Positions 1 through 64,000 of a stretch of 64,000 nucleotides of DNA are shown one piece after another. A program made the translations under genes and the position numbers. Origin of the DNA: Paulownia fortunei (lineage: Eukaryota; Streptophyta; Magnoliopsida; Lamiales; Paulowniaceae); contig CM033120.1 of NCBI GenBank assembly GCA_019321725.1, positions 3,374,841 to 3,438,840 of the forward strand. Direction: 5' to 3'. The notes beneath the pieces were generated by a model, which saw nothing but the letters and a program-made list of their open reading frames with translations, ran no database searches and was not told the origin of the DNA. Numbering within the stretch: position 1 is the first letter of the stretch; each line of letters begins with the position of its first letter.

Positions 1-1756
1 CGATCCATCCAAACTGTAGTAACAAAGTTCTTCAGTTTTTAAGAATAAAATATGATATTTTTTTTAGACGTTAAAATCTCGTATATATCTTTCACAAATA
101 ATAATGTGACAAAATCCAAACTTTTTATAGTGATTTATTTTGTATTTTTATTTCTATTATTAATATAAATGCATTATACTATGTTGAATTTCTATTTTTT
201 AATACATATATAAAAATTTATTAAATAATATAATTTTAATGGACAATCTTCACACATAAATATATTAGTTATATAAAATAAATTTAAAATTTTATATCAA
301 TATATTCTTGATTTAATCACAAACTTTTAATAACGAATTTTATTATATAGATGAAATTTTGTCGAATTTTATCCAAATTATTTCAAATAATACTCTAATT
401 AAAAATTTTAAAACTTAACAAATAATTTTCGAAAACCGAATTTGTTGAAATGAGCCAAACTCATCGGACAAACATCGATGCTTGAGTCCCAAATATTTGA
501 AGTTAAAATGGGTTGGGTCGGATCACGCGGGATTATATAGGTAAAGTGTACTGGTTTAAAACAAGTTGATATAAAACAAATTACTCGCCAAACTATCTTA
601 AAACCAACCCTCAAGGCCTGACCCTTCTTGACCCATCTTGGCCCCGCAAAAACCCCCCGCCCCCAACCACCCACGCACACACCCCACTAATGGTATTAAA
701 TTTTGATAGAAATTTCAAAATTTCGTGTTTCTTAAATTTTTGAAATATAATCTAACTTTCACTTTAATTTTTTTTTAAAAAAAAATTATCAAAATTTCAG
801 AAATGTTTTAAATTTTGCAAAATTACATTTAAATTTTCATTTTTTTTTTCAAAATTTTGGGTAATATTAAAATATTTTATATTTTAAATAAGATAGAATA
901 CATGATAATAAATTTGATAATTATACTGACAATTACTAACTTAATAATAAAATAATAATGAAAAAAATGTAAGAATCAAAAGAATACACCTACAAAAAGT
1001 TTAAATTAGAGGGTAATTTCAAAAAATATATCTATGAAATTAAAAATATTTATGGTACTACTAGGTGCAATATTCCAAGTATATCATTATCATATTTTTG
1101 TCTATTCGTAGTACTAACAACATTCAATGTCATGAATGGGGTAGGAGAGATACCGATGATAATGATTTTGATTCCCATAGGACTTCATATAATTTTAAAT
1201 GATGAATTTTATCAATATTGTGTGTGTTTATTTTAATGAAGTTTTTATGATATTTATCATTACTTTACCGCAAAATCATAGTTATTTTCATTATTTTTTA
1301 GTTGCATACACTAAATTTATAATCCTATCATTTAATAAAACCCACTATATACTTCATATATGGAAATACTTTAGTTTAATATATGCATAAATTGTGTTAA
1401 CTAAAAAAGAAAACAAGTTTCATTCAAGATTTTCAAATTATTTATATAAATTTTCATGATCTTTTTTAAATTAGTATGAACTTTTGAAAATATTTTTTAA
1501 AATTTTCAGTGAGATTTTCATAAATTTATAACTCCAAATTATACATCAATAACCATACTTTAATACCTTGCTCCCACTCTAAGGTGCATAAAAAACAGTA
1601 AAAGGCGAGTACATCAAAATGTGTTATAACCAAACTGCATCGTGACAGCCATATAAATAACATTATCCATCCAATTCGTATATTGAAAGATGTAATTTTA
1701 CTTACCATATTGTACTCAGTTTGTTCTTGTATTTTAAAAGGTGAATACAACAAAGT
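1..1756. repeat. Dispersed repeat R1, copy A
   Basis: Non-coding AT-rich sequence that recurs in the same order and orientation at 16805-17494 plus 27193-28430, where the second copy is interrupted by gypsy element G1. Shared landmarks are the start (ccatcca-actgtagtaacaa), a C-rich stretch near 640-690, and the tail around 1680-1756. The family is not recognised. No coding potential stands out; short ORFs within it have no familiar motif. The left end is cut by the window edge, so the true 5' boundary is unknown. Homology stops near 1756, where copia-like sequence begins. Confidence 0.85.
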
Positions 1757-2990
1757 GTAAACACAGTGATATCTAATTTACAAAATCAAACACTCATATA
1801 GATATCTAATTTACACATAAATTAGACACGTAGAACCTTAGTTCTGATACCATTGTTAGGATCATGCGGTTCCAAGAAATGTAAACACTGTGAAATTTAA
1901 AGTTTTTTTGAAAACATAAAATAAACTTTACATAATATATAAATAAAATGAATCTCAAAACTCATTCGCTATTACTTAGTTGTGCGGTTTTTAATATCCA
2001 GTGTAGGGGAGTTTCAGAAACCTTTACCTGATTCGCTTTCAGTTGAAGACGACAAGTGTGATAATTAAAATCGTTCTCTCCATGAGTAATCCCAAGCTTG
2101 AACCAAATCCCTCGTCTTGGAAAGACTCGCTTACAGTCCTAAGTATTAACCCTCTAAGCATATGGACACCTTGGATACCCACTTGCAGTCGTTCCTAAAC
2201 TAGTAGAATATCGACTTGATAATTCTAACTTAAGAATTGGTTTTCATGGTTTGAGATAAGGGATCACGTGGTTCCAAGAAATGTAAACACAGAAGAATTT
2301 AAAATTTTTCATAACATGAAAACTAACAATATAAGTGCAAGGGATGAAGGTGGGATTTTTGGAGAAAGAAAAAACCCAAAATTTTCTTGCATGAAGAAAC
2401 AATTATCTTCATCAAGATTGAGGGTTGGAACACAAATTTTACAGCCAAGAATGCTACAAAAAATACCCAAGAAAATAGAGTAAAAGTCTCTTTATTTTCG
2501 GCCATGATGGGATATAAAGTTTCATCTATGAATTTTTCCTTATCCAATCTTTCCTTGTGTTCACACCTAGTATTCACACAAGGCAAGTATTTTTGTCATA
2601 CAAGAATACCCATTCCTTATTTAACTCTCCTTGTATTCATACAAAGTAAGTCTCCTTATCATATAAAGAATGAGGCACCCTCCTTGTGAGTCTACATTAT
2701 ATTATCAAGTTTTTATAGGATAGTCCATGTCCTTTCTCAAGAAGCCCTCGACTTGGAACATTTTTAAGATCATGACCACAGAGGTATGTTCCATGATCGA
2801 CATCCTATGTGCGACCATGTCTTGTAGTCATATGCGATCTAGGAACTTCATCTAATTCTAATAAATAGAATTTAAGATGAAGAGTGAATTAATTGATATT
2901 AATATTAAAAAAAATTATTTCTACAAGAGTTTATTTTCAACCAATTCAATTGACTCGTCAGGCACTGCTCTAACATATTTATCCTTAGGA
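1757..2990 (-). repeat. Copia-type LTR-like sequence, minus orientation
   Basis: At 1844-1853 the minus strand reads TGGTATCAGA, the usual initiator-Met tRNA primer-binding motif of plant copia elements. It directly abuts an LTR-like end (TGTTAGG on the plus strand from 1854). The LTR head (ggttccaagaaatgtaaac) occurs at about 1868 and again at about 2271, roughly 400 bp apart, so two LTR copies or an internal duplication are present. The distal boundary is unclear; 2700-2990 is probably also LTR or leader. No TSD was found. Confidence 0.45.
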
Positions 2991-4325
2991 GATGGAATAT
3001 GATAGTTTTAAATTATTGTCTTTGTGTTCCTAAACTAATAAATAACGTCATCTCTATTTTTTCAGATAGAGACGGCTACAATTTTTCAGTAAATAATGGA
3101 AAGTGTTCCATCTACCTCGACAAATGATTTATATATTGTTCAACCCAAGAACTCTATCTTGCATATTCAACAGAGTAACAAACGTTAATTAGATGATCAT
3201 AGTTCCATATACTTGTAATATGCTAGACTAGGTCATGTCTTTAAGAATAGAATCAACAAGTTAGCACAATTGCTTGGTCGTGTGGACGAGCAAAAAATGC
3301 AAATATATGTATCTTGCCTAACTGAAAAGATAACCAAGTCACCATTTATTGGAAAAGTAGAGCTTGCTGCTTTGGATTTGATCCATACGGATGTACGCGG
3401 GCTATTAAGTGTTAGTCCTCGAGGAAACTACCACTATTTCATTATCTTTACAGACAATTACTAAAGGTATGGGTATGTGTATCATTGAGATACAAGTTTA
3501 AAGCCTTTGAAGGGTTCAAAGACTTTAGGCATGAAAAGGAGAAAAAATTGGGCAAAATAGTAAGACTCTTTGATCTAATCGAGTAGATGAGTACTTAGGA
3601 TCAGAGTTTTTTGATTATCTAAGAGAGAATGAGATTCTCTCATAGTGAACTCTATCTGCAACTCCACGGCTAAATGAGGTTGCTAAGCGAAGGAACTAAA
3701 CCTTGTTGGACATGGTTACTGTGACTCATCTTTTATTCTAGAGCTATGCTCTAGAAATGACGGCATTTCTATTAAATAGAGTGTAAGGTAAGTAGGTGCC
3801 CAAAACACCATATAAGATGTAGTGTGGCAAAATCCCTTTATATAAATACTTTAGGATATGGGGTTGCCCTTCTTACATGAAGCAGCAATTGAGAGATAAG
3901 TTGGATGCGAGATCCACCTTATGCAAGTTTATAGGGTATCTAAAGAAAATTATTGGATATTATTTCTATGAACCCTCGGAACAAAATATACTTGTTTCAA
4001 GGAATTTTATCTCCTTGAGAAGGAGTTTCTATTAGACAAAAAAATGAGGTCATAGAACTTAAAGAAACTCAAGAACCACAAAGCATCCCACAAGAAGCAA
4101 TAATGCCAAAACCACCATCAACTAATATTTCTATCACACAGCTTCCTAAGAGATCCGAAAGGATATCAAGGCAATCTGAGAGATATGATCTTTTATTGGG
4201 GAACAACAAAGAAGAGCATTATTTGGATAGTGATCTAAGAAGTTATGGAGAAGCAATGCCTAACTTCGACTCAAATAAATGGAAAGAAGCCATGCAAGCT
4301 TAAATGGACTCCATATACTCTAACA
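2990..4325 (+). pseudogene. Ty1/copia pol fragment: pre-integrase, integrase core, start of RT
   Basis: A degraded copia polyprotein. About 3090-3310 is the GAG-pre-integrase region (RLGHV-type motif, then a C-x-x-C-like remnant). The start of the integrase core follows (LDLIHTDVRG, YFIIFTDNY) at 3270-3464. Later remnants include the copia linker SQRSERY-type motif near 4160-4190 and the first RT residues (KWKEAMQA) at 4270-4303. Many stops and frameshifts are present, and the catalytic RT core is missing because sequence jumps to gypsy gag near 4325-4335. It once encoded retrotransposon integration and reverse transcription functions and is now dead. Copia identity is secure; the lineage is not resolved. 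Confidence 0.75.
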
Positions 4326-6866
4326 AAGTTGGTCGAGCAAAAAAGTATGTGAATATGGAGAAAGCACAATGGATAAAGAGGGTAGATACTGTAGAAAATA
4401 GGAAAGAGAAAAGGGATCAAGGCAATACACACAAAAGGTCTAAAACTGAATCTAAGTAAAAAGCTACCATTATGAGTATTATAATCCCCTGAATAAACCT
4501 AGATCACAAGTCTTAATAGTTATGGAGGGTAAAGAAAATACAATGAAATAGCCTTGAAATATGAAGGATAGGCCCAAAAAGCCTAAGTTAGATAAATTTT
4601 ACAGGTTTCATAATGAATATGGTCATTTGATTGATGAGTGTTATCACATGAAGGATGAAAAAGAGAGCTCACAAGGCTGGTCCCTTAAAGAAATTCACAT
4701 ATAAAGATAGGAAGTGCCCCCAGCCTCGCCTAGGAGGGAGAACCTCTGTAGAATACCCTAAGATAGAGAAATGATAGACTAGGAAGGTAGACCTAGAGTA
4801 AAGAATGATTTTGGGTCAGAATTCAAAAAAGAAGAACATCTGTAGTAAAAAAAAATCCTTTGGAAATATATGATTCACATGATCAGTGAGGTCTTTGGAT
4901 AGAGATAAAAAAAAAAAAGCACAGCGAGCTAATACGAAGCTAATGCAGAAATTTAGAAAAGTGAAAAAAAAGGATGGGATTAATTCCATAGCCTGGGGTT
5001 TGTTGTTACGTTTAGTCCTCAGAATGTACGAGGGGTTAGACACCACATAATGATGTTTTGGTCATATGGAGACCATAAGAATATTTTTAGGTTGCGGTAG
5101 ATCGACTGATATTATCATTTATGAGATATACAAGTATATGTATCTCCAAGTAAAGAGCTTTAGCCGATTGCGATTTTCTTGTTTGGATTTACTAGGGAGA
5201 TAATTCATCCCGTAGGATAAGTAGTGTCAATAGGAATGAGCCACTTAGGAAGACCAGTATGTTAAGGTTTCTAGTAGTTAATGCCCTCTCAACATATAAT
5301 GTTAATTTGGAAAGACTTACTGTCAACACCTTCCAAGTTGTCCATTTTTCACATAAAGATCAAGTTTCTGGATAAGGGGTAGGAAAAGTGGGAAAAAATC
5401 AGTTCACAACCTAGAAATGCAATATAGACGCAACTCATCCAGAGAATATGAACATAGATTCTCCAAGATATATGGGGAAATATGAGATACACTACGAAGA
5501 AGAATGTGATGACCCCTTACATGTAACATAATAAAGACCTACTCATCATTGAGCTAATCCCAGAATGTCCCAAGAAAATGATGTAGATTGGTTAATAGAA
5601 TTCCTAAGGGAGAAGGTTGTTGTTGTTGCCTGGACTACCAAGATCTAGTCAGAGATATCACAAAGTAGGTACATACCATCTCAATATGGTTCTAACCTTC
5701 AAACCAAACAAACACAAAAATAGACATTTTAGCTCAGAGAATGATGAGATTATATAAGTTGAGATGGAGAAGCTACTGGAGGCCACGCATGTAAGAGAGA
5801 TCCAATTCCCAAATGGTTGTCTATACTAAATATTGGAGAAAATTGGAGGATGTGTATGGATTTTCAAAATTTGAACAAAGAGTTCCCTAGAGATCATTAC
5901 CTGTTATCGAGGATAGACCACTTAGTAGGTTCCATGTCTAAGTAGGAGTTGTTTAGCCTAATGGAGGCATCCCAAGGCTATCATCAGATATTATTAAACC
6001 CTAAAGACCAAAAGTGATAAGTTTTATAGAATGCTTAAGAACCAAATCAGCCATAATATGGAGGTATATGTCGATGACTTGCTTGTCAAAAGATGACCTT
6101 AGACAGACATTCAAGGTTTTGAGGAGATAGAGAATGAAGCTAAACTCGGCGAATGCGCCTTTGGAGTAAGGAGCAGAAAATCTTTGGGCTATCAACAAGG
6201 AATAGAGATGAATCAAGAGATGATTAAGGCAGTCTAACAGATGTGACCCCCTAAAAGTATAAATGATGTTCAACAGTTGATAGGAAGGATCATAGCTTAA
6301 GTTTTTTCATAGCAAGGTCAGTAGAACGAAATTTTCCTTTCTTCAAATTATTGAGACAAACTAGGGATTTTGAGTGGAATTAGAATTCGATGATCTGGTG
6401 GAACTATCCTTATTGACTAAGCCAGTTTTGAGCCAACCACTACATATATATTTGTCAATAGCAGAATATGCGGTGATTTTAGATTTAATATGAGAGAAAT
6501 GGGTCACTCAAAAAACCTATATATTATGTGAGCAAGGTCTTGCAGGGGATAGATTAGAGGATTGCAAAGATCGAGAAACTTTCTTTACCCTTGATAATAG
6601 CGGCAAGAATACTAAGGCCTTACTTCCTATCATATAGTATGATCGTCCAAACTAACTGCCTATTGAGTTAAATATTAGGTAAACCTAAAGCATCGGGAAG
6701 GCTGATAAATTTGGTGGTGGAGTTAGGAGAGTTCGACAAAGATTATCAGCCTAGAACCGCCATCAAAGCACAAGCCTAGGCGGATTTCATATTATAAATG
6801 TCCAATTCAAAATATGATAGAAAAGTTTGGCATTTGCATGTTGATGTTCAGCAATTGCAATGGACA
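4326..6866 (+). pseudogene. Tat-like Ty3/gypsy gag-pol fragment (G0)
   Basis: A severely broken gypsy fragment, collinear with G3 (49805-60905). It begins at the gag C-terminus (KKYVNMEKAQ), then a zinc-knuckle remnant near 4600-4660 (FHNEYGHLIDECYHMKDE, first Cys replaced by Tyr), a protease remnant near 5090-5300, and RT (WRMCMDF near 5850; LMEASQGYHQ near 5960). YVDDLLVK is at about 6067-6090. The first RT catalytic Asp reads Glu (MEAS) and a deletion follows PKDQK. RNase H remnants continue to 6780, and the second (archaeal-type) RNase H begins near 6820 (WHLHVD). It is truncated left at the copia junction and right at the copia LTR (6871). Confidence 0.75.
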
Positions 6867-6870
6867 GAGG

Positions 6871-7123
6871 TATAAGGAGAAGATTGAGCTTTCTGTGGAA
6901 TTGATTGAATTATATGTATACAGTATTGTGTTATGTTACATATACATAGGAGATCAATTTACATATAGAGTATTAAAGTAATATAAAATTTAATCTTTAT
7001 ATAAACTACTCTAATCCTAATCAAATCTCCTAAATAGGGAAACTAATCAATCTAATATGCAGGAATAATGATTTAAAGATTCATTATGTGATGAGCTTAT
7101 TTTTTGGCTCATTATCCTTATTA
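6871..7123 (-). repeat. Copia LTR A (3' LTR of a minus-strand element)
   Basis: A 253-bp LTR. On the minus strand it starts TAATAAGG directly after a PPT (CTTGAGGGGGCG, plus-strand 7124 onward) and ends CCTTATA. The termini are TA...TA, not TG...CA. The same LTR recurs at 10237-10486, 12055-12238 (internally deleted), 11764-11880 (partial) and 12770-13006. No matching TSD is seen at 6866-6870. Confidence 0.85.
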
Positions 7124-8690
7124 CGCCCCCTCAAGATGGAAGATAGTAGAACTCCAATATTTCTTCGGAGATGGTGTAGGCATGGATCACTCAAAGATTT
7201 AGTTAGAGCATTTGCTAGTTGATCCAAAAAGGACACATGAGAGACACGGAGAGCTCCTTCCTAAACTTTATCATGAACATAATGAAATCAATTGCAATGT
7301 GTTTCACACGAGAGTGGAAAATTAGGTTTGCATATAAATATGTAGCCCCAATGTTGTCACAATAGATGACTGGCTTGGCTTGGAGTAAGATATGTAGTTC
7401 GTTAAGGAGAGAGCTTATCCATATAACTTCAGCTGCAGTGGAGCTAACAACACAATATTCAGCCTCAATTAATGATTGTGTGACTAATGTTTACTTCTTT
7501 GAGCTCCAAGATATAGGGTTGTGAACTAAGAAGATAATATAAGCACTAATACAGGATCGATTATCTGGATTTCCTGCCCAGTCGGCGTTAGAGAAGGCAT
7601 GTAGTACTAATAGTGACTCGCGCCTCAAGAAAAGACCATGATATATAGTTCCTCGGATATAACATAGTAGCCGTTTGATGGAAGTTCAATATGTTTTAAT
7701 AGGATAATACATGAATTGTGATAGTATATTGACATAATAAGCAATGTCGGGATGAGTAACAGATAAGTATTAAAGACCTCCAACTAAAGAACAATATTCA
7801 GTAGCATCATCCAAAGTAGTACCATCAGTTGGAAGAGGAACTTGATTCGATGACATTAGAGTCCCAACCTCTTTGGCATCATTCATCTTAGCCATAGTTA
7901 ATAATTTTGAAATATATTTTCATTGTGATAGAAATAAAACGGAATCCTTTGAAATTACTTCAACCGAGGAAATAAGATAATATTCCCAAATCTTTAATAG
8001 AGAATCGCATGGTAAGGTCCTCAACAAACTTGGCAAGAAAAACATCACTGCTGCCCGTAAGTATGAGATCATCACCATAAACTAGCAAGTACACTGTTAT
8101 CTCAGAATGATTGTAGATGAACAACGATGTGTCAAACTTGGAGTTGACAAAGTCCACATATTCTAGGAAGTGTTTTAACTCAAAATACCAAGCCCTTTGC
8201 GCTTGTTTAAGTCCATAGAGAGCCTTCTTTAACTTACACACATAGTTCAAATTTTCCTTGTCAACAAAACCACTAAGTTGTTACATGTACACAATTTCAT
8301 GAAAATGACCACGGAGAAAGGCATTGTTCATGTCAAGTTGTCGTAAAGTCCAACCACGAGATAAAGTAAGACTCAGAATAATGCGAATGGTTATCAGTTA
8401 CCACTAGATTGAAAGTCTCCTCAAAGTCAATTCCGGGTCGTTGATGGAATCCCTTGGCAATTAGGCAAGCCTTATATCTGTCAATACTACCGTTAGAATT
8501 TTTTATTTTTTTTAGTCAAAAAATCCATTTGCAGTCAACAATATTCTAACTGGAATGAGAGGGAACTAAATCCCAAGTCCCATTTTGCATGAGTGCATTT
8601 AACTCTTCAAACATAGCTTTGCTCCACTCTGGATGCTTAAGAGCTTGACTCACACAAGTGGGTTTGATGATCGGCTGGGCATTGGAGAAA
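7124..8690 (-). pseudogene. Copia RT-RNase H fragment, minus strand
   Basis: Reading right to left: the RT start (HPEWSKAMFEELNALMQNGTW) lies near 8560-8640. A good copia RT block at 7960-8250 contains [14 protein letters not shown] and the catalytic YGDD-type motif (LVYGDDLIL). RNase H follows, ending in the classical copia C-terminus (YCDN, then H-IAIDF) near 7290-7370, then the PPT next to LTR A. Stops and frameshifts occur throughout. The RT active-site YGDD is preserved in one ORF segment, but the protein cannot be made whole. At about 8690-8716 the strand of the copia sequence flips, marking a rearrangement or insertion boundary. Confidence 0.85.
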
Positions 8691-8716
8691 ACAATGAGAG
8701 AGTACTTAGTGGAAGG

Positions 8717-9985
8717 AATTTAATTTTTTCATCAAAACTTTGCTCATCTAATCATGTCACTATAGAGTTATCACTATTGGGTTTTCTTGTGAAGGACTTG
8801 AAGACGAGAGCTCCCATCCTGCGAGGACCAATTAAGGATGGCGTTTATGAGTGGCCAAGACCTTTGTCTATTATGAGACCTCTGGTTGCATTCCCTTCCA
8901 TCAAATCAACTCTCACCAATTGGCATTGTCGTCTAGGTTACCCCACCTATGAAAATTCTACGTCATCTAGTGTCGTCAAAAAAATTCTCTATCTCTCCTA
9001 GTGATTTTTCAATCTTTTCTTGCAATGCATGCCAATGTAATAAAAGTCGCAAACTGCCATTTTCTAATTCAAGTCTTTTCGGTACATCTTCACTTAGCCT
9101 TATCTATTCTGATATATAGGGATCACAAATTATATCCAATGAAGGGTACAAGTATTATGTATTATTTGTGGACCACTTTACAAAATAACTCTGGTTATAC
9201 CCTTTAAAGAAAAAGTCGGATGTTCATGAGGTATTCATTCGTTTTAAAGCTCTTGTTGAAAATTACTTCAAAACAAAAATTAAAAGACGATATTCTGACA
9301 AGGGTGGAGAGTATGAAGCATTATCCTCTTTCCTTGCCTTAAATGGTATCACACATCTCACAACCCTACCACATACTCCTGAGCACAATGGTTATTCGAA
9401 CGTCATCATCGACATATTGTCGAAACCGGTCTTACACTTCTTCATCATGCTTCTATCCCACTATCCTTCTAGCCACATGTTTTTGATACCGTAGTTTATC
9501 TCATTAACAGAATGCTAAAAGTAAATCTCTTCCTCAAATCCTCTTATGAAGTCCTCTTTGGTCAAGTTCCCAACTTTGACAACTTATGCACTTTTGGATA
9601 TTTATGTTATCCTTGGTTACGCCGTATAATAACAATAAAGTTAAATCTCAGTCCACTCCTTGTGTCTTCATAGGGTATTCATTAACTCAAAGTACATATC
9701 TATGCTTCAATCAAATCACCAAGAAAGTTTGTGTCGCATTATGTTGTTTTTATAGAATCCATATTTTTATTTTCTAAAATCAAGCCTACCACTTCTTGTG
9801 GCTCCATCATGCCAAAATCTCTTCCATCTTCATCATCACTTAGTACCATTACAACTGGCTCAATCTTTCCACTCCATCACAGTTAAACCCCAGGGCAACC
9901 TCTAATAGACAAAAGTCTTCATTCTCTAACGTCTACTAACACCTCACCTCACAGGGTGGACAACTCCCCTCTTATCTCCACACCA
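8717..9985 (+). pseudogene. Copia GAG-pre-integrase and integrase
   Basis: 8717-9000 carries the pre-integrase region (FLVKDLKT, DGVYEWPRP, then WHCRLGYPTYE, an H-x-R-LGHP-type zinc-finger start). 9001-9780 carries the integrase core across shifting frames: YYVLFVDHFTK near 9150-9185, SDKGGEYEA near 9295-9320 (second catalytic Asp region), and HTPEHNG near 9370-9395 at the expected Glu region, where the usual RKHRHI-type continuation is damaged. YLCFN near 9690 is the C-terminal copia integrase signature. Several stops and frameshifts are present. Near 9985 the sequence jumps straight to RNase H, so RT is missing. Confidence 0.8.
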
Positions 9986-10236
9986 AGCCAAGCCAGTTAT
10001 CTATTGTGACAACATTGGAGCTATATATTTATGTACAAACCCAGTTTTCCACTCTCGCTTGAAACACATTGCAATTGATTTTCACTATGTTCATGACAAA
10101 GTTCAAGAAGGAGCTCTTCATGTCTCTCATCTGTCGGATCAACTAGCAGATACTCTAATTAAGCCTCTGAGTGCTCCATGCCTACACCATCTCTGAAGAA
10201 AGATTGGAGTCTACCATCCTCCACCTTGAGGTGGCA
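9986..10236 (+). pseudogene. Copia RNase H C-terminus and polypurine tract
   Basis: A short segment coding VIYCDNIGAIYL, then HIAIDFHYVHDKVQ and LADTLIKPLS, the standard end of copia RNase H. The frame stops near 10190 and is followed by a PPT-like CTTGAGGTGGCA that abuts LTR B. The upstream RT and the RNase H N-terminus are deleted. The same end is present in minus orientation at 7124-7390. Confidence 0.8.
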
Positions 10237-10486
10237 TAATAAGGATAATGAGCTGAAAGATCAACTCATCACATAATGAATATTTAAATCATTATTCCTG
10301 TATATTAGATTGATTAGTTTCCCTATTTAGGAGATTTGACTAGGATTAGAGTAGATCATATAGAAATTTATTTTTATATTCTTTGATATTCTATATGTAA
10401 ATTGATCTCCTATGTATATGTAACATAACATAATACTGTATATACAATTCAATCAATTCCACACAAAGCTCAATTTTCACCTTATA
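10237..10486 (+). repeat. Copia LTR B
   Basis: A 250-bp LTR, start TAATAAGG, end CCTTATA, immediately followed by TGGTATCAG. It is preceded by RNase H and a PPT and followed by a PBS and gag, so one LTR serves as 3' LTR on one side and 5' LTR on the other. Confidence 0.85.
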
Positions 10487-10498
10487 TGGTATCAGCCA
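10487..10498 (+). promoter_or_regulatory. Copia primer-binding site
   Basis: TGGTATCAGCC directly after the LTR end, matching the initiator-Met tRNA priming motif TGGTATCAGAGC with a change at the 3' side. It would have primed minus-strand DNA synthesis. Confidence 0.75.
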
Positions 10499-10523
10499 AC
10501 CAACTCTAACGAGTGAAACAATC

Positions 10524-11763
10524 ATGGCCAACACTTCAAACACCAAATCTAATACCACCGCACTTGCTGCTCAGCCAACAATTATCAATCCATTTGACCC
10601 TCAAAACTATCTCATTGCAGTTAATTTAGCAGCTCAGACACCAACCAAATTCACCACCAAGAACTTCTCGGCATGGCGCCTCTAGTTTTAAAGTCTACTC
10701 CTAGGCTACAACCTACTAAGATATATTGATGGTTCATATCCTTGTCCTCCTCCCACTATCCTATCCACTATCAGTGCTACAACTAATCCGGAATATATCC
10801 TTTGGGTTCGATAGGATCAACTTCTTCTCAATGCTTTGGTGGGATCAATTTTACCAGATGTATTGCACTTTATCTCTACGGCACAAACAACAAGAGATGC
10901 CTGGCATACTATTCACAATACATACGCGAAGACCTCTTAAGGGCACATTATTCAATTGAAAGGTTATCTTAGTGTTCTTGATAAAGGCAATGAAAGCATC
11001 TCCTCCTAGATGCAACATGTAAAGCGTTATATTGACGAACTTGTCCTCATGAAAGTCTCTATTAATCCTAAAGATCTTACCCTTGATATACTCTGTGGTC
11101 TTGGTGAGGGCTATAATAGCCTATCTACTGTCATTGCTGCAAGGGAAAATCCTATATCATTTGATGAATTACATGAAAAACTTGTTGTTTCTGAAGCCCA
11201 ACTCGAGACTGAAAAAAAAAACCTATCCTCATTGTCTATCACTGCAAATACTGCTAGAAAACTAACTTACACTCCCAGTCAACCCATCACTTAATCAGAA
11301 TCACCAACATACTCGTCCATTCTTCAACTCACCATCTGAATTTAATGTGAATTCCCAACGATAATTCCGCCCATATAAAGGATATTGTCAACTTTGTGGT
11401 ACTCGGGTTCATTCTGCAAAACATGACACCCAATTCAAGCATATTCCTTGGCATACTGGCAACTCCTCTCCGCAACATATTTCTCAGCCACAAAATAAAT
11501 ACCCGTGTGCCAACTATGCAACTCAACTATCTCCTAACTCATAAGAATGGTTGCTTGATTCGAGTGCTTCTCATCATGTCACCATAGACTTATAGAATCT
11601 ATCATTGCATACTGATTATCTTGGTCCAGATGACATTCAAATTGGCGATGGATCAGGTCTAAAAATCACTCATACTGGTTCCACTTTATTACCTTGTTCC
11701 AATGGTTCAGTAAATTTGTCTAATGTGCTTTGTGTTCCACATATGAAAAATAATTTAATTTTT
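10524..11763 (+). pseudogene. Copia gag and protease (RE1-like)
   Basis: Starts at ATG 10524, 38 bp past the LTR. Gag contains FDPQNYLI, TKNFSAWR, the YIDGSYPCPPP-type block and DAWHTI near 10905. 11010-11294 is an intact run with PKDLTLDILCGLGEGYNSL and ISFDELHEKL. The zinc-knuckle region (CQLCGTRVHSAKHD) is eroded. The protease site reads WLLDSSASHHVT near 11550, where the usual DSGA has become DSSA. It ends at LSNVLCVPHMKNNLIF. The family resembles plant RE1-type copia by motif. Stops occur from about 10685 onward, so it is not functional. Confidence 0.8.
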
Positions 11764-11880
11764 GATCAACTCATCACATAATGAATCTTTAAATCATTAT
11801 TCCTGTATATTAGAATGATTAGTTTCCCTATTTAGAAATTTTGATTAGGATTAAAGTAGATCATATAGAGATTTATTTTT
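11764..11880 (+). repeat. Partial copia LTR, plus orientation
   Basis: Matches LTR B from about its base 23 to base 140 (starts GATCAACTCATCAC, ends near GATTTATTTTT). It is joined on the left to protease and on the right to antisense integrase, with no LTR terminus at either side. Confidence 0.75.
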
Positions 11881-12052
11881 GGCATTCTGTTAATGAGATA
11901 AACTTCGGTAGCAAAAGCTTGTAGCCAGAAGGATAGTGGGATAGAAGCATGATGAAGAAGTGTAAGACTGGTTTCGACAATATATCGATGATGACGTTTG
12001 GCATAACTATTGCGCTCAGGAGTATGTGGTGGGGTTGTGAGACGTGTGATAC
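11881..12052 (-). pseudogene. Copia integrase fragment, minus strand
   Basis: On the minus strand this reads as the C-terminal half of the integrase core (TTPPHTPERN, RHHRYIVET, SIPLSFWLQAF, YLINRMP), about 57 codons with no stop in that frame. It is homologous to plus-strand 9340-9515. It sits between an LTR and a partial inverted LTR, so it is a scrambled piece, not part of a complete gene. Confidence 0.8.
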
Positions 12053-12054
12053 TA

Positions 12055-12238
12055 TATAAGGTAAAGATTGAACTTTGTGTGGAATTGATTGAATTGTATA
12101 AAAATAAATCTATATATGATCTACTCTAATCCTAATCAAATCTCCTAAATAGGGAAACTAATCAATCTAATACACAGGAATAATGATTTAAAAATTTATT
12201 ATGTGATGAGCTGATCTTTCGGCTCATTATCCTTGTTA
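12055..12238 (-). repeat. Copia LTR, minus orientation, internally deleted
   Basis: On the minus strand it runs from TAACAAGG to CCTTATA; about 70 bp in the middle are absent compared with LTR A. Together with 11764-11880 it forms an inverted repeat of about 115 bp flanking the integrase fragment. No TSD is apparent. Confidence 0.8.
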
Positions 12239-12769
12239 GTCTACACCGTTGTTTTGCTCAAATATAATTTTTTGACGATACATTACTTTTAAAGTGTTTC
12301 TAGTTCATGCTTTAAGAAATTGTACATAAACAATTACTTTTTACGTCTTCAAACTTCAAAAGTATGAAAAATAAATGAAAAATAAATCCAAACAAGGCCT
12401 ATATTCTCTTTCATAATACTCCTCTTTAATTATTTGGGCCATATATCACTTTTATTTTTTGGGATTAACTTCCTATTATGTTTACTGACGTAATTCTCGT
12501 GCAGGCCTGCACGCTATCTTCTTAATGTATCTCTCACCTGCTCTTTCTTAATTTCATGATGTTCGTCCACATGCTGGGTTACTAACCTGTTTTCTGTGTA
12601 CATAATTAATTATGTTTCTAGCTCTTGCTCCCAATGCAATATGTTTCTCTAATTAAGGTTTTATATTTATCTTTGTTATTACTTATTAGAGGTCTTGAAA
12701 TCAAACTTTCTCGCGAACTCCAGCCCATCCTTATTTGGGTTGGTTGATCAAGACAATCACAGCTCCTCG
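12239..12769. other. No recognised feature
   Basis: AT-rich sequence between two copia LTR copies. No ORF, tRNA or repeat match to the rest of the window was recognised. Confidence 0.5.
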
Positions 12770-13006
12770 TAATAAGGATAATGAGTCGAATGATCAGCTC
12801 ATCATATAATGAATCTTTAAATCATTATTCCTGTATATTAGATTGATTAGTTTTCCTATTTAGGAGATTTGATTAGGATCAGAGTAAATCATATAGAGAT
12901 TTATTTTTATATTACTTTGATACTTTATATGTAAATTGATCTCCATAATACAATACTGTATATACAATTCATTTAATTCCACACAAAGTTCAATCTTCAC
13001 CTTATA
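12770..13006 (+). mobile_element. Solo copia LTR
   Basis: A 237-bp LTR of the same TA...TA family (TAATAAGG to CCTTATA) with no internal domain on either side. Flanking pentamers (cctcg, gacca) do not match, so the TSD is lost or the copy arose by rearrangement. Confidence 0.8.
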
Positions 13007-13621
13007 TAGACCATCTCAATCATGAATCAAGTGTCACTAATTTAATATTTTGCTTTCGTCATATACCACAGTGTGTGGATTTTTTAGAAAACCTTAAATA
13101 TATTCTCGTCAAGTATTTGATGTATATAGTTTGAAGTTGCCGGTCAAATTTTGAATGGTAAAAATTGAAGCTTATGATGATCCAAAAATATCATCAAAGT
13201 GTAGCATTGATAGTGCTGGCCAGATTATTGTTCCAAGCGCCAAATTGGAATTTTACTCAATTGTTATTTTTCATTGTCCTTGCCAAGAAACTGGGTGTCT
13301 GTCATCTCCATTGTTTGATGTTACTTACTGACCAAATCTGAAGGACTAAATATCAGTCGATTGACCAGTCTAAAGTTTGCAAAGTTTTATACCCTATTTG
13401 GGTATGATGATTTTAGTGAGAAAAAAATAAAAGAAAATATGAATACAACAATTATAAATTAGAACCTATGATTCTAGTGGGAAGTATCAGTTATTTTGGT
13501 TTGTTTTTATTTTACAACACAGAGAGTTTTTCTCTTTTTTTTTTTTCAATTATCATTTAATTTGAAAAAAAAACTAAAAATAGAGTACATAAAGTGAAAA
13601 ATAATATTCTAATATCACGAT

Positions 13622-13685
<64 letters not shown>

Positions 13686-13775
13686 AGAGAGAATTGTTTA
13701 TAACACCTCACACCTATAATAAATAAGTAGAAGTATTTAGAGGAGACAACCCTATCTTTTTTTAAAATATATATT

Positions 13776-13826
<51 letters not shown>

Positions 13827-13901
13827 ATGTGTGTGTTTGTGGTTATATATTGAAAGAATTTGGGAAAAGTTGTATATATGACATAGCATGCAGCCATCTA
13901 T
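13007..13901. other. AT-rich intergenic DNA with microsatellites
   Basis: Contains a perfect (TA)n run at about 13625-13682 and a compound (TA)n-(GT)n run at about 13775-13836. Otherwise no gene or repeat was recognised. Confidence 0.7.
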
Positions 13902-13988
13902 ATGGCGGCGGTGCCATCATTTCCGGCGAAGAATAATCTACCGCCACCGCCGTTGTACAGCAGTTATCATGTTAGGTGGCGGCAATAA
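13902..13988 (+). CDS. Possible 28-codon ORF in a GC-rich island
   Basis: An ATG at 13902 opens a 28-codon ORF beginning MAAVPSFPAKNN with a PPPP run and closing TAA at 13986. It is the only clearly GC-rich patch in several kb of AT-rich DNA, and a TATA-like ttatatatt lies about 55 bp upstream (near 13842). It could be a remnant first exon or a short peptide gene. No family is recognised, and the minus strand is also open over part of it. Weak evidence. Confidence 0.2.
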   Translation: MAAVPSFPAKNNLPPPPLYSSYHVRWRQ

Positions 13989-14699
13989 TCAAGAATATAA
14001 AGTTAAAAACTATTTTTCAACTTTATAATTTTCACGGACAGTAATTTTCCATTTTCCCTGAATTTAATTCTTACAAATATACCTTTACATTAAAATGTTA
14101 ATTAATAATGAATTAATATTCATCAATTAGCAATTTATAAATACCTTTGTAATCTTCACATGCGACAATCTATATCGCTAGTATGTTTGGTACAACGAAA
14201 GATTAATAAATTCGTGGTGATTGTTTAACCATGTGCATTGAATACGAACAATTTTTTGGTTTATTAAACTAAATGAATTTCCATAATTGCTTTTATTTCA
14301 GCCTATTTATTTCATGAATTTTTTTACGACTTTTCTTTGAGTCAATTTTATCGTTACCTAATTTTCTTATTATATTCTAGAAAAAACTCTTTAGAAATTA
14401 GACCTTAATGGACAGTCCAAATGATTAGACCAACTTGGATTAGATTATCCATATATATCTCTACGCAATGCCACTTCACTATGTGGAAAAGTAAGCAATT
14501 TCATTATTGGTCAAGACCAAATATAATTATGGGGCTTCTAGTGATTTAAATTTGTTACGTAATTGATTTATACGCCTAACAATTAATCAATAAATGTCGC
14601 GTATACATGTGAATATTTAGATTTTATCAAATTGAATTTCGACTAAAATTTTACAAAGGAGGAAATTATGAGCATACCTCAAAGAGTTTCTATTATTTT
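13989..14699. other. No recognised feature
   Basis: AT-rich sequence; no gene, LTR or RNA gene was recognised. Confidence 0.5.
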
Positions 14700-15440
14700 T
14701 CAAGGAAAATGGCCAAATTACACATCGATCAACAACTAATTACTAATTGACAACCAACTGTTAAAAAATACCAACAATCACCAATTAAGTATATATCAAC
14801 TATGATAAAATTAGTGAATAAATGCCCATTTTTTAAGTAAGTGTTTTCAGAATCAGAATGCATCACGCAGTTTGATAAGTTCGACTGAAAATTAATGATC
14901 AATTCAGTTTGATTGACTACAAAAAATAAAAAATTAAAGTCAAAACTGATCCAATTGATCAAAAAAATAGTCAAGAATCAGTTAAAACTGTTTTTTTTTT
15001 TCAAATTTTTTAGAAGGATTAAACTTTAAACTTGATATTTGATAATATATATGTGGATATTTGAATTTTGGACTTTGTTATATATATTATTTAGTTAATT
15101 ATTTATTTTTTATTTTAAAATTTAATACATAATAATTAATGTGTTGTCATTTTACATGATATAATGAAAAAATATAATTAATTTTTATTAAATCGGTTGG
15201 AACACTGGTTAAATTGATCTGACTAAAAATAAAATTGATTTGATCATCAATCCAATTACTAAAAAAACTCTTTTAAGTATTTTTATATATATTTTTACGT
15301 GGAAATAATCAAATGTATATATCGAGCAATAACTAATTAATAATTAACAATGAACTACTACTAAATGCCAACAATCAACACAACTAAGTATATATCAACT
15401 ATATCAAATTAGTGGATAAATGCTCATTCTTCAAGTTGAA
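14700..15440. repeat. Direct repeat pair flanking ~450 bp
   Basis: About 145 bp at 14700-14845 recurs diverged at 15292-15440 in the same orientation (shared blocks ccaacaatca, taagtatatatcaacta, ataaatgc-cat). The inner ~450 bp has no ORF. It could be a tiny terminal-repeat element, but the repeats lack TG...CA ends and no PBS or TSD was seen. Confidence 0.4.
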
Positions 15441-16804
15441 TTCGTTTCCAAATTCTCAAAATAATAGAGATTGTTTGGTTGACAAATTTTAACATTAACT
15501 CCACTATGTAAAATGTCTCATTCCAAAAGCAGTTTTAATCCTAGGTGGTGGCCAATTTAAATTCTTTAATCTAAGTGAATTATCATATGCTTTTTTTTGT
15601 GGTGGAGAAAATCTTTGCTTAATAACTCCAACAAGAAGAAGATACATCATTACTCATAAGAAAAATTCCACAATATTCACCTGTAAAATAAAACTAATTT
15701 TTCTTACATTGTGAATTTTGGAGAGACCAAAGTGACAATGACCCTACCACAAATAATCTATAGGAATTGTAGATTAATTCATCAACAAGAATGTCCATAT
15801 CATACTCAACTCCTTGGAGAGATGAATAATAATGATAATGATGCAATTAGGGCTGTCCATTTTTTCAGATTCAATTTGAATATGATATCATTGGGAAGGA
15901 TTTGAGTTGGATTCAAATTAGTCTTGCACAAGATTATGAGGATTTTTAATAAAATTTATATATTTTTATGCAAATAATTATAAATTATGGAATTATTAAT
16001 GGTACTATTCTTTTTGACATTTGAATTTGCAATTTAAAAAACTTTATTCTATATATAATTATATATAGGTCATGATTATTATAAAATATTAGGGTATCAT
16101 TATTATCTGATTCATATCAATAGTATTTGTTTATAAAGTTCTTTGAAAGGATTCAAATTCCAATTTTCTCAGGCTTTTATTGGAATTTGATTCCACTAAA
16201 TATTGTAATTAAAGATGAATTTAAATGTGGATTCAAATAATCATATCCAAATAAATGAGTCTCGAATTCAAGCCATTGATATAAATATGTGTGCAAATAT
16301 ATACATACGTACACCTTAAGTGTGTGCGAGTGTGTGTATCTATATCTATATCTATATAATTTTTTTAAAAAAATATATATAGTTAATTTAATCTTTCCCT
16401 TCAAACTCAAATATCATAGTTTAGTTATGCATAGTAATTTGAAAAAAGTTATTCAAAGTTATGTTGATCTTAGGAACAAATTCGATTGAAATATTATTAA
16501 TCATAATTGATTAATGTCTTGAATTCCACATTTGACTCAAAAAAATAATAATAATATATTCAGTTTTATGATATGGTCATATATGTCGAGTAAGGCTATT
16601 GAATTTTATGATTTCCTTATATGTCGAGTAAGACTAAACAGCCTGATAACAGCTTGTTGAATTGTCAACTAACATTTGATTCCTAGTTCTAGTAAAAAAT
16701 GTCAATAGAGTACTGATTAGATGAACTTGGCTGAATTATTTTATGTACTATTTTCAATTGGAGATAATATTAGTATCTTTAATTGAGAATGTCCGAAACC
16801 AGGG
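15441..16804. other. AT-rich intergenic DNA
   Basis: No gene recognised. Contains a short (TATATC)n stretch near 16340-16358 and assorted poly-A/T runs. Short ORFs in it show no familiar motif. Confidence 0.5.
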
Positions 16805-17494
16805 TATCCATCCAGACTGTAGTAACAAGGTTCTTTGATTTTTAATAATAAAACATGATATTTTTATAAAACATTGAAATCTTGTATATATTTTTCATAA
16901 ATAATAATAGGACAAGATCTCTCAAATTTTTTATAGCGATTTATTTTTTATTTTCATTTCTATTATTAATATAAATGCATTATAATAAGTTGTCTTTCTA
17001 TTTTTTAATATATATATATATATAAGTTTATTAAATATTATAATTTTTATGAATAATCTTCACACATAAATATATTAGTTTTATAAAATAAATTAAAATT
17101 TTTGTATCGATATATTCTCGATTTAATCATAAATTTTAATAACGAATTTTGTTATGTAAATAAAATTTTATCAAATTTAATTTAAAATAACAAAATAAAA
17201 TTTTATCAAATTTTATTTAAATTATTTTAAATTTTAAGATTTAACGAATAATTCTCTAATCTTAAATTTGTTGATATGAGCCTCATCCAACAAATATCAA
17301 TGGTTGAGTCCCAAATATTTGAAGTTAAAATGGTTGGGTAGGGTCACGCGAGATTATAAATGTAAAGAGTACTCATTGAAAACAAGTTGATATAAAACAA
17401 ATTACTCGCCAAACTATCCTCCTAAAACCAACCCTCAAGGCCTGACCCCTTCTTGACCCATCTTCCCCGGCAAACTCCCCCACCCCAACTCACC
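16805..17494. repeat. Dispersed repeat R1, copy B, left part
   Basis: Collinear with 5-690 of copy A. It breaks at 17494, where the TGATG end of gypsy element G1 begins, and resumes at 27193. Confidence 0.9.
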
Positions 17495-17922
17495 TGATGG
17501 GTTATACACTGTTTAAGTTTAATAGGCTAAGTTTAAAAAATTTATCTGGGTTGTGGTTCAAGCCTGAACATATTCAAAAGGCCAAATTTAAGGAGTTTAC
17601 AAATTATTGAGATAAATAGTTTATAATATATGAATTAAACCTGTCAATGATTATTAGACCCATCAAGCCCAAGTTCACCAAGGCTCATATGTCAGTACTA
17701 TAAATACCTTCAATTTTCATTATTAAATGGTATGCAATTTATTAAGCATTTATCTACTATCAAGTTCTCTAAAAATTTTCAGTTCCGGATCTGAGTTGAG
17801 CGTCAGAGGGTCTTTGCAGGGCAAACCCCCGGCATCTCTAACGCTTATTTGTGACGCAAGCAGCATTCCATATAACAGTTCAATTACTTAGAAACACTAT
17901 CCATCAGAGTGATAACACATCA
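17495..17922 (+). repeat. G1 5' LTR
   Basis: 428 bp, TGATGGG...ACATCA. TATAAATA at 17699-17706 is the likely core promoter. Its left half is richer in T/A than the 3' LTR at positions where that copy has C/G. Confidence 0.9.
17699..17706 (+). promoter_or_regulatory. TATA box of G1 LTR
   Basis: TATAAATA, conserved in the 3' LTR at 26969-26976. Confidence 0.6.
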
Positions 17923-17927
17923 TTTTA

Positions 17928-17942
17928 GTGTCATCTGTGGAA
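17928..17942 (+). promoter_or_regulatory. Decayed primer-binding site of G1
   Basis: Just after the LTR, the sequence AGTGTCATCTGTGG corresponds to the cleaner TGGCGCTGTCTGTGG found after the G3 LTR. The differences are mostly C-to-T and G-to-A transitions. Confidence 0.55.
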
Positions 17943-17969
17943 AACTTTGCCTTCAACCATCATTTGAGA

Positions 17970-19610
17970 ATGTTGACCAGATCTAGAGCAGCACGAGAAG
18001 CCAGCATGCATGACAACACGCCAGTAGAGAAGGTCTGTGACAATCGAAGTAAACCCCCTACCGAAAGTGCTTGCAATAATAGGACTAAATTTAGCAGCTA
18101 GGCCCGGTACCACCACAAAATCCATCTCCACCTCGTCCAGGTGATCCTCCCCAACCGACGATGGTGTAGCTGACACTAAAAGTATTGAGAAGATTGATCG
18201 AGAATGCCTCGGTGCATACAGGAGCTGAAGCGGTCGCATAATTCGCAGCCAACTAGCTTCAGGAGAAATATCACTGGTATATGGGGGTATCACGACAGTG
18301 TAAGGAGAAGCCACATCGGCATGTGGAGGCATTCAATACGAGGAGGAGTCGCGTCTGTTACCTCGCAGCAGTCGAGCTTCATCATCTGCAGTTGATCAAA
18401 TGGAGTGGCAGCGCGGGGCATCTTGACATAGAGCTACAGAAGCTCATGAGAGTGAGAGCAGCCATGTGTCACCATCTATAGCCCGCATGGGACCTCAAGG
18501 AGAAACTGTGGTAGTATGCACCGGAGAGCCTATGATTCCGTCTACTCTACATACCCAAATGGAGGATTGCCTTCCACTAGTAGTCGCTCCCCCGCGACAT
18601 AGTCCATTCTGCACTACTATTTTGGCCGAGTCCCTACCACCTGGAATCAAGATAACTAACTTGTCTGAATTTGACAAGATTGGTGACCCGCAAGAGCACC
18701 CTGACAAGTTTTATGTAAAGGCGGACTTGTACGATCTGATCATTACGACCTATTAAAAAATATTCTGCACCATCTTATCTAAGCTGACGTGGTTCAACCA
18801 ATTACCTACTGAGAGAATCATCAATTTGGAGCAGTTGACCCAGAGGTTCTTGCACCAGTTTTCTATCAATCGTAAATATCCAAAGACAACTGTATATATG
18901 TTCGCTATCATGCAGAAGGATGGCGAGGCACTCTAGTATATGTTCAGTGCTTCATAGAAGCAATTCATGAAGTCCCTCACGTGAACCACAAGCTACTCGT
19001 CGATATAATGCAATAAAACCTTCGTTAGGAAGGTTCAAGGAATCCATTGCAGGCAGACCTCCCCTTACACTAGAAGAATTATTAGCTCGGGTTGAGAAAT
19101 ACATAAGGATCAAAGAGATAACCACTCTTTCCCTAGGCAAAAAGAAGCAAAGGGAGGAAGAACACCCCCATGAGAGAAAGAATGAGGAGAGAAAGCACAT
19201 ACCTCCATCTGGGTTCATGCACTTCGCTCTCTTAAAAGCTAGACTGTCTGAGATCATGGTGGTAGCAGAGCAGCAGGGTTTGCTTCAACCTCCAAGGAAA
19301 ATACGTGAGAATCCCAAATGGATGAAATCAGACAAGTGTTGCCACTATCATCGGGATAAAGGGCACACCACCGAGGAGTGCCATTACTTGAAAATAAAAT
19401 TGAGAAGCTAATTCGTAATGGTTACTTGGCCGAATACATTGACAAGTTTAGGATGACCATAGAGAACAAAAATGGCATGACCCCCAAGAATTTTGATGCC
19501 ATAAAGGAACACGACAGCTATAGCAAAAAGAGCACGACGATGATAACATGTCTATCGCAGGAGTTATCACAGTCATTTCAGGAGGCCCAGTAGGTAGAGA
19601 CTCGCAGAGT
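17970..19610 (+). pseudogene. G1 gag
   Basis: ATG 17970 opens MLTRSRAAREA, a likely gag start 48 bp past the LTR; the frame stops near 18102. Further frames carry the gag core: LPPGIKITNLSEFDKIGDP near 18630-18690, WFNQLP near 18790, RFLHQFSINRKYPKT near 18845-18890. A zinc-knuckle variant CX2HX4HX4C (CHYHRDKGHTTEEC) lies at about 19340-19381, followed by KLIRNGYLAEYIDK at about 19408-19449. Gag would form the virus-like particle and bind element RNA. Many stops and frameshifts. Confidence 0.8.
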
Positions 19611-19699
19611 GCTAGAAAAGCACTCCTGTGAGCGGCCGGTGGGGTGCACTCTATCTCCAACCGCCCCATGGAATAAATCTTTCGTTTACAAAGTCTAAG

Positions 19700-20140
19700 A
19701 GAAAACTCTTCTTTAGTAACCTGGACTTGGACGAACCAAGGGAAGCACACAACGACGCCCTAGTCATCTCAGAGGTGTTAAATTTTTAGGTGAAGAAAAT
19801 CTTGGTGGACAGTGGGAGCTTCGCGGACATCATATTCCATAATATATTTGTGGAACTCGACATAGACAACACCAAGCTCACACTAGTCAACACCTTGCTA
19901 ATGGGGCTCAATGGAGAAGTGGTGGAGGCAGTAGGAGAAGTCACCCTCCCACTATCCTTGGGCTCTTATCCAAAGAGAGCTACGAGAATGGTGAAATTTT
20001 TAGTGGTTAAGTCCCCTTCCACTTACAACATGATCCTAGAAAGACTAAGCATGAACTTATTCTGAGTTGTGGCTTCAACCTATCACATGAAGTTGAAGTT
20101 TCCGACTCACGAATGAGTAGGAGAAGCCATTGGATACAAA
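19700..20140 (+). pseudogene. G1 aspartic protease
   Basis: The 19790-20065 ORF holds KKILVDSGSFADIIFHNIF with the catalytic DSG triplet intact, then LPLSLGS, VKFLVVKSPSTYNMILERL, the typical gypsy protease end, followed by the VVASTYHMKLKFPT tail after one stop. It would cleave the gag-pol polyprotein. The catalytic motif looks preserved, but the reading frame to either side is broken. Confidence 0.8.
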
Positions 20141-20143
20141 AGA

Positions 20144-21650
20144 ATGGCTAGAGAGTGCTACATAAATAGTTTACATAGAACTCAGAATATGTTGAAGAGT
20201 CGGGGAGGCAGTAATACATCCCTAGATAAGGGAAAACAAAAGATGGTGGCCTCTATTAAGGAGAAGCTCGAGGTAGAGAGAGAGACTGAATTGAGAAAGA
20301 GAAAACTTAATGAGGAAAGATTACTGAAGGTCATTGAGATAGTCCCTGGCGATCCGACCAAAATGATAAAAATATGGACAGTCCTAGAACCATTTGTTGA
20401 TGAGAGTTTGATAACTTTCCTCAGGAAGAATGCAGATATTTTTGCTTGGGGAATGTAAGACCTATGCGGCATTCGCCCTGAGTTAGAAATTCACTGGCTT
20501 AACATGGATCCTACATTCAGGCCGGTAAAACAAAGAAAGAGAACATTTGGCTCTCAGTGGTCCCAACACATCAAAGAAGAGATTGACAAGCTGCTCTCAG
20601 CCAAGTATATCTGCCCAGTACATTATCCAGAATGGCTGGCTAATGTGGTGTTGGTGCCCAAATCTGGAGGCAAGTGGCATTTTTGTATTGACTTTACATA
20701 TCTTAACAAGGCTTGCCCTAAAGACCCATTATCACCAACCAGGGGAACTTTTGTTATGAAGTGATGCGCTTTGGGCTAAAAAATAAGGAGGCGACCTACC
20801 AGAGACTTGCTAACTGAATGTTCGAGCACTTGATAGGTCGCAACATGGAGGTGTACATTGATGACATGCTTATCAATAGTGGTCACGCTCTTGACCACAT
20901 GCGAGATTTGGAGGCATATTTCACCGTGTTGAGAGCCTACCACAAGAAGCTCAACCCCGTGAAGTGCACGTTTAGAGTACGCAAAGAGATATTTTTAAGG
21001 TACATGCTTTCACAAAGAGGGAAAGAGGCCTACCTTGAGAAAATAGAGGCTATAATGAATATGCCTCATCTCCACACTATCAAACACATCCAACAGTTGA
21101 TAGGATGTTTGGCGGCCTTGAATCGTTTTATCTCATGGTTCGCAGACAAGGGACTTCCCATCTTCAAAGTTCTCATATAAGGAAAAAGTTTTGAGTGGAC
21201 TGATACATGTTAGTAGGCATTCAAGGACTTGAAGAGGTACTTAGTCTCTCCATCTTTGCTTACAAAACTCAAAGTAGGAGAGACCTTGTTTCTTTACTTG
21301 GCAGTGACGAATGAGGTGGTCAGCGCAGTGCTAGTCCACCAGGTAGGAAGAAAACATCACTCGATCTACTACATCAGTTGGGGCATAGCAGAGATACCCG
21401 AGCATAGAGAAGCTCATCCTCGCCTTAGTTGTTGGAGTGAGGAAACTTCATCAGTACTTTCAGTCTCATTCGGTGATAGTCTTGACCAACCACCATCTCA
21501 AGGAAGTGTTGATGAGCCCTGAAATTTTAGGAAGAATGGTAAATTGGGTTGTGTAGCTTAGTCAACATAGCATCGAGTTCCGTCCATGACCTTCCATAAA
21601 GGCATAAATCTTAGCTGACTTTCTTATCGAGATGGTATCAGATGGAGTAG
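20144..21650 (+). pseudogene. G1 reverse transcriptase and RNase H
   Basis: 20144-20458 is a linker between protease and RT. The RT fingers are at 20504-20760 (WLANVVLVPKSGGKWHFCIDF, LNKACPKDP). A deletion then removes the palm segment that should carry the first catalytic Asp, so sequence goes from KDPLSPT almost directly to MRFGLKNKEATYQ. YIDDM, the catalytic DD pair, is intact at 20854-20868. Thumb and connection follow (LNPVKCTF, HIQQLIGCLAALNRFIS) to 21180. RNase H runs 21181-21520, with a frameshift near its end. The palm deletion alone makes the enzyme dead. Confidence 0.85.
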
Positions 21651-21659
21651 ATAGCTCGC

Positions 21660-22180
21660 TCCCTACCTAGACTTTGTACATAGATAGATCGTCTGTAGCA
21701 ATCGAGAGTAGAGTTGGGATAGTGCTTGAAAGTCCATGGGGGGACAAGTTCAAGTACGCTATGAAGTTTCAATTCCCCACACCTAATAATGAAGTAAAGT
21801 ATGAAGCGCTCTTGGTAGGTGGTAATTGGCATTCGCACCAGGAGCAAAGAAGTTGGTAATCTACAGTGACTCTCAACTAGTGGTCAACCAGGTGGGAGGC
21901 ATGTACGAGGTTAGAGACGAGAAAATGGCTAAGTACTTGGAATTAATGAAAGATTTACTATCTAAGTTTGAGAGATGTGAAGTGAAGCAAATACCATGAG
22001 CCACCAATTCAACAGCTAATCAACTCACCAAACTCACAACCTCCATGGCTAGTATCAACAGCCGGAAGATCATCCTCCTCACTTCTAGTCAGCCTAAGAT
22101 AGAAGGAGAAGGGCTGCAAATCCTATATGTAGACGTCGAGGAGCAAAGCTAGAAGGGCGACATTGTCAAATACTTGGAAT
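21660..22180 (+). pseudogene. G1 second (archaeal-type) RNase H
   Basis: LYIDRSSVAIESRVGIVLESP and FPTPNNEVKYEALL at about 21672-21825, then after a frameshift VIYSDSQLVVNQVGG and KMAKYLELMKDLL to about 21970. This D-G-S-S / N-N-E-EYEAL / SDSQL pattern is the extra RNase H found in Tat-lineage gypsy elements. A stop replaces the residue before ATNSTANQLTKL. It supports the Tat assignment for G1. Confidence 0.75.
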
Positions 22181-22199
22181 CGAGAGAGCTACCCCCAAA

Positions 22200-23340
22200 C
22201 CCCGTTGAGGCCCATAAGTTGAGGGCGTGCGCTTCATATTTCACACTCATTGATGAAAAGTTGTATAAGAGAGGTTTCCCCTAGCCATACTTGAAGTGTT
22301 TTCCCCAACTAAGGCCAATTATATCCTTCGAGCGATTCATGAGAGGATTTGTGGCAACCACCTCGACGGGAAGGCCATCGCCACTAAAGCTTTGAGAAAA
22401 GGATATTTTTAGCCCACCATGTTCAGTAATGCTAAGGAGTTAGTCCAATGCTGCCGCACGTGCCAAGAACACGCCAATGTCTCGCACCAGTATACTGTAT
22501 CCCTACAACCCTTAGAAAGACCATACCCATTCGCCCAGTGGGGAATGGATCTTGTTGGACCATTCCCCCACGTTATGGATAAAGGAAGTTTCCCATAGTA
22601 GCAGTTGACTACTTCACCAAAATTTCAGAGAATGAGGTGATCAAGTTTTTGTGGAAGTATGTCATCTGTCATTTTGGAATACCTCAAGCATTGGTGTCAG
22701 ACAACGGAACACAATTTCAAGGTTCCAAAATTCAGGAGTGGTGCTAAGGCCTCTCTATCAAACAGTTTTTCACCTCTGTCGGCAATCCCCAAGCTAATGA
22801 CCAAACTAAAGTAACTAATCGCACTATCCTACAACACCTTAAGACGTACCTTAGAGTAGTGAAAGGGGCCTGGGTTCCAAGCATCTTGTAGGCATACTGC
22901 ACTACCCCACGAGTGTTGACTGGAGAATTCTCGTTCAACCTCACCTACAGCGTGGAAGCTATTGCCATCGTGAAAATTGGGAAAACTTTGTGGAGAGTGA
23001 TTCACTACTATCCTCAGTACAATGATGAAGCGCTGCAGGTGAACCTCAACCTTGTAGTTGAACTAAGAGAGAAAACATCAACTCGAGCAAAAATGTATCG
23101 TGCAAGAATGGCAAGGGCATACAACTCCAAAGTACACCTACAATACTTCTAAGTTGGGGATTTAGTGATGAGAAAAGCAGAGGTCTCACGCCCGCTTGGC
23201 AAGCTCAAACTCGAAGTGGGAAGGTTCATACAAGGTCATAGAAATAGTGAATGCTAGAGCATATCGACTCCAACACTTAGGTGGGAAGGACGTGCCACGC
23301 ACTTGGAACATACCAACCTGAAGAGGTTCTACCAGTGATG
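22200..23340 (+). pseudogene. G1 integrase
   Basis: The zinc-binding HHCC domain (IHERICGNH, then CCRTCQEHA) lies at 22330-22480. The core begins WGMDLVGPFP at 22540-22570 and the second catalytic region VSDNGTQFQ is near 22697-22723. At the expected Glu the sequence reads QANDQTKVTNRTI (near 22789-22830): Glu replaced by Lys. The C-terminal part (FSFNLTYSVEAI, 22913-23152) and a GDLVMRKAE-type tail follow to about 23335. It would insert element DNA into the host genome. The lost catalytic Glu and multiple frameshifts make it inactive. Confidence 0.85.
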
Positions 23341-24083
23341 TGAAGACTAACTACTTAAACTATTTTTTAGCTTTTCTTCTCGTGCGCGAGAATAGTTGTT
23401 GTCATTCCTAGTTTATATTTTTGATTATCGCGTTCGCTATAGACCCTAACTCTGTTCATTGTTACAATTAATGAAGTTATCAATGAAATAATTTTTGTTT
23501 ACATAGTGGTGCAAACATTTAACGCATGTCGCCCACTTATTTACACCTCCACCGACCTCGAGAGTCGATGAGATTCTCTCGATGTCATTAAAGGGTTTGG
23601 TCAGCTCGACCCTGGAATCCCACAGCTTGACTCCTCTCGAGGCCACAGGAAAAACACGTTAGCAAAATAAGTCAAGCTACATCAAGATCGACCTGCCCAC
23701 CTCCTATCCATCCCCCACTTTGTCTTCTTTCCTCGAGATTATCCTATGCTCAACCTCGAATAAAGTCACACAGGTGGCACGAGACACAGTACTTAGAAAG
23801 TTTGAGCAACTTACTTTGACAAATCACATTAAGAATGACAACATATATTTTTATGCAAGACAATAAGATAACTAAAGCAAATTAAAATACTGCATATCCA
23901 CAATAGCGGCAAACAAAGAGAAAGTTCTACACTTGGAAGCTTAGCGAGCCAAAGTTTTATGCACACAAACTAAATTCAATTGCTACCAACATTGAGCAAA
24001 AAGTACGACAACCCATATATCCTAAATAACATGATCTAAAAAAATAAACTAAAATAAAGTCCAAGTCTAAGCAACTCGCATCT
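23341..24083. other. G1 post-pol spacer
   Basis: Non-coding spacer between the integrase tail and the 3' end of the antisense ORF. It contains C-rich stretches (CTCGA motifs) and no recognised domain. Confidence 0.5.
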
Positions 24084-26202
24084 CTACTCTGCAGGAGTGG
24101 CCGAATGAGCAACGTTGTCCCCACTTCTGTCTGCCACACCATCATCATGGCCAATAATATTAACCAGGTCATCCCTGAAAGCAGCTAGCACGGGCTCCTC
24201 CACCAGGGGATCCACCTCGACATCAACCTCCATCTCTAGAATATAAAGATCAATCACCATCACAATCTCCTCTGACACGCATCCCAACTCACACAGCTGA
24301 CATATACAATCGTGCACAACATCTTCAAAAACTATCATAGCTCACTGCATGACAACCTCGTTGAAGGTAGGAGAAGCCTAGTATATTCTGTAACAGCCTT
24401 CTCCACCACCTTGACGACAAAGGCTCCACCAGCCTCAAAACAAGAAACTTCCTCCCAAAAGCCTGCTTCTTACTCATATTTCTCTTTCAACCTCTTCACC
24501 TCCTCTGTTAGTTGTGCAATCTCCTCGGTATTCTTATACCCTATAACACAGCAAACAATAAATAGTTGACACCTCCAAGGTATACATATTAACATAAAGA
24601 GCAAACACATACTACAAGGAGTTAAGCCAATACATAATGATAAATTAACAGCTCACCCGAGCAAACTCCCAGCAATGGCCTCCACAATCACATGATCAAG
24701 TGTCATCTCCAAGCAATTAACATCATAGGGGCTGATCACCAAATGCGTCATCTAAGCTAAGTGGTGATTTTTGTGCATCCTAGAGGGACTCCACCCCGTC
24801 TGCTTAATTAACTCTGTAAGTAAACAAATACTTTCCCCTGCCCGGGAGAGGAGGAAAAGCCAATGTAAAGTCATGAGGCCTCTTTGAACCAGCCTCAGGC
24901 ATGACATCATCAATAGGAGCTCTACTACCTCGTCTAGTATCTCGTGCTGACTAATGGCGCTCGTCACCCCGATGCAGGGGGGAGACCTATCCCTACTGCG
25001 GTCACTCCAGCTAGTCTTGATGCCCCCGCGATGTGGCTCCTCCCTATCTCCAGGCACCTTATTGCATTTCGGACAATGCAAAATGCCTGACTTCACTAGT
25101 TTACGCAAGCGAAGAGCTGTAAAGTCCACTTATTTTGCTACAAAGAGAGAAAAGCATTAAAACATATGCAGCAAGTAAAAGTAATGGAAGTAGTAAAAAT
25201 ACCAAGTAAAGCAAGTAAGCAACATAGAGTACTGCGATGGGAAGAGATTAAGTCTTGACTACCTAATGGAACAAAAAAACTTGGGTCAAATAAGGTCTCA
25301 AACAACCCCATCCCTCTACACCTGAGCTGGATATCAGAGTAGACCTCACTAAGATGTATATTCATGGGCATACTACTCTAAATCGTGGGAATTCCCCATC
25401 CTCCATTCTTGACATAAAATAAGCGCTCATTCCAAGTTTCTCGAGACGACGGACACTCTCCTAAAAACTTAAACTCCACGAGGGGATAGAAATAGAAGAA
25501 TAATTCATGAGGTACTCTCCGCACCGTGAAGAGAGCATGGAAACTATCTAAGGTGAGGGGAAGCCCGAACGCTCCCAACTGATGACAAAAACCCATGAAG
25601 GATAACAAGGCTTCAGGGTGAGTTGGCTGAGACTAATACCTAAACTCCGCACAATATCAATAAGAAGAGGATGGAAGATAGTAAACTCGCTAGTAAAGTA
25701 GGCCACATACACCATGAAGTGCTCTCTCGGGGGACTCGTGATCTTATCAGCAATAGTAGGAAGAACTAGCTTGTAACAAGATGGTAGCATAAGTTTTGTG
25801 TGTAACACTTTACGGTCCCCCAAAGTCAAATAGGTATCATAAACCTTTGCATCCATGACACGACTATGCTGAGTGATCGGGGAAGGCTTCGCAGACTACC
25901 CATCCAACTCAACCTCTTAGCTCTCTTCCTCGAACTCGCCCAAACCCCTCGATGACTCTCCCGACTCCGATGAGCTACCACGCCTATAAGACTTACTAGA
26001 CTCTTCCATTTCCCACGATTCTCTATCACTATCGAGTAAATTGGCCTCAATGGTCTCGAGATGAACATCCTCCAAGTATCTAAAATCAATCTAGTTATTG
26101 GGGAAATTATGTGGGATAATGGGAACGACTACGGAGGTAGGGGTGCAGCGCCTCATGAGGAGACACAGAGGTAGAACTTGCGCGACTCACTTGGGGAGCC
26201 AT
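24084..26202 (-). pseudogene. G1 antisense extra ORF
   Basis: A run of open segments all on the minus strand, from ATG at 26202 (MAPQVSRASSTSVS) to a stop at 24084. The N-terminal third is Ser/Glu-rich (26090-25900, alternate frame). The core at 25870-25378 (HPLLIDIVRSLGISLSQL, FFYFYPLVEFKFLG, WNERLFYVKNGGWG) resembles the 'plant transposon protein' domain seen antisense in Tat/Retand-like elements. A cysteine pair CPKC is near 25070. The C-terminus is acidic (24084-24338). Frames shift several times. G3 carries a similar antisense region at 57060-59571. Function unknown. Confidence 0.6.
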
Positions 26203-26772
26203 GGCGAGGGAGCCACGGTGCCTCCAGGAAGGACGTATTGGACCTCTATTTGACCTTTCCAGCTGAGGGCAGCAGCACCATGCTATGATAAGCTACTGCC
26301 GACAGCCATGGCAGCCGCAGGTTGAGCGGACCTCCACTCGACCTACATAGCCCTCTTGATAATACCCAATACACCCCCCGTGCATGGTCCACCACCAACT
26401 CCTCCTACGTGTGGTGGTGTATGGTGACTCTTGGAGGAGAGAAGTTTTCACAACGTAAGGCTCAAACTAAAGTGTACAGGAGGTGCTCGGTGAAATGCCT
26501 TAGTGAAAGTCTATGATAATAATGAGAGGAAAAGAAGAGAAAAAGAAGACTAATGAGTGGGAGATGTGAAATGAAGGGACTTGCTTATCTTGTGATCCCA
26601 TCTGTAAGTCTTGTAGAGAGAGAAAATCCCAAAGCAAGCTCCAAAGTGCTATGTTTTTTTACTCCACCTCAAATACGAAGATTGTTTAGATAAAAGAAGA
26701 TATTATTGAAAAATCCTCTTCACATGTGATGTTGCCTACTCTCGACTTGCCCTTTCTACTCGAGCGCAACTT
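26203..26772. other. G1 region upstream of the antisense ORF
   Basis: About 570 bp, relatively GC-rich at first, between the antisense start and the PPT; probably the antisense 5' leader or promoter. No clear TATA box was identified. Confidence 0.35.
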
Positions 26773-26784
26773 GAGAGTGGGGGG
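26773..26784 (+). promoter_or_regulatory. G1 polypurine tract
   Basis: GAGAGTGGGGGG immediately before 3' LTR homology; it would prime plus-strand synthesis. Confidence 0.75.
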
Positions 26785-27192
26785 CTAAGTCCAAAAGGCT
26801 TATTTGGGTTATGGCCCGAGCTCAAGCTCGAGCCCGAGCATACTCAAAAGGCCAAGTCCAAGGAGTCTACAAATTATTGAGATAAATGGGCTATAATATA
26901 TGAATTAAGCTCGCCACCGATTACTAGAGCCGTCAGGCCCAAGCCCACGAAGGCTCATGTATCAGTACTATAAATACCCTCAGTCTTAATTGTTAAAAGG
27001 TACGCAATTTATTAAGCATTTATCTACTATCAAGTTCTTTGGAATTTTAATGTTTCGGATCTGACTTGAGCATCGAAGGGTTTTCGTCGGGCAAATTTCC
27101 AGCACTCCTAATGTTTGTTTGTAATACAGGCAACATCCCACATAGTAGTTCAATTAAGTAGAAGTACTATCCATTGAAGTGATACCACATCA
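26785..27192 (+). repeat. G1 3' LTR, 5'-truncated
   Basis: About 408 bp, matching the 5' LTR from its base ~32 to the CATCA end. The first ~31 bp of the LTR are missing right after the PPT. Its right half is richer in T/A than the 5' LTR. Confidence 0.9.
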
Positions 27193-28430
27193 CCACCCAC
27201 TCACATACCCTGCTCATGGTATTAAATTTTGATTGAAATTTTAAAATTTCATGTTCCTTAAGTTTTCAAAATATAATCTAACTTTCACTTTAATTTTAAA
27301 AAATATATTAAAATTTCAGAATTTTTTGAAATTTTCAAAATTACATTGAAATTATGATTTTTTTCCAAAATTTTGGGTAATATTAAAATACTTTATATTT
27401 TAAACAATATAGAATACATGATAATAAATTTGATAATTATACTAACAATTACTAACTTAATAATAAAAAAATAATGAAAAAATATAAGAATCAAAAGAAT
27501 ATACCTACAAATAGTTTAAATTTGGAGGATAATTTCAAAAAATATATCTATGAAATAAAAAATATTTATGGTACTTACTCATCTCCACTGTATTGCTAAT
27601 CAATATGTACCTACTAGGATTCTACAAGGTGCAATGTTGCAAGTATATTATTATCATGTTTTTTGTCTATTCTAGTACTAACAATATTCAATGTCATGTA
27701 AAGTGGGGTAGGAGAGATACCGATGATCACGATTTTGATCCCCATAGGAACTTCATATAATTTTGAATGATGAGTTTTATCAATATTGTGCGTGTTTGTT
27801 TTAATGAAGTTTGTATGATATTTATCATTACTTTACTGCAAAATCATAGTTATTTTCATAATTTTTTAGTTGCATACAATAGACTTATAATCTTGTCATT
27901 TAATAAAACCCACTATATACTTCATATATGGAAATACTTTAGTTTAAATATATGCATAATTTGTGTTAACTAAAAAAGAAATCTAGTTTCATTCAAGATT
28001 TTCAAATTATTTATATAAATTTTCATGATCTTTAAATTAGTATTGAACTTTTGAAAATATTTTTTAAAATTTTTAGTGAGATTTTCATAAATTAATAACT
28101 CCAAATTATACATCAACAACGGTACTTTAATACATTGCCCCCACTCTATGGTGCAAGGGCTGAAGATGCAAAAAAGTAAAAAACTGTAAAATGCGAGTAC
28201 AGCAAAATGTATTGTAACCAACCATCCAATTCGTATATTGAAAGATGTAATTTTACTTACCATATCATACTCAGTTTATTCTTGAATTTTAAAAGGCAAA
28301 TACAACAAATTGTATTGAAACCAGACCACAACATGACAACCATACAAATAATTTCATCCATCTAACTCGTATATCGAAAGCTACAATTTTATTTACCATA
28401 TGTACTCAAGTTAATTCTTGTATTTATTCA
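27193..28430. repeat. Dispersed repeat R1, copy B, right part
   Basis: Collinear with about 680-1756 of copy A. Near 28200-28420 a block of roughly 110-125 bp is present in two tandem versions (aattcgtatattgaaag and aactcgtatatcgaaag), where copy A has one. The next 220 bp (28431-28650) show nothing recognisable. Confidence 0.85.
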
Positions 28431-28650
28431 TGGAAATTGAAAACTATAATTGAATCCAACCAAAATTTATGTTGGGATAAGATTATCAACTCCAACTCAC
28501 CAAAGAAGTTTGAGGTATATGGGTCCGACCTGCAGCATGAATAAACCATCAGGGGAGCTGAGGAGTTCCCCAGTTAAATTTCTTCGATGATCAGGTCATC
28601 TCATGCTTTCAAGATAGAGAGCTAGAATCGAGAGAGAAATAGATAATGTA

Positions 28651-30598
28651 TGATAAGTGCATATTTTCACATATTTTTGTATCAAATCCCTTATACTTTC
28701 CTTTCTTTATTCTTGTTAGTATTATAGTTTTATTAATATTATATGTTAGGAAATCAATGTACAAAAAGAGATCAAAAAGAACCAAAATGAAATCAAAGAA
28801 GACAACACGTTTCGTGAGCAAGTTGGAAGATAATATTTCATTGGATCAAAAAAGCATCACAATTAGAAGAAAAGGGTCATTGTTGCTTAAGTCTATCATG
28901 TGTAGATCAAAAATATATATGTAAGAAATCACTTAGACTTTGCAAGTGATTGTTAGGCTTGCATTAAATTCAAAATAATCATGTTAAATGACTTGTGTAC
29001 TTTTTGTATTTTGGGTATAACTCCATGTTCAAAAGGCTTGTAGACCTGAATATTGCTTTATTTGAAAGCAAGAGATAAAACTACAATTTTGTTGTTGGAA
29101 GTTTAGCCCAATTCAGCCTTAATTATAGTAGAAAATTCGTCCAAGTGTGTGTATTGGAAATAATTTATATATGTTAACACATTTTATTAAATCAAACATA
29201 ACTTTCTCCCTAATAGTTGAAATTAAGTGATTCAAATTGAAAAATGAAGATAACAGGAAATCTATAACTTTTATGTTGATCACTTTCTCAAAATTAGCTG
29301 ATTGCATGGAGAAAAATGTATGATAAAATTTAGATCTGAAAATGACATATGAATTTAAAGTACATTTGAAGTTAATTTGAAGTGCATTTGGAGAGAATTT
29401 GGAAATACCAATTTAGGCACTATTCTACTATAAATAAGGGCTCTTGGATGACATTCAAAACACACAAAAATCCTTAGAGTGGGAAATAATGTTTTATTAT
29501 TATCTTTCTTTAGGCTAAATTTTCTAGTAGTAATGTAAATTTTTTAGTAGTAATAGAAATGCATTCTCTAGTTTCTCTTCTATTTATAGTATTTTCTACT
29601 TTTATTATATCTTTTTAAATTTTATTTAGTTGAGAAGAAAGGGTGAACCTCTTAATGGAGGAAGATGAATGGTTATAAAGGTGCATAATATTCAGGTGTG
29701 TTGTATTATTATTTTAATTTTTGATTGAAACCCTCCTTGTTTTGTTATAATTCTTGATTTATATATCACCAACGGCACAACAAATATTTAGGTTCATTAA
29801 GTTTATTGTATGATTTTATTACACTGACTACTAACGTGAAACCTTAATTTGTAGTAGACAAAGGTGTGCATAAATACTTAATCTCATAAATAAGTATTGA
29901 CTTTAAAACATTTCTTGTTTAGTGGCGATTCTTGATTTTTGTATCACCAATGACACAACAAATACTTGGTTCATTTAGTTTATTGTACGGTTCTAGTCCA
30001 CTGACTGCTAACGTGAAACTTTGATTTGTTGTAGACAAAGGTGTACATAAATACTTAATCCCTTAAATAAGTGTTGGTGTAAAAACCCTCCTTATTTTGT
30101 GGTGATTCTTGATTTTTGTATCACTAATGGCACAACAAATACTTGGGTTCATTTAGCTTATTGTATGGTTCTACTCCGCTGACTGCTAATGTGAAACCTT
30201 GATTTATTGTAGATAAAGGTGTGCATAAATACTTAATCCCATAAATAAGTATTGGTGTTAATAGATAATATCATGATTACTTTGATAACATCTTCCCATT
30301 GGAACTTTCATTGTGTATGGATTCTAATCGTGGCATTTAAAAGTGGTAAAAAGAATAAATAATCATTCATCTATCTAAAACTTAAGAGTTGATTTCTAAT
30401 CCTCAATATTTTTATTACTCTGATTTCATAGTTATAGCCTAATTTTTTCTTTATATTCTAAACCACATGAAGCCCATCTTTTAAGAAATATAATCTTGAA
30501 AACTTCAAACAACTTCCCTGTGGATCAACCTTGTACTCCTAAAAAAATTATTACTTGACACAACCTGTACATGAGTTTGCAACTTTAAAATTGTAGCA
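28651..30598 (+). mobile_element. Solo Athila-type LTR
   Basis: A 1948-bp LTR (TGATAAGTGC...TTGTAGCA) matching the LTRs at 30845 and 43026. No PBS or gag follows at 30599. TATAAATA at 29429-29436. It carries three ~178-bp tandem units (29731-30262), where the other two LTRs have two, which explains its extra length. Flanks (atgta / tcata) do not form a clear TSD. Confidence 0.85.
29731..30262 (+). repeat. Three ~178-bp tandem units in the Athila solo LTR
   Basis: Units begin near the cttgattt motif at 29753, 29931 and 30108 (periods 178 and 177). Each contains a variant of caca-acaaatacttggttca and of gtagacaaaggtgt. Confidence 0.9.
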
Positions 30599-30844
30599 TC
30601 ATACTTTTCGTTATAGAATGGAAGGCGTATTTATAGTTGAGAGCAAGGATATGAGGTTGTTGTACTTATTGTACTACACCTTCAAAGTGTGTGATCATGG
30701 TGTTTTTGTACTACACTCGAAATGTAAGTGTCTTCCAAGGCTAATAGTATGGGCTCGTTTTAACTTTGTAATTTGTTCTTATTAATTATTTTAATAATTT
30801 AAAAGGTAAATTACTAGTAAGGGCATACCTTTGGTGATAAGTAG

Positions 30845-32624
30845 TGATAAGTGCATATTTTGACATATTTTTTGTATCAAATCCTTTATACTTTCCTTTC
30901 TTTATTCTTGTTAATATTATAGTTTTGTTAATATTTTGTGTTAGGAATCAATGATCCAAAAAAGATCAAAAAGAGCCTAAATGAAACTCAAGAAAACAAT
31001 AGGTTCGTGAGCAAGTTGGGAGATAATATTTCATTGGATCAAAGAATCATTACAATTAGAAGAAAATGGCCATTTTTTCCTAAGTCTATCATGTGTATAT
31101 CAAATTATATTCAAGAAATAACTTGGACTTTATAATTGATTGTTGGGCTAGCATTAAATTCAAAATAAGCATGTTTCCAAACTTGTGCAGTTTTGCTATT
31201 TTGAGCATAACTCTAAGTTCAAAAGCCCTATGGATCTGAATCTTACTTTATTTGAAAAAAAAAAGATAGAACTAAAACTTAGTTGTTTCAAGCTCAAACC
31301 AATTCTGCCTTGATTAAAGTAGAAAATTCGTCCAAGTGTGTGTATTGGAAATGATCTATCTATATTAATATATTTTCTTAAATCAAGCATAACTTTCTCC
31401 CTAGTGGTTAGAATTAGGAGGTTCAAGTTGAAAAATGAAGCTAACAGATAGATAAATGGCTTTTATGTTGATCACTTTTTCAAAATCAGTTGATTTCATA
31501 GAGAAAAATATATAAAAAAATTCATATCTTGAACGGACATATGAATTTAGAGCATATTTGAAGTAAATTTGGAGTGCATTTGGAGCGAATTTAGAGATTC
31601 CAATTTAGGAATTTTTCTACTATAAATAGGGGCATTTGGATGTCATTCAAGACATACAAAAACCAATAGAGGGGGAAAGAAAGTTTTATTGTTGTCTTTC
31701 TTTAGGCTAAGTTTTCTAGTAGTAATAGAAATATATTCTCTAATTTTTCTTCTATTTTTAGTCTTTTCTACTTTTATTATATTTTTTTTAAATTTCATTT
31801 AGATAAGGAGAAAGGGTGGACCTCATGATGGAGGAAGAGGAATAGCTATAAAGATTCATAATGTTCAGTTATGTTGTATTATTGTTTTAATTTTTGATTG
31901 AACCTTCTTGTTTTGTGGTGATTTTTGATTTATATATCACCAATGACACAATAAATACTTGGGTTTATTTAGCTTATTGTATCTGTCTACTCCACTGACT
32001 AGTAATGTAAAACCTTGATTTGTTGTAGACAAAGGTGTGCATAAATACTTAATCCCATAAATAAGTGTTGGCGTTAAAACCCTTCTTGTTTTATAGTGAT
32101 TCTTGATTTATGTATCACTAATGGCAAAACAATTACTTGGGTTCATTTAGTTTATTGTACAGTTCTATTCCAGCGACTGCTAACGTGAAATTGATTTGTT
32201 GTAGACAAAAGTGTGCGTAAATACTTGATCGCATAAACAAGTATTGGTATTAATAGAATTTGCAATCTGTAAAATAATATCATGATTACCTTAATTCATG
32301 AGCTATTTGATAACATCTTCCCATTGAAACCTTGATTATATTGGGATTCTAATAGTGTCATTTAAAAGAGGTGAAAAGAATAAATAATCGTTCTTCTATC
32401 CAAAACTCAAGGGCGGATCCCTAATCCTTAGTACTTTTATTACATTGATTTCTTAGTTATAGATTAATTTTTTCTTTATAATCTAAATCACATTCAGCCC
32501 ATCTTTTAAGAAAAATATAAACCCTAAAACTTCAAACAATTTCTTGTAGATCGACCTCGTACTCCTAAAAAATATATTACTTGACACAACATGCACTTGG
32601 GTTTGCAACCTTAAAGTTGTAACA
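30845..32624 (+). repeat. Athila-type 5' LTR
   Basis: 1780 bp, TGATAAGTGC...TTGTAACA. TATAAATA at 31621-31628. Two ~178-bp tandem units lie at about 31900-32256. Confidence 0.9.
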
Positions 32625-32625
32625 A

Positions 32626-32648
32626 GTTTTTGGCATCATTATCGGGGA
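32626..32648 (+). promoter_or_regulatory. Decayed Athila primer-binding site
   Basis: GTTTTTGGCATCATTATCGG follows the LTR. Compared with the usual Athila-type TGGCGCCGTTGCCGGGGA, every difference is a C-to-T or G-to-A transition, which fits decay of methylated cytosines. Confidence 0.7.
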
Positions 32649-32824
32649 AGGCAAGGTAAGTATTCAGGTATGTAAATATTTTTTCTTTGTAAATATTGTG
32701 CGTTTACTTACTTTATGATTATATGTTCATATGGTATCGTAATCATAATTCTCGTTGTTTAGTTAGAAAAAAATCTGAAATTTTGTTTGGAAATATATTT
32801 GAGTAACTTCCACACATTTCCACC

Positions 32825-33676
32825 ATGGTTGAAAATGAAAGTGTCTATGATGAAAATGAAAATTAATAGATGCGTACCATGTGTTATTACCTACAACCTC
32901 CTTGAAATTTTTCTCATTTTTGTTTCATTTTTTCTCTTAATGAAAATAACTTTCAATTCAAGCCAGGTGTGATCCCTTTACTTTTTAATTTCCATGGTTT
33001 AGATTCTGAAGCCTTTACTTGTATTTGAAAGAATTTGATGAAGTATGTGTTACTTTTGAAGATCAAACTTGTCCAAATGAGATCGTTAAACTCAAATTAT
33101 TTCCTTTTTCTTTAAAAGATATAGCAAAAACTTAGCTTAACTCATTAAAACCAGGTCAGTTGGCACTTAACAAGAAATGGAAGCTGAATTTTTGAAAAAG
33201 TTATTTCCAACTCATAAAACTAATGTTTGAAAAGACAAATCCAAATTTTTTCTCAAAATTCTAATAAAGCTTACTTTTAATAATAGGAAAAATTTAAAGA
33301 TTTATTGAATTCTTGCCCACATCATAGTTTTGAGAAATGGTGCTTAATTAGTTTTTTTTATTAAGGTTTAACTCGTGAAACAAAATAATTTGTTGAAACA
33401 ATGTGTAATTGTAAGTTTCTTGATAAAGAACCTGATGAAGCCCTAGAATATCCAGACCATTTGGCAAAAAACTCTCAATCATAGCATAGTGTTAATTCTT
33501 TCGAAGGTTCTATTAGATCTAATCTTCCTAATATTAATTAAAAAAAATATTACATTTGTCAAGAAGATGATTTGAGTGCTAAGATTGCTAGTTTAATAAG
33601 AAAGTTGAGGCCATTAAACTTAAAAAATAAAGAAAATCAGATACGTGCAATATGAAGAAGTTTGTACCATTTGTAA
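32825..33676 (+). pseudogene. Athila gag, N-terminal part
   Basis: Broken gag with recognisable pieces: FHGLDSEAF-like near 32990-33015, the block ending AEFLKKLFPT near 33180-33215, GLTRETK and FVETMCN near 33367-33405, and KFLDKEPDEALEYPDHLAKNSQS near 33411-33480. It ends at the first half of the zinc knuckle (VCTIC), which is cut at 33676 by the solo LTR. Stops and frameshifts are frequent. Confidence 0.75.
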
Positions 33677-35965
33677 TGTAACAGCGTTTAACCTAACTGC
33701 AGAACCTAAATAAGTTGATACAGTTAAAATGTTAACTTTTCATTAATACTAGAGTTATGATTTTAATAAAAGTTTCCTTTTTCTATTTGGGCTATAAGAG
33801 AAAAAAACTTAAATTCATTTGTTGTTTCATTTCTTTTTAAACACACCATATACATAAACCAAAACGGAGTACATCTGTTTACAAAACCATAACAGAGCAG
33901 CTTATTTAAAAACAAAATAGAGTTTTCAAAATATGGTACAAAACAACTCGAAGCATAGCATATGAACAAATCTATGTTCGGCCGCTCTTGAGACTCAATC
34001 AATCTCTAAACCTATACTTTTTCACCTTCATCACATGAATCTGATGAGCTAAAAGCTCAGTAAAGTGGAACTAATGTAATAACAAATAATGTACATGCAA
34101 ATCATATAAATGATTACATGCACTATTCAATTGAATAACTTTCATTCATAAATCATTCTTTAAGGCCCTTGAAGTGTGGTACCTAACTAATAGCGATAGA
34201 TCATAGTTTTCGGAACTTGTTCATAATGATTGGCCAATAAGAGAAATAATATGGGGTTTTCCATACTTGGTCTTTAAACCTCAAGTATTAGCCATATTCT
34301 GTCTCATTCATTGTGGCTTTTATATACCGATTTTTCAACCTCAAGTATTTGCCACCATTTGTTGGGTACGTTGGTCCCTCTCGTGTCCCTTGTCTACCCG
34401 ACCATCAATCAAGTACCATACTTCCTTTTCAAAAACCTCATTATACTTTTAGCAGTATCATGCTTCATGAACCATGAATGCATCAAACATTACATCACTT
34501 GACAAATAATGACAATCACATTAAAACATGAACAACATTATATGATTCTTGTGATGCAGTAAATGAAAATTTCAACTTACCTCAAGTCCACTTTGTGCTA
34601 AGTGAAAAGATCAATCTCTTTTGAAGATAGGATGTGTTAAAGGCCTGACATAATCAAATTATGTACCTTTTAATATCCTTTTGATAAATCACATAATCTA
34701 TTCTAATTAAAATCATATACACTTTTCAATCTTTTGTAAATTATTTCAATATCAATTACATAACCTCAAATATAATGCATACTCCATATTTTACTACTAA
34801 TTCAAGACATTAAACATTAGGACAACCATTAAATAACTAATAATTCAATCATAACTATTAGGGCAGCCCACAAAATATTAACACAATCCAAATTAAAATG
34901 ATGTAAACTCGGTTTTAAGTTAAATTGATTATAACATTCAATTAAGAAAATTAATTGCTATTGTTCACAAACATTTGTAGGCAGTTCCAAATACAATATA
35001 AGCATTACAATATTAATAGAAATAAGTAAATTAAGTATATTTCACAAGACTATCAATTTTGCTAAAAACAAGCTTAACTAGCTTAGTTTTAGCTTCAAGT
35101 CTATCCCACTTAAGTTTTCATTCATACAAAAACATATTAAAACATGTAACCATCCAAGATACTATAAATTCATCATAATAAACATTGAAAAATAATATAC
35201 TTTGATTAAGTTGGAATTAAGCTTCAAAATTAATGGTTTTCAAGCTTAAAAGGGTACAAACTTGTTCTAGTTTATATTCTATGGATTCCTGTGGATTGAA
35301 TTCAATTTTTGAGTAAGAGAGTGGAGAAACTTTGGAGAAAAAGGCTGGTCATTTTTAAGGAGCTTCCACAAGGAAATATGGTTAAAAATAACTTGTCTGA
35401 CATTTCAAAGAGAGATAAGTGGAGGGTGATGATTGGTTGCATCATGCATGGTGTCTTCTCATTCCAAAAGACATGTTTATGGGCTAGGGAGATGGAAAAA
35501 AATGATTTTTGGGGTTATAATCAAGTGCAATGCAGTTTAGAATGATTTAATGCAACCTAGTCAACTTACAAATCAATTTGTACCATTTTGCATACTTTTA
35601 GTTCTTAGCCAAATGTAACGTATTTCAAGAAAATATTTAGGCAAATAATCACTTTAGAATGTAACAAGTATGGAGCAATACAAATAATTCATTTCATGGA
35701 CATTATCAATCTTTCTTAACCGAAATACCGAGTTTTTTACTGCAAAAAGGCACTTAAGGAATATATTAAATCAAGAAATAAAAGGTTGATCTCATATTTC
35801 ATGTACTAATGCATGTTAAATCATAATTGGAGTATATATTAACAATTATTCATGTTCGTGCAATCATGCTATTTGTATGCCATAATCCGATAATGCATAT
35901 TGATTAGATGCATATTCATGCAAGATGTTTATTATTGGTTATGTAGGAGAGAATTGGGCATTACA
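33677..35965 (+). mobile_element. Tekay/Del-like solo LTR inside Athila gag
   Basis: A 2289-bp solo LTR with ends TGTAAC...ATTACA, closely matching 45023-47348. Flanks TGTAA (33672-33676) and TGTGA (35966-35970) match 4/5. Taking out the LTR and one TSD copy leaves a correct CX2CX4HX4C zinc-knuckle spacing across the junction, which supports the boundaries. The Tekay/Del assignment rests only on the terminal sequence style (TGTAACACCCC in the other copy); no internal domain is present. Confidence 0.85.
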
Positions 35966-36600
35966 TGTGAAATTGTGGGACACTCCACCAATGAATGCCC
36001 AAATATTCCAGTACAAGGAAATGTCATGAACATTTTCAAAAAGACTTTTCATTCTCCATATTCTGAAACTTCCAATCCACAATGGAGAAATTATTCCAAT
36101 TTTAGTTGGCGAGATGATAACCGTGCTCAACCACTATATTCACAAAAGCCACCAAATTTTCCTTCTTATCCAGCTCCACATACAAAATTCCTTGATGTGA
36201 TATTGCAAGCATTCATACATGGACAAACAAATATCAATAACCAGACTTCACAGCCATTAATGAGATCAAAAGCACACTTTCAACATTGATAACTTCTTTT
36301 CGTACCCATGAAAAAAGTAAATTTTCTGCTCAACCTTAACCTAATCCTTCCACTCAGTGTCATGATTTTTCTTCATGTAAAGATTCAATCAAGGAGACTA
36401 ATTTGGTTAAAACTCTTCGGAATGAAAAAGTTGTTGACAAAACTATTCATTCCAAGGAGAAAGTTTATAATCCACCTTTAGAAATGAAGAATGGAAATAA
36501 TTTTGACAATGAAGGTAAGTTTAATGAATGTGAATTTAAAGATGATGAAAAAGAAAAATACTCACATCTAGCTCATTTTCCTCAAAAGATTGCAACCAAA
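35966..36600 (+). pseudogene. Athila gag, C-terminal part
   Basis: The run 35900-36289 resumes after the solo LTR with VGHSTNECP (second half of the zinc knuckle), then FHSPYSETSNPQWRNYSNFS and a proline-rich tail, as in Athila gag. 36403-36600 (YSHLAHFPQKIA) leads into the protease region. Frames change near 36290 and 36600. Confidence 0.8.
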
Positions 36601-36931
36601 TCAAAAATTGAAATCAAATGCTGAAATCTTTAAAGTTTTTAAACAAGTCAAGAATAATATTCCATTGTTTGATACAATCAAGCAAGTTCCACCTTATCCT
36701 AAATTTTTGAAAGATTTGTGTATAATCAAAAGAAAACATCATGTACAAAATACACATATTTCTATCATTTTGATTCATCCTTTTCTTGCAATTTCAAATG
36801 CTTTGATTAATTATAGGAATTGTATTTTGAAGTTATATTTTGGAAATATCACTTTGGAACTAAATATATTTAACATTTGTAAGCAACCTGCAGAAGATGT
36901 CGAAGTACAAGATGTGGATTCAATTGAATAA
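36601..36931 (+). pseudogene. Athila protease remnant
   Basis: NAEIFKVFKQVKNNIPLFDT and KFLKDLCIIKRKHHVQN are the pre-protease region. Sequence then jumps to HPFLAISNALINYRN and LKLYFGNITLELNIFNICKQ, the protease C-terminus. The catalytic D-T/S-G segment between them is missing, so the protease is dead. Confidence 0.7.
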
Positions 36932-37099
36932 CTTGTTCACGAATATTTTACTATCACTAATTCCTTTGATCCTTTAGAAACTTGTTTTGAAAGTGAAAGT
37001 ATTTGTAAAAAGACACACTCTAATATTCTCTCTAAATTTTTGTAGGTACAAGAAAAATAATTTTGGATACCAAGGTTTGAAAAACTTTCATCATCAATA

Positions 37100-38700
37100 A
37101 TACAATCTGTTCCATCAAGTATTAAAGATCCCGTGATTAATTTAAAACTTTTTTTGTTTGATTTGAAATACTATTTCTTGGGTGAGAATGAAACTTTTTC
37201 AGTAATAATTTATTCCAAACTTGATGCATCCCAAGACGGTAAGTTGATCAAAATTCTGAAAATGCATAAGAATGTTTTAGAATGGACCATTATTGATATT
37301 AAAGGTATTAGTCCTTTAATTTGTTCACATAACATCTATCTAGTGAAAAATGTCAAACCATCTAGAGAGGTGCAACGAAGGCTAAATCCTAACATGAAAT
37401 AAGTAGTAAGAAATGAAGTCATTAAATTCTTATATAATAGAATCATTCATCTTATTTCTGACAACAAATGGGTAAGTTCTACTCAAGTTGTGCCTAAGAA
37501 ATCTGGAGTTACTGTAGTCAAGAATGAAAATATTGAATTAATTCCAACTAGGACTGTTACTGGTGGTGAATGTGCATTGACTATAGAAAACTCAACTCAA
37601 TTACTAGAAAATATCATTTTTCATTACCTTTCATGGATCAAATCTTAGAAAGAGTTGCGGGACATGAATTTTGCTACTTCTTAGATGGATATTCTAAGTA
37701 TAATCAAATTGCAATTGCACTTGAAGATCAAGCAAAAACTACTTTTACATGTCATTTTGGTACTTTTACTTATCGAATGATGCCTTTTGGATTATCTAAT
37801 GCACCAACTATATTCCAAGGATCCATGCTTAGTATTTTTAGCGACATTGTTGAACGTTTTCCAGAAAGTCTTCATGGATGATTTTTCTATTTTTGTAATT
37901 TATTTGATGATTTGTTGTCTAATTTAGAAAAGGTTTTGATCAAATGTGAGAAAAGAGCCTTATACTCAATTGGGAGAAATATCATTTCATGGTAACAACT
38001 GGTATTATTCTTGGACACATTATTTTGTGTAAAGGTATTAAAGTAGATAAATCTAAAATTGAGTTAATTGCCAATTTGTCAATACCAAAGTCTTTGAAGG
38101 AGGTAAGATCATTTTTAGGACATGCTAGGTTTTATAAAATATTTATTAAAGATTTTAGTATAATATCTAAACATTTGTGTAATTTTGTAACAAAAGACAC
38201 TATTTTTGAATGGATTGAAAATTGTGAAAATATTTTTGTTAAGCTTAAAAGCATGCTTATGTTTGCTCCAATCATGCAGCCTCCACATTGGACTTTACCT
38301 TTTGAAATAAATGTGATGCTGGTGACTATGCTGTTAGAGTTGTCTTAGGAAAAAAAAAAGATAAGAAACCAAATATCGTTTACTGTGCAAGTAAAACTTT
38401 GAATAGTGTTCAACTGAATTATTTAACAATTGAAAAAGAATTACTTGTTGTAGTTTTTATATTAGACAAATTTAGATCTTATCTTGTTGGCTCACCAGTT
38501 GTTGTTTTCAGTTATGATGCGGCTTTGAATTATCTTTTAAAAAAAGAATGACAAACCTAGATTGATTAGATGGATTCTTTTACTCCAAGAATTCAATATT
38601 ACGATTTGAGATAAGAAAAGACTCGAGAATGTGATGGTTGATCATTTATCGAGACTTATTTCTGATGACTCATTTCTAACCACACCCATTAATGACACTT
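37100..38700 (+). pseudogene. Athila reverse transcriptase and RNase H
   Basis: 37133-37402 holds the pre-RT region (LKMHKNVLEWTIIDIKGISP). RT: MCIDYRKLNSITRKYHFSLP, FLDGYSKYNQIAI (first catalytic Asp, near 37683), MMPFGLSNAP at 37777-37806, then after a frameshift FMDDFSIF near 37873 (catalytic DD). The thumb and connection (SLKEVRSFLGHARFYKIFIKDF) lie at 38090-38160. RNase H follows: IVYCASKTLNSVQLNY near 38370-38420 and KFRSYLVGSPVVV near 38469-38505. All three RT Asp residues are present; inactivation is by frameshifts and stops. Confidence 0.85.
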
Positions 38701-38759
38701 TCCCTAATGAACAACTATATAATATTTCTATTTTACCATGGTTTGATTGTTAATTTTCT

Positions 38760-40013
38760 TGTGACAGGAAAGATGCCACCGCATTGGAATTCCCAAGGTA
38801 AAAAGAAATTTTTGGCTGAGGTGAAAAACTTTTATTAGGATGATCTATACCTATTCAAATATTATCCTAATCAAATCTTTTGGAGATGTGTGCCTGATAA
38901 TGAGAAAGGTAATGCTCTTAAATTGTGTCATTTAAGAGCATGTGGTGGTCATTTTTCAGCAAAGAAAACTATTACAAAGATCTTGTAATATGGATTTTAT
39001 TGGCCAACTCTTTTCAAAGACACTTACACTTTCTACAAAAGTTGTGAAAATTGTCAAAAGTTAGGATCCATTTCAAAAGTGAAACATGATGTCTTTACAC
39101 CCCCATCTTAGTGATTGATATCTTTGACTCTTGGGGTATTGATTTTATGAGAAAATTTCTATTATCATTTGGTTTTATTTACATATTAGTCACCATAGAT
39201 TATGTCTCAAAATGAATTGAGGCAATTCTCTGTCGAAATAATGATCACAAAATAGTGATAAAAGTTTTGAAAAAAAATATTTTAAGTCGATTTGGAATTC
39301 CTCGATCCATTATCAGTGATGGAGGAAAATATTTTTGTAACAAAGTTTTTGGAACTTTAATGAGGAAATATAGAATCATACATAAAGTTGCAACCCCTTA
39401 TCACCCTTAGACAAATGGTCAAGTTGAACTTGCAAATAGGGAGATAAATAAATTTTAGAAAAGATAGTTAACTCAAATAGAAAAGATTGATCTCTTAGAC
39501 TTACTGATACACTTTGGGCAAATAGAACTGCTATTAAAAAATCATTAGACATATCTCCTTATAGGATAGTTTATGGAAAAACTTGTTATTTACCTCTTAA
39601 ACTTGAATATAAAGTTTATTGTACAATCAAAATGTATAACTTCAACCTTGATGAAGTTTAAAAATTGTGCAAATTACAAATCAATGAACTTCAAGAATTG
39701 AGAAATGATGCATATGAGAATTATAAAATTCATAAAGTAAGAATCAAATAATTTCATGATAATAAAATATCAAGAAAAACATTTGAGGTTGGTGCTTTAT
39801 AATTCTCAATTGCATTTATTTCTTGAAAATTTGAGATCAAGGTGGAGTGGTCTTTTTGTTGTAAAAAAGATATATCCTTATGGAGAGATTGACATTGAAA
39901 ATCCTAAAAATGGTAAGGTATTCAAAGTAAATAGACAAAGACTTAAACCGTTTCTAGAAAATCAATTTTCACAAGAGAAAATTATTTTTCTTTCCAACCC
40001 TTGTTATGATTAG
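38760..40013 (+). pseudogene. Athila integrase
   Basis: The zinc-binding domain (LCHLRACGGHFSAKKTITKIL, CENCQKLG) is at about 38920-39066. The core has WGIDFM near 39134, IISDGGKYFCNKVFG near 39310-39354, and NGQVELANREI near 39416-39448, so the D, D and E positions are all recognisable. The C-terminal segment at 39756-40013 includes LRSRWSGLFVVKKIYPYGEI and KVNRQRLKPFLENQFSQE, as in Athila. Multiple stops (for example near 39002, 39409 and 39458) and shifts break it. Confidence 0.85.
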
Positions 40014-40219
40014 TATTTGTATATATACACACATTTTCTCTAACTTTGATTGTTTTATAGCCTTTCTTTCTTTTATTTTTTTCTTTTCTCTTCCCAATTA
40101 AGTGGTGGAAAACGGTATTATGTAGCTATTGAAGTCAGACTTATTAGTTTCGCAAACAACTGAAATCTCTGTACAAAATTTCTCCCTTTTTCTCATTGAG
40201 TTTTCTTGTTCTTTTCAAA

Positions 40220-40722
40220 ATGGATGACATTATTCTAACTCTCAAGAAGCGATTTTCTTTTCTTCCTAAAAATGTCCCATGGAACATACGATGAATAATT
40301 GAAGCAAATGTAAGAGTAACAGGTGAGTTTTCATATGAGTTTTCAAACTTGTTTACTAGATACATGTCTGATTTTGGTAAAAGCACATATTAAACAAAAA
40401 ACCAATGGCAAAAAAAATGCAAGTTTGTCACAAATGTGCTCGATGGACTTGCAACACAAAGTGTAATTCCTTAGAAATGATTTCTAAAAATCAAAAAGAT
40501 AAAATTCAATTCATTATGGATGGATTGGGTAAGGAGTCTTTAGATGACATCATATTGACTCTTAAGATGCATTCATGTAGATTAATACAACGTGCAATTC
40601 ATGATTTATGGGATAACTTTCGTGATGAATATGAGTGTTATAGTTTTAGGAATTTGACATTAAAATACCATATTTTCCAGTTTCTAAGAAAACTGGATAT
40701 GAAGCAAATCCTCGACCCATAG
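40220..40722 (+). pseudogene. Unrecognised post-pol ORF (ORF-X) in Athila
   Basis: Starts with MDDIILTLKKRFSF at 40220. After one internal stop and a frameshift in an A-run, 40405-40722 is open for 105 codons. The latter part has Cys pairs CHKC and CNTKC within its first 20 residues and reads DLWDNFRDEYECYSF later. The string DDIILTLK occurs near both ends, suggesting an internal duplication. No transmembrane stretch is obvious. It sits where Athila elements often carry an env-like ORF, but no such signature is seen. Function unknown; it may be captured sequence. Confidence 0.45.
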
Positions 40723-40952
40723 AGGGCATTTAAGCCATTACTAGCCATAAAACCAGAGGAATCTGTGAGCCACAGTTATAACTACGTGTATATTCACGTG
40801 TAGTATTTTTTTTTTCAAACTTTGTGTCCTTATTTTCAATCCTTCTGACAAAAAAAACGTGCAATAAATGCATTCTCTATTCACACCTCAATAAATTATA
40901 TCGTAATTACTCTATTTTTACACAACTCACTTTCAAAAAAAAATAAAAGAAA

Positions 40953-41575
40953 ATGGAAAGGTCTTCCACTCGCAAGTTCAACTATATTTCTGTCTTTTGT
41001 GGAACCAATCCATGAAAAAATGGTGAATTTATAAGGGCAGCCAATAACCTTGGTAGAACTTTAGTTGAAAGAAAAATTCACTTAGTGTATGGGGAGGTAG
41101 TCTTGGGTTAATGAGGAATGTTGCTACTTCTGCTCATATAGGAGCAGTCAAAGTTTTAAGAGTTATCACAAAATATTTAACAGTACAGAATATTATAGGT
41201 ATGACCATCGGAGATGAGCTAAAAGTATCACATATTCAGAATAGAATGCATAACATGTTAAATAATGTGAATGCATTCATCACTCTACTTAGTATTTTTG
41301 GTACACTAGAAGAATTATTCCAAATTGTCTCTTGAGCATAACTCAACTTTCACCAGAAACTTGTAGGTATTCTTAATGTTAATAGTTTCTTTAATAGTTT
41401 GCTATCTTTTGTAGATCATGCTATAGAAAAAGATTTTATTTCACCATCTGTGAGACGAATTCTCATTTCTATTCCAACACCTGACCAACTGATTTATCAA
41501 CTTCAAGCATATGTGTCAGAACCTAATCCAACCTTGGCTCATAATTGGTCGAACAGGGACAATGGTCGAAAATAA
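40953..41575 (+). pseudogene. LOG: LOG-like (cytokinin riboside 5'-monophosphate phosphoribohydrolase) retro-pseudogene
   Basis: About 207 codon-equivalents from ATG 40953 to TAA 41575, matching plant LOG proteins along their whole length and close to their usual ~200-215 residues. Landmarks: FNYISVFCGTNP (N-terminal Rossmann start), LVERKIHLVYG followed by GSLGLM, NVNAFITL before FGTLEELFQIVS, LVGILNVNSFFNSLLSFVDH, and the C-terminal QLIYQLQAYV. LOG releases active cytokinin bases from nucleotide precursors. Defects: stop at the codon after GTNP, a 1-nt loss in the YGGG segment near 41090, PGG of the PGGxGTxxE motif changed to LSI (near 41283-41292), stops near 41333 and 41339. No introns, unlike known plant LOG genes, so an RNA-mediated capture is likely. 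It lies in sense between pol and the 3' LTR. Confidence 0.8.
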
Positions 41576-43010
41576 AAAATAAATTTGACTCTCAGCCTGT
41601 GAAATTTATCTTTAATAATTTCAACTAATAGTGTATATATTGTGTTGTTTTAGCTTTATTTTCAAATAAGTCACATTTCAGATAATATCCTCCAAACTCT
41701 ACTTTCCTATCTATTTTTGACATTAGGGATAATGTCTTGATTAGTTTTGGGAGGAGATAGTTGATATCATGTCTTGTGTATTCAATATGTGTTTTTTTAG
41801 TTTTTATTTTTTAAAAAATATTCAAACATATTTTATTTTTTTTGGGGTCCATTGGAACATCATGAAAAATGATGGCAGAGTAAAGGGTAACTTTAACACT
41901 CTTGAGACGTACTCCTATTTTTTTAGCATAACATGGCAAGTTTGTAAAGGTTTTAACAAAAGTTTGTGAATTGTCATTTTTTTTAGTCGTAGATGTTCTT
42001 CCAACTTCAATGATTAAAATTAAGCATGAATAATATGATTTGATTGATGATGTGTGTTGTTTTGGACTTTGATGTTGTTCTTTGGTTAATATATTTTTGT
42101 GATAATTATACTCAAATCTTTTTGCACAAATAGTTTTGTTATTCGGAATGGAGACAAGCATGTCAAAATAGGTAGCTCTTATGCCCTTGCTTTAATCATC
42201 ACTTGGATTTTTAACATGTAGAGGATAGAAGATAAGTATGGGGAAGTTTTTCTTCTAAAAAAAGCAAAAAAAAAAAGTCGCTATGTGTTAAAAATATTAT
42301 GAGTTGCAACTAAAAATGGGATATTGCAAAATCAATAAGAATGATGAAGAGGGGTCCAATTCAATAACAATAGGCCCCTGTATTGAAATTCGTGGAATAT
42401 AAGAATTCTTCAATGATAAACTCTATGTCTCTAATCCCATGAAGTTTTTAGAAGTTTTGTTGTATCTTATCCTTTTATTTCTTAGATACATCACTACCAT
42501 TTGACCCATTACAACTTTTATTGAGGACCTTTTGATTTTATGTGGTACCTTCGGTGTAGTGGAGATTTGTACCAAAGGAAGAGTCTATAATGTTTAACTC
42601 TTTTATTAGAGATTAGGTGATGGTTTTGTGAGGTTTTATAGGATTTCACTTGTTTGAAACATGCATAGTTTCGTCACTATTTATAATAACTATTCACACA
42701 TACACACACACACACTTGAGTATGCATATTGTGGGAATGTATTCTTTTGAATAACTAAGGATTAGATTCAACATTTTTTTAATTTATTTTTCATATTACT
42801 TTGTTACTTCCTGAGAATAATAGCTGGAAGTTAATTATCATAGGTATTTGTGGGTATCACCGTTGGAAATTCTCATGAGATTTAACTCATCCTTTATAGG
42901 TCACTTAAGGGTTTAAAGACTTGTTGCTTAAGCTAAATGCAATCATAATTTTCTATGAAAGTGGATTAGTTTAGCTTTGAGTTAAACTTACTCGAGGACG
43001 AGCAAGTGTT
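41576..43010. other. Athila 3' untranslated region
   Basis: 1.4 kb without a recognised gene. It includes the TTTTGGGAGGAG purine-rich block near 41743, an (AC)n stretch near 42699-42714, and leads to the PPT. One ORF (41769-41969) has no familiar motif. Confidence 0.6.
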
Positions 43011-43025
43011 AAGTGTGGGGGAATT
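43011..43025 (+). promoter_or_regulatory. Athila polypurine tract
   Basis: AAGTGTGGGGGAATT directly before the 3' LTR, typical of Athila-type elements. Confidence 0.85.
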
Positions 43026-44793
43026 TGATAAGTGCATATTTTAATATTTTTTTGTATCAAATTATTTATACTTTCCTTACTTTATTCTTGTTAATATTAT
43101 AGTTTTAATAATATTTTTTGTTAGGCAATCAATTAACAAAAAGAGCCAAAATAAAATCAAAGAAGACAACAAGTTTCGTGAGCAAGTTGGGAGATAATAT
43201 TTCATTAGATAAAATAAGCATTACAATTAGAAGAAAAGGGTCATTTTAGCCTAAGCTTATCATATGTAGATTAAAATATATGCAATAAATCATTTGGACT
43301 TTGCAAGTGATTGCTGGGCTTGCATTAAATTCAAAATAAACATATTTCTAAACTTGTGCATTTTTTTGTATTTTGGGCATAATTCCATGCTCCAAAGCCT
43401 TATGGACCTGAATCTTACTTCATTTAAAGCCAAGAGATAGAACTACAACGTTTCTATTGGAAGTTAAGCCCAATTCAGTCAAGTGTATGTATTAGAAATG
43501 ATCTATATATGCTAACACATTTCCTTAAATCAAACATAACTTTCACCCTAGTGGTTGGAATTAGGTAATTCAAGTTAGAAAATGAAGCTAACAGATAGAT
43601 ACACAACTTTCATGATGATCACTTTCCCAACATCAGCAGATTTTATAGACCAAAATGTGTGACAAAATTCAGATCTGAAAAGGACATATGAATTTAAGGC
43701 ATATTTGAAGTAAATTTGGAGTGCATTTGGAGTGAATTTGGAGATGTCAATTTAAACACTTTCTACTATAAGTAGGGGATTTTGGATGTCATTCAAGACA
43801 TAAAAAAAATTTAGAGGGGGAAACAAAGTTTATTTGTTGTGTTTCTTTAAGTTAAGTGTTATAGTAGTAATATAAGTTTTCTAGTAGTAATAGAAATGTA
43901 TTCTCTAGTTGTTCTTCTATTTTTAGTCTTGTATACTTTCATTATGTCTTTCTAAATTTTATTTAGTTGAGGAGAAAGTGTGAACCTCTTGATGGAGGAA
44001 GATAAACCATTATAAAGGTGCATAATGTTCAGGTGTGTTATATTATTATTTTAATTTTTGATTAAAACCCTCCTTATTTTGTGGTAATTTTTTATTTATG
44101 TATCACCAATGACACAATAAATACTTTGATTCATTTATCTTATTGTACGATTCTGCTCTACCAAGTATTAATATGAAACCTTGATTTGTTGTAGATAAAG
44201 GTGTTCATAAATACTTAATTCCTTAAATAAGTGTTGGCGTTAAAACCCTCTTTATTTTGTGGTGATTCTTGATTTATGTATCACCAATGGCACAACAAAT
44301 ACTTATGTTCATTTAGCTTATTGTACAGTTCTACTTTACTGATTGCTAACGTGAAATATTGATTTGTTGTAGACAAAGGTGTGCATAAATACTTGATCCC
44401 ATAAACAAGTATTATTATTAAGAGATAATTTACAAACAATAAAATAATATCATGATTAGCTTAATGCATGAGTTATTTGATAATATTTTTCTATTGAAAT
44501 ATTTATTATGTATGGATTTTAATAGTGGCATTTAAAAAAGGTCACAAAAATAAGTAATCGTTCTTCTATCCAAAACTCAAGAACGGATCTCTAATCCTCA
44601 ATACTTTTATTACTTTGATTTCTCAATTATATCATAAATTTTTCTTTGTAATCTAAGCCACATTTAGCCCATCTTTCAAGAAATATAGACCCAAAAATGT
44701 CAAATAACTTCTCTATGGATTGACCTTGAACTCCCGAGAAATTTATTACTTGACACAACTTGTACTTGGATTTGCAACCTTAAAGTTGTAGCA
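43026..44793 (+). repeat. Athila-type 3' LTR
   Basis: 1768 bp, TGATAAGTGC...TTGTAGCA. Two ~178-bp tandem units at about 44067-44420. The TATA box has become TATAAGTA (43767-43774). Confidence 0.9.
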
Positions 44794-45022
44794 ATTAGAG
44801 CCATCATACTAGCCCCACTCCCAGGTGTACTCACGTATTGAGAATGTAATCTAAGAGTAGAAAAAATTTATTATCTTATATAAAAGAATTTTGTGAAATA
44901 TTCCGCCGCCATTGCTAAAGCTATTGTCAAGCCACATCAAGGTGAGGCTCGCTTAGTCATGTGAGGTTGATGTAACCTCAACCTGTTTTGAGGATCACGG
45001 GCCTCAACTGGGGGTAACCAAG

Positions 45023-47348
45023 TGTAACACCCCTTAACCTAACAGGAGAGCCTAAACAAGTTGATACAACTAAGTCAAAAAATGTTAATTTTTCATCAAT
45101 ATTAGCGTTATGATTTAATAAAAGTTCTCATTTTTAGCTATAAGAGAAAGAATTTGAATCGTTTTAAACACACCATATACATATATCAAAATTGAGTACA
45201 TTTGTTTACAAAACTATAACAGAGCGGCTTATTTAAAAACAAAATAGAATTTTCAAAATAAACTACAAAATAGGTCGAAACATGGCATATGAACAAATCT
45301 CTGTCCAGCCGCTCTAGAGACTCAGTCAACCTCTAAACCTGTACATTTCTACCTACATCACATGAATCTAATGAGCTAAAGGCTCAGTAAGGTGAAACTG
45401 ATGCAATAACAAATAGCGTGCATACCAATCACATAAATGATTTAATGCAATATTCAATTTAATAACTTTCTTTCATAAATCAATCTTTAGGGCCCTTAAA
45501 TTGTGGTACTTAACTAATAGCGATAGACCATGGCTTTCAGAACCTGTTCATAATGATTGGCCAATAAGAGAACTAATACGGGGTTTTCATACTTGGTCTT
45601 TCAACATCACGTATTAGCCGTATTCTATTTCATTCGTTGTGGCTTTCCTATACCAGTTTTTCAACCTCAAGTATTTGCCACCATTTGTTAGGTCCGTTAG
45701 TCCCTCCCACATCCCTTACCTACCCAATTATTAATCAAGTACCATACTTTCTTTTCAAAAACCTCATTATATTCTCAATAGTGTCATGCTTCATGAACCA
45801 TAAATGCATCAAACATTACATCATTTGACAAATAATAACAATCACATTAAAATATGAATAACATTATATGATTCTTGTGATACAGCAAATGAAAGCTTCA
45901 ACTTACCTCAAGTCCACTTTGTGGCAAGTGAAAAGACCAATCTCTTTGGAAGATAGGATGTATTAAAAGTCTAACATAATCAAATCATGTACCATTTAAT
46001 ATCCTTTTTATAAATCATTTAATCTATTCTAGTTAAGTTCATATACACTTTTCAATCTTTTGTAAACAACTTCATATCAATTACATAACCTTAAAAACAA
46101 TGCATACTCCATATTTTACACTAATTCAAGACATTAAACATTAGGGCAGCCATTCAATAACTAATAATTCAAACATAATTATTAGGGCAGCCATTCAATA
46201 ACTAATAATTCAAACATAATTATTAGGGCAGCCCCTAAAACATGCACACAATCTAAATTAACATGACGTAAATTCGGTTCTAACTTAAATTGATTGTACC
46301 CTTCAATTAAGCAAACTAATTGCTATTGTTCTCAATCATTCAAAGAAACTTCCAAACACAATATAAGCATTACAAAATCAATAGAAACAAGTAAATTAAA
46401 CAAATTCACATGACTATCAATTTTGCTAAAAATTAGCTTAACTAGTTTGGTTTTGGCTTCAAGTGTAACTTACTTAAGTTTTCAATCATACAAAAATAAC
46501 TAAAACATGTAACCATCCAAGATAATACAAATTCATCATAAGAAACATTGAAAAAGAATATACCTTGATTAAGTTGGAATTAAACTTCAAAATCAACGGT
46601 TTTCAAGCTTAAAATGGTGGAAAGTTGTTCAAGTTTGTGTTCTATGGATCCCTATAGATTGAATTCAATTTTTGTGAATATGAGAGTGTAGAAATTTGGG
46701 AGAAATTTAGGAGAATAAGGGCTGGTCGTTTTTTAGGTGCTTCCACAAGAAATATGGATGAAAATGATTTCTTTGACCTTTCAAAGAGACGTAAGTGGAG
46801 GATGATGATTGATTGCATCATGCTTGGTGTGTTCTCATGCCAAAAGCCACGTTCATGGGCTAAGGAGATGACAAAAAATAATGCTTTGGTGTTATAATCA
46901 AGTGCAATGTGGTTTAAAATGATTTTGTGCTACCTAGTCAACCAGCCAATCAAATTGCACCATATTGCATACTTTTAGTTCTTACCCAAATGTAACATAT
47001 TTCAAGTAAATACTTAGGCAATTAATAACTTTACCATATAACTAGTATGGAGCAATACAAATAATTCATTTCATGGCCATGCAACACATCAATCTTCCTT
47101 AACCGAGATACCGAGTTTTTCACTGCAAAAAGGCACTTTAGGAATATGTTAAATCAAGAAATAAAAGTTTGATCTCATATTTTATGTACTAATGCATGTT
47201 AAAGCATAACTAGAGCATATAATAACAATTATTCAAGTTCGTGCAATCATGCTATTTATATGCAATAATTCAATAATACACATTGATTAGATGCATATTC
47301 ATGCAAGATGCTTATTATTGGCTATGTAGGAGAGAATTGGGCATTACA
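45023..47348 (+). mobile_element. Tekay/Del-like solo LTR with perfect TSD
   Basis: 2326 bp, TGTAACACCCC...GCATTACA. Flanked by CCAAG on both sides (45018-45022 and 47349-47353). It matches 33677-35965 throughout. A 41-bp unit occurs as two full copies plus a partial at 46140-46232, one more than in the other LTR. No internal domain, so it is a solo LTR left by recombination. Confidence 0.9.
46140..46232 (+). repeat. 41-bp tandem units in solo LTR
   Basis: Units start ATTAGGGCAG at 46140, 46181 and 46222 (period 41). The corresponding place in the 33677 LTR has fewer units. Confidence 0.85.
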
Positions 47349-49526
47349 CCAAGGCTCCATAGCCTCAGCTAAAGTCAGCTAAGGAAAGAGAAATTATTCC
47401 CTCGATCGAAGTCAATGAGTGTGCGCCCACCATGGTTAGGTCCTCTCTTTGTCAGGTTTCAAGTGACTCTGGAGATCAAATTTGAGGATGGGATGATTAA
47501 GTCCTCCACATTGTCATGCCATAAGTCTTGTTGTCAAGTGATAGATATTGGAAATTGTGATATCATACTTCCCCTTAGAAGTTTGAGCCCCTTAAAAATA
47601 GAGATTGGTTTATATTTCTTCCATTACTTTGTACTTACTTTAGGGAGATAAAGGATTAAATGACTTCTTCTGGGATAGAATACCCGTGGAGGGAACTTAG
47701 TCCTTTCTCTTTCCCTCTAAGAGGTCAAGAGATCCTCAATTATTACCACCACTCTTATATGATTTTCCTTTGTCTTAAGACTTTTCTCCTTCCTAGGTTG
47801 CTACTATTTTGGAGATGTTGGGTCAGTACGGGAGTGCTTGCTGTGGGAAGACTCTCGACATCTTAAAGGAATGAGCCTTTCCTCGCAACCCATGATGGAG
47901 GTGGTTCATAAGCTCTAGTTACTAAAGAGACTAAGTTTAATTCATAATACTTTTTAGTTATGTGTAGTTGGTTTCAGAGATGTATTTTAGTTTTACTTTT
48001 ATTTCTTTTTAAATAAGAGATTTTTATATTAATTCCTTTTGGTGAACTTTGTTTTATCATGCTATCAGTGTATGCATGTTTTTCTTGTTTTCATCCATGT
48101 TTTCTCAAAGTAGTGAATTTGTAGTCAACTTTCTATTGATTTGTCATGAATAACTCCAGCCTATTGGGATTTCTAAAGCTGAGTCTTTATAACGTGCATT
48201 AGTAAAGTCAATTATGTTCTTAAGGTCAATTATAGCATTTTTTGTCCTCTTAGGAGTCATTTATATCTTCTAGGTTTTAGCTAATACTGAGTGCCTCACA
48301 TAAGTTCTATGATCTCTAATTGTAGCTTATTTTTACCTTTTGGGAGTCATTTTTAGAATTCTAGGCTACTTTGTTTTAGTTTTGACTGGGTGGCTCTCAT
48401 TGGAGCTCTTGAGTGTGGTGGTTTAATTTACTTATGAATTTGCTATAAATAATTTATAATTTATTTGAAATCACATGAATTTACTTGGAGTAACTTTAGC
48501 CAAAAAAATAGTTAAGTACGTGACTCAGAGAGAAATAAAATATTCAAAAAAGTTACTGTTTAAACTCTCTGATTCCAATTTTCAATAGTTTGGCTTCTAT
48601 TTGTCCTTCGAGAATGGACTCCGTAAATGGGTATTTGCTGACTTCATCTTTGAGTCTTAGTTTCACCCTGCTTGCATAATACACCTAGTTCCCCCTACTC
48701 TTCAATTGGGCCGAGGCGTGGCATTAGAACTAAACTCTTATAAAGGTACTAGTAAGGCTTAAGTTTCATTCCACTCATTTAATAAAAGAGTTTTGTGTGG
48801 TAGACTTTAAAAAGTTCACCGGCAGTATGTTTAACGCATATTAGAGATAATAAATGTAAAATATTTATCACATTTAATAACTTATTTTTTTAAATAAAAA
48901 GATTAATAAATAAAAATGATGTTAGTTACTTGTAGGCCCCATGGTATGTATGTTATCTTAGTTGTGTATTAGATAGAACGGAGGTTAGATCCTCACGATT
49001 CTTATTCAATTATCCTTTAGTAGATGAAAACCTAATTTTAAACCACAAGAGCTCATTAAGATTATTACTTGTTAAGCAAAACCCAAAAAAAATCTTGTAA
49101 CTTAGAATACAGTTAAGGTAAGAGTGGTCTTAATGAATGTTGTGTAAAGTAATAAATGATGTATCTTCCAGGAATTAGACAAGGCTTATTTATAGGGTTG
49201 GTCACATCCATTAATCGTGTGTTCTCTGCATGGCGCAATCTTATCCAATAACATTATAAATATTAATGGTCCTCAAATTGGGTCTAGCATTAACCGTTCA
49301 TTCTCTACATAGTGCGATCTTATGTAGTTACAGTACAAATCTCGATGGTCCTCGAATTGAGCCTTCAAATGGAGTCTTGGTTAGGTCAGGTGGGGTGAGA
49401 TACAACCCACAAAAAAAATATCAATCTTGGTATATTTCATTAATATGGTTGCTCGCTTAAAAAGATGGGCAAATTCATCTTTTCAGATGCCACATCAGTA
49501 TTTATATCCCTTCTCTCACATATATA

Positions 49527-49562
<36 letters not shown>
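47349..49562. other. Unassigned sequence with a 79-bp duplication and (TA)n
   Basis: No gene recognised. ORFs at 47415-47651 and 47660-47866 have no familiar motif. At 49209-49366 a ~79-bp unit is repeated in tandem (cattaatcg...cctcaaattg and cattaaccg...cctcgaattg). On the minus strand TATAAATA reads at about 49190-49197, so this may be a decayed minus-strand LTR or promoter. A (TA)n run occupies about 49520-49562. 44794-45022 beyond the Athila TSD is likewise unassigned. Confidence 0.45.
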
Positions 49563-49563
<1 letters not shown>

Positions 49564-49778
49564 CTCTATCCATTTCAAAATTAAGTATCCAATTTGAGTT
49601 GTTAAGGAGATTTAGAGAAAAGTTAAAAAGTGATAAAAGTTGTTGAAAATTAGTGGTATTATATCAATACTTTAAGTGAGAGGACATTGTTAGGAAAAAC
49701 AAAATTATTTTTGAACATGAAGTTTTATTTAATACGTTTGGAAAAAAATTAATTTTAGAAATTTAGGAATGGAGGAAA
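49563..49778. mobile_element. Stowaway-like MITE
   Basis: About 216 bp bounded by TA on both sides, with inverted ends: left ACTCTATCCATTTC and, on the minus strand, TTTCCTCCATTCC. Both resemble the Stowaway terminus CTCCCTCCGTCCC with transitions. No coding sequence. Ends are diverged, so this is a moderate call. Confidence 0.5.
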
Positions 49779-49804
49779 TATGTAAACACATACCCATTGT
49801 CCAC

Positions 49805-50507
49805 TGTGTGGCATGGAATTGCCCTATTCTTAATGAGTCTAATTAGGCCAAGTCTGAGCTAGGTTCATAAGAAATATCAGGTCTTATAGGCCTTGGTTGT
49901 TGCTGAGTGATGACAAGCTGAACAACCTTTGATAGGAAATAGATATTTATGGCCGAGCTGGATAAGGGAAAATCTGTCAAAGGACTCGAACCTGTCTGAA
50001 CTGGTACACCCGAGCTGACATATCTGAGTTGACATATCCGAGTTGATATATCTGAGTTAGCATGTCCGAGCTGATTTTTTTGGACCAAGACTGAGTATGA
50101 ATAAGTGGCTAGTACTTTCCCCTAATAAGAAAGTATTTTATACTAGAATACTATAAGAAAAAGAGATCATTTATGTTAATAAGCGAGATTTTAGGAGATC
50201 AGTCTTATCTCCGCCCGTAGATTTGCCTTATCCTTACAAAGTAATATAATCATTTTCTTATTCTATCACTGCAATAACCATTATAAAAGGAGATTAAAGG
50301 TATGATTTATTTTTTACGCACAATTAATATACCAATATGATAGAGTGATCGAGACTCTTATTATTTTACTGACTTGAGCGTCAGAGTAGTTTTGTTGGGC
50401 ACTCCCTAAAAATTTTTTAGGTTAATTTAGTACGCAGTTCGTGTGATTCAAAATCAAATTACTCAATCCAGAGTTCTTGATTGTTGATGAAGTTCTCAGC
50501 ATCATCA
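49805..50507 (+). repeat. G3 5' LTR
   Basis: 703 bp. It contains a run of imperfect 12-bp 'gagttgatatat/gagctgacatat' style repeats at about 50010-50070 and TATAAAAG at 50282-50289. Confidence 0.92.
50282..50289 (+). promoter_or_regulatory. TATA box of G3 LTR
   Basis: TATAAAAG, conserved in the 3' LTR at 60684-60691. Confidence 0.6.
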
Positions 50508-50508
50508 A

Positions 50509-50525
50509 GTGGCGCTGTCTGTGGG
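50509..50525 (+). promoter_or_regulatory. G3 primer-binding site
   Basis: TGGCGCTGTCTGTGGGAA one or two bases after the LTR, the common gypsy post-LTR motif. Confidence 0.75.
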
Positions 50526-50656
50526 AAATTTGAGTTGAGGTGTGAGTTTTGATTGTTTAATTTGAATTTCTCAGTAATGTTTTGGGAATTTTCATGGTTT
50601 TTGTTATAGATTTATTGGATTCCCCAAATTTCATGAAATTTGTTGTTTAAGCTCTA

Positions 50657-52060
50657 ATGACAAACAAGGAGATACCCAAAAAATTTAATGAAGAGATGAG
50701 AAATGTCCTGAAGAGGAGAGAGAAACTGATACAGAAAGCATGGATAGGAAATAACAACCACTTGTTACCCTAGCTATTGTTTCCCATCCACTGCCAATTT
50801 AGAGAGGAGTAGATAGAGGGGGGTTGGGCTCAAGCACGCCCATCATACTCACCTTGGAGCAATTGCAAGGTATGATTGTTGTTACTGTTAACACTGCATT
50901 AAAATAGAAGGAGGCTACGCAACCTCCTCCTCAGCCATAGGAGGGAGGTGTGGCAACCAAAAGAAAGAATAAATCCATACTGCGAAGGATGTACATGAAG
51001 AAAGTTATACCTCAGTCGTTTTGGGAAAGAACAATGGAAAAGCTAAAGTAGACACTGATCTAGATATGTCACAGAAGGTAGATAACCTCCATCAAGAGTT
51101 GAAAGAAATAAAATAAAAGATATCTAGAAATATGATGGTGCAGAGGAAGGGAATCCCTTTCTAGAAAGAAGTTATGGCAGATAAACTACCCTCCATTTCA
51201 GGCCGCCTAATTTTGAGTATGATGGGACGACAGACCCATTGGTTCAAGTTTGTACGTTTGATAATGCAGCTCTTTTTCACCGATACACAGATGGAGTAAA
51301 ATGTAGAGTTTTTCTCACTACATTAACTAAATTGGCACAACAATGGTTTAGTTAATTACCACAAATTCTATCAACAATTTTGATGAATTTAGCTTGGCGC
51401 TCTTGCATCAGTTTGCTAGCTCCAGGAAGTACCAGAAAACTGCCTTGACCTTGTTCAACCTCAAGAAAAAAAGAACGAAGGGCTTAGGAGTTACATCAAA
51501 AGATTTACCACAGTTACCCTGGAGGTCCTATCTGCTTCACATGATGTTTTGTCCAATGCCTTAGCTCAAGGACTACATGATGGTGAATTTTTTTAAATCA
51601 TTGGCTAAAAAACCTGCTAAAACTTTTGATGAGCTATTAGCTCAAGCAAATAATTATATTAATGTGGAAGAAGCCCAAAAGATAAAGAGGGATTAAGAGG
51701 GAGAAAAAAGTATGATAGGAAAAAAAAGAGAAAAGTCGATATTAGCCACGTTAATCGGCCCAGAGTAGAAAGAAGATGAGGACCTCAATTAAGGTATAAA
51801 AAATACATTCCTTTGGCCATACCTCATGAACAGATACTAGTTGCTGTGGAGAGACATCCTACTCTACGTTGGCCCAAAACATATTTAATTGTTCCTAGAA
51901 GAGTTAAGTCAGAAAGCTTCTGTCGATTCCATAATGATTATGACCATACCAAAGAGGACTGTTATAATTTAAAGGATGAGATCAAAATGATGATTCTAGT
52001 AGGGTATTTGAAAGAGTTTATATATAAAGATAGGGAACAGTCAAGGGGATAGAAAATGAA
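50657..52060 (+). pseudogene. G3 gag
   Basis: ATG 50657 (MTNKEIPKKFNEEMRN) opens the likely gag start. The core in shifted frames includes PPNFEYDGTTDPLVQVCTFD near 51206-51265, LTKLAQQWFS near 51328, and SYIKRFTTVTLEVLSAS near 51488-51540. The zinc-knuckle variant CX2HX4HX4C (CRFHNDYDHTKEDC) is at about 51921-51962, in the intact run 51813-52052, followed by VGYLKEFIYKD. Several stops. It is collinear with G1 gag. Confidence 0.8.
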
Positions 52061-52279
52061 GAGGCAAAACTAGCAGCATGTTGTGAGAGAAGAGCAAAGA
52101 CCGGAATAAAGAGCTAAACCCTAGGGGAACGCATACTTGCTCCTCCTAAGAGATGGACGATACACATGATTGTAGGAGCACCCATTAATGGGGATTCCCA
52201 TCGAGCTAGGTGAGCTCATGCCACAGCAGCTAGATTCTGGCAAGAAGAAAAGCACAAAGTAGACTAGAAAATGAAAGGA

Positions 52280-52873
52280 ATAATAATTCAGTTCGGACCA
52301 GAAGATGAGAGGGGCCTTTAGGTCTCTCATAATGATGCATTAGTTATCACATCCTCTATTGCCAATTATGACGTGGCTAGAGTCTTTATGGATACAGAGA
52401 TCTCCATAAATATTTTGTTCTATGATTGCTATAAACAGATGGAGTTAGGGGCTGAGTTGCTACATGTGGAGACCTCACTTTTTGGCTTTGTAGGTGGAGC
52501 AATCTAACCCAAATGATAGGTGATTTTGCCTGTGGCGCTGGGCTCATCGCCCCTCAAGAAGGTTAGAATGGTTTGTTTCTTAATCATGGATACACCATCA
52601 ACATACAATGTTATTCTGGTAAGACCCATGCTCAATATGTTCCAGGCAGTGGTCTCCACCTACCATGTGAAGATGAAGTGCCCAGTAAGAGAAGATGTAG
52701 GGGAGATAGAAGAAGATCAAGACTCTGCTCGAAAATGCTATGTGGAGGCCATTAAGAGAGCGGACAATGAGGAAACCATGAACGTAAATGCTCCTAGAGG
52801 AGGCGAACGAGATGGAAAAAAGATGAAAGGTATACAGGGTGGTGAGCCCGAATCCCATGTGCAACCTAATTAA
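52280..52873 (+). pseudogene. G3 aspartic protease
   Basis: NDALVITSSIANYDVARVF, then MDTEISINILFYDCYKQM near 52388-52441. The catalytic triad reads DTE where DTG is expected, so the essential Gly is lost. The C-terminal part (VILPVALGSSPLKKVRM, DTPSTYNVIL, VVSTYHVKMKCPV) lies at 52520-52690. A Lys/Glu-rich linker continues to 52873. Stops near 52506 and 52517 break the frame. Confidence 0.8.
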
Positions 52874-53039
52874 GAATTAATTGTAGTCAAACTAGTTCTT
52901 GGAAAGCCTCAAAAGGCGACCAGAATTGGTACTCAACTAGACCAGCAGTTGGCAGAAGTGTTGATCAATTTCCTAAGACAAAATATTGATGTATTCGCGT
53001 AGTCTACTCAAGACTTAGTTGGGATAAGTCTAGAGATAG

Positions 53040-54230
53040 CCATGCATCATTTGAATGTAGATCTAGAAGCTCGTCCAATTAAGTAAAAGTGAAGGCATTT
53101 TAGCCAGAAGAAAGATAAGATCATAGAGGATGAGGTACAGAAGTTGTTGAAAGCTGGCCACATTCGTGAAATCCAATTTCCAGAATGTTATCTAATACAG
53201 ATGGTTCCCAATAAAGAAGGTAAATGGAGGATGTGCATTGATTTCTGAGATGTGAATAAGGCATATCCAAATGACCACTATCCCTTACCCAGAATTGATC
53301 AACTTGTGGATTTCATATCAGGATGTGAGTTGTTAAGTATAATGGATGCCTCTCAGGGGTATCATCAAACCATGCTTAATCCAGCAGATCAGAAGAAAGT
53401 CAGTTTTGTCACCTCTAAGGGTACTTACTACTTCGTAGTTATGCCTTTTAGATTGAAGAATGTTGGAGCCACTTATCAGATGTTGGTAGACCGAATGTTC
53501 AAAACACAACTAGGCAGGAATATGAAGGTATATGTGTATGACATACTAGTTAAGAGCAAGAAAGTCGAGTCTCATATCTCTAATTTGGAGAAAACCTTTG
53601 ACGTGTTGAGAAGGTACGGCATGAAACTGAATCCAGTTAAGTGCTTTTTTGGGGTCGGATTTGGAAATTTTTTGGGATACATGGTGATGGAGGGGGGATC
53701 AAAGTTAATCCTGCAAAAGTTAGAGTTATTCTAGATATGAACCCTCATGTTGAGATCAAAAATGTGCAATGTCTTATAGACAAGATTGCAGCGCTTAGCA
53801 GATTCATATCCAGGTCAGCAGAGAAGAGTTTTCCTTTCTTTAAAATTCTAAGGAAATGATGTAGATTTGAATGGATAAGGGGATGCCAAAAAGCATTTGA
53901 TGAGCTAAATAATTTCTTAACTAGGCTTTCATTGCTTACTAAGTCGATTATAGAAGTGTTATATCCATACCTATCAGTAGAGAAGCATGCTATCAGCTCT
54001 GTTCTATTACGCATGGAAGGAAGTCAACAAAAGCTAATTTACTATTTAAGTAAATTACTTCATGGAGCTAAATAGAGATATTCCGAGGTAAAGAAAGGAG
54101 GATTAGCTATGGTCACTACTATGAGGAGGCTGAGATCTTATTTTTATCGCATAAGGTAATTGTTCGCACAAACATACCTTTGAAATATATTTTAGGTAGG
54201 CCCAATACTTCGGGATGGATGATCAAATAG
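53040..54230 (+). pseudogene. G3 reverse transcriptase and RNase H
   Basis: The long open run 53252-53734 (160 codons) is RT: HYPLPRIDQLVDF, LLSIMDASQGYHQTM (first catalytic Asp intact), GTYYFVVMPFRLKN. The site that should read YVDD is YVYD (VYVYDILVKSK near 53533), so one of the two metal-binding Asp residues is Tyr. LNPVKCFFGV follows. Connection and RNase H continue in other frames: AALSRFISRSAEKSFPFF, HAISSVLLRMEGSQQ, LIYYLSKLLHGA to about 54200. Clearly inactive. Confidence 0.88.
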
Positions 54231-54339
54231 GTTGTGGAAATAGGGGAATATAACATCGACTATTAGCCTAGAACAGCGATAAAGACACAAGCATTAGCAA
54301 ATTTTATCCAAGAACTAACCAAGCTCGAGGAACAGAATA

Positions 54340-54720
54340 GAAAGTAGCTACTAGACATGGATGGATCAGCCACCATTACAGGTTGTGGGGCCGAAATTAT
54401 CTTAACCAGCCCGAAAGGAGATGAGCTAAAATTTGCAATCAAGTTCGAGTTCAAGGCATCGAACAACGAAGCTAGTATGAGACTTTGATTAGAGGATTAA
54501 AGATAGCTCTGGAACTAGGAGCAAGACATGTGATTGTTTATTCCAATTCCAAGTCAATGACCCAACAAGTGGAAGGTAAATATGAAGTGAAGAAAGAAAG
54601 AATGGGAAGATATACATATCAAGTTGCGGCTTTAGGAGCATAAATCGATTATGTAGAGATATATTAGATCCCCATATCGAAAAATGGTAGGTCAGATTAT
54701 CTCTAAATGATAGCTAGCTC
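54340..54720 (+). pseudogene. G3 second (archaeal-type) RNase H
   Basis: LLDMDGSATITGCGAEIILT, KFAIKFEFKASNNEA, then after a frameshift GLKIALELGARHVIVYSNS and KSMTQQVEGKYEVKKERMG. This matches the dual RNase H layout of Tat elements and the equivalent domain of G1. The usual SDSQL segment reads SNSKS. Confidence 0.75.
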
Positions 54721-54919
54721 TGCAGTCGACTGTAAAACAAGGAAGATTCTATTACTCTCAGCTCTGTAAAGTAGTACGAAATGAGAAGTGGCAGTTGTGG
54801 AAGAAATAGAGGATTGGAGAACACCCATTTTATCTTATCTAAAAGATAGGCTACTTCCCCATGAAAAGAAAGAAGTAGCTCAAGTTGAGAACCGAGTTGT
54901 ATAATTTTGCATCATTGCA

Positions 54920-56030
54920 GACACATTGTATAAGCGAATGTTCAACACACCTCATCTAAGGTGTTTGTCAATAAATGAAAAGGAATATATCCTTAGATAA
55001 ATCCATGAAGGATGTTGTGGGGATCATTCAGGGAGTAGAGCTCTGATTAGAAAAATATGGAGAGCAAAATACTTTTGGCCAACCATTAAGAAAGACGTTG
55101 AGATGTTGGTCAAAAGATGTGAAAAATGCCAGATACATGCTCTACTGATTCATTAACCTACAAAGGAGTTGTTGGTGATGAATTCCCCTTACCCTTTTGC
55201 GTAATGGGGAATAGACATTGTGGGACCTGTCCTAATAGCTTCTGGGTAAAGGAAGTTCCTGATAGTGGCAGTCAATTATTTCTGTAAGAGGTTGAACCTT
55301 TAGCTAAGATAACAGAAGACCAAGTGATAAAGTTCTTATGGCAAAATATCTATCGCAGATACTATGTTCCCATGAATGTGATCTCAAATAATAGTACCCA
55401 GTTCAATGGTACCAAAATTAGAGCTTGGTGTGAGAAGATGAAGATTAAACAAAGGTTTACCTCAGTTGCTCACCCACAAGCGAATGGGCAAGTTGAGGTC
55501 ACGAGTACAAGGAATTAAGGCAAGGTTGGATAGATCTCGAGAAAGATAGATTGACGAATTGAGTTCAGTGGCATGGGCTTACCGAACTAGGCCTCAAACT
55601 ACAATAGAAGAATCACCTTTCAGCCTTATGTGTGGGACTGAAGTAGTGATACCAACAGAAATTCGGATGGAAACCCATCACATACTACATTTTGATGAAG
55701 TCCAAAATGAAAGATTGATGAGAGAAGCCCTTGATCTGATTGATGAACAACAGGATCAAGCATATGCTCTGTTAGAAACTTATAAAAGTTGGATAAGAGC
55801 ATGATACAATCAGATAGTGAAGAGAAGACAATTCCAAGAGGGAGACTTGGTATTTTGTTGAGCAGATGCCTTGAAAGCTACAAAAAAAACTAAATGCTGA
55901 TTGAGAAGGGCCTTCTAAGATCATCAAGGTCCTAGTAGGAGGTGCATATGAACTTGAAGAATTGGAAAGACAAAAACTCCCTCGATCGTGGAATGTCTAT
56001 CACTTATATAAGTTCTATGTCTAGGTCAGG
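54920..56030 (+). pseudogene. G3 integrase
   Basis: Zinc-binding domain IHEGCCGDHSGSRAL and CEKCQIHA at about 55000-55142. Core WGIDIVGPV near 55207-55233. The second catalytic position reads VISNNSTQFNG near 55380-55410: Asp replaced by Asn. QANGQVEVTSTRN near 55479-55517 keeps the Glu. The run 55559-55804 (WAYRTRPQTTIEESPFSLMC) is the core end. A C-terminal remnant (YELEELERQKLPRSWNVYHL-like, in shifted frames) reaches about 56022. Inactive. Confidence 0.85.
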
Positions 56031-56165
56031 ATTTTAGCGAAGATTTATTATATTCCTACAATGTAATGCAAAATTTACTTTTAATCGAATAAGATGACTT
56101 TATGGAGGTTTTTACTTGATCTGGAATTCATTATGAAATGTGATGATGTGTTGAAAATGGTTATG

Positions 56166-56690
56166 TTCGGTTCGCCGACCTCCCAAACTAATAGGCAAAA
56201 GCCTTTAACAGGGTAGTGCTTGGTCCACTAACCTCCTAAATCTAATAGGCAAAAGCCTTTGACAGGGTAATGCTTGACATCTAATAGGCGAAAGCCTTTG
56301 AAAGGGTAGTGTTCGATTTGTCGATCTTCTAAACTAATGGGCTAAAGCCTTTGATAGGGTAGTGTTTGGTCTGCTGACCTCCCAAATCTGACGGGCAAAA
56401 TCTTTTAAAATGATAGTGTTCGGTCTGCTGACCTCCTAGATTGATGGGCGAAAGCCTTTATAAAGGTAGTGTTTGGTCTGCCGACCTTCTAGATTGATGA
56501 GAAAAAGCCTTTGATAGGGTAGTGCTCAATCTGTCGACCTCTCAAAAATGTTAGGCGAAAGCTTTTGAATTGAAAGGATTGTGCTTAGCCTCCCAAAGTA
56601 TATAGACGAAAGCTTATGATTTCAAAAGGTTGAGCTCAGTCCAACGACCTCCTAAATATTAATGGGCAAGCCTCTAAAAGAGTGTCGATA
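56166..56690 (+). repeat. ~54-bp tandem array in the G3 post-pol region
   Basis: About ten imperfect units of ~53-54 bp, typically ggtctgccgacctcc, a short variable part, then gggcaaaagcctttgatagg and gtagtg. Unit 3 is partial and the last three are more diverged. Non-coding. Similar arrays are known from 3' regions of some Tat-lineage elements. Confidence 0.9.
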
Positions 56691-57059
56691 GTTCATTTGA
56701 TCGATTAAAAATGCTGGATGGATGAAAACTATTTGCCAGTATAGGAGTGTTATTTTTAATGTAGTCCTCTACATACGTAATCAATCAAGATTGTCTATCT
56801 AAATGTTTATGATTATAAGATGTCATTTTAATGACCTGGTTGATTATGATGATGAATACAATTATGATAGCCAGTTAGGTGGTTTCTAACCTAAATAATT
56901 ATGAAATTACTTTAAGAAAATAATATGATAAGAAAGGCGGAGCTAAAGATCATAACAAGACAGAGATTTTATTGATCAAAGTGAATTACATTCCATGTTA
57001 TAATATAGACACAGGGTTGATCAGGGTGTCCCCATCTTTATCTACTAGAGATCACTCTC
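56691..57059. other. G3 spacer between tandem array and antisense ORF
   Basis: No gene recognised. Likely the 3' flank of the antisense ORF. Confidence 0.5.
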
Positions 57060-59571
57060 TAAGTCTTCTATAAATATATCTACAGCTCTACAATCTACTT
57101 CTCCATCTCCTACTTGAATTGGCTACTCGGAGGCCTAGGCTGGGAAAGTAGGAGCTGCTTGAATAGGAGTTGGGAAAGGAGTTGGAGGAGCCACCTTTTG
57201 TTGAACAGTAGCTAGTTGTCCAAAAGCTAGCAAATAAGAGAGAACTGGCTGAGCAGAGGCAAGCGTAGAATCAGGTCTCTAAGTAGAACTGGATGCTCGA
57301 GCCTCCAATGCAGAGGGTAGCCTTAATAGCAGACTCCCACTAAGAATGGGTCATAGCTTCATGAAGGTTGTTTTTCCAACCTTTGAAGGGTGGAGCTGAG
57401 CGAATAGGGGTCTTATGGTCTAGATCACCCTGGAACCCTTGCTCCCTAGCTTGCTCATTGTCACATCAGAAGCCATAGTGGTAGTATTGCAAAGCTGCAG
57501 GGGGCAGTTTAGCCAAGTAAGCTTTTGACTTGAGAAAATTAGACTGGATCTCATGATTATAGATTTGAAGGAATTCTAGTCCATTTGCACAGCCCAAATA
57601 ACCTTAATGTCCATCTTTCTTAACTCCTTTTCATAGCCCACTTTTAGCCCTTGATCATAGCTGAGCTTACGGCCCTCTTTCTTAAGTTTGGATTCTTTTT
57701 TCTGCACTGAAAACGTGAGGTAGAAGTTCTCATCCTTAGGGGGTTTGTGCTTGGCCTTGAGTTTAGAGATTCGAGACTCATAAGAAGCTTTCTTGATCAT
57801 CGTCAACTTAGCCTCCTTTTTCTAGTTTAACTAAATCTTGCCTTTGTTGGTCGATGGTTAACTTTATGGCTGCCAGCTCCTTCTTGAACGAAGAATTCTC
57901 AGCTAGTACAGTAGAAGAAGGAGTTCCAACCTAAGAAGCTATGCTAGCATCATAGTAGTCTAAAAATAATATATGTAGTCAGTTATGTATGCGAGTTTCA
58001 AGTTAGTATGGAAAGTGAGTTATGATTGATATACCTTAGAATGGTAGAGAACCACATAGTTCAGCTTTTGGGAATTACTCAATTAGCTGATAATCTCTAT
58101 ATCTCGGGAAAGAATGAAGTTTTACAAAAATAAGAGGAAAACAGTCCCGTCTTTGTTTTCCAGAATGGTAATCTTTGATTTTTTCATGGGATGAGACTTG
58201 TATGTCTTTTCAGACACTGACCGCTTGTCTTTGTTTGGATGGTTTGCCTGAGAAGTAGGAGGATATGGCTAGTTCAGTTTAGCCTCTAAGTCGACAGCAT
58301 TGAGAGACAGTGGAGTGTTGAGAGTGGAAGTTCCTGTAGGCTGAGAGTTGAGTGGAATAGCTCAGTCTGGGGCAGTGATGACCAAAGTATATGAAGATCA
58401 GACTAGGTTAGCGGAATGTTGAGTAGATGGAGGATTCACCCCAAGTTGAGTAGCAGCAATCTCTTTTCGCTCTTCAAGAGAAAGCATCATCTCTCGAAAG
58501 TAGGAATCTACATAGTAGAAAGTTAAAAACTTGTAAGAAAATAAATAAAATGAAAAATCTAGGAAATACCTAGTGGTGGAGGAAGATTGACCTAATTGGG
58601 CTTAATCCAAAATGGTCTAGAAAAGAAGGAGATTCGGTCAGCTTAATAATAGAATATGTTGTTTTATTGAGCTCAGTAAGAAGTCTCATGAATGCTTGAG
58701 GGTGGGCTCTCTTATTGATCTTATCTTGTTGGGGGGTTTTCCAGACCTAGTTGGTAGAGAAACCCCAAGGACAAGGACTGGACATAAAGAAATATTTGGA
58801 TTTTCATTTTTTGATTGAAGATAGAGCTCCAGCCAAGAATTTAGCTTGATCCCGAGAGGTTATGTAGAATTGGCTAGGGCCTGAAGTCCTAACCTAAAAA
58901 TATAAATAGAACAGATCGGCCGTAGGTTCAGCTCCATGATAAGTAACCACCATGGAAAAACTGGTCATTTGTTGGAAGGCATTTGGGATGAACTAGTTCA
59001 AGGGAATCTTAAATTTGACAAATATATCAGTGAAAAGTTGAGGAATGGGGCACCAGCCTCTAACTGGTCCATAAAAAAGGCTAAATGACCTGAAGGGGGT
59101 TGGCCTTTGGTCTTGGCTAGGCTCTAAAAGTGTGTAGGGAATAGGAATGCCAAAATCAAAACGTATATCTTCCAAGGCATGACGAGACACCTTGGAAGGA
59201 AAAAGCTCTAGTGAAGACGAAGTGCCAGGTAGGGCAGCTATCATAACTACATCTATTGAAAGGGCTATTAGGAGAGAATAGTTGGGCCTAGAGAGGGGAT
59301 CCAAAGGTTCAACTAAGACTGCAGAAGTACTAGGATGAACTTTCTCATAGATAGTAAGTTCATCACTTGATTCATCCACAAGGGCTAAAAGCTGTCAAAC
59401 TGGGCATTCAGCCCTAGAATCGGGATAGAAGAACTCCACGAAGGTAGGTTATCTTTCCACTTGGTTAGAAGATGAATTGGGAGAGCTATTCTCCAATCTC
59501 ATAGAGATGGGAGGAAAATGTGGGAGGCTATCAATAGAGCTAATGAATCGAGTATCGTTTGAATCGAACAT
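57060..59571 (-). pseudogene. G3 antisense extra ORF
   Basis: Minus-strand coding remnant from ATG 59571 (MFDSNDTRFISSIDSLPHFP). The open run 59379-58993 contains FGIPIPYTLLEPSQDQRP and LFYGPVRGWCPIPQLF, and the core continues in other frames (KFKIPLNQF, YHGAEPTADLFYLYF, KKWKS-like) to about 58560. The C-terminal third (57900-57576) is Lys/Glu-rich and coiled-coil-like (KASYESRISKLKAKH). The layout parallels the antisense ORF of G1: Ser-rich start, W/F-rich core, charged tail. Several stops. Function unknown; Tat/Retand-like elements are known to carry antisense ORFs here. Confidence 0.6.
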
Positions 59572-60202
59572 GACTGAAGGTTGAAGAGTTGCAGAAAAAA
59601 AAAACATATAACACAAGATAAAAAGAGAGAGAACTTGAAGAGAAGATGTTGGTTCAATTACAAAATTAAAATAAAAGGTATGAATTCATACTCATTTAGC
59701 AGGAAAAGGGAATTAAACAAGGAAGGCGAATGAAAGAAAGGACCGGAGGTAGTCGGAAGTAGGCGCCTGAAAGTTCCTTAAGAAAGCTAGGTTTTTTATA
59801 GTGTGAGATTCCAAATGCAGAAAGTATGAAAGTGATGAAGTCAATGGCTTTTATGGAGTTTAAAAGGAAAATGATAGGGTGCTTTGATCAGCGTCATTGA
59901 TTGATACTCCACGCATAGGGATTAGATCATCCTATTTAATAAGTGGACATGATTAAGTGGTAGATGATGAACACCTGTATGGATGGATCTGGTCTGGCAA
60001 TTGGAATGACTGTTGTCTTTTTAGATTCAAAATAAGCACGGGCTTTTATTGTCATGATGAGCGCAAATTACAGAGTGTGTTGCAATTAATGCTAAAGTAA
60101 TGGGTAGTGGAGTTTATTGAAGCAAAACTATTCCAGCTCATATTCATGAAATAATTACTCTGTTCGATCAATCTCTGCTCAAACAGAATAGAGAGGACTA
60201 GT

Positions 60203-60905
60203 TGATGAGGCATGGAATTACCCCATTCTTAATGAGCCTAATTGGGCCAAGTTTAAACTAGGTTCATGGGGAATATCATGTCTTATGGGCCTCGGTGGTT
60301 GCTAAGTGATGACAAGTTGAACAACTATTAAGAGAAAATAGATATTTATGGTTGAGTTGGATAAGGGCAGATCTATGAATTGACTCAAACTTGTCTGAAC
60401 TGGTACACCCGAGCTAATATGTTTGAGTTGGCATGTGCGAGTTGATATGTCTGAGTTGGCATGTCCGAACTGATATGTTTTGGATCGGGACTAAGTATGA
60501 ATAAGTGGCTAGTATCTTCCCCTAATAAGGAAGTATTGTTATACTAGAATATTAGAAAGGAAAGAAGACTATTTACTTTAATAAGCGAGATTTAAGGAGG
60601 TCAATCTTATCTTCGCCCGGAGATCAACCTTATCTTTATAAGGTAGTAGAATCATTTCATTATTCTATCACTGTAATAATCATTATAAAAGGAAGTTAAA
60701 AGTATGATTTATTTTTTACGCATACTTAATATATAGATATTGATAGAGTGATTGCTCTTGTTATTTTAGTGACTTGATTATTCAAGTATTTTTGTTGGAC
60801 CATCCCCATATTTTGTAGATTAATTTGATATGCAGTTCGTATGATTCAAGATCAAATTGCTCAATCCAATTTTTTGAATTGTTGCTGAAATACTCACCAT
60901 CATCA
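60203..60905 (+). repeat. G3 3' LTR
   Basis: 703 bp, TGATGAGGCATGG...CATCATCA, the same length as the 5' LTR with scattered substitutions. Confidence 0.92.
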
Positions 60906-60910
60906 TCCAC

Positions 60911-61536
60911 AAAGCAACATTGTTATGCAAAAATACATACTATGCGAATGTTATCACGTTTCTTAAATGAAAGCAATAGTGTTTTTTCCGAACCACCATC
61001 GTCTATGCTTACTGCATCCTTGTGGGCGTGGACATAGGTTTGGAATTTCGGATACAATATTATAGTTAATACTATCTTTAATTAAAAAAATTAAATATTT
61101 TCTTTTTTTGATTGATTAATTAATTGAATTATTTTTTCTAATATAATATTATTATATTATCTTAAAATTTATTCTCGCCAAAAATATCCTCTCATTTTCA
61201 ATAATAATGTGATAGAATAATTGTGAAAATATACACAAATTTTTATTATTCAAATTTTAACTAAAATTCAGTGTCGAATCATAGTGAATACGTAAAATGA
61301 GATGAAATGAGTATTATCTCAATAACTTTAAAATCAAAACAAATACCATATTTTGAAAGTGCTAAAATATTAAAAGTTTTAAAAAAAATTAACAATATAT
61401 GAAAAGGATTTGGTAATTTGACTTTATTCAAGTGGGACAAAGTAAAGACACTAAGAAATCGTAGCTACCAACATTAAGATATTTAATGGGTTTTTTATGA
61501 TACACCAACTATATATATAAATTGGTGAATAATTGT
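60911..61536. other. No recognised feature
   Basis: AT-rich sequence; no gene or repeat recognised. Confidence 0.5.
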
Positions 61537-61832
61537 TCCACTTGAAGTTGAAAATGGCGAAGTGATAAAGTGTTTAAGGCATAATATGGAAGGTCGGTGT
61601 TTTGAATCCCCCAGTGAGCACTATGGCCCCATGTGGGTGTGCTCACTAATGGATGAGCTCTCGAAGCCAACATTTGGACCTCATGTGAAATAAGCAATTG
61701 TGTCATAACAGAAGTCAATGTACTGAATGTTCATTTTGAGTGTGTATAAATTATTGTCACGTTAATATTTATCCGATAGTTAAACTATGGGAAAGGCCGT
61801 CACCCCGTGAATATCTGGATTATAAAAAAAAA
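61537..61832 (+). mobile_element. Probable tRNA-derived SINE
   Basis: About 296 bp. An A-box-like TGGCGAAGTGATAAAG lies at 61555-61570 and a B-box-like GTTTTGAATCCC at about 61600-61611, spaced as in tRNA-derived SINEs. The body ends in an A-rich tail (61823-61832). AATAATTGT occurs just upstream (61528-61536) and shortly after the tail (61838-61846), a possible TSD with a few extra bases. Non-coding; would rely on LINE machinery. Confidence 0.55.
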
Positions 61833-62119
61833 TGACCAATAATTGTACTGCAAAACTGAAAATAAAAATCATTTAGTCAAACTAAAGAAATCTTTTGTGT
61901 ACTAACCTAGCTTAGCCTCTATGGACCAATTTGATTGCTGTAGCTAGTCCTATGCTAATAATAGTAACTTGGGAAGTTAACATAAGTACTTTGTTGGATG
62001 GTCTTAATTTGAATTAGCTTTTCAATAATTACACTTTAAAACTTCTACCTTTATTATTCGAGTTAGTCATATAAACTTGGGACCTCTCGCATAAAGAGAC
62101 AATGGGTAAATGTTTGTGA
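61833..62119. other. No recognised feature
   Basis: AT-rich; nothing recognised. Confidence 0.5.
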
Positions 62120-62850
62120 AAAGGGACATATTAGCTCTTGTATTTTCAAAAAAAAAAAAAAATACATAACTCCTCTCTGGATTTAAAAAAAAAAAGATAA
62201 ATAATACCTAACTCAACTTTTATTATTTATTAATTTTAAAATGATCATCTTACCCTTGTATATATGTACTAATGAATCTCTTACGTACTCTATTTATCAT
62301 TGTACACAATTATTTAAAATAATAATTATTTAATACACATAGTAGAATATATATTTCCTAGTAAAATGTAAGTTATTTTACAATATAAAAAATAAACTAA
62401 ATATTTAATAATTATAGATATGATTACTTATATATAAATAAGTAACATATATTTGCATGTTAAAGTAAAATAGATGTTTGATATTTTTCTTTGAATAAGA
62501 GAAAACATTAAAGTTTATAAATTATATTTTTCGTTTAAAAATATCAAATTATTTTGAATAAATAATAAAAATGTTAACAAAAGAATATATTTGATTTCAC
62601 ATCTTTTAAGATAATATATACATTATCAATAAATATATATTCTACATATGCAGAGTTAGTGATATGACCCTAATGTTTATGAAAAAAAAATGATAAATGA
62701 AATAGATATCTCCCTGTTATATATAAGGGGAAGTTGATTTTTTTTCTAATTTATTAAATGGTAAAGGTTGAGTTGATTCTAATTTTAAAAACACAGTCAG
62801 GGTTATGCACCTTTTTTAAAAAACACAAAAGGGGTAAAATGCATTGAAAT
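62120..62850. mobile_element. Candidate long-inverted-repeat element
   Basis: The left ~150 bp (about 62130-62300) and the reverse complement of the right ~150 bp (about 62670-62835) align imperfectly: shared blocks include gcataac/acataac, aactcaac, ttattaatt/taataaatt and tttatcatt. The inner ~350 bp is AT-rich and non-coding. It could be a Mutator-like MITE. Exact ends and TSD were not determined, and AT-richness raises the risk of chance similarity. Confidence 0.35.
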
Positions 62851-64000
62851 ACCAAATCGTAATTAATTTGGTGGTAGCCTTTACAATTTTATGATTCACT
62901 GTAAAGGCTAGTCTATTACACATGAAGAACTATTTCTTATCATTTCCTACAAAAAATGTGTATATCTATCATTTTATTTTTTGTAGTTACAAAAAAACTC
63001 TTTTTTACACATGGTCACTTGGGCTATGAAGCTTTCAATTTGAAAATATAACCGAACGTATAAGAATTGAAAAAAAAAATTAAATCGATTGAATTATAGT
63101 AAAGTTTAGCTTGCTCGATCTTCAAAATTATGATGTAAGTAATATATGATAACAAATTTATGGTCACTCCAAAAATAATAAGACTATAGTAGTTGGCATT
63201 GCCAGTGACTCACCGTAACTCTAATGTCATTCTCAGCTTCGTTCCTCAATTGTTGAATATATATATATATGAATATATATGAATATATATATATATATAT
63301 ATATATATTAACTAAAAAAGAAGGGAAAAACAGCCAAATATTGTCTGCTGATAATTTGATATTCATTGATTGCAAGATTTTCAAGTCCATGGAAAGTAAC
63401 CTAATAGTCTAATATATACCAACAAGATTTTATCTTGACATTGTCACTTTGTTTAGCTAACTTCTGATCATTCATTCAAATTTAAAACCAAAAAAAAAAA
63501 AAGGGAAAATTGAAATTTTACAATTTGATTTTTTCATACCTTCCAGTATAACTGAAAGGGACTTCCCCCTATTTTTATTCCAACTTCTTTCCAAAAATTT
63601 ATAAGGAATCTCATGGGAAAATGGGTCAATTGTCTTTTTCATTATCTAAACCAAGAAATTATAGCTAGGCAGAATTCTTGACTATAATGTGTTGAAGGAG
63701 TAAGTTATCTGTCCATTCTTACGTTTGTTATTGTCCAGTAACGTGTCCCAAGTGGCTGGTTTTAATTCAAGACTAACATCAAATGAGATTTCTTCGAAAA
63801 ATAGTCTAGATTCTTCATTTTTCTTTTTTAGGTGATTTTCAGATTACACGATTCCTCTATAATTATCAGTCAATACGTTTTGCAATATTTTCATTTAGCA
63901 AGCAATATTTTTTACTTTATAGTGATGCATATTTTAGTATTACGTGTTCCTATATCAGTATAAAGTTACTAAAGGATTTCAAACCAAGAAAAGAAAAATA
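62851..64000. other. AT-rich intergenic DNA
   Basis: No gene recognised. Contains an interrupted (TA)n microsatellite at about 63257-63308 and several A-runs. Confidence 0.5.

Follow-up and report, generated by a model that had tools for sequence, protein, structure and literature searches.

The DNA analysed here (64,000 nucleotides of Paulownia fortunei contig CM033120.1, referred to as the window) contains a decayed LTR retrotransposon, and within this element, in sense orientation, lies a broken gene of the LONELY GUY (LOG) family. The features found are the following:

30845..32624, + strand: 5' LTR (TGATAAGTGC...ACA), from the blastn match of 30845-32625 with 43026-44794 (81%)
32631..32647, + strand: PBS-like stretch just inside the 5' LTR, from the sequence
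35894..36688, + strand: remnants of the gag 3' end and protease junction, named by reading of the frames; no Pfam match
37570..37878, + strand: reverse transcriptase fragment (PF00078, 1e-12)
38306..38548, + strand: RNase H fragment (PF17917, 9.4e-18)
38839..39407, + strand: integrase remnants, with H2C2 at 38839-38985 (PF17921, 6e-4, below cut-off) and the rve core at 39216-39407 (PF00665, 6e-8)
40148..40719, + strand: open stretches in the interval separating integrase from LOG; no Pfam family reached its cut-off
40953..41602, + strand: LOG-family pseudogene, from frames, PF03641, TIGR00730, the 2a33 match and tblastn
43011..43025, + strand: polypurine-tract-like sequence abutting the 3' LTR, from the sequence
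43026..44793, + strand: 3' LTR, from blastn against the 5' LTR

The pol remnants stand in the Ty3 order (reverse transcriptase, RNase H, integrase H2C2 and rve), and the paired LTRs, the succession of reverse transcriptase, RNase H and integrase, and the 3' accessory gene fit Athila as well as other Ty3 lineages with 3' ORFs. We class the element as a decayed Ty3 element and provisionally call it Athila-like, following an earlier note made from the letters of this DNA, the style of the primer-binding site (PBS) and polypurine tract (PPT), and the LOG-bearing elements already published. Steinbauerova et al. (2011, Genetica) reportedly described Athila-like elements that have similarity to LOGL4 and additional ORFs in their 3' region. 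The stretch at 32631..32647 may resemble a decayed Athila-type PBS; an Athila PBS pattern (with at most three mismatches) gave seven matches in the window, none within the element and none at 32631..32647, and was rejected. The two LTRs differ by a K2P distance of 0.177 over 1740 sites, which, with a plant substitution rate of 1.3e-8 per site per year, corresponds to roughly 7 million years, and the five-mers flanking the pair (30840-30844 and 44794-44798) are equal at four of five positions, a weak target-site duplication. On the gag side, the Athila ORF-1 domain (PF03078) was looked for in the pieces 35894-36286 and 35300-35542, neither of which had a Pfam match; this domain is present in 16% of Athila elements (PMC6317226). 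Between integrase and LOG, two similar short stretches (40223-40250 and 40543-40570, 79% over 28 nt) both code for DDIILTLK.

The earlier note had placed a LOG-like gene, in sense orientation, at 40953-41575, between the integrase and the PPT of the element. Its position was right, with the rve core (39216-39407) upstream and the PPT-like tract and 3' LTR downstream: the gene begins some 1.5 kb downstream of the rve match, and roughly 1.4 kb separate its end from the PPT-like tract. The proposed start was also right (an ATG at 40953), and only the end has to be moved, to 41602, where KINLTLSL and a stop are read after the fourth in-frame stop; the corresponding remnant of a C-terminal tail (41576-41599) resembles the C-terminus of open relatives. 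By open-frame reading, the pseudogene occupies a first frame over 40953-41093 and a second one over 41093-41572, and its decay is as the note described it, with stops, a break of the reading frame in the GGG segment (near 41093), and the PGG of the PGGxGTxxE motif gone; the in-frame stops number four. This copy is dead.

Nevertheless, its family membership is clear. When read through (with X at the stops), the gene matches NCBIfam TIGR00730 at 1.4e-34 (119.3 bits, cut-off 96.35), Pfam PF03641 at 2.6e-21 (76.6 bits, cut-off 27) and Arabidopsis At2g37210 (PDB 2a33) at 3e-45 over residues 6-188. Two stop-free pieces (41093-41332 and 41342-41572) each exceed the PF03641 cut-off alone, with 29.4 and 35.6 bits, and the 26-aa piece at 41016-41093 had no match in the Pfam scan. 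Chance similarity is excluded, because LOG proteins reach 238 bits against the window in tblastn, whereas 100 dinucleotide-preserving shuffles averaged 15.1 bits and never exceeded 23.1. The host protein AtLOG3 aligns at 42-46% (tblastn), and five LOG proteins used as tblastn queries revealed no second copy within the window. The lack of introns, which had been taken as a sign of capture through RNA, does not discriminate this route from capture as DNA followed by splicing, since an intron in sense orientation would have been lost by splicing as the element went through further cycles of retrotransposition.

The earlier note had also raised the possibility of intact versions in other copies of the element, and open relatives of the gene do exist in other plants. 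A protein search with the broken window LOG gave 233 candidates and 135 matches, of which the best 120 are listed. The twelve best relatives are open, 217 aa long and 73-75% identical (four from Paulownia fortunei and eight from ENA contigs), and further ones among the matches listed come from Rehmannia, Reevesia, Diplodiscus and Orobanche, with Reevesia accounting for 64 of the 120 and represented by all chromosome labels from 01 to 20. With a profile built from 16 relatives (7999 candidates scored), the best 120 matches brought in Populus trichocarpa, Populus x canadensis and Xanthoceras, as well as numerous metagenome contigs; one cluster (P0180) comprises 205 member sequences. The relatives therefore span at least Lamiales (Paulownia, Rehmannia, Orobanche), Malvales (Reevesia, Diplodiscus), Malpighiales (Populus) and Sapindales (Xanthoceras), a lower bound because the profile results cover the best 120 matches only. 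Many listed relatives are fragmentary (<205 aa), and the database, being one of open frames, favours intact copies; the open relatives P0004, P0034, P0013 and P0160 score 172-192 bits against TIGR00730 (cut-off 96.35). In viral contigs, the profile scan gave 88 pattern stretches and the P0180 scan nine, none of them confirmed, and the DNA pattern gave none; the pattern scan of prokaryote genomes gave 20 stretches, all with bacterial titles.

The clearest element context among the relatives is that of Xanthoceras, where in two of the four gene models (P0121 and P0122) a stretch between the LOG parts matches window positions 36578-36688 (tblastn 2e-6), a region that we read as a putative gag/protease junction. 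Additionally, the first 17 residues of the Paulownia model P0118 resemble window positions 40268-40318, upstream of LOG, although weakly (9/17 identical, E 0.18). The Rehmannia, Orobanche, Reevesia, Diplodiscus and Populus copies probably lie in elements as well, considering their kinship, their copy number and the published report on Citrus and poplar discussed below.

The roles of the pocket residues are those of C. glutamicum LOG: catalysis is proposed to depend on Arg99 and Glu122, the adenine is held by Met96, Lys100 and Glu121, and the proposed prenyl-group residues are Met96, His97, Lys100, Glu125 and Trp129, which are identical in AtLOG3 (PMC4979012). By shared-motif offset, these residues correspond to Arg102, Glu125, Met99, Lys103, Glu124, His100, Glu128 and Trp132 of AtLOG3. 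Host LOGs were obtained from a third search (7997 scored, best 120 listed, 116 of them new), in a sample that leans to the LOG1/3/7/8 types. Residues were counted in 107 of the 116 host proteins (those of 195-260 aa) and in the 138 clade proteins with a length of 205-240 aa; this set excludes P0090, P0097, P0102 and the four Xanthoceras models, and three Xanthoceras segments were counted apart.

All eight positions are invariant in the 107 host LOGs. In the clade, Lys103 is absent from all 138 proteins (Met in 69, Ile in 44, Leu in 23, Thr in 1, Val in 1), and so is Glu128 (Gln in 96, His in 38, others in 4); both are likewise absent from all 34 clade representatives that are <80% identical, and the window copy itself has Met and Gln at these positions. 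Glu84 is replaced in 135/138. The catalytic residues are mostly retained (Arg102 in 127/138 and Glu125 in 133/138), as are Glu124 (133/138) and Trp132 (132/138), with Met99 kept in 106 and His100 in 71 of the 138. Most open relatives have PGGxGTxxE and the catalytic Arg and Glu, and the adenine/prenyl site as it exists in AtLOG3 (Met, His, Lys, Glu, Trp) is not found in the 138 clade proteins. The three Xanthoceras segments keep both Lys103 and Glu128, which would fit an early branch that left before the pocket change, or a separate history. In P0019, the representative of 28 Reevesia member sequences, the catalytic Arg is replaced by Cys, and this would count against full activity of every copy. 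NCBIfam NF058542 (the cytokinin LOG equivalog, cut-off 300) was tried as a test of function and rejected: it is not informative for plants, because the read-through (73.3), five clade proteins (116-208) and also five host LOGs (116-136) all fall under its cut-off.

These counts bear directly on the idea, raised in the earlier note, that the element carried a hormone-metabolism gene as cargo. A LOG was very probably kept in the lineage, but its hormone role is doubtful, because two residues invariant in 107 hosts are replaced in all 138 clade proteins. One form of the idea is an ordinary LOG, i.e. a working cytokinin activator raising the free cytokinin of the host and, for example, promoting the division of the cells that transmit the element. 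Such an enzyme would explain why the fold, the catalytic pair, Glu124 and Trp132 are largely preserved, and the Xanthoceras segments even have the host-type Lys and Glu. However, the C. glutamicum counterpart of Lys103 helps to form the adenine site, and alanine mutants of the AMP-binding and catalytic residues, with the exception of Ser19, are nearly inactive (PMC4979012). Ordinary cytokinin activation is possible, judging by the residues, although it fits the pocket poorly, and we regard this explanation as unlikely.

Besides the changed pocket, the clade differs from host LOGs in its C-terminus, which typically consists of a basic run followed by alternating leucines (e.g. KKRKLDLTLRL). The LxLxL pattern occurs within the last 12 residues of 49/64 proteins from the first search (whose query did not include that end), being missing in the other 15, and of 69/74 further proteins from the profile search, a figure biased by a profile that held the tail; it occurs in 0/116 host proteins. 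A basic run within the last 25 residues is present in 55/64 and 67/74 proteins, versus 1/116 hosts. The EAR consensus is LxLxL and DLNx(x)P, located mostly at the C-terminus in characterised repressors (PMC9956375), and both forms occur in the clade (P0194 ends in DLNLTP), LxLxL being a short pattern. The Xanthoceras models have no tail, and the ends of these gene models may be wrong. AlphaFold2 models the core of P0034 with confidence (mean pLDDT 87.7), and residues 203-216 are mostly below 50, as would be expected of a free linear motif; the best solved match is AtLOG3 (2a33), with a TM-score of 0.97 by target and 0.78 by query. The LOG fold and the catalytic Arg and Glu are mostly retained in the clade, and the tail, from its motifs, may serve nuclear import and corepressor binding.

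The earlier note had called for a tree with host LOGs, and it places the window copy among element-type proteins. In a quick tree of 76 rows, hand-picked from the three protein searches, 43 element-type rows (window included) lie on one side of a branch with SH-aLRT 99, together with the Populus proteins P0160, P0170 and P0171. A careful tree of 70 rows (the 76 minus four long-branched element-type rows and two outgroups) separates 39 element-type from 31 host rows at 100/100 (bootstrap/SH-aLRT); the tail and four pocket columns had been taken out beforehand, so these features cannot drive the split. In this tree all element-type rows except Xanthoceras group at 99/94, and the window and the Lamiales rows at 100/99, the window being nearest to Paulownia. 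Four element-type LOGs, P0086 (Diplodiscus, without the tail), P0070 (Orobanche minor), P0092 and P0199, are strongly diverged, on long branches, which suggests further sub-lineages or decaying copies.

The same trees have to be weighed for the number of captures. If LOG had been captured independently more than once, or if elements bearing it had moved horizontally, instead of one old and mainly inherited capture, this would account for Reevesia and Diplodiscus (both Malvaceae) not being sisters in the quick tree, a result that leaves room for two or more old lineages or for transfer; for Xanthoceras, which has neither the tail nor the Lys/Glu changes; and for the attachment of the clade, where the LOG7-type and LOG1/3/8-type hosts have AU p values of 0.88 and 0.87 (again without the four long-branched rows and the two outgroups) and neither is favoured. 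Against this stand the single clade, at 100/100 versus 31 host LOGs (in a sample without LOG5-type and non-seed-plant LOGs), and the Lamiales rows held together at 100/99. On balance, multiple captures or transfers seem to us a minority possibility, to be taken as seriously as the ordinary cytokinin activator.

A captured host sequence could also be a neutral passenger, persisting only through young and numerous elements. The window copy is indeed broken, many of the relatives are shorter than 205 aa, and captures of this kind have been described as random (PMC5408684). Yet in a set of 16 diverse clade proteins, which share 47-80% identity with the first of them, 45 columns are invariant, and the catalytic residues and the tail stay while other sites vary, the tail being present in three named orders and absent in the fourth (Xanthoceras). 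This pattern would fit purifying selection on the clade LOGs and makes a passenger improbable. Least credible of all, to the point of being nearly dismissed, is a later retrocopy inserted into this one element: an imperfect repeat (34 nt, 71%) does flank the gene at 40786 and 41633, but it is T-rich and one of 27 such families, and the repeat search gave no convincing flanking repeat. Moreover, the gene lacks a poly-A stretch behind it and falls within a multi-copy clade and not among host LOGs, and in Xanthoceras two LOG models continue into sequence from this kind of element.

The reading that we prefer is that of a kept and modified LOG cargo of an Athila-type lineage, of which we are quite confident. 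A plant LOG gene would once have been captured into the 3' accessory-ORF position of this lineage and retained while the lineage spread across several eudicot orders. In the working mechanism, the basic tail would bring the protein into the nucleus, the changed pocket might bind or cleave some nucleotide that differs from the customary cytokinin riboside monophosphates, and the EAR-like C-terminus might recruit a TOPLESS-type corepressor, such that host transcription or silencing would be altered to the benefit of the element. We lean towards this account as a whole, a judgement weighted to the kept and modified cargo, whereas the nuclear/EAR mechanism taken by itself is tentative and in our view rather less likely than not, being read from motifs. 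More speculative by a shade is its boldest formulation, in which a hormone-activating enzyme would have become the nuclear regulator of the element, a transposon counterpart of pathogen effectors with a pocket for another nucleotide and a tail for nuclear import and TOPLESS, acting on transcription or silencing in the host. Xanthoceras counts against the favoured account, since the clearest element context belongs to proteins that keep Lys103 and Glu128 and have no tail.

LOG domains in LTR retrotransposons have already been published for Citrus and poplar, contrary to the earlier note, which knew of no described case. In a survey of 121 angiosperm genomes (PMC9289625, Alvarado-Marchena et al. 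2022), YgdH domains (otherwise known for the LONELY GUY family) were found in the LTR-retrotransposon consensus sequences of two Citrus species, C. sinensis and C. clementina, and, only without the copy filter, in those of P. trichocarpa; for LOG-bearing elements, it cites Steinbauerova et al. 2011. These elements agree with ours in having a LOG-family domain in Ty3/gypsy elements, and the Populus proteins of our clade (P0160, P0170 and P0171) extend the likeness. The passage on these elements in that report names the domain and the species, with no mention of an altered pocket, a tail, or Lamiales or Malvales members. No mention of these three was found in the open-licence literature on LOG with LTR elements or on EAR motifs with transposons, and the whole words cytokinin, Athila, LOG and EAR are all absent from a 2026 review (PMC13317346).

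Compared with the host enzymes At2g37210/LOG3 and At5g11950/LOG8, the clade shares the fold, PGGxGTxxE, and the catalytic Arg and Glu, and differs in the replacement of Lys103, Glu128 and mostly Glu84, in the basic/LxLxL tail, in its many copies and in forming a separate clade. Gypsy elements of Phalaenopsis similarly keep a host-type enzyme, an AlkB-type RNA demethylase, as an extra ORF; the enzyme is a different one, and its activity was measured in vitro (PMC9289625), while the clade LOG is known from its sequence. The pathogen effectors HaRxL21 (PMC7446885) and Jsi1 (PMC8126959) also carry an EAR-type motif on a foreign protein acting in plant cells; these, however, are pathogen proteins with reported TOPLESS interaction, whereas the clade LOG is a transposon-type protein with the motif only.

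Genes captured by plant LTR elements are mostly viewed as short-lived passengers, but the LOG described here seems to be a captured enzyme that persisted across several orders of eudicots; most of its catalytic residues are preserved, while its pocket is altered and it has gained a tail that looks regulatory. The role of Athila-type accessory genes may in this way become testable with one small soluble protein. Moreover, some annotated plant LOG genes (e.g. P0160, LOGL10 in poplar) may be transposon genes, which affects cytokinin gene counts.

The surroundings of the element hold further repeated sequence. A further LTR-like copy lies at 28651-30598, 246 bp upstream of the element (K2P 0.19 to the 5' LTR and 0.21 to the 3' LTR), and may be a solo LTR or belong to a tandem array. 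After the 3' LTR, the 5' internal region occurs once more at 45023-47348 (84% to 33677-35965), which suggests a tandem or recombined element pair. Finally, 6917-13009 is rich in clustered repeats, both inverted and direct, with lengths of 62-177 nt and mostly 83-94% similarity.
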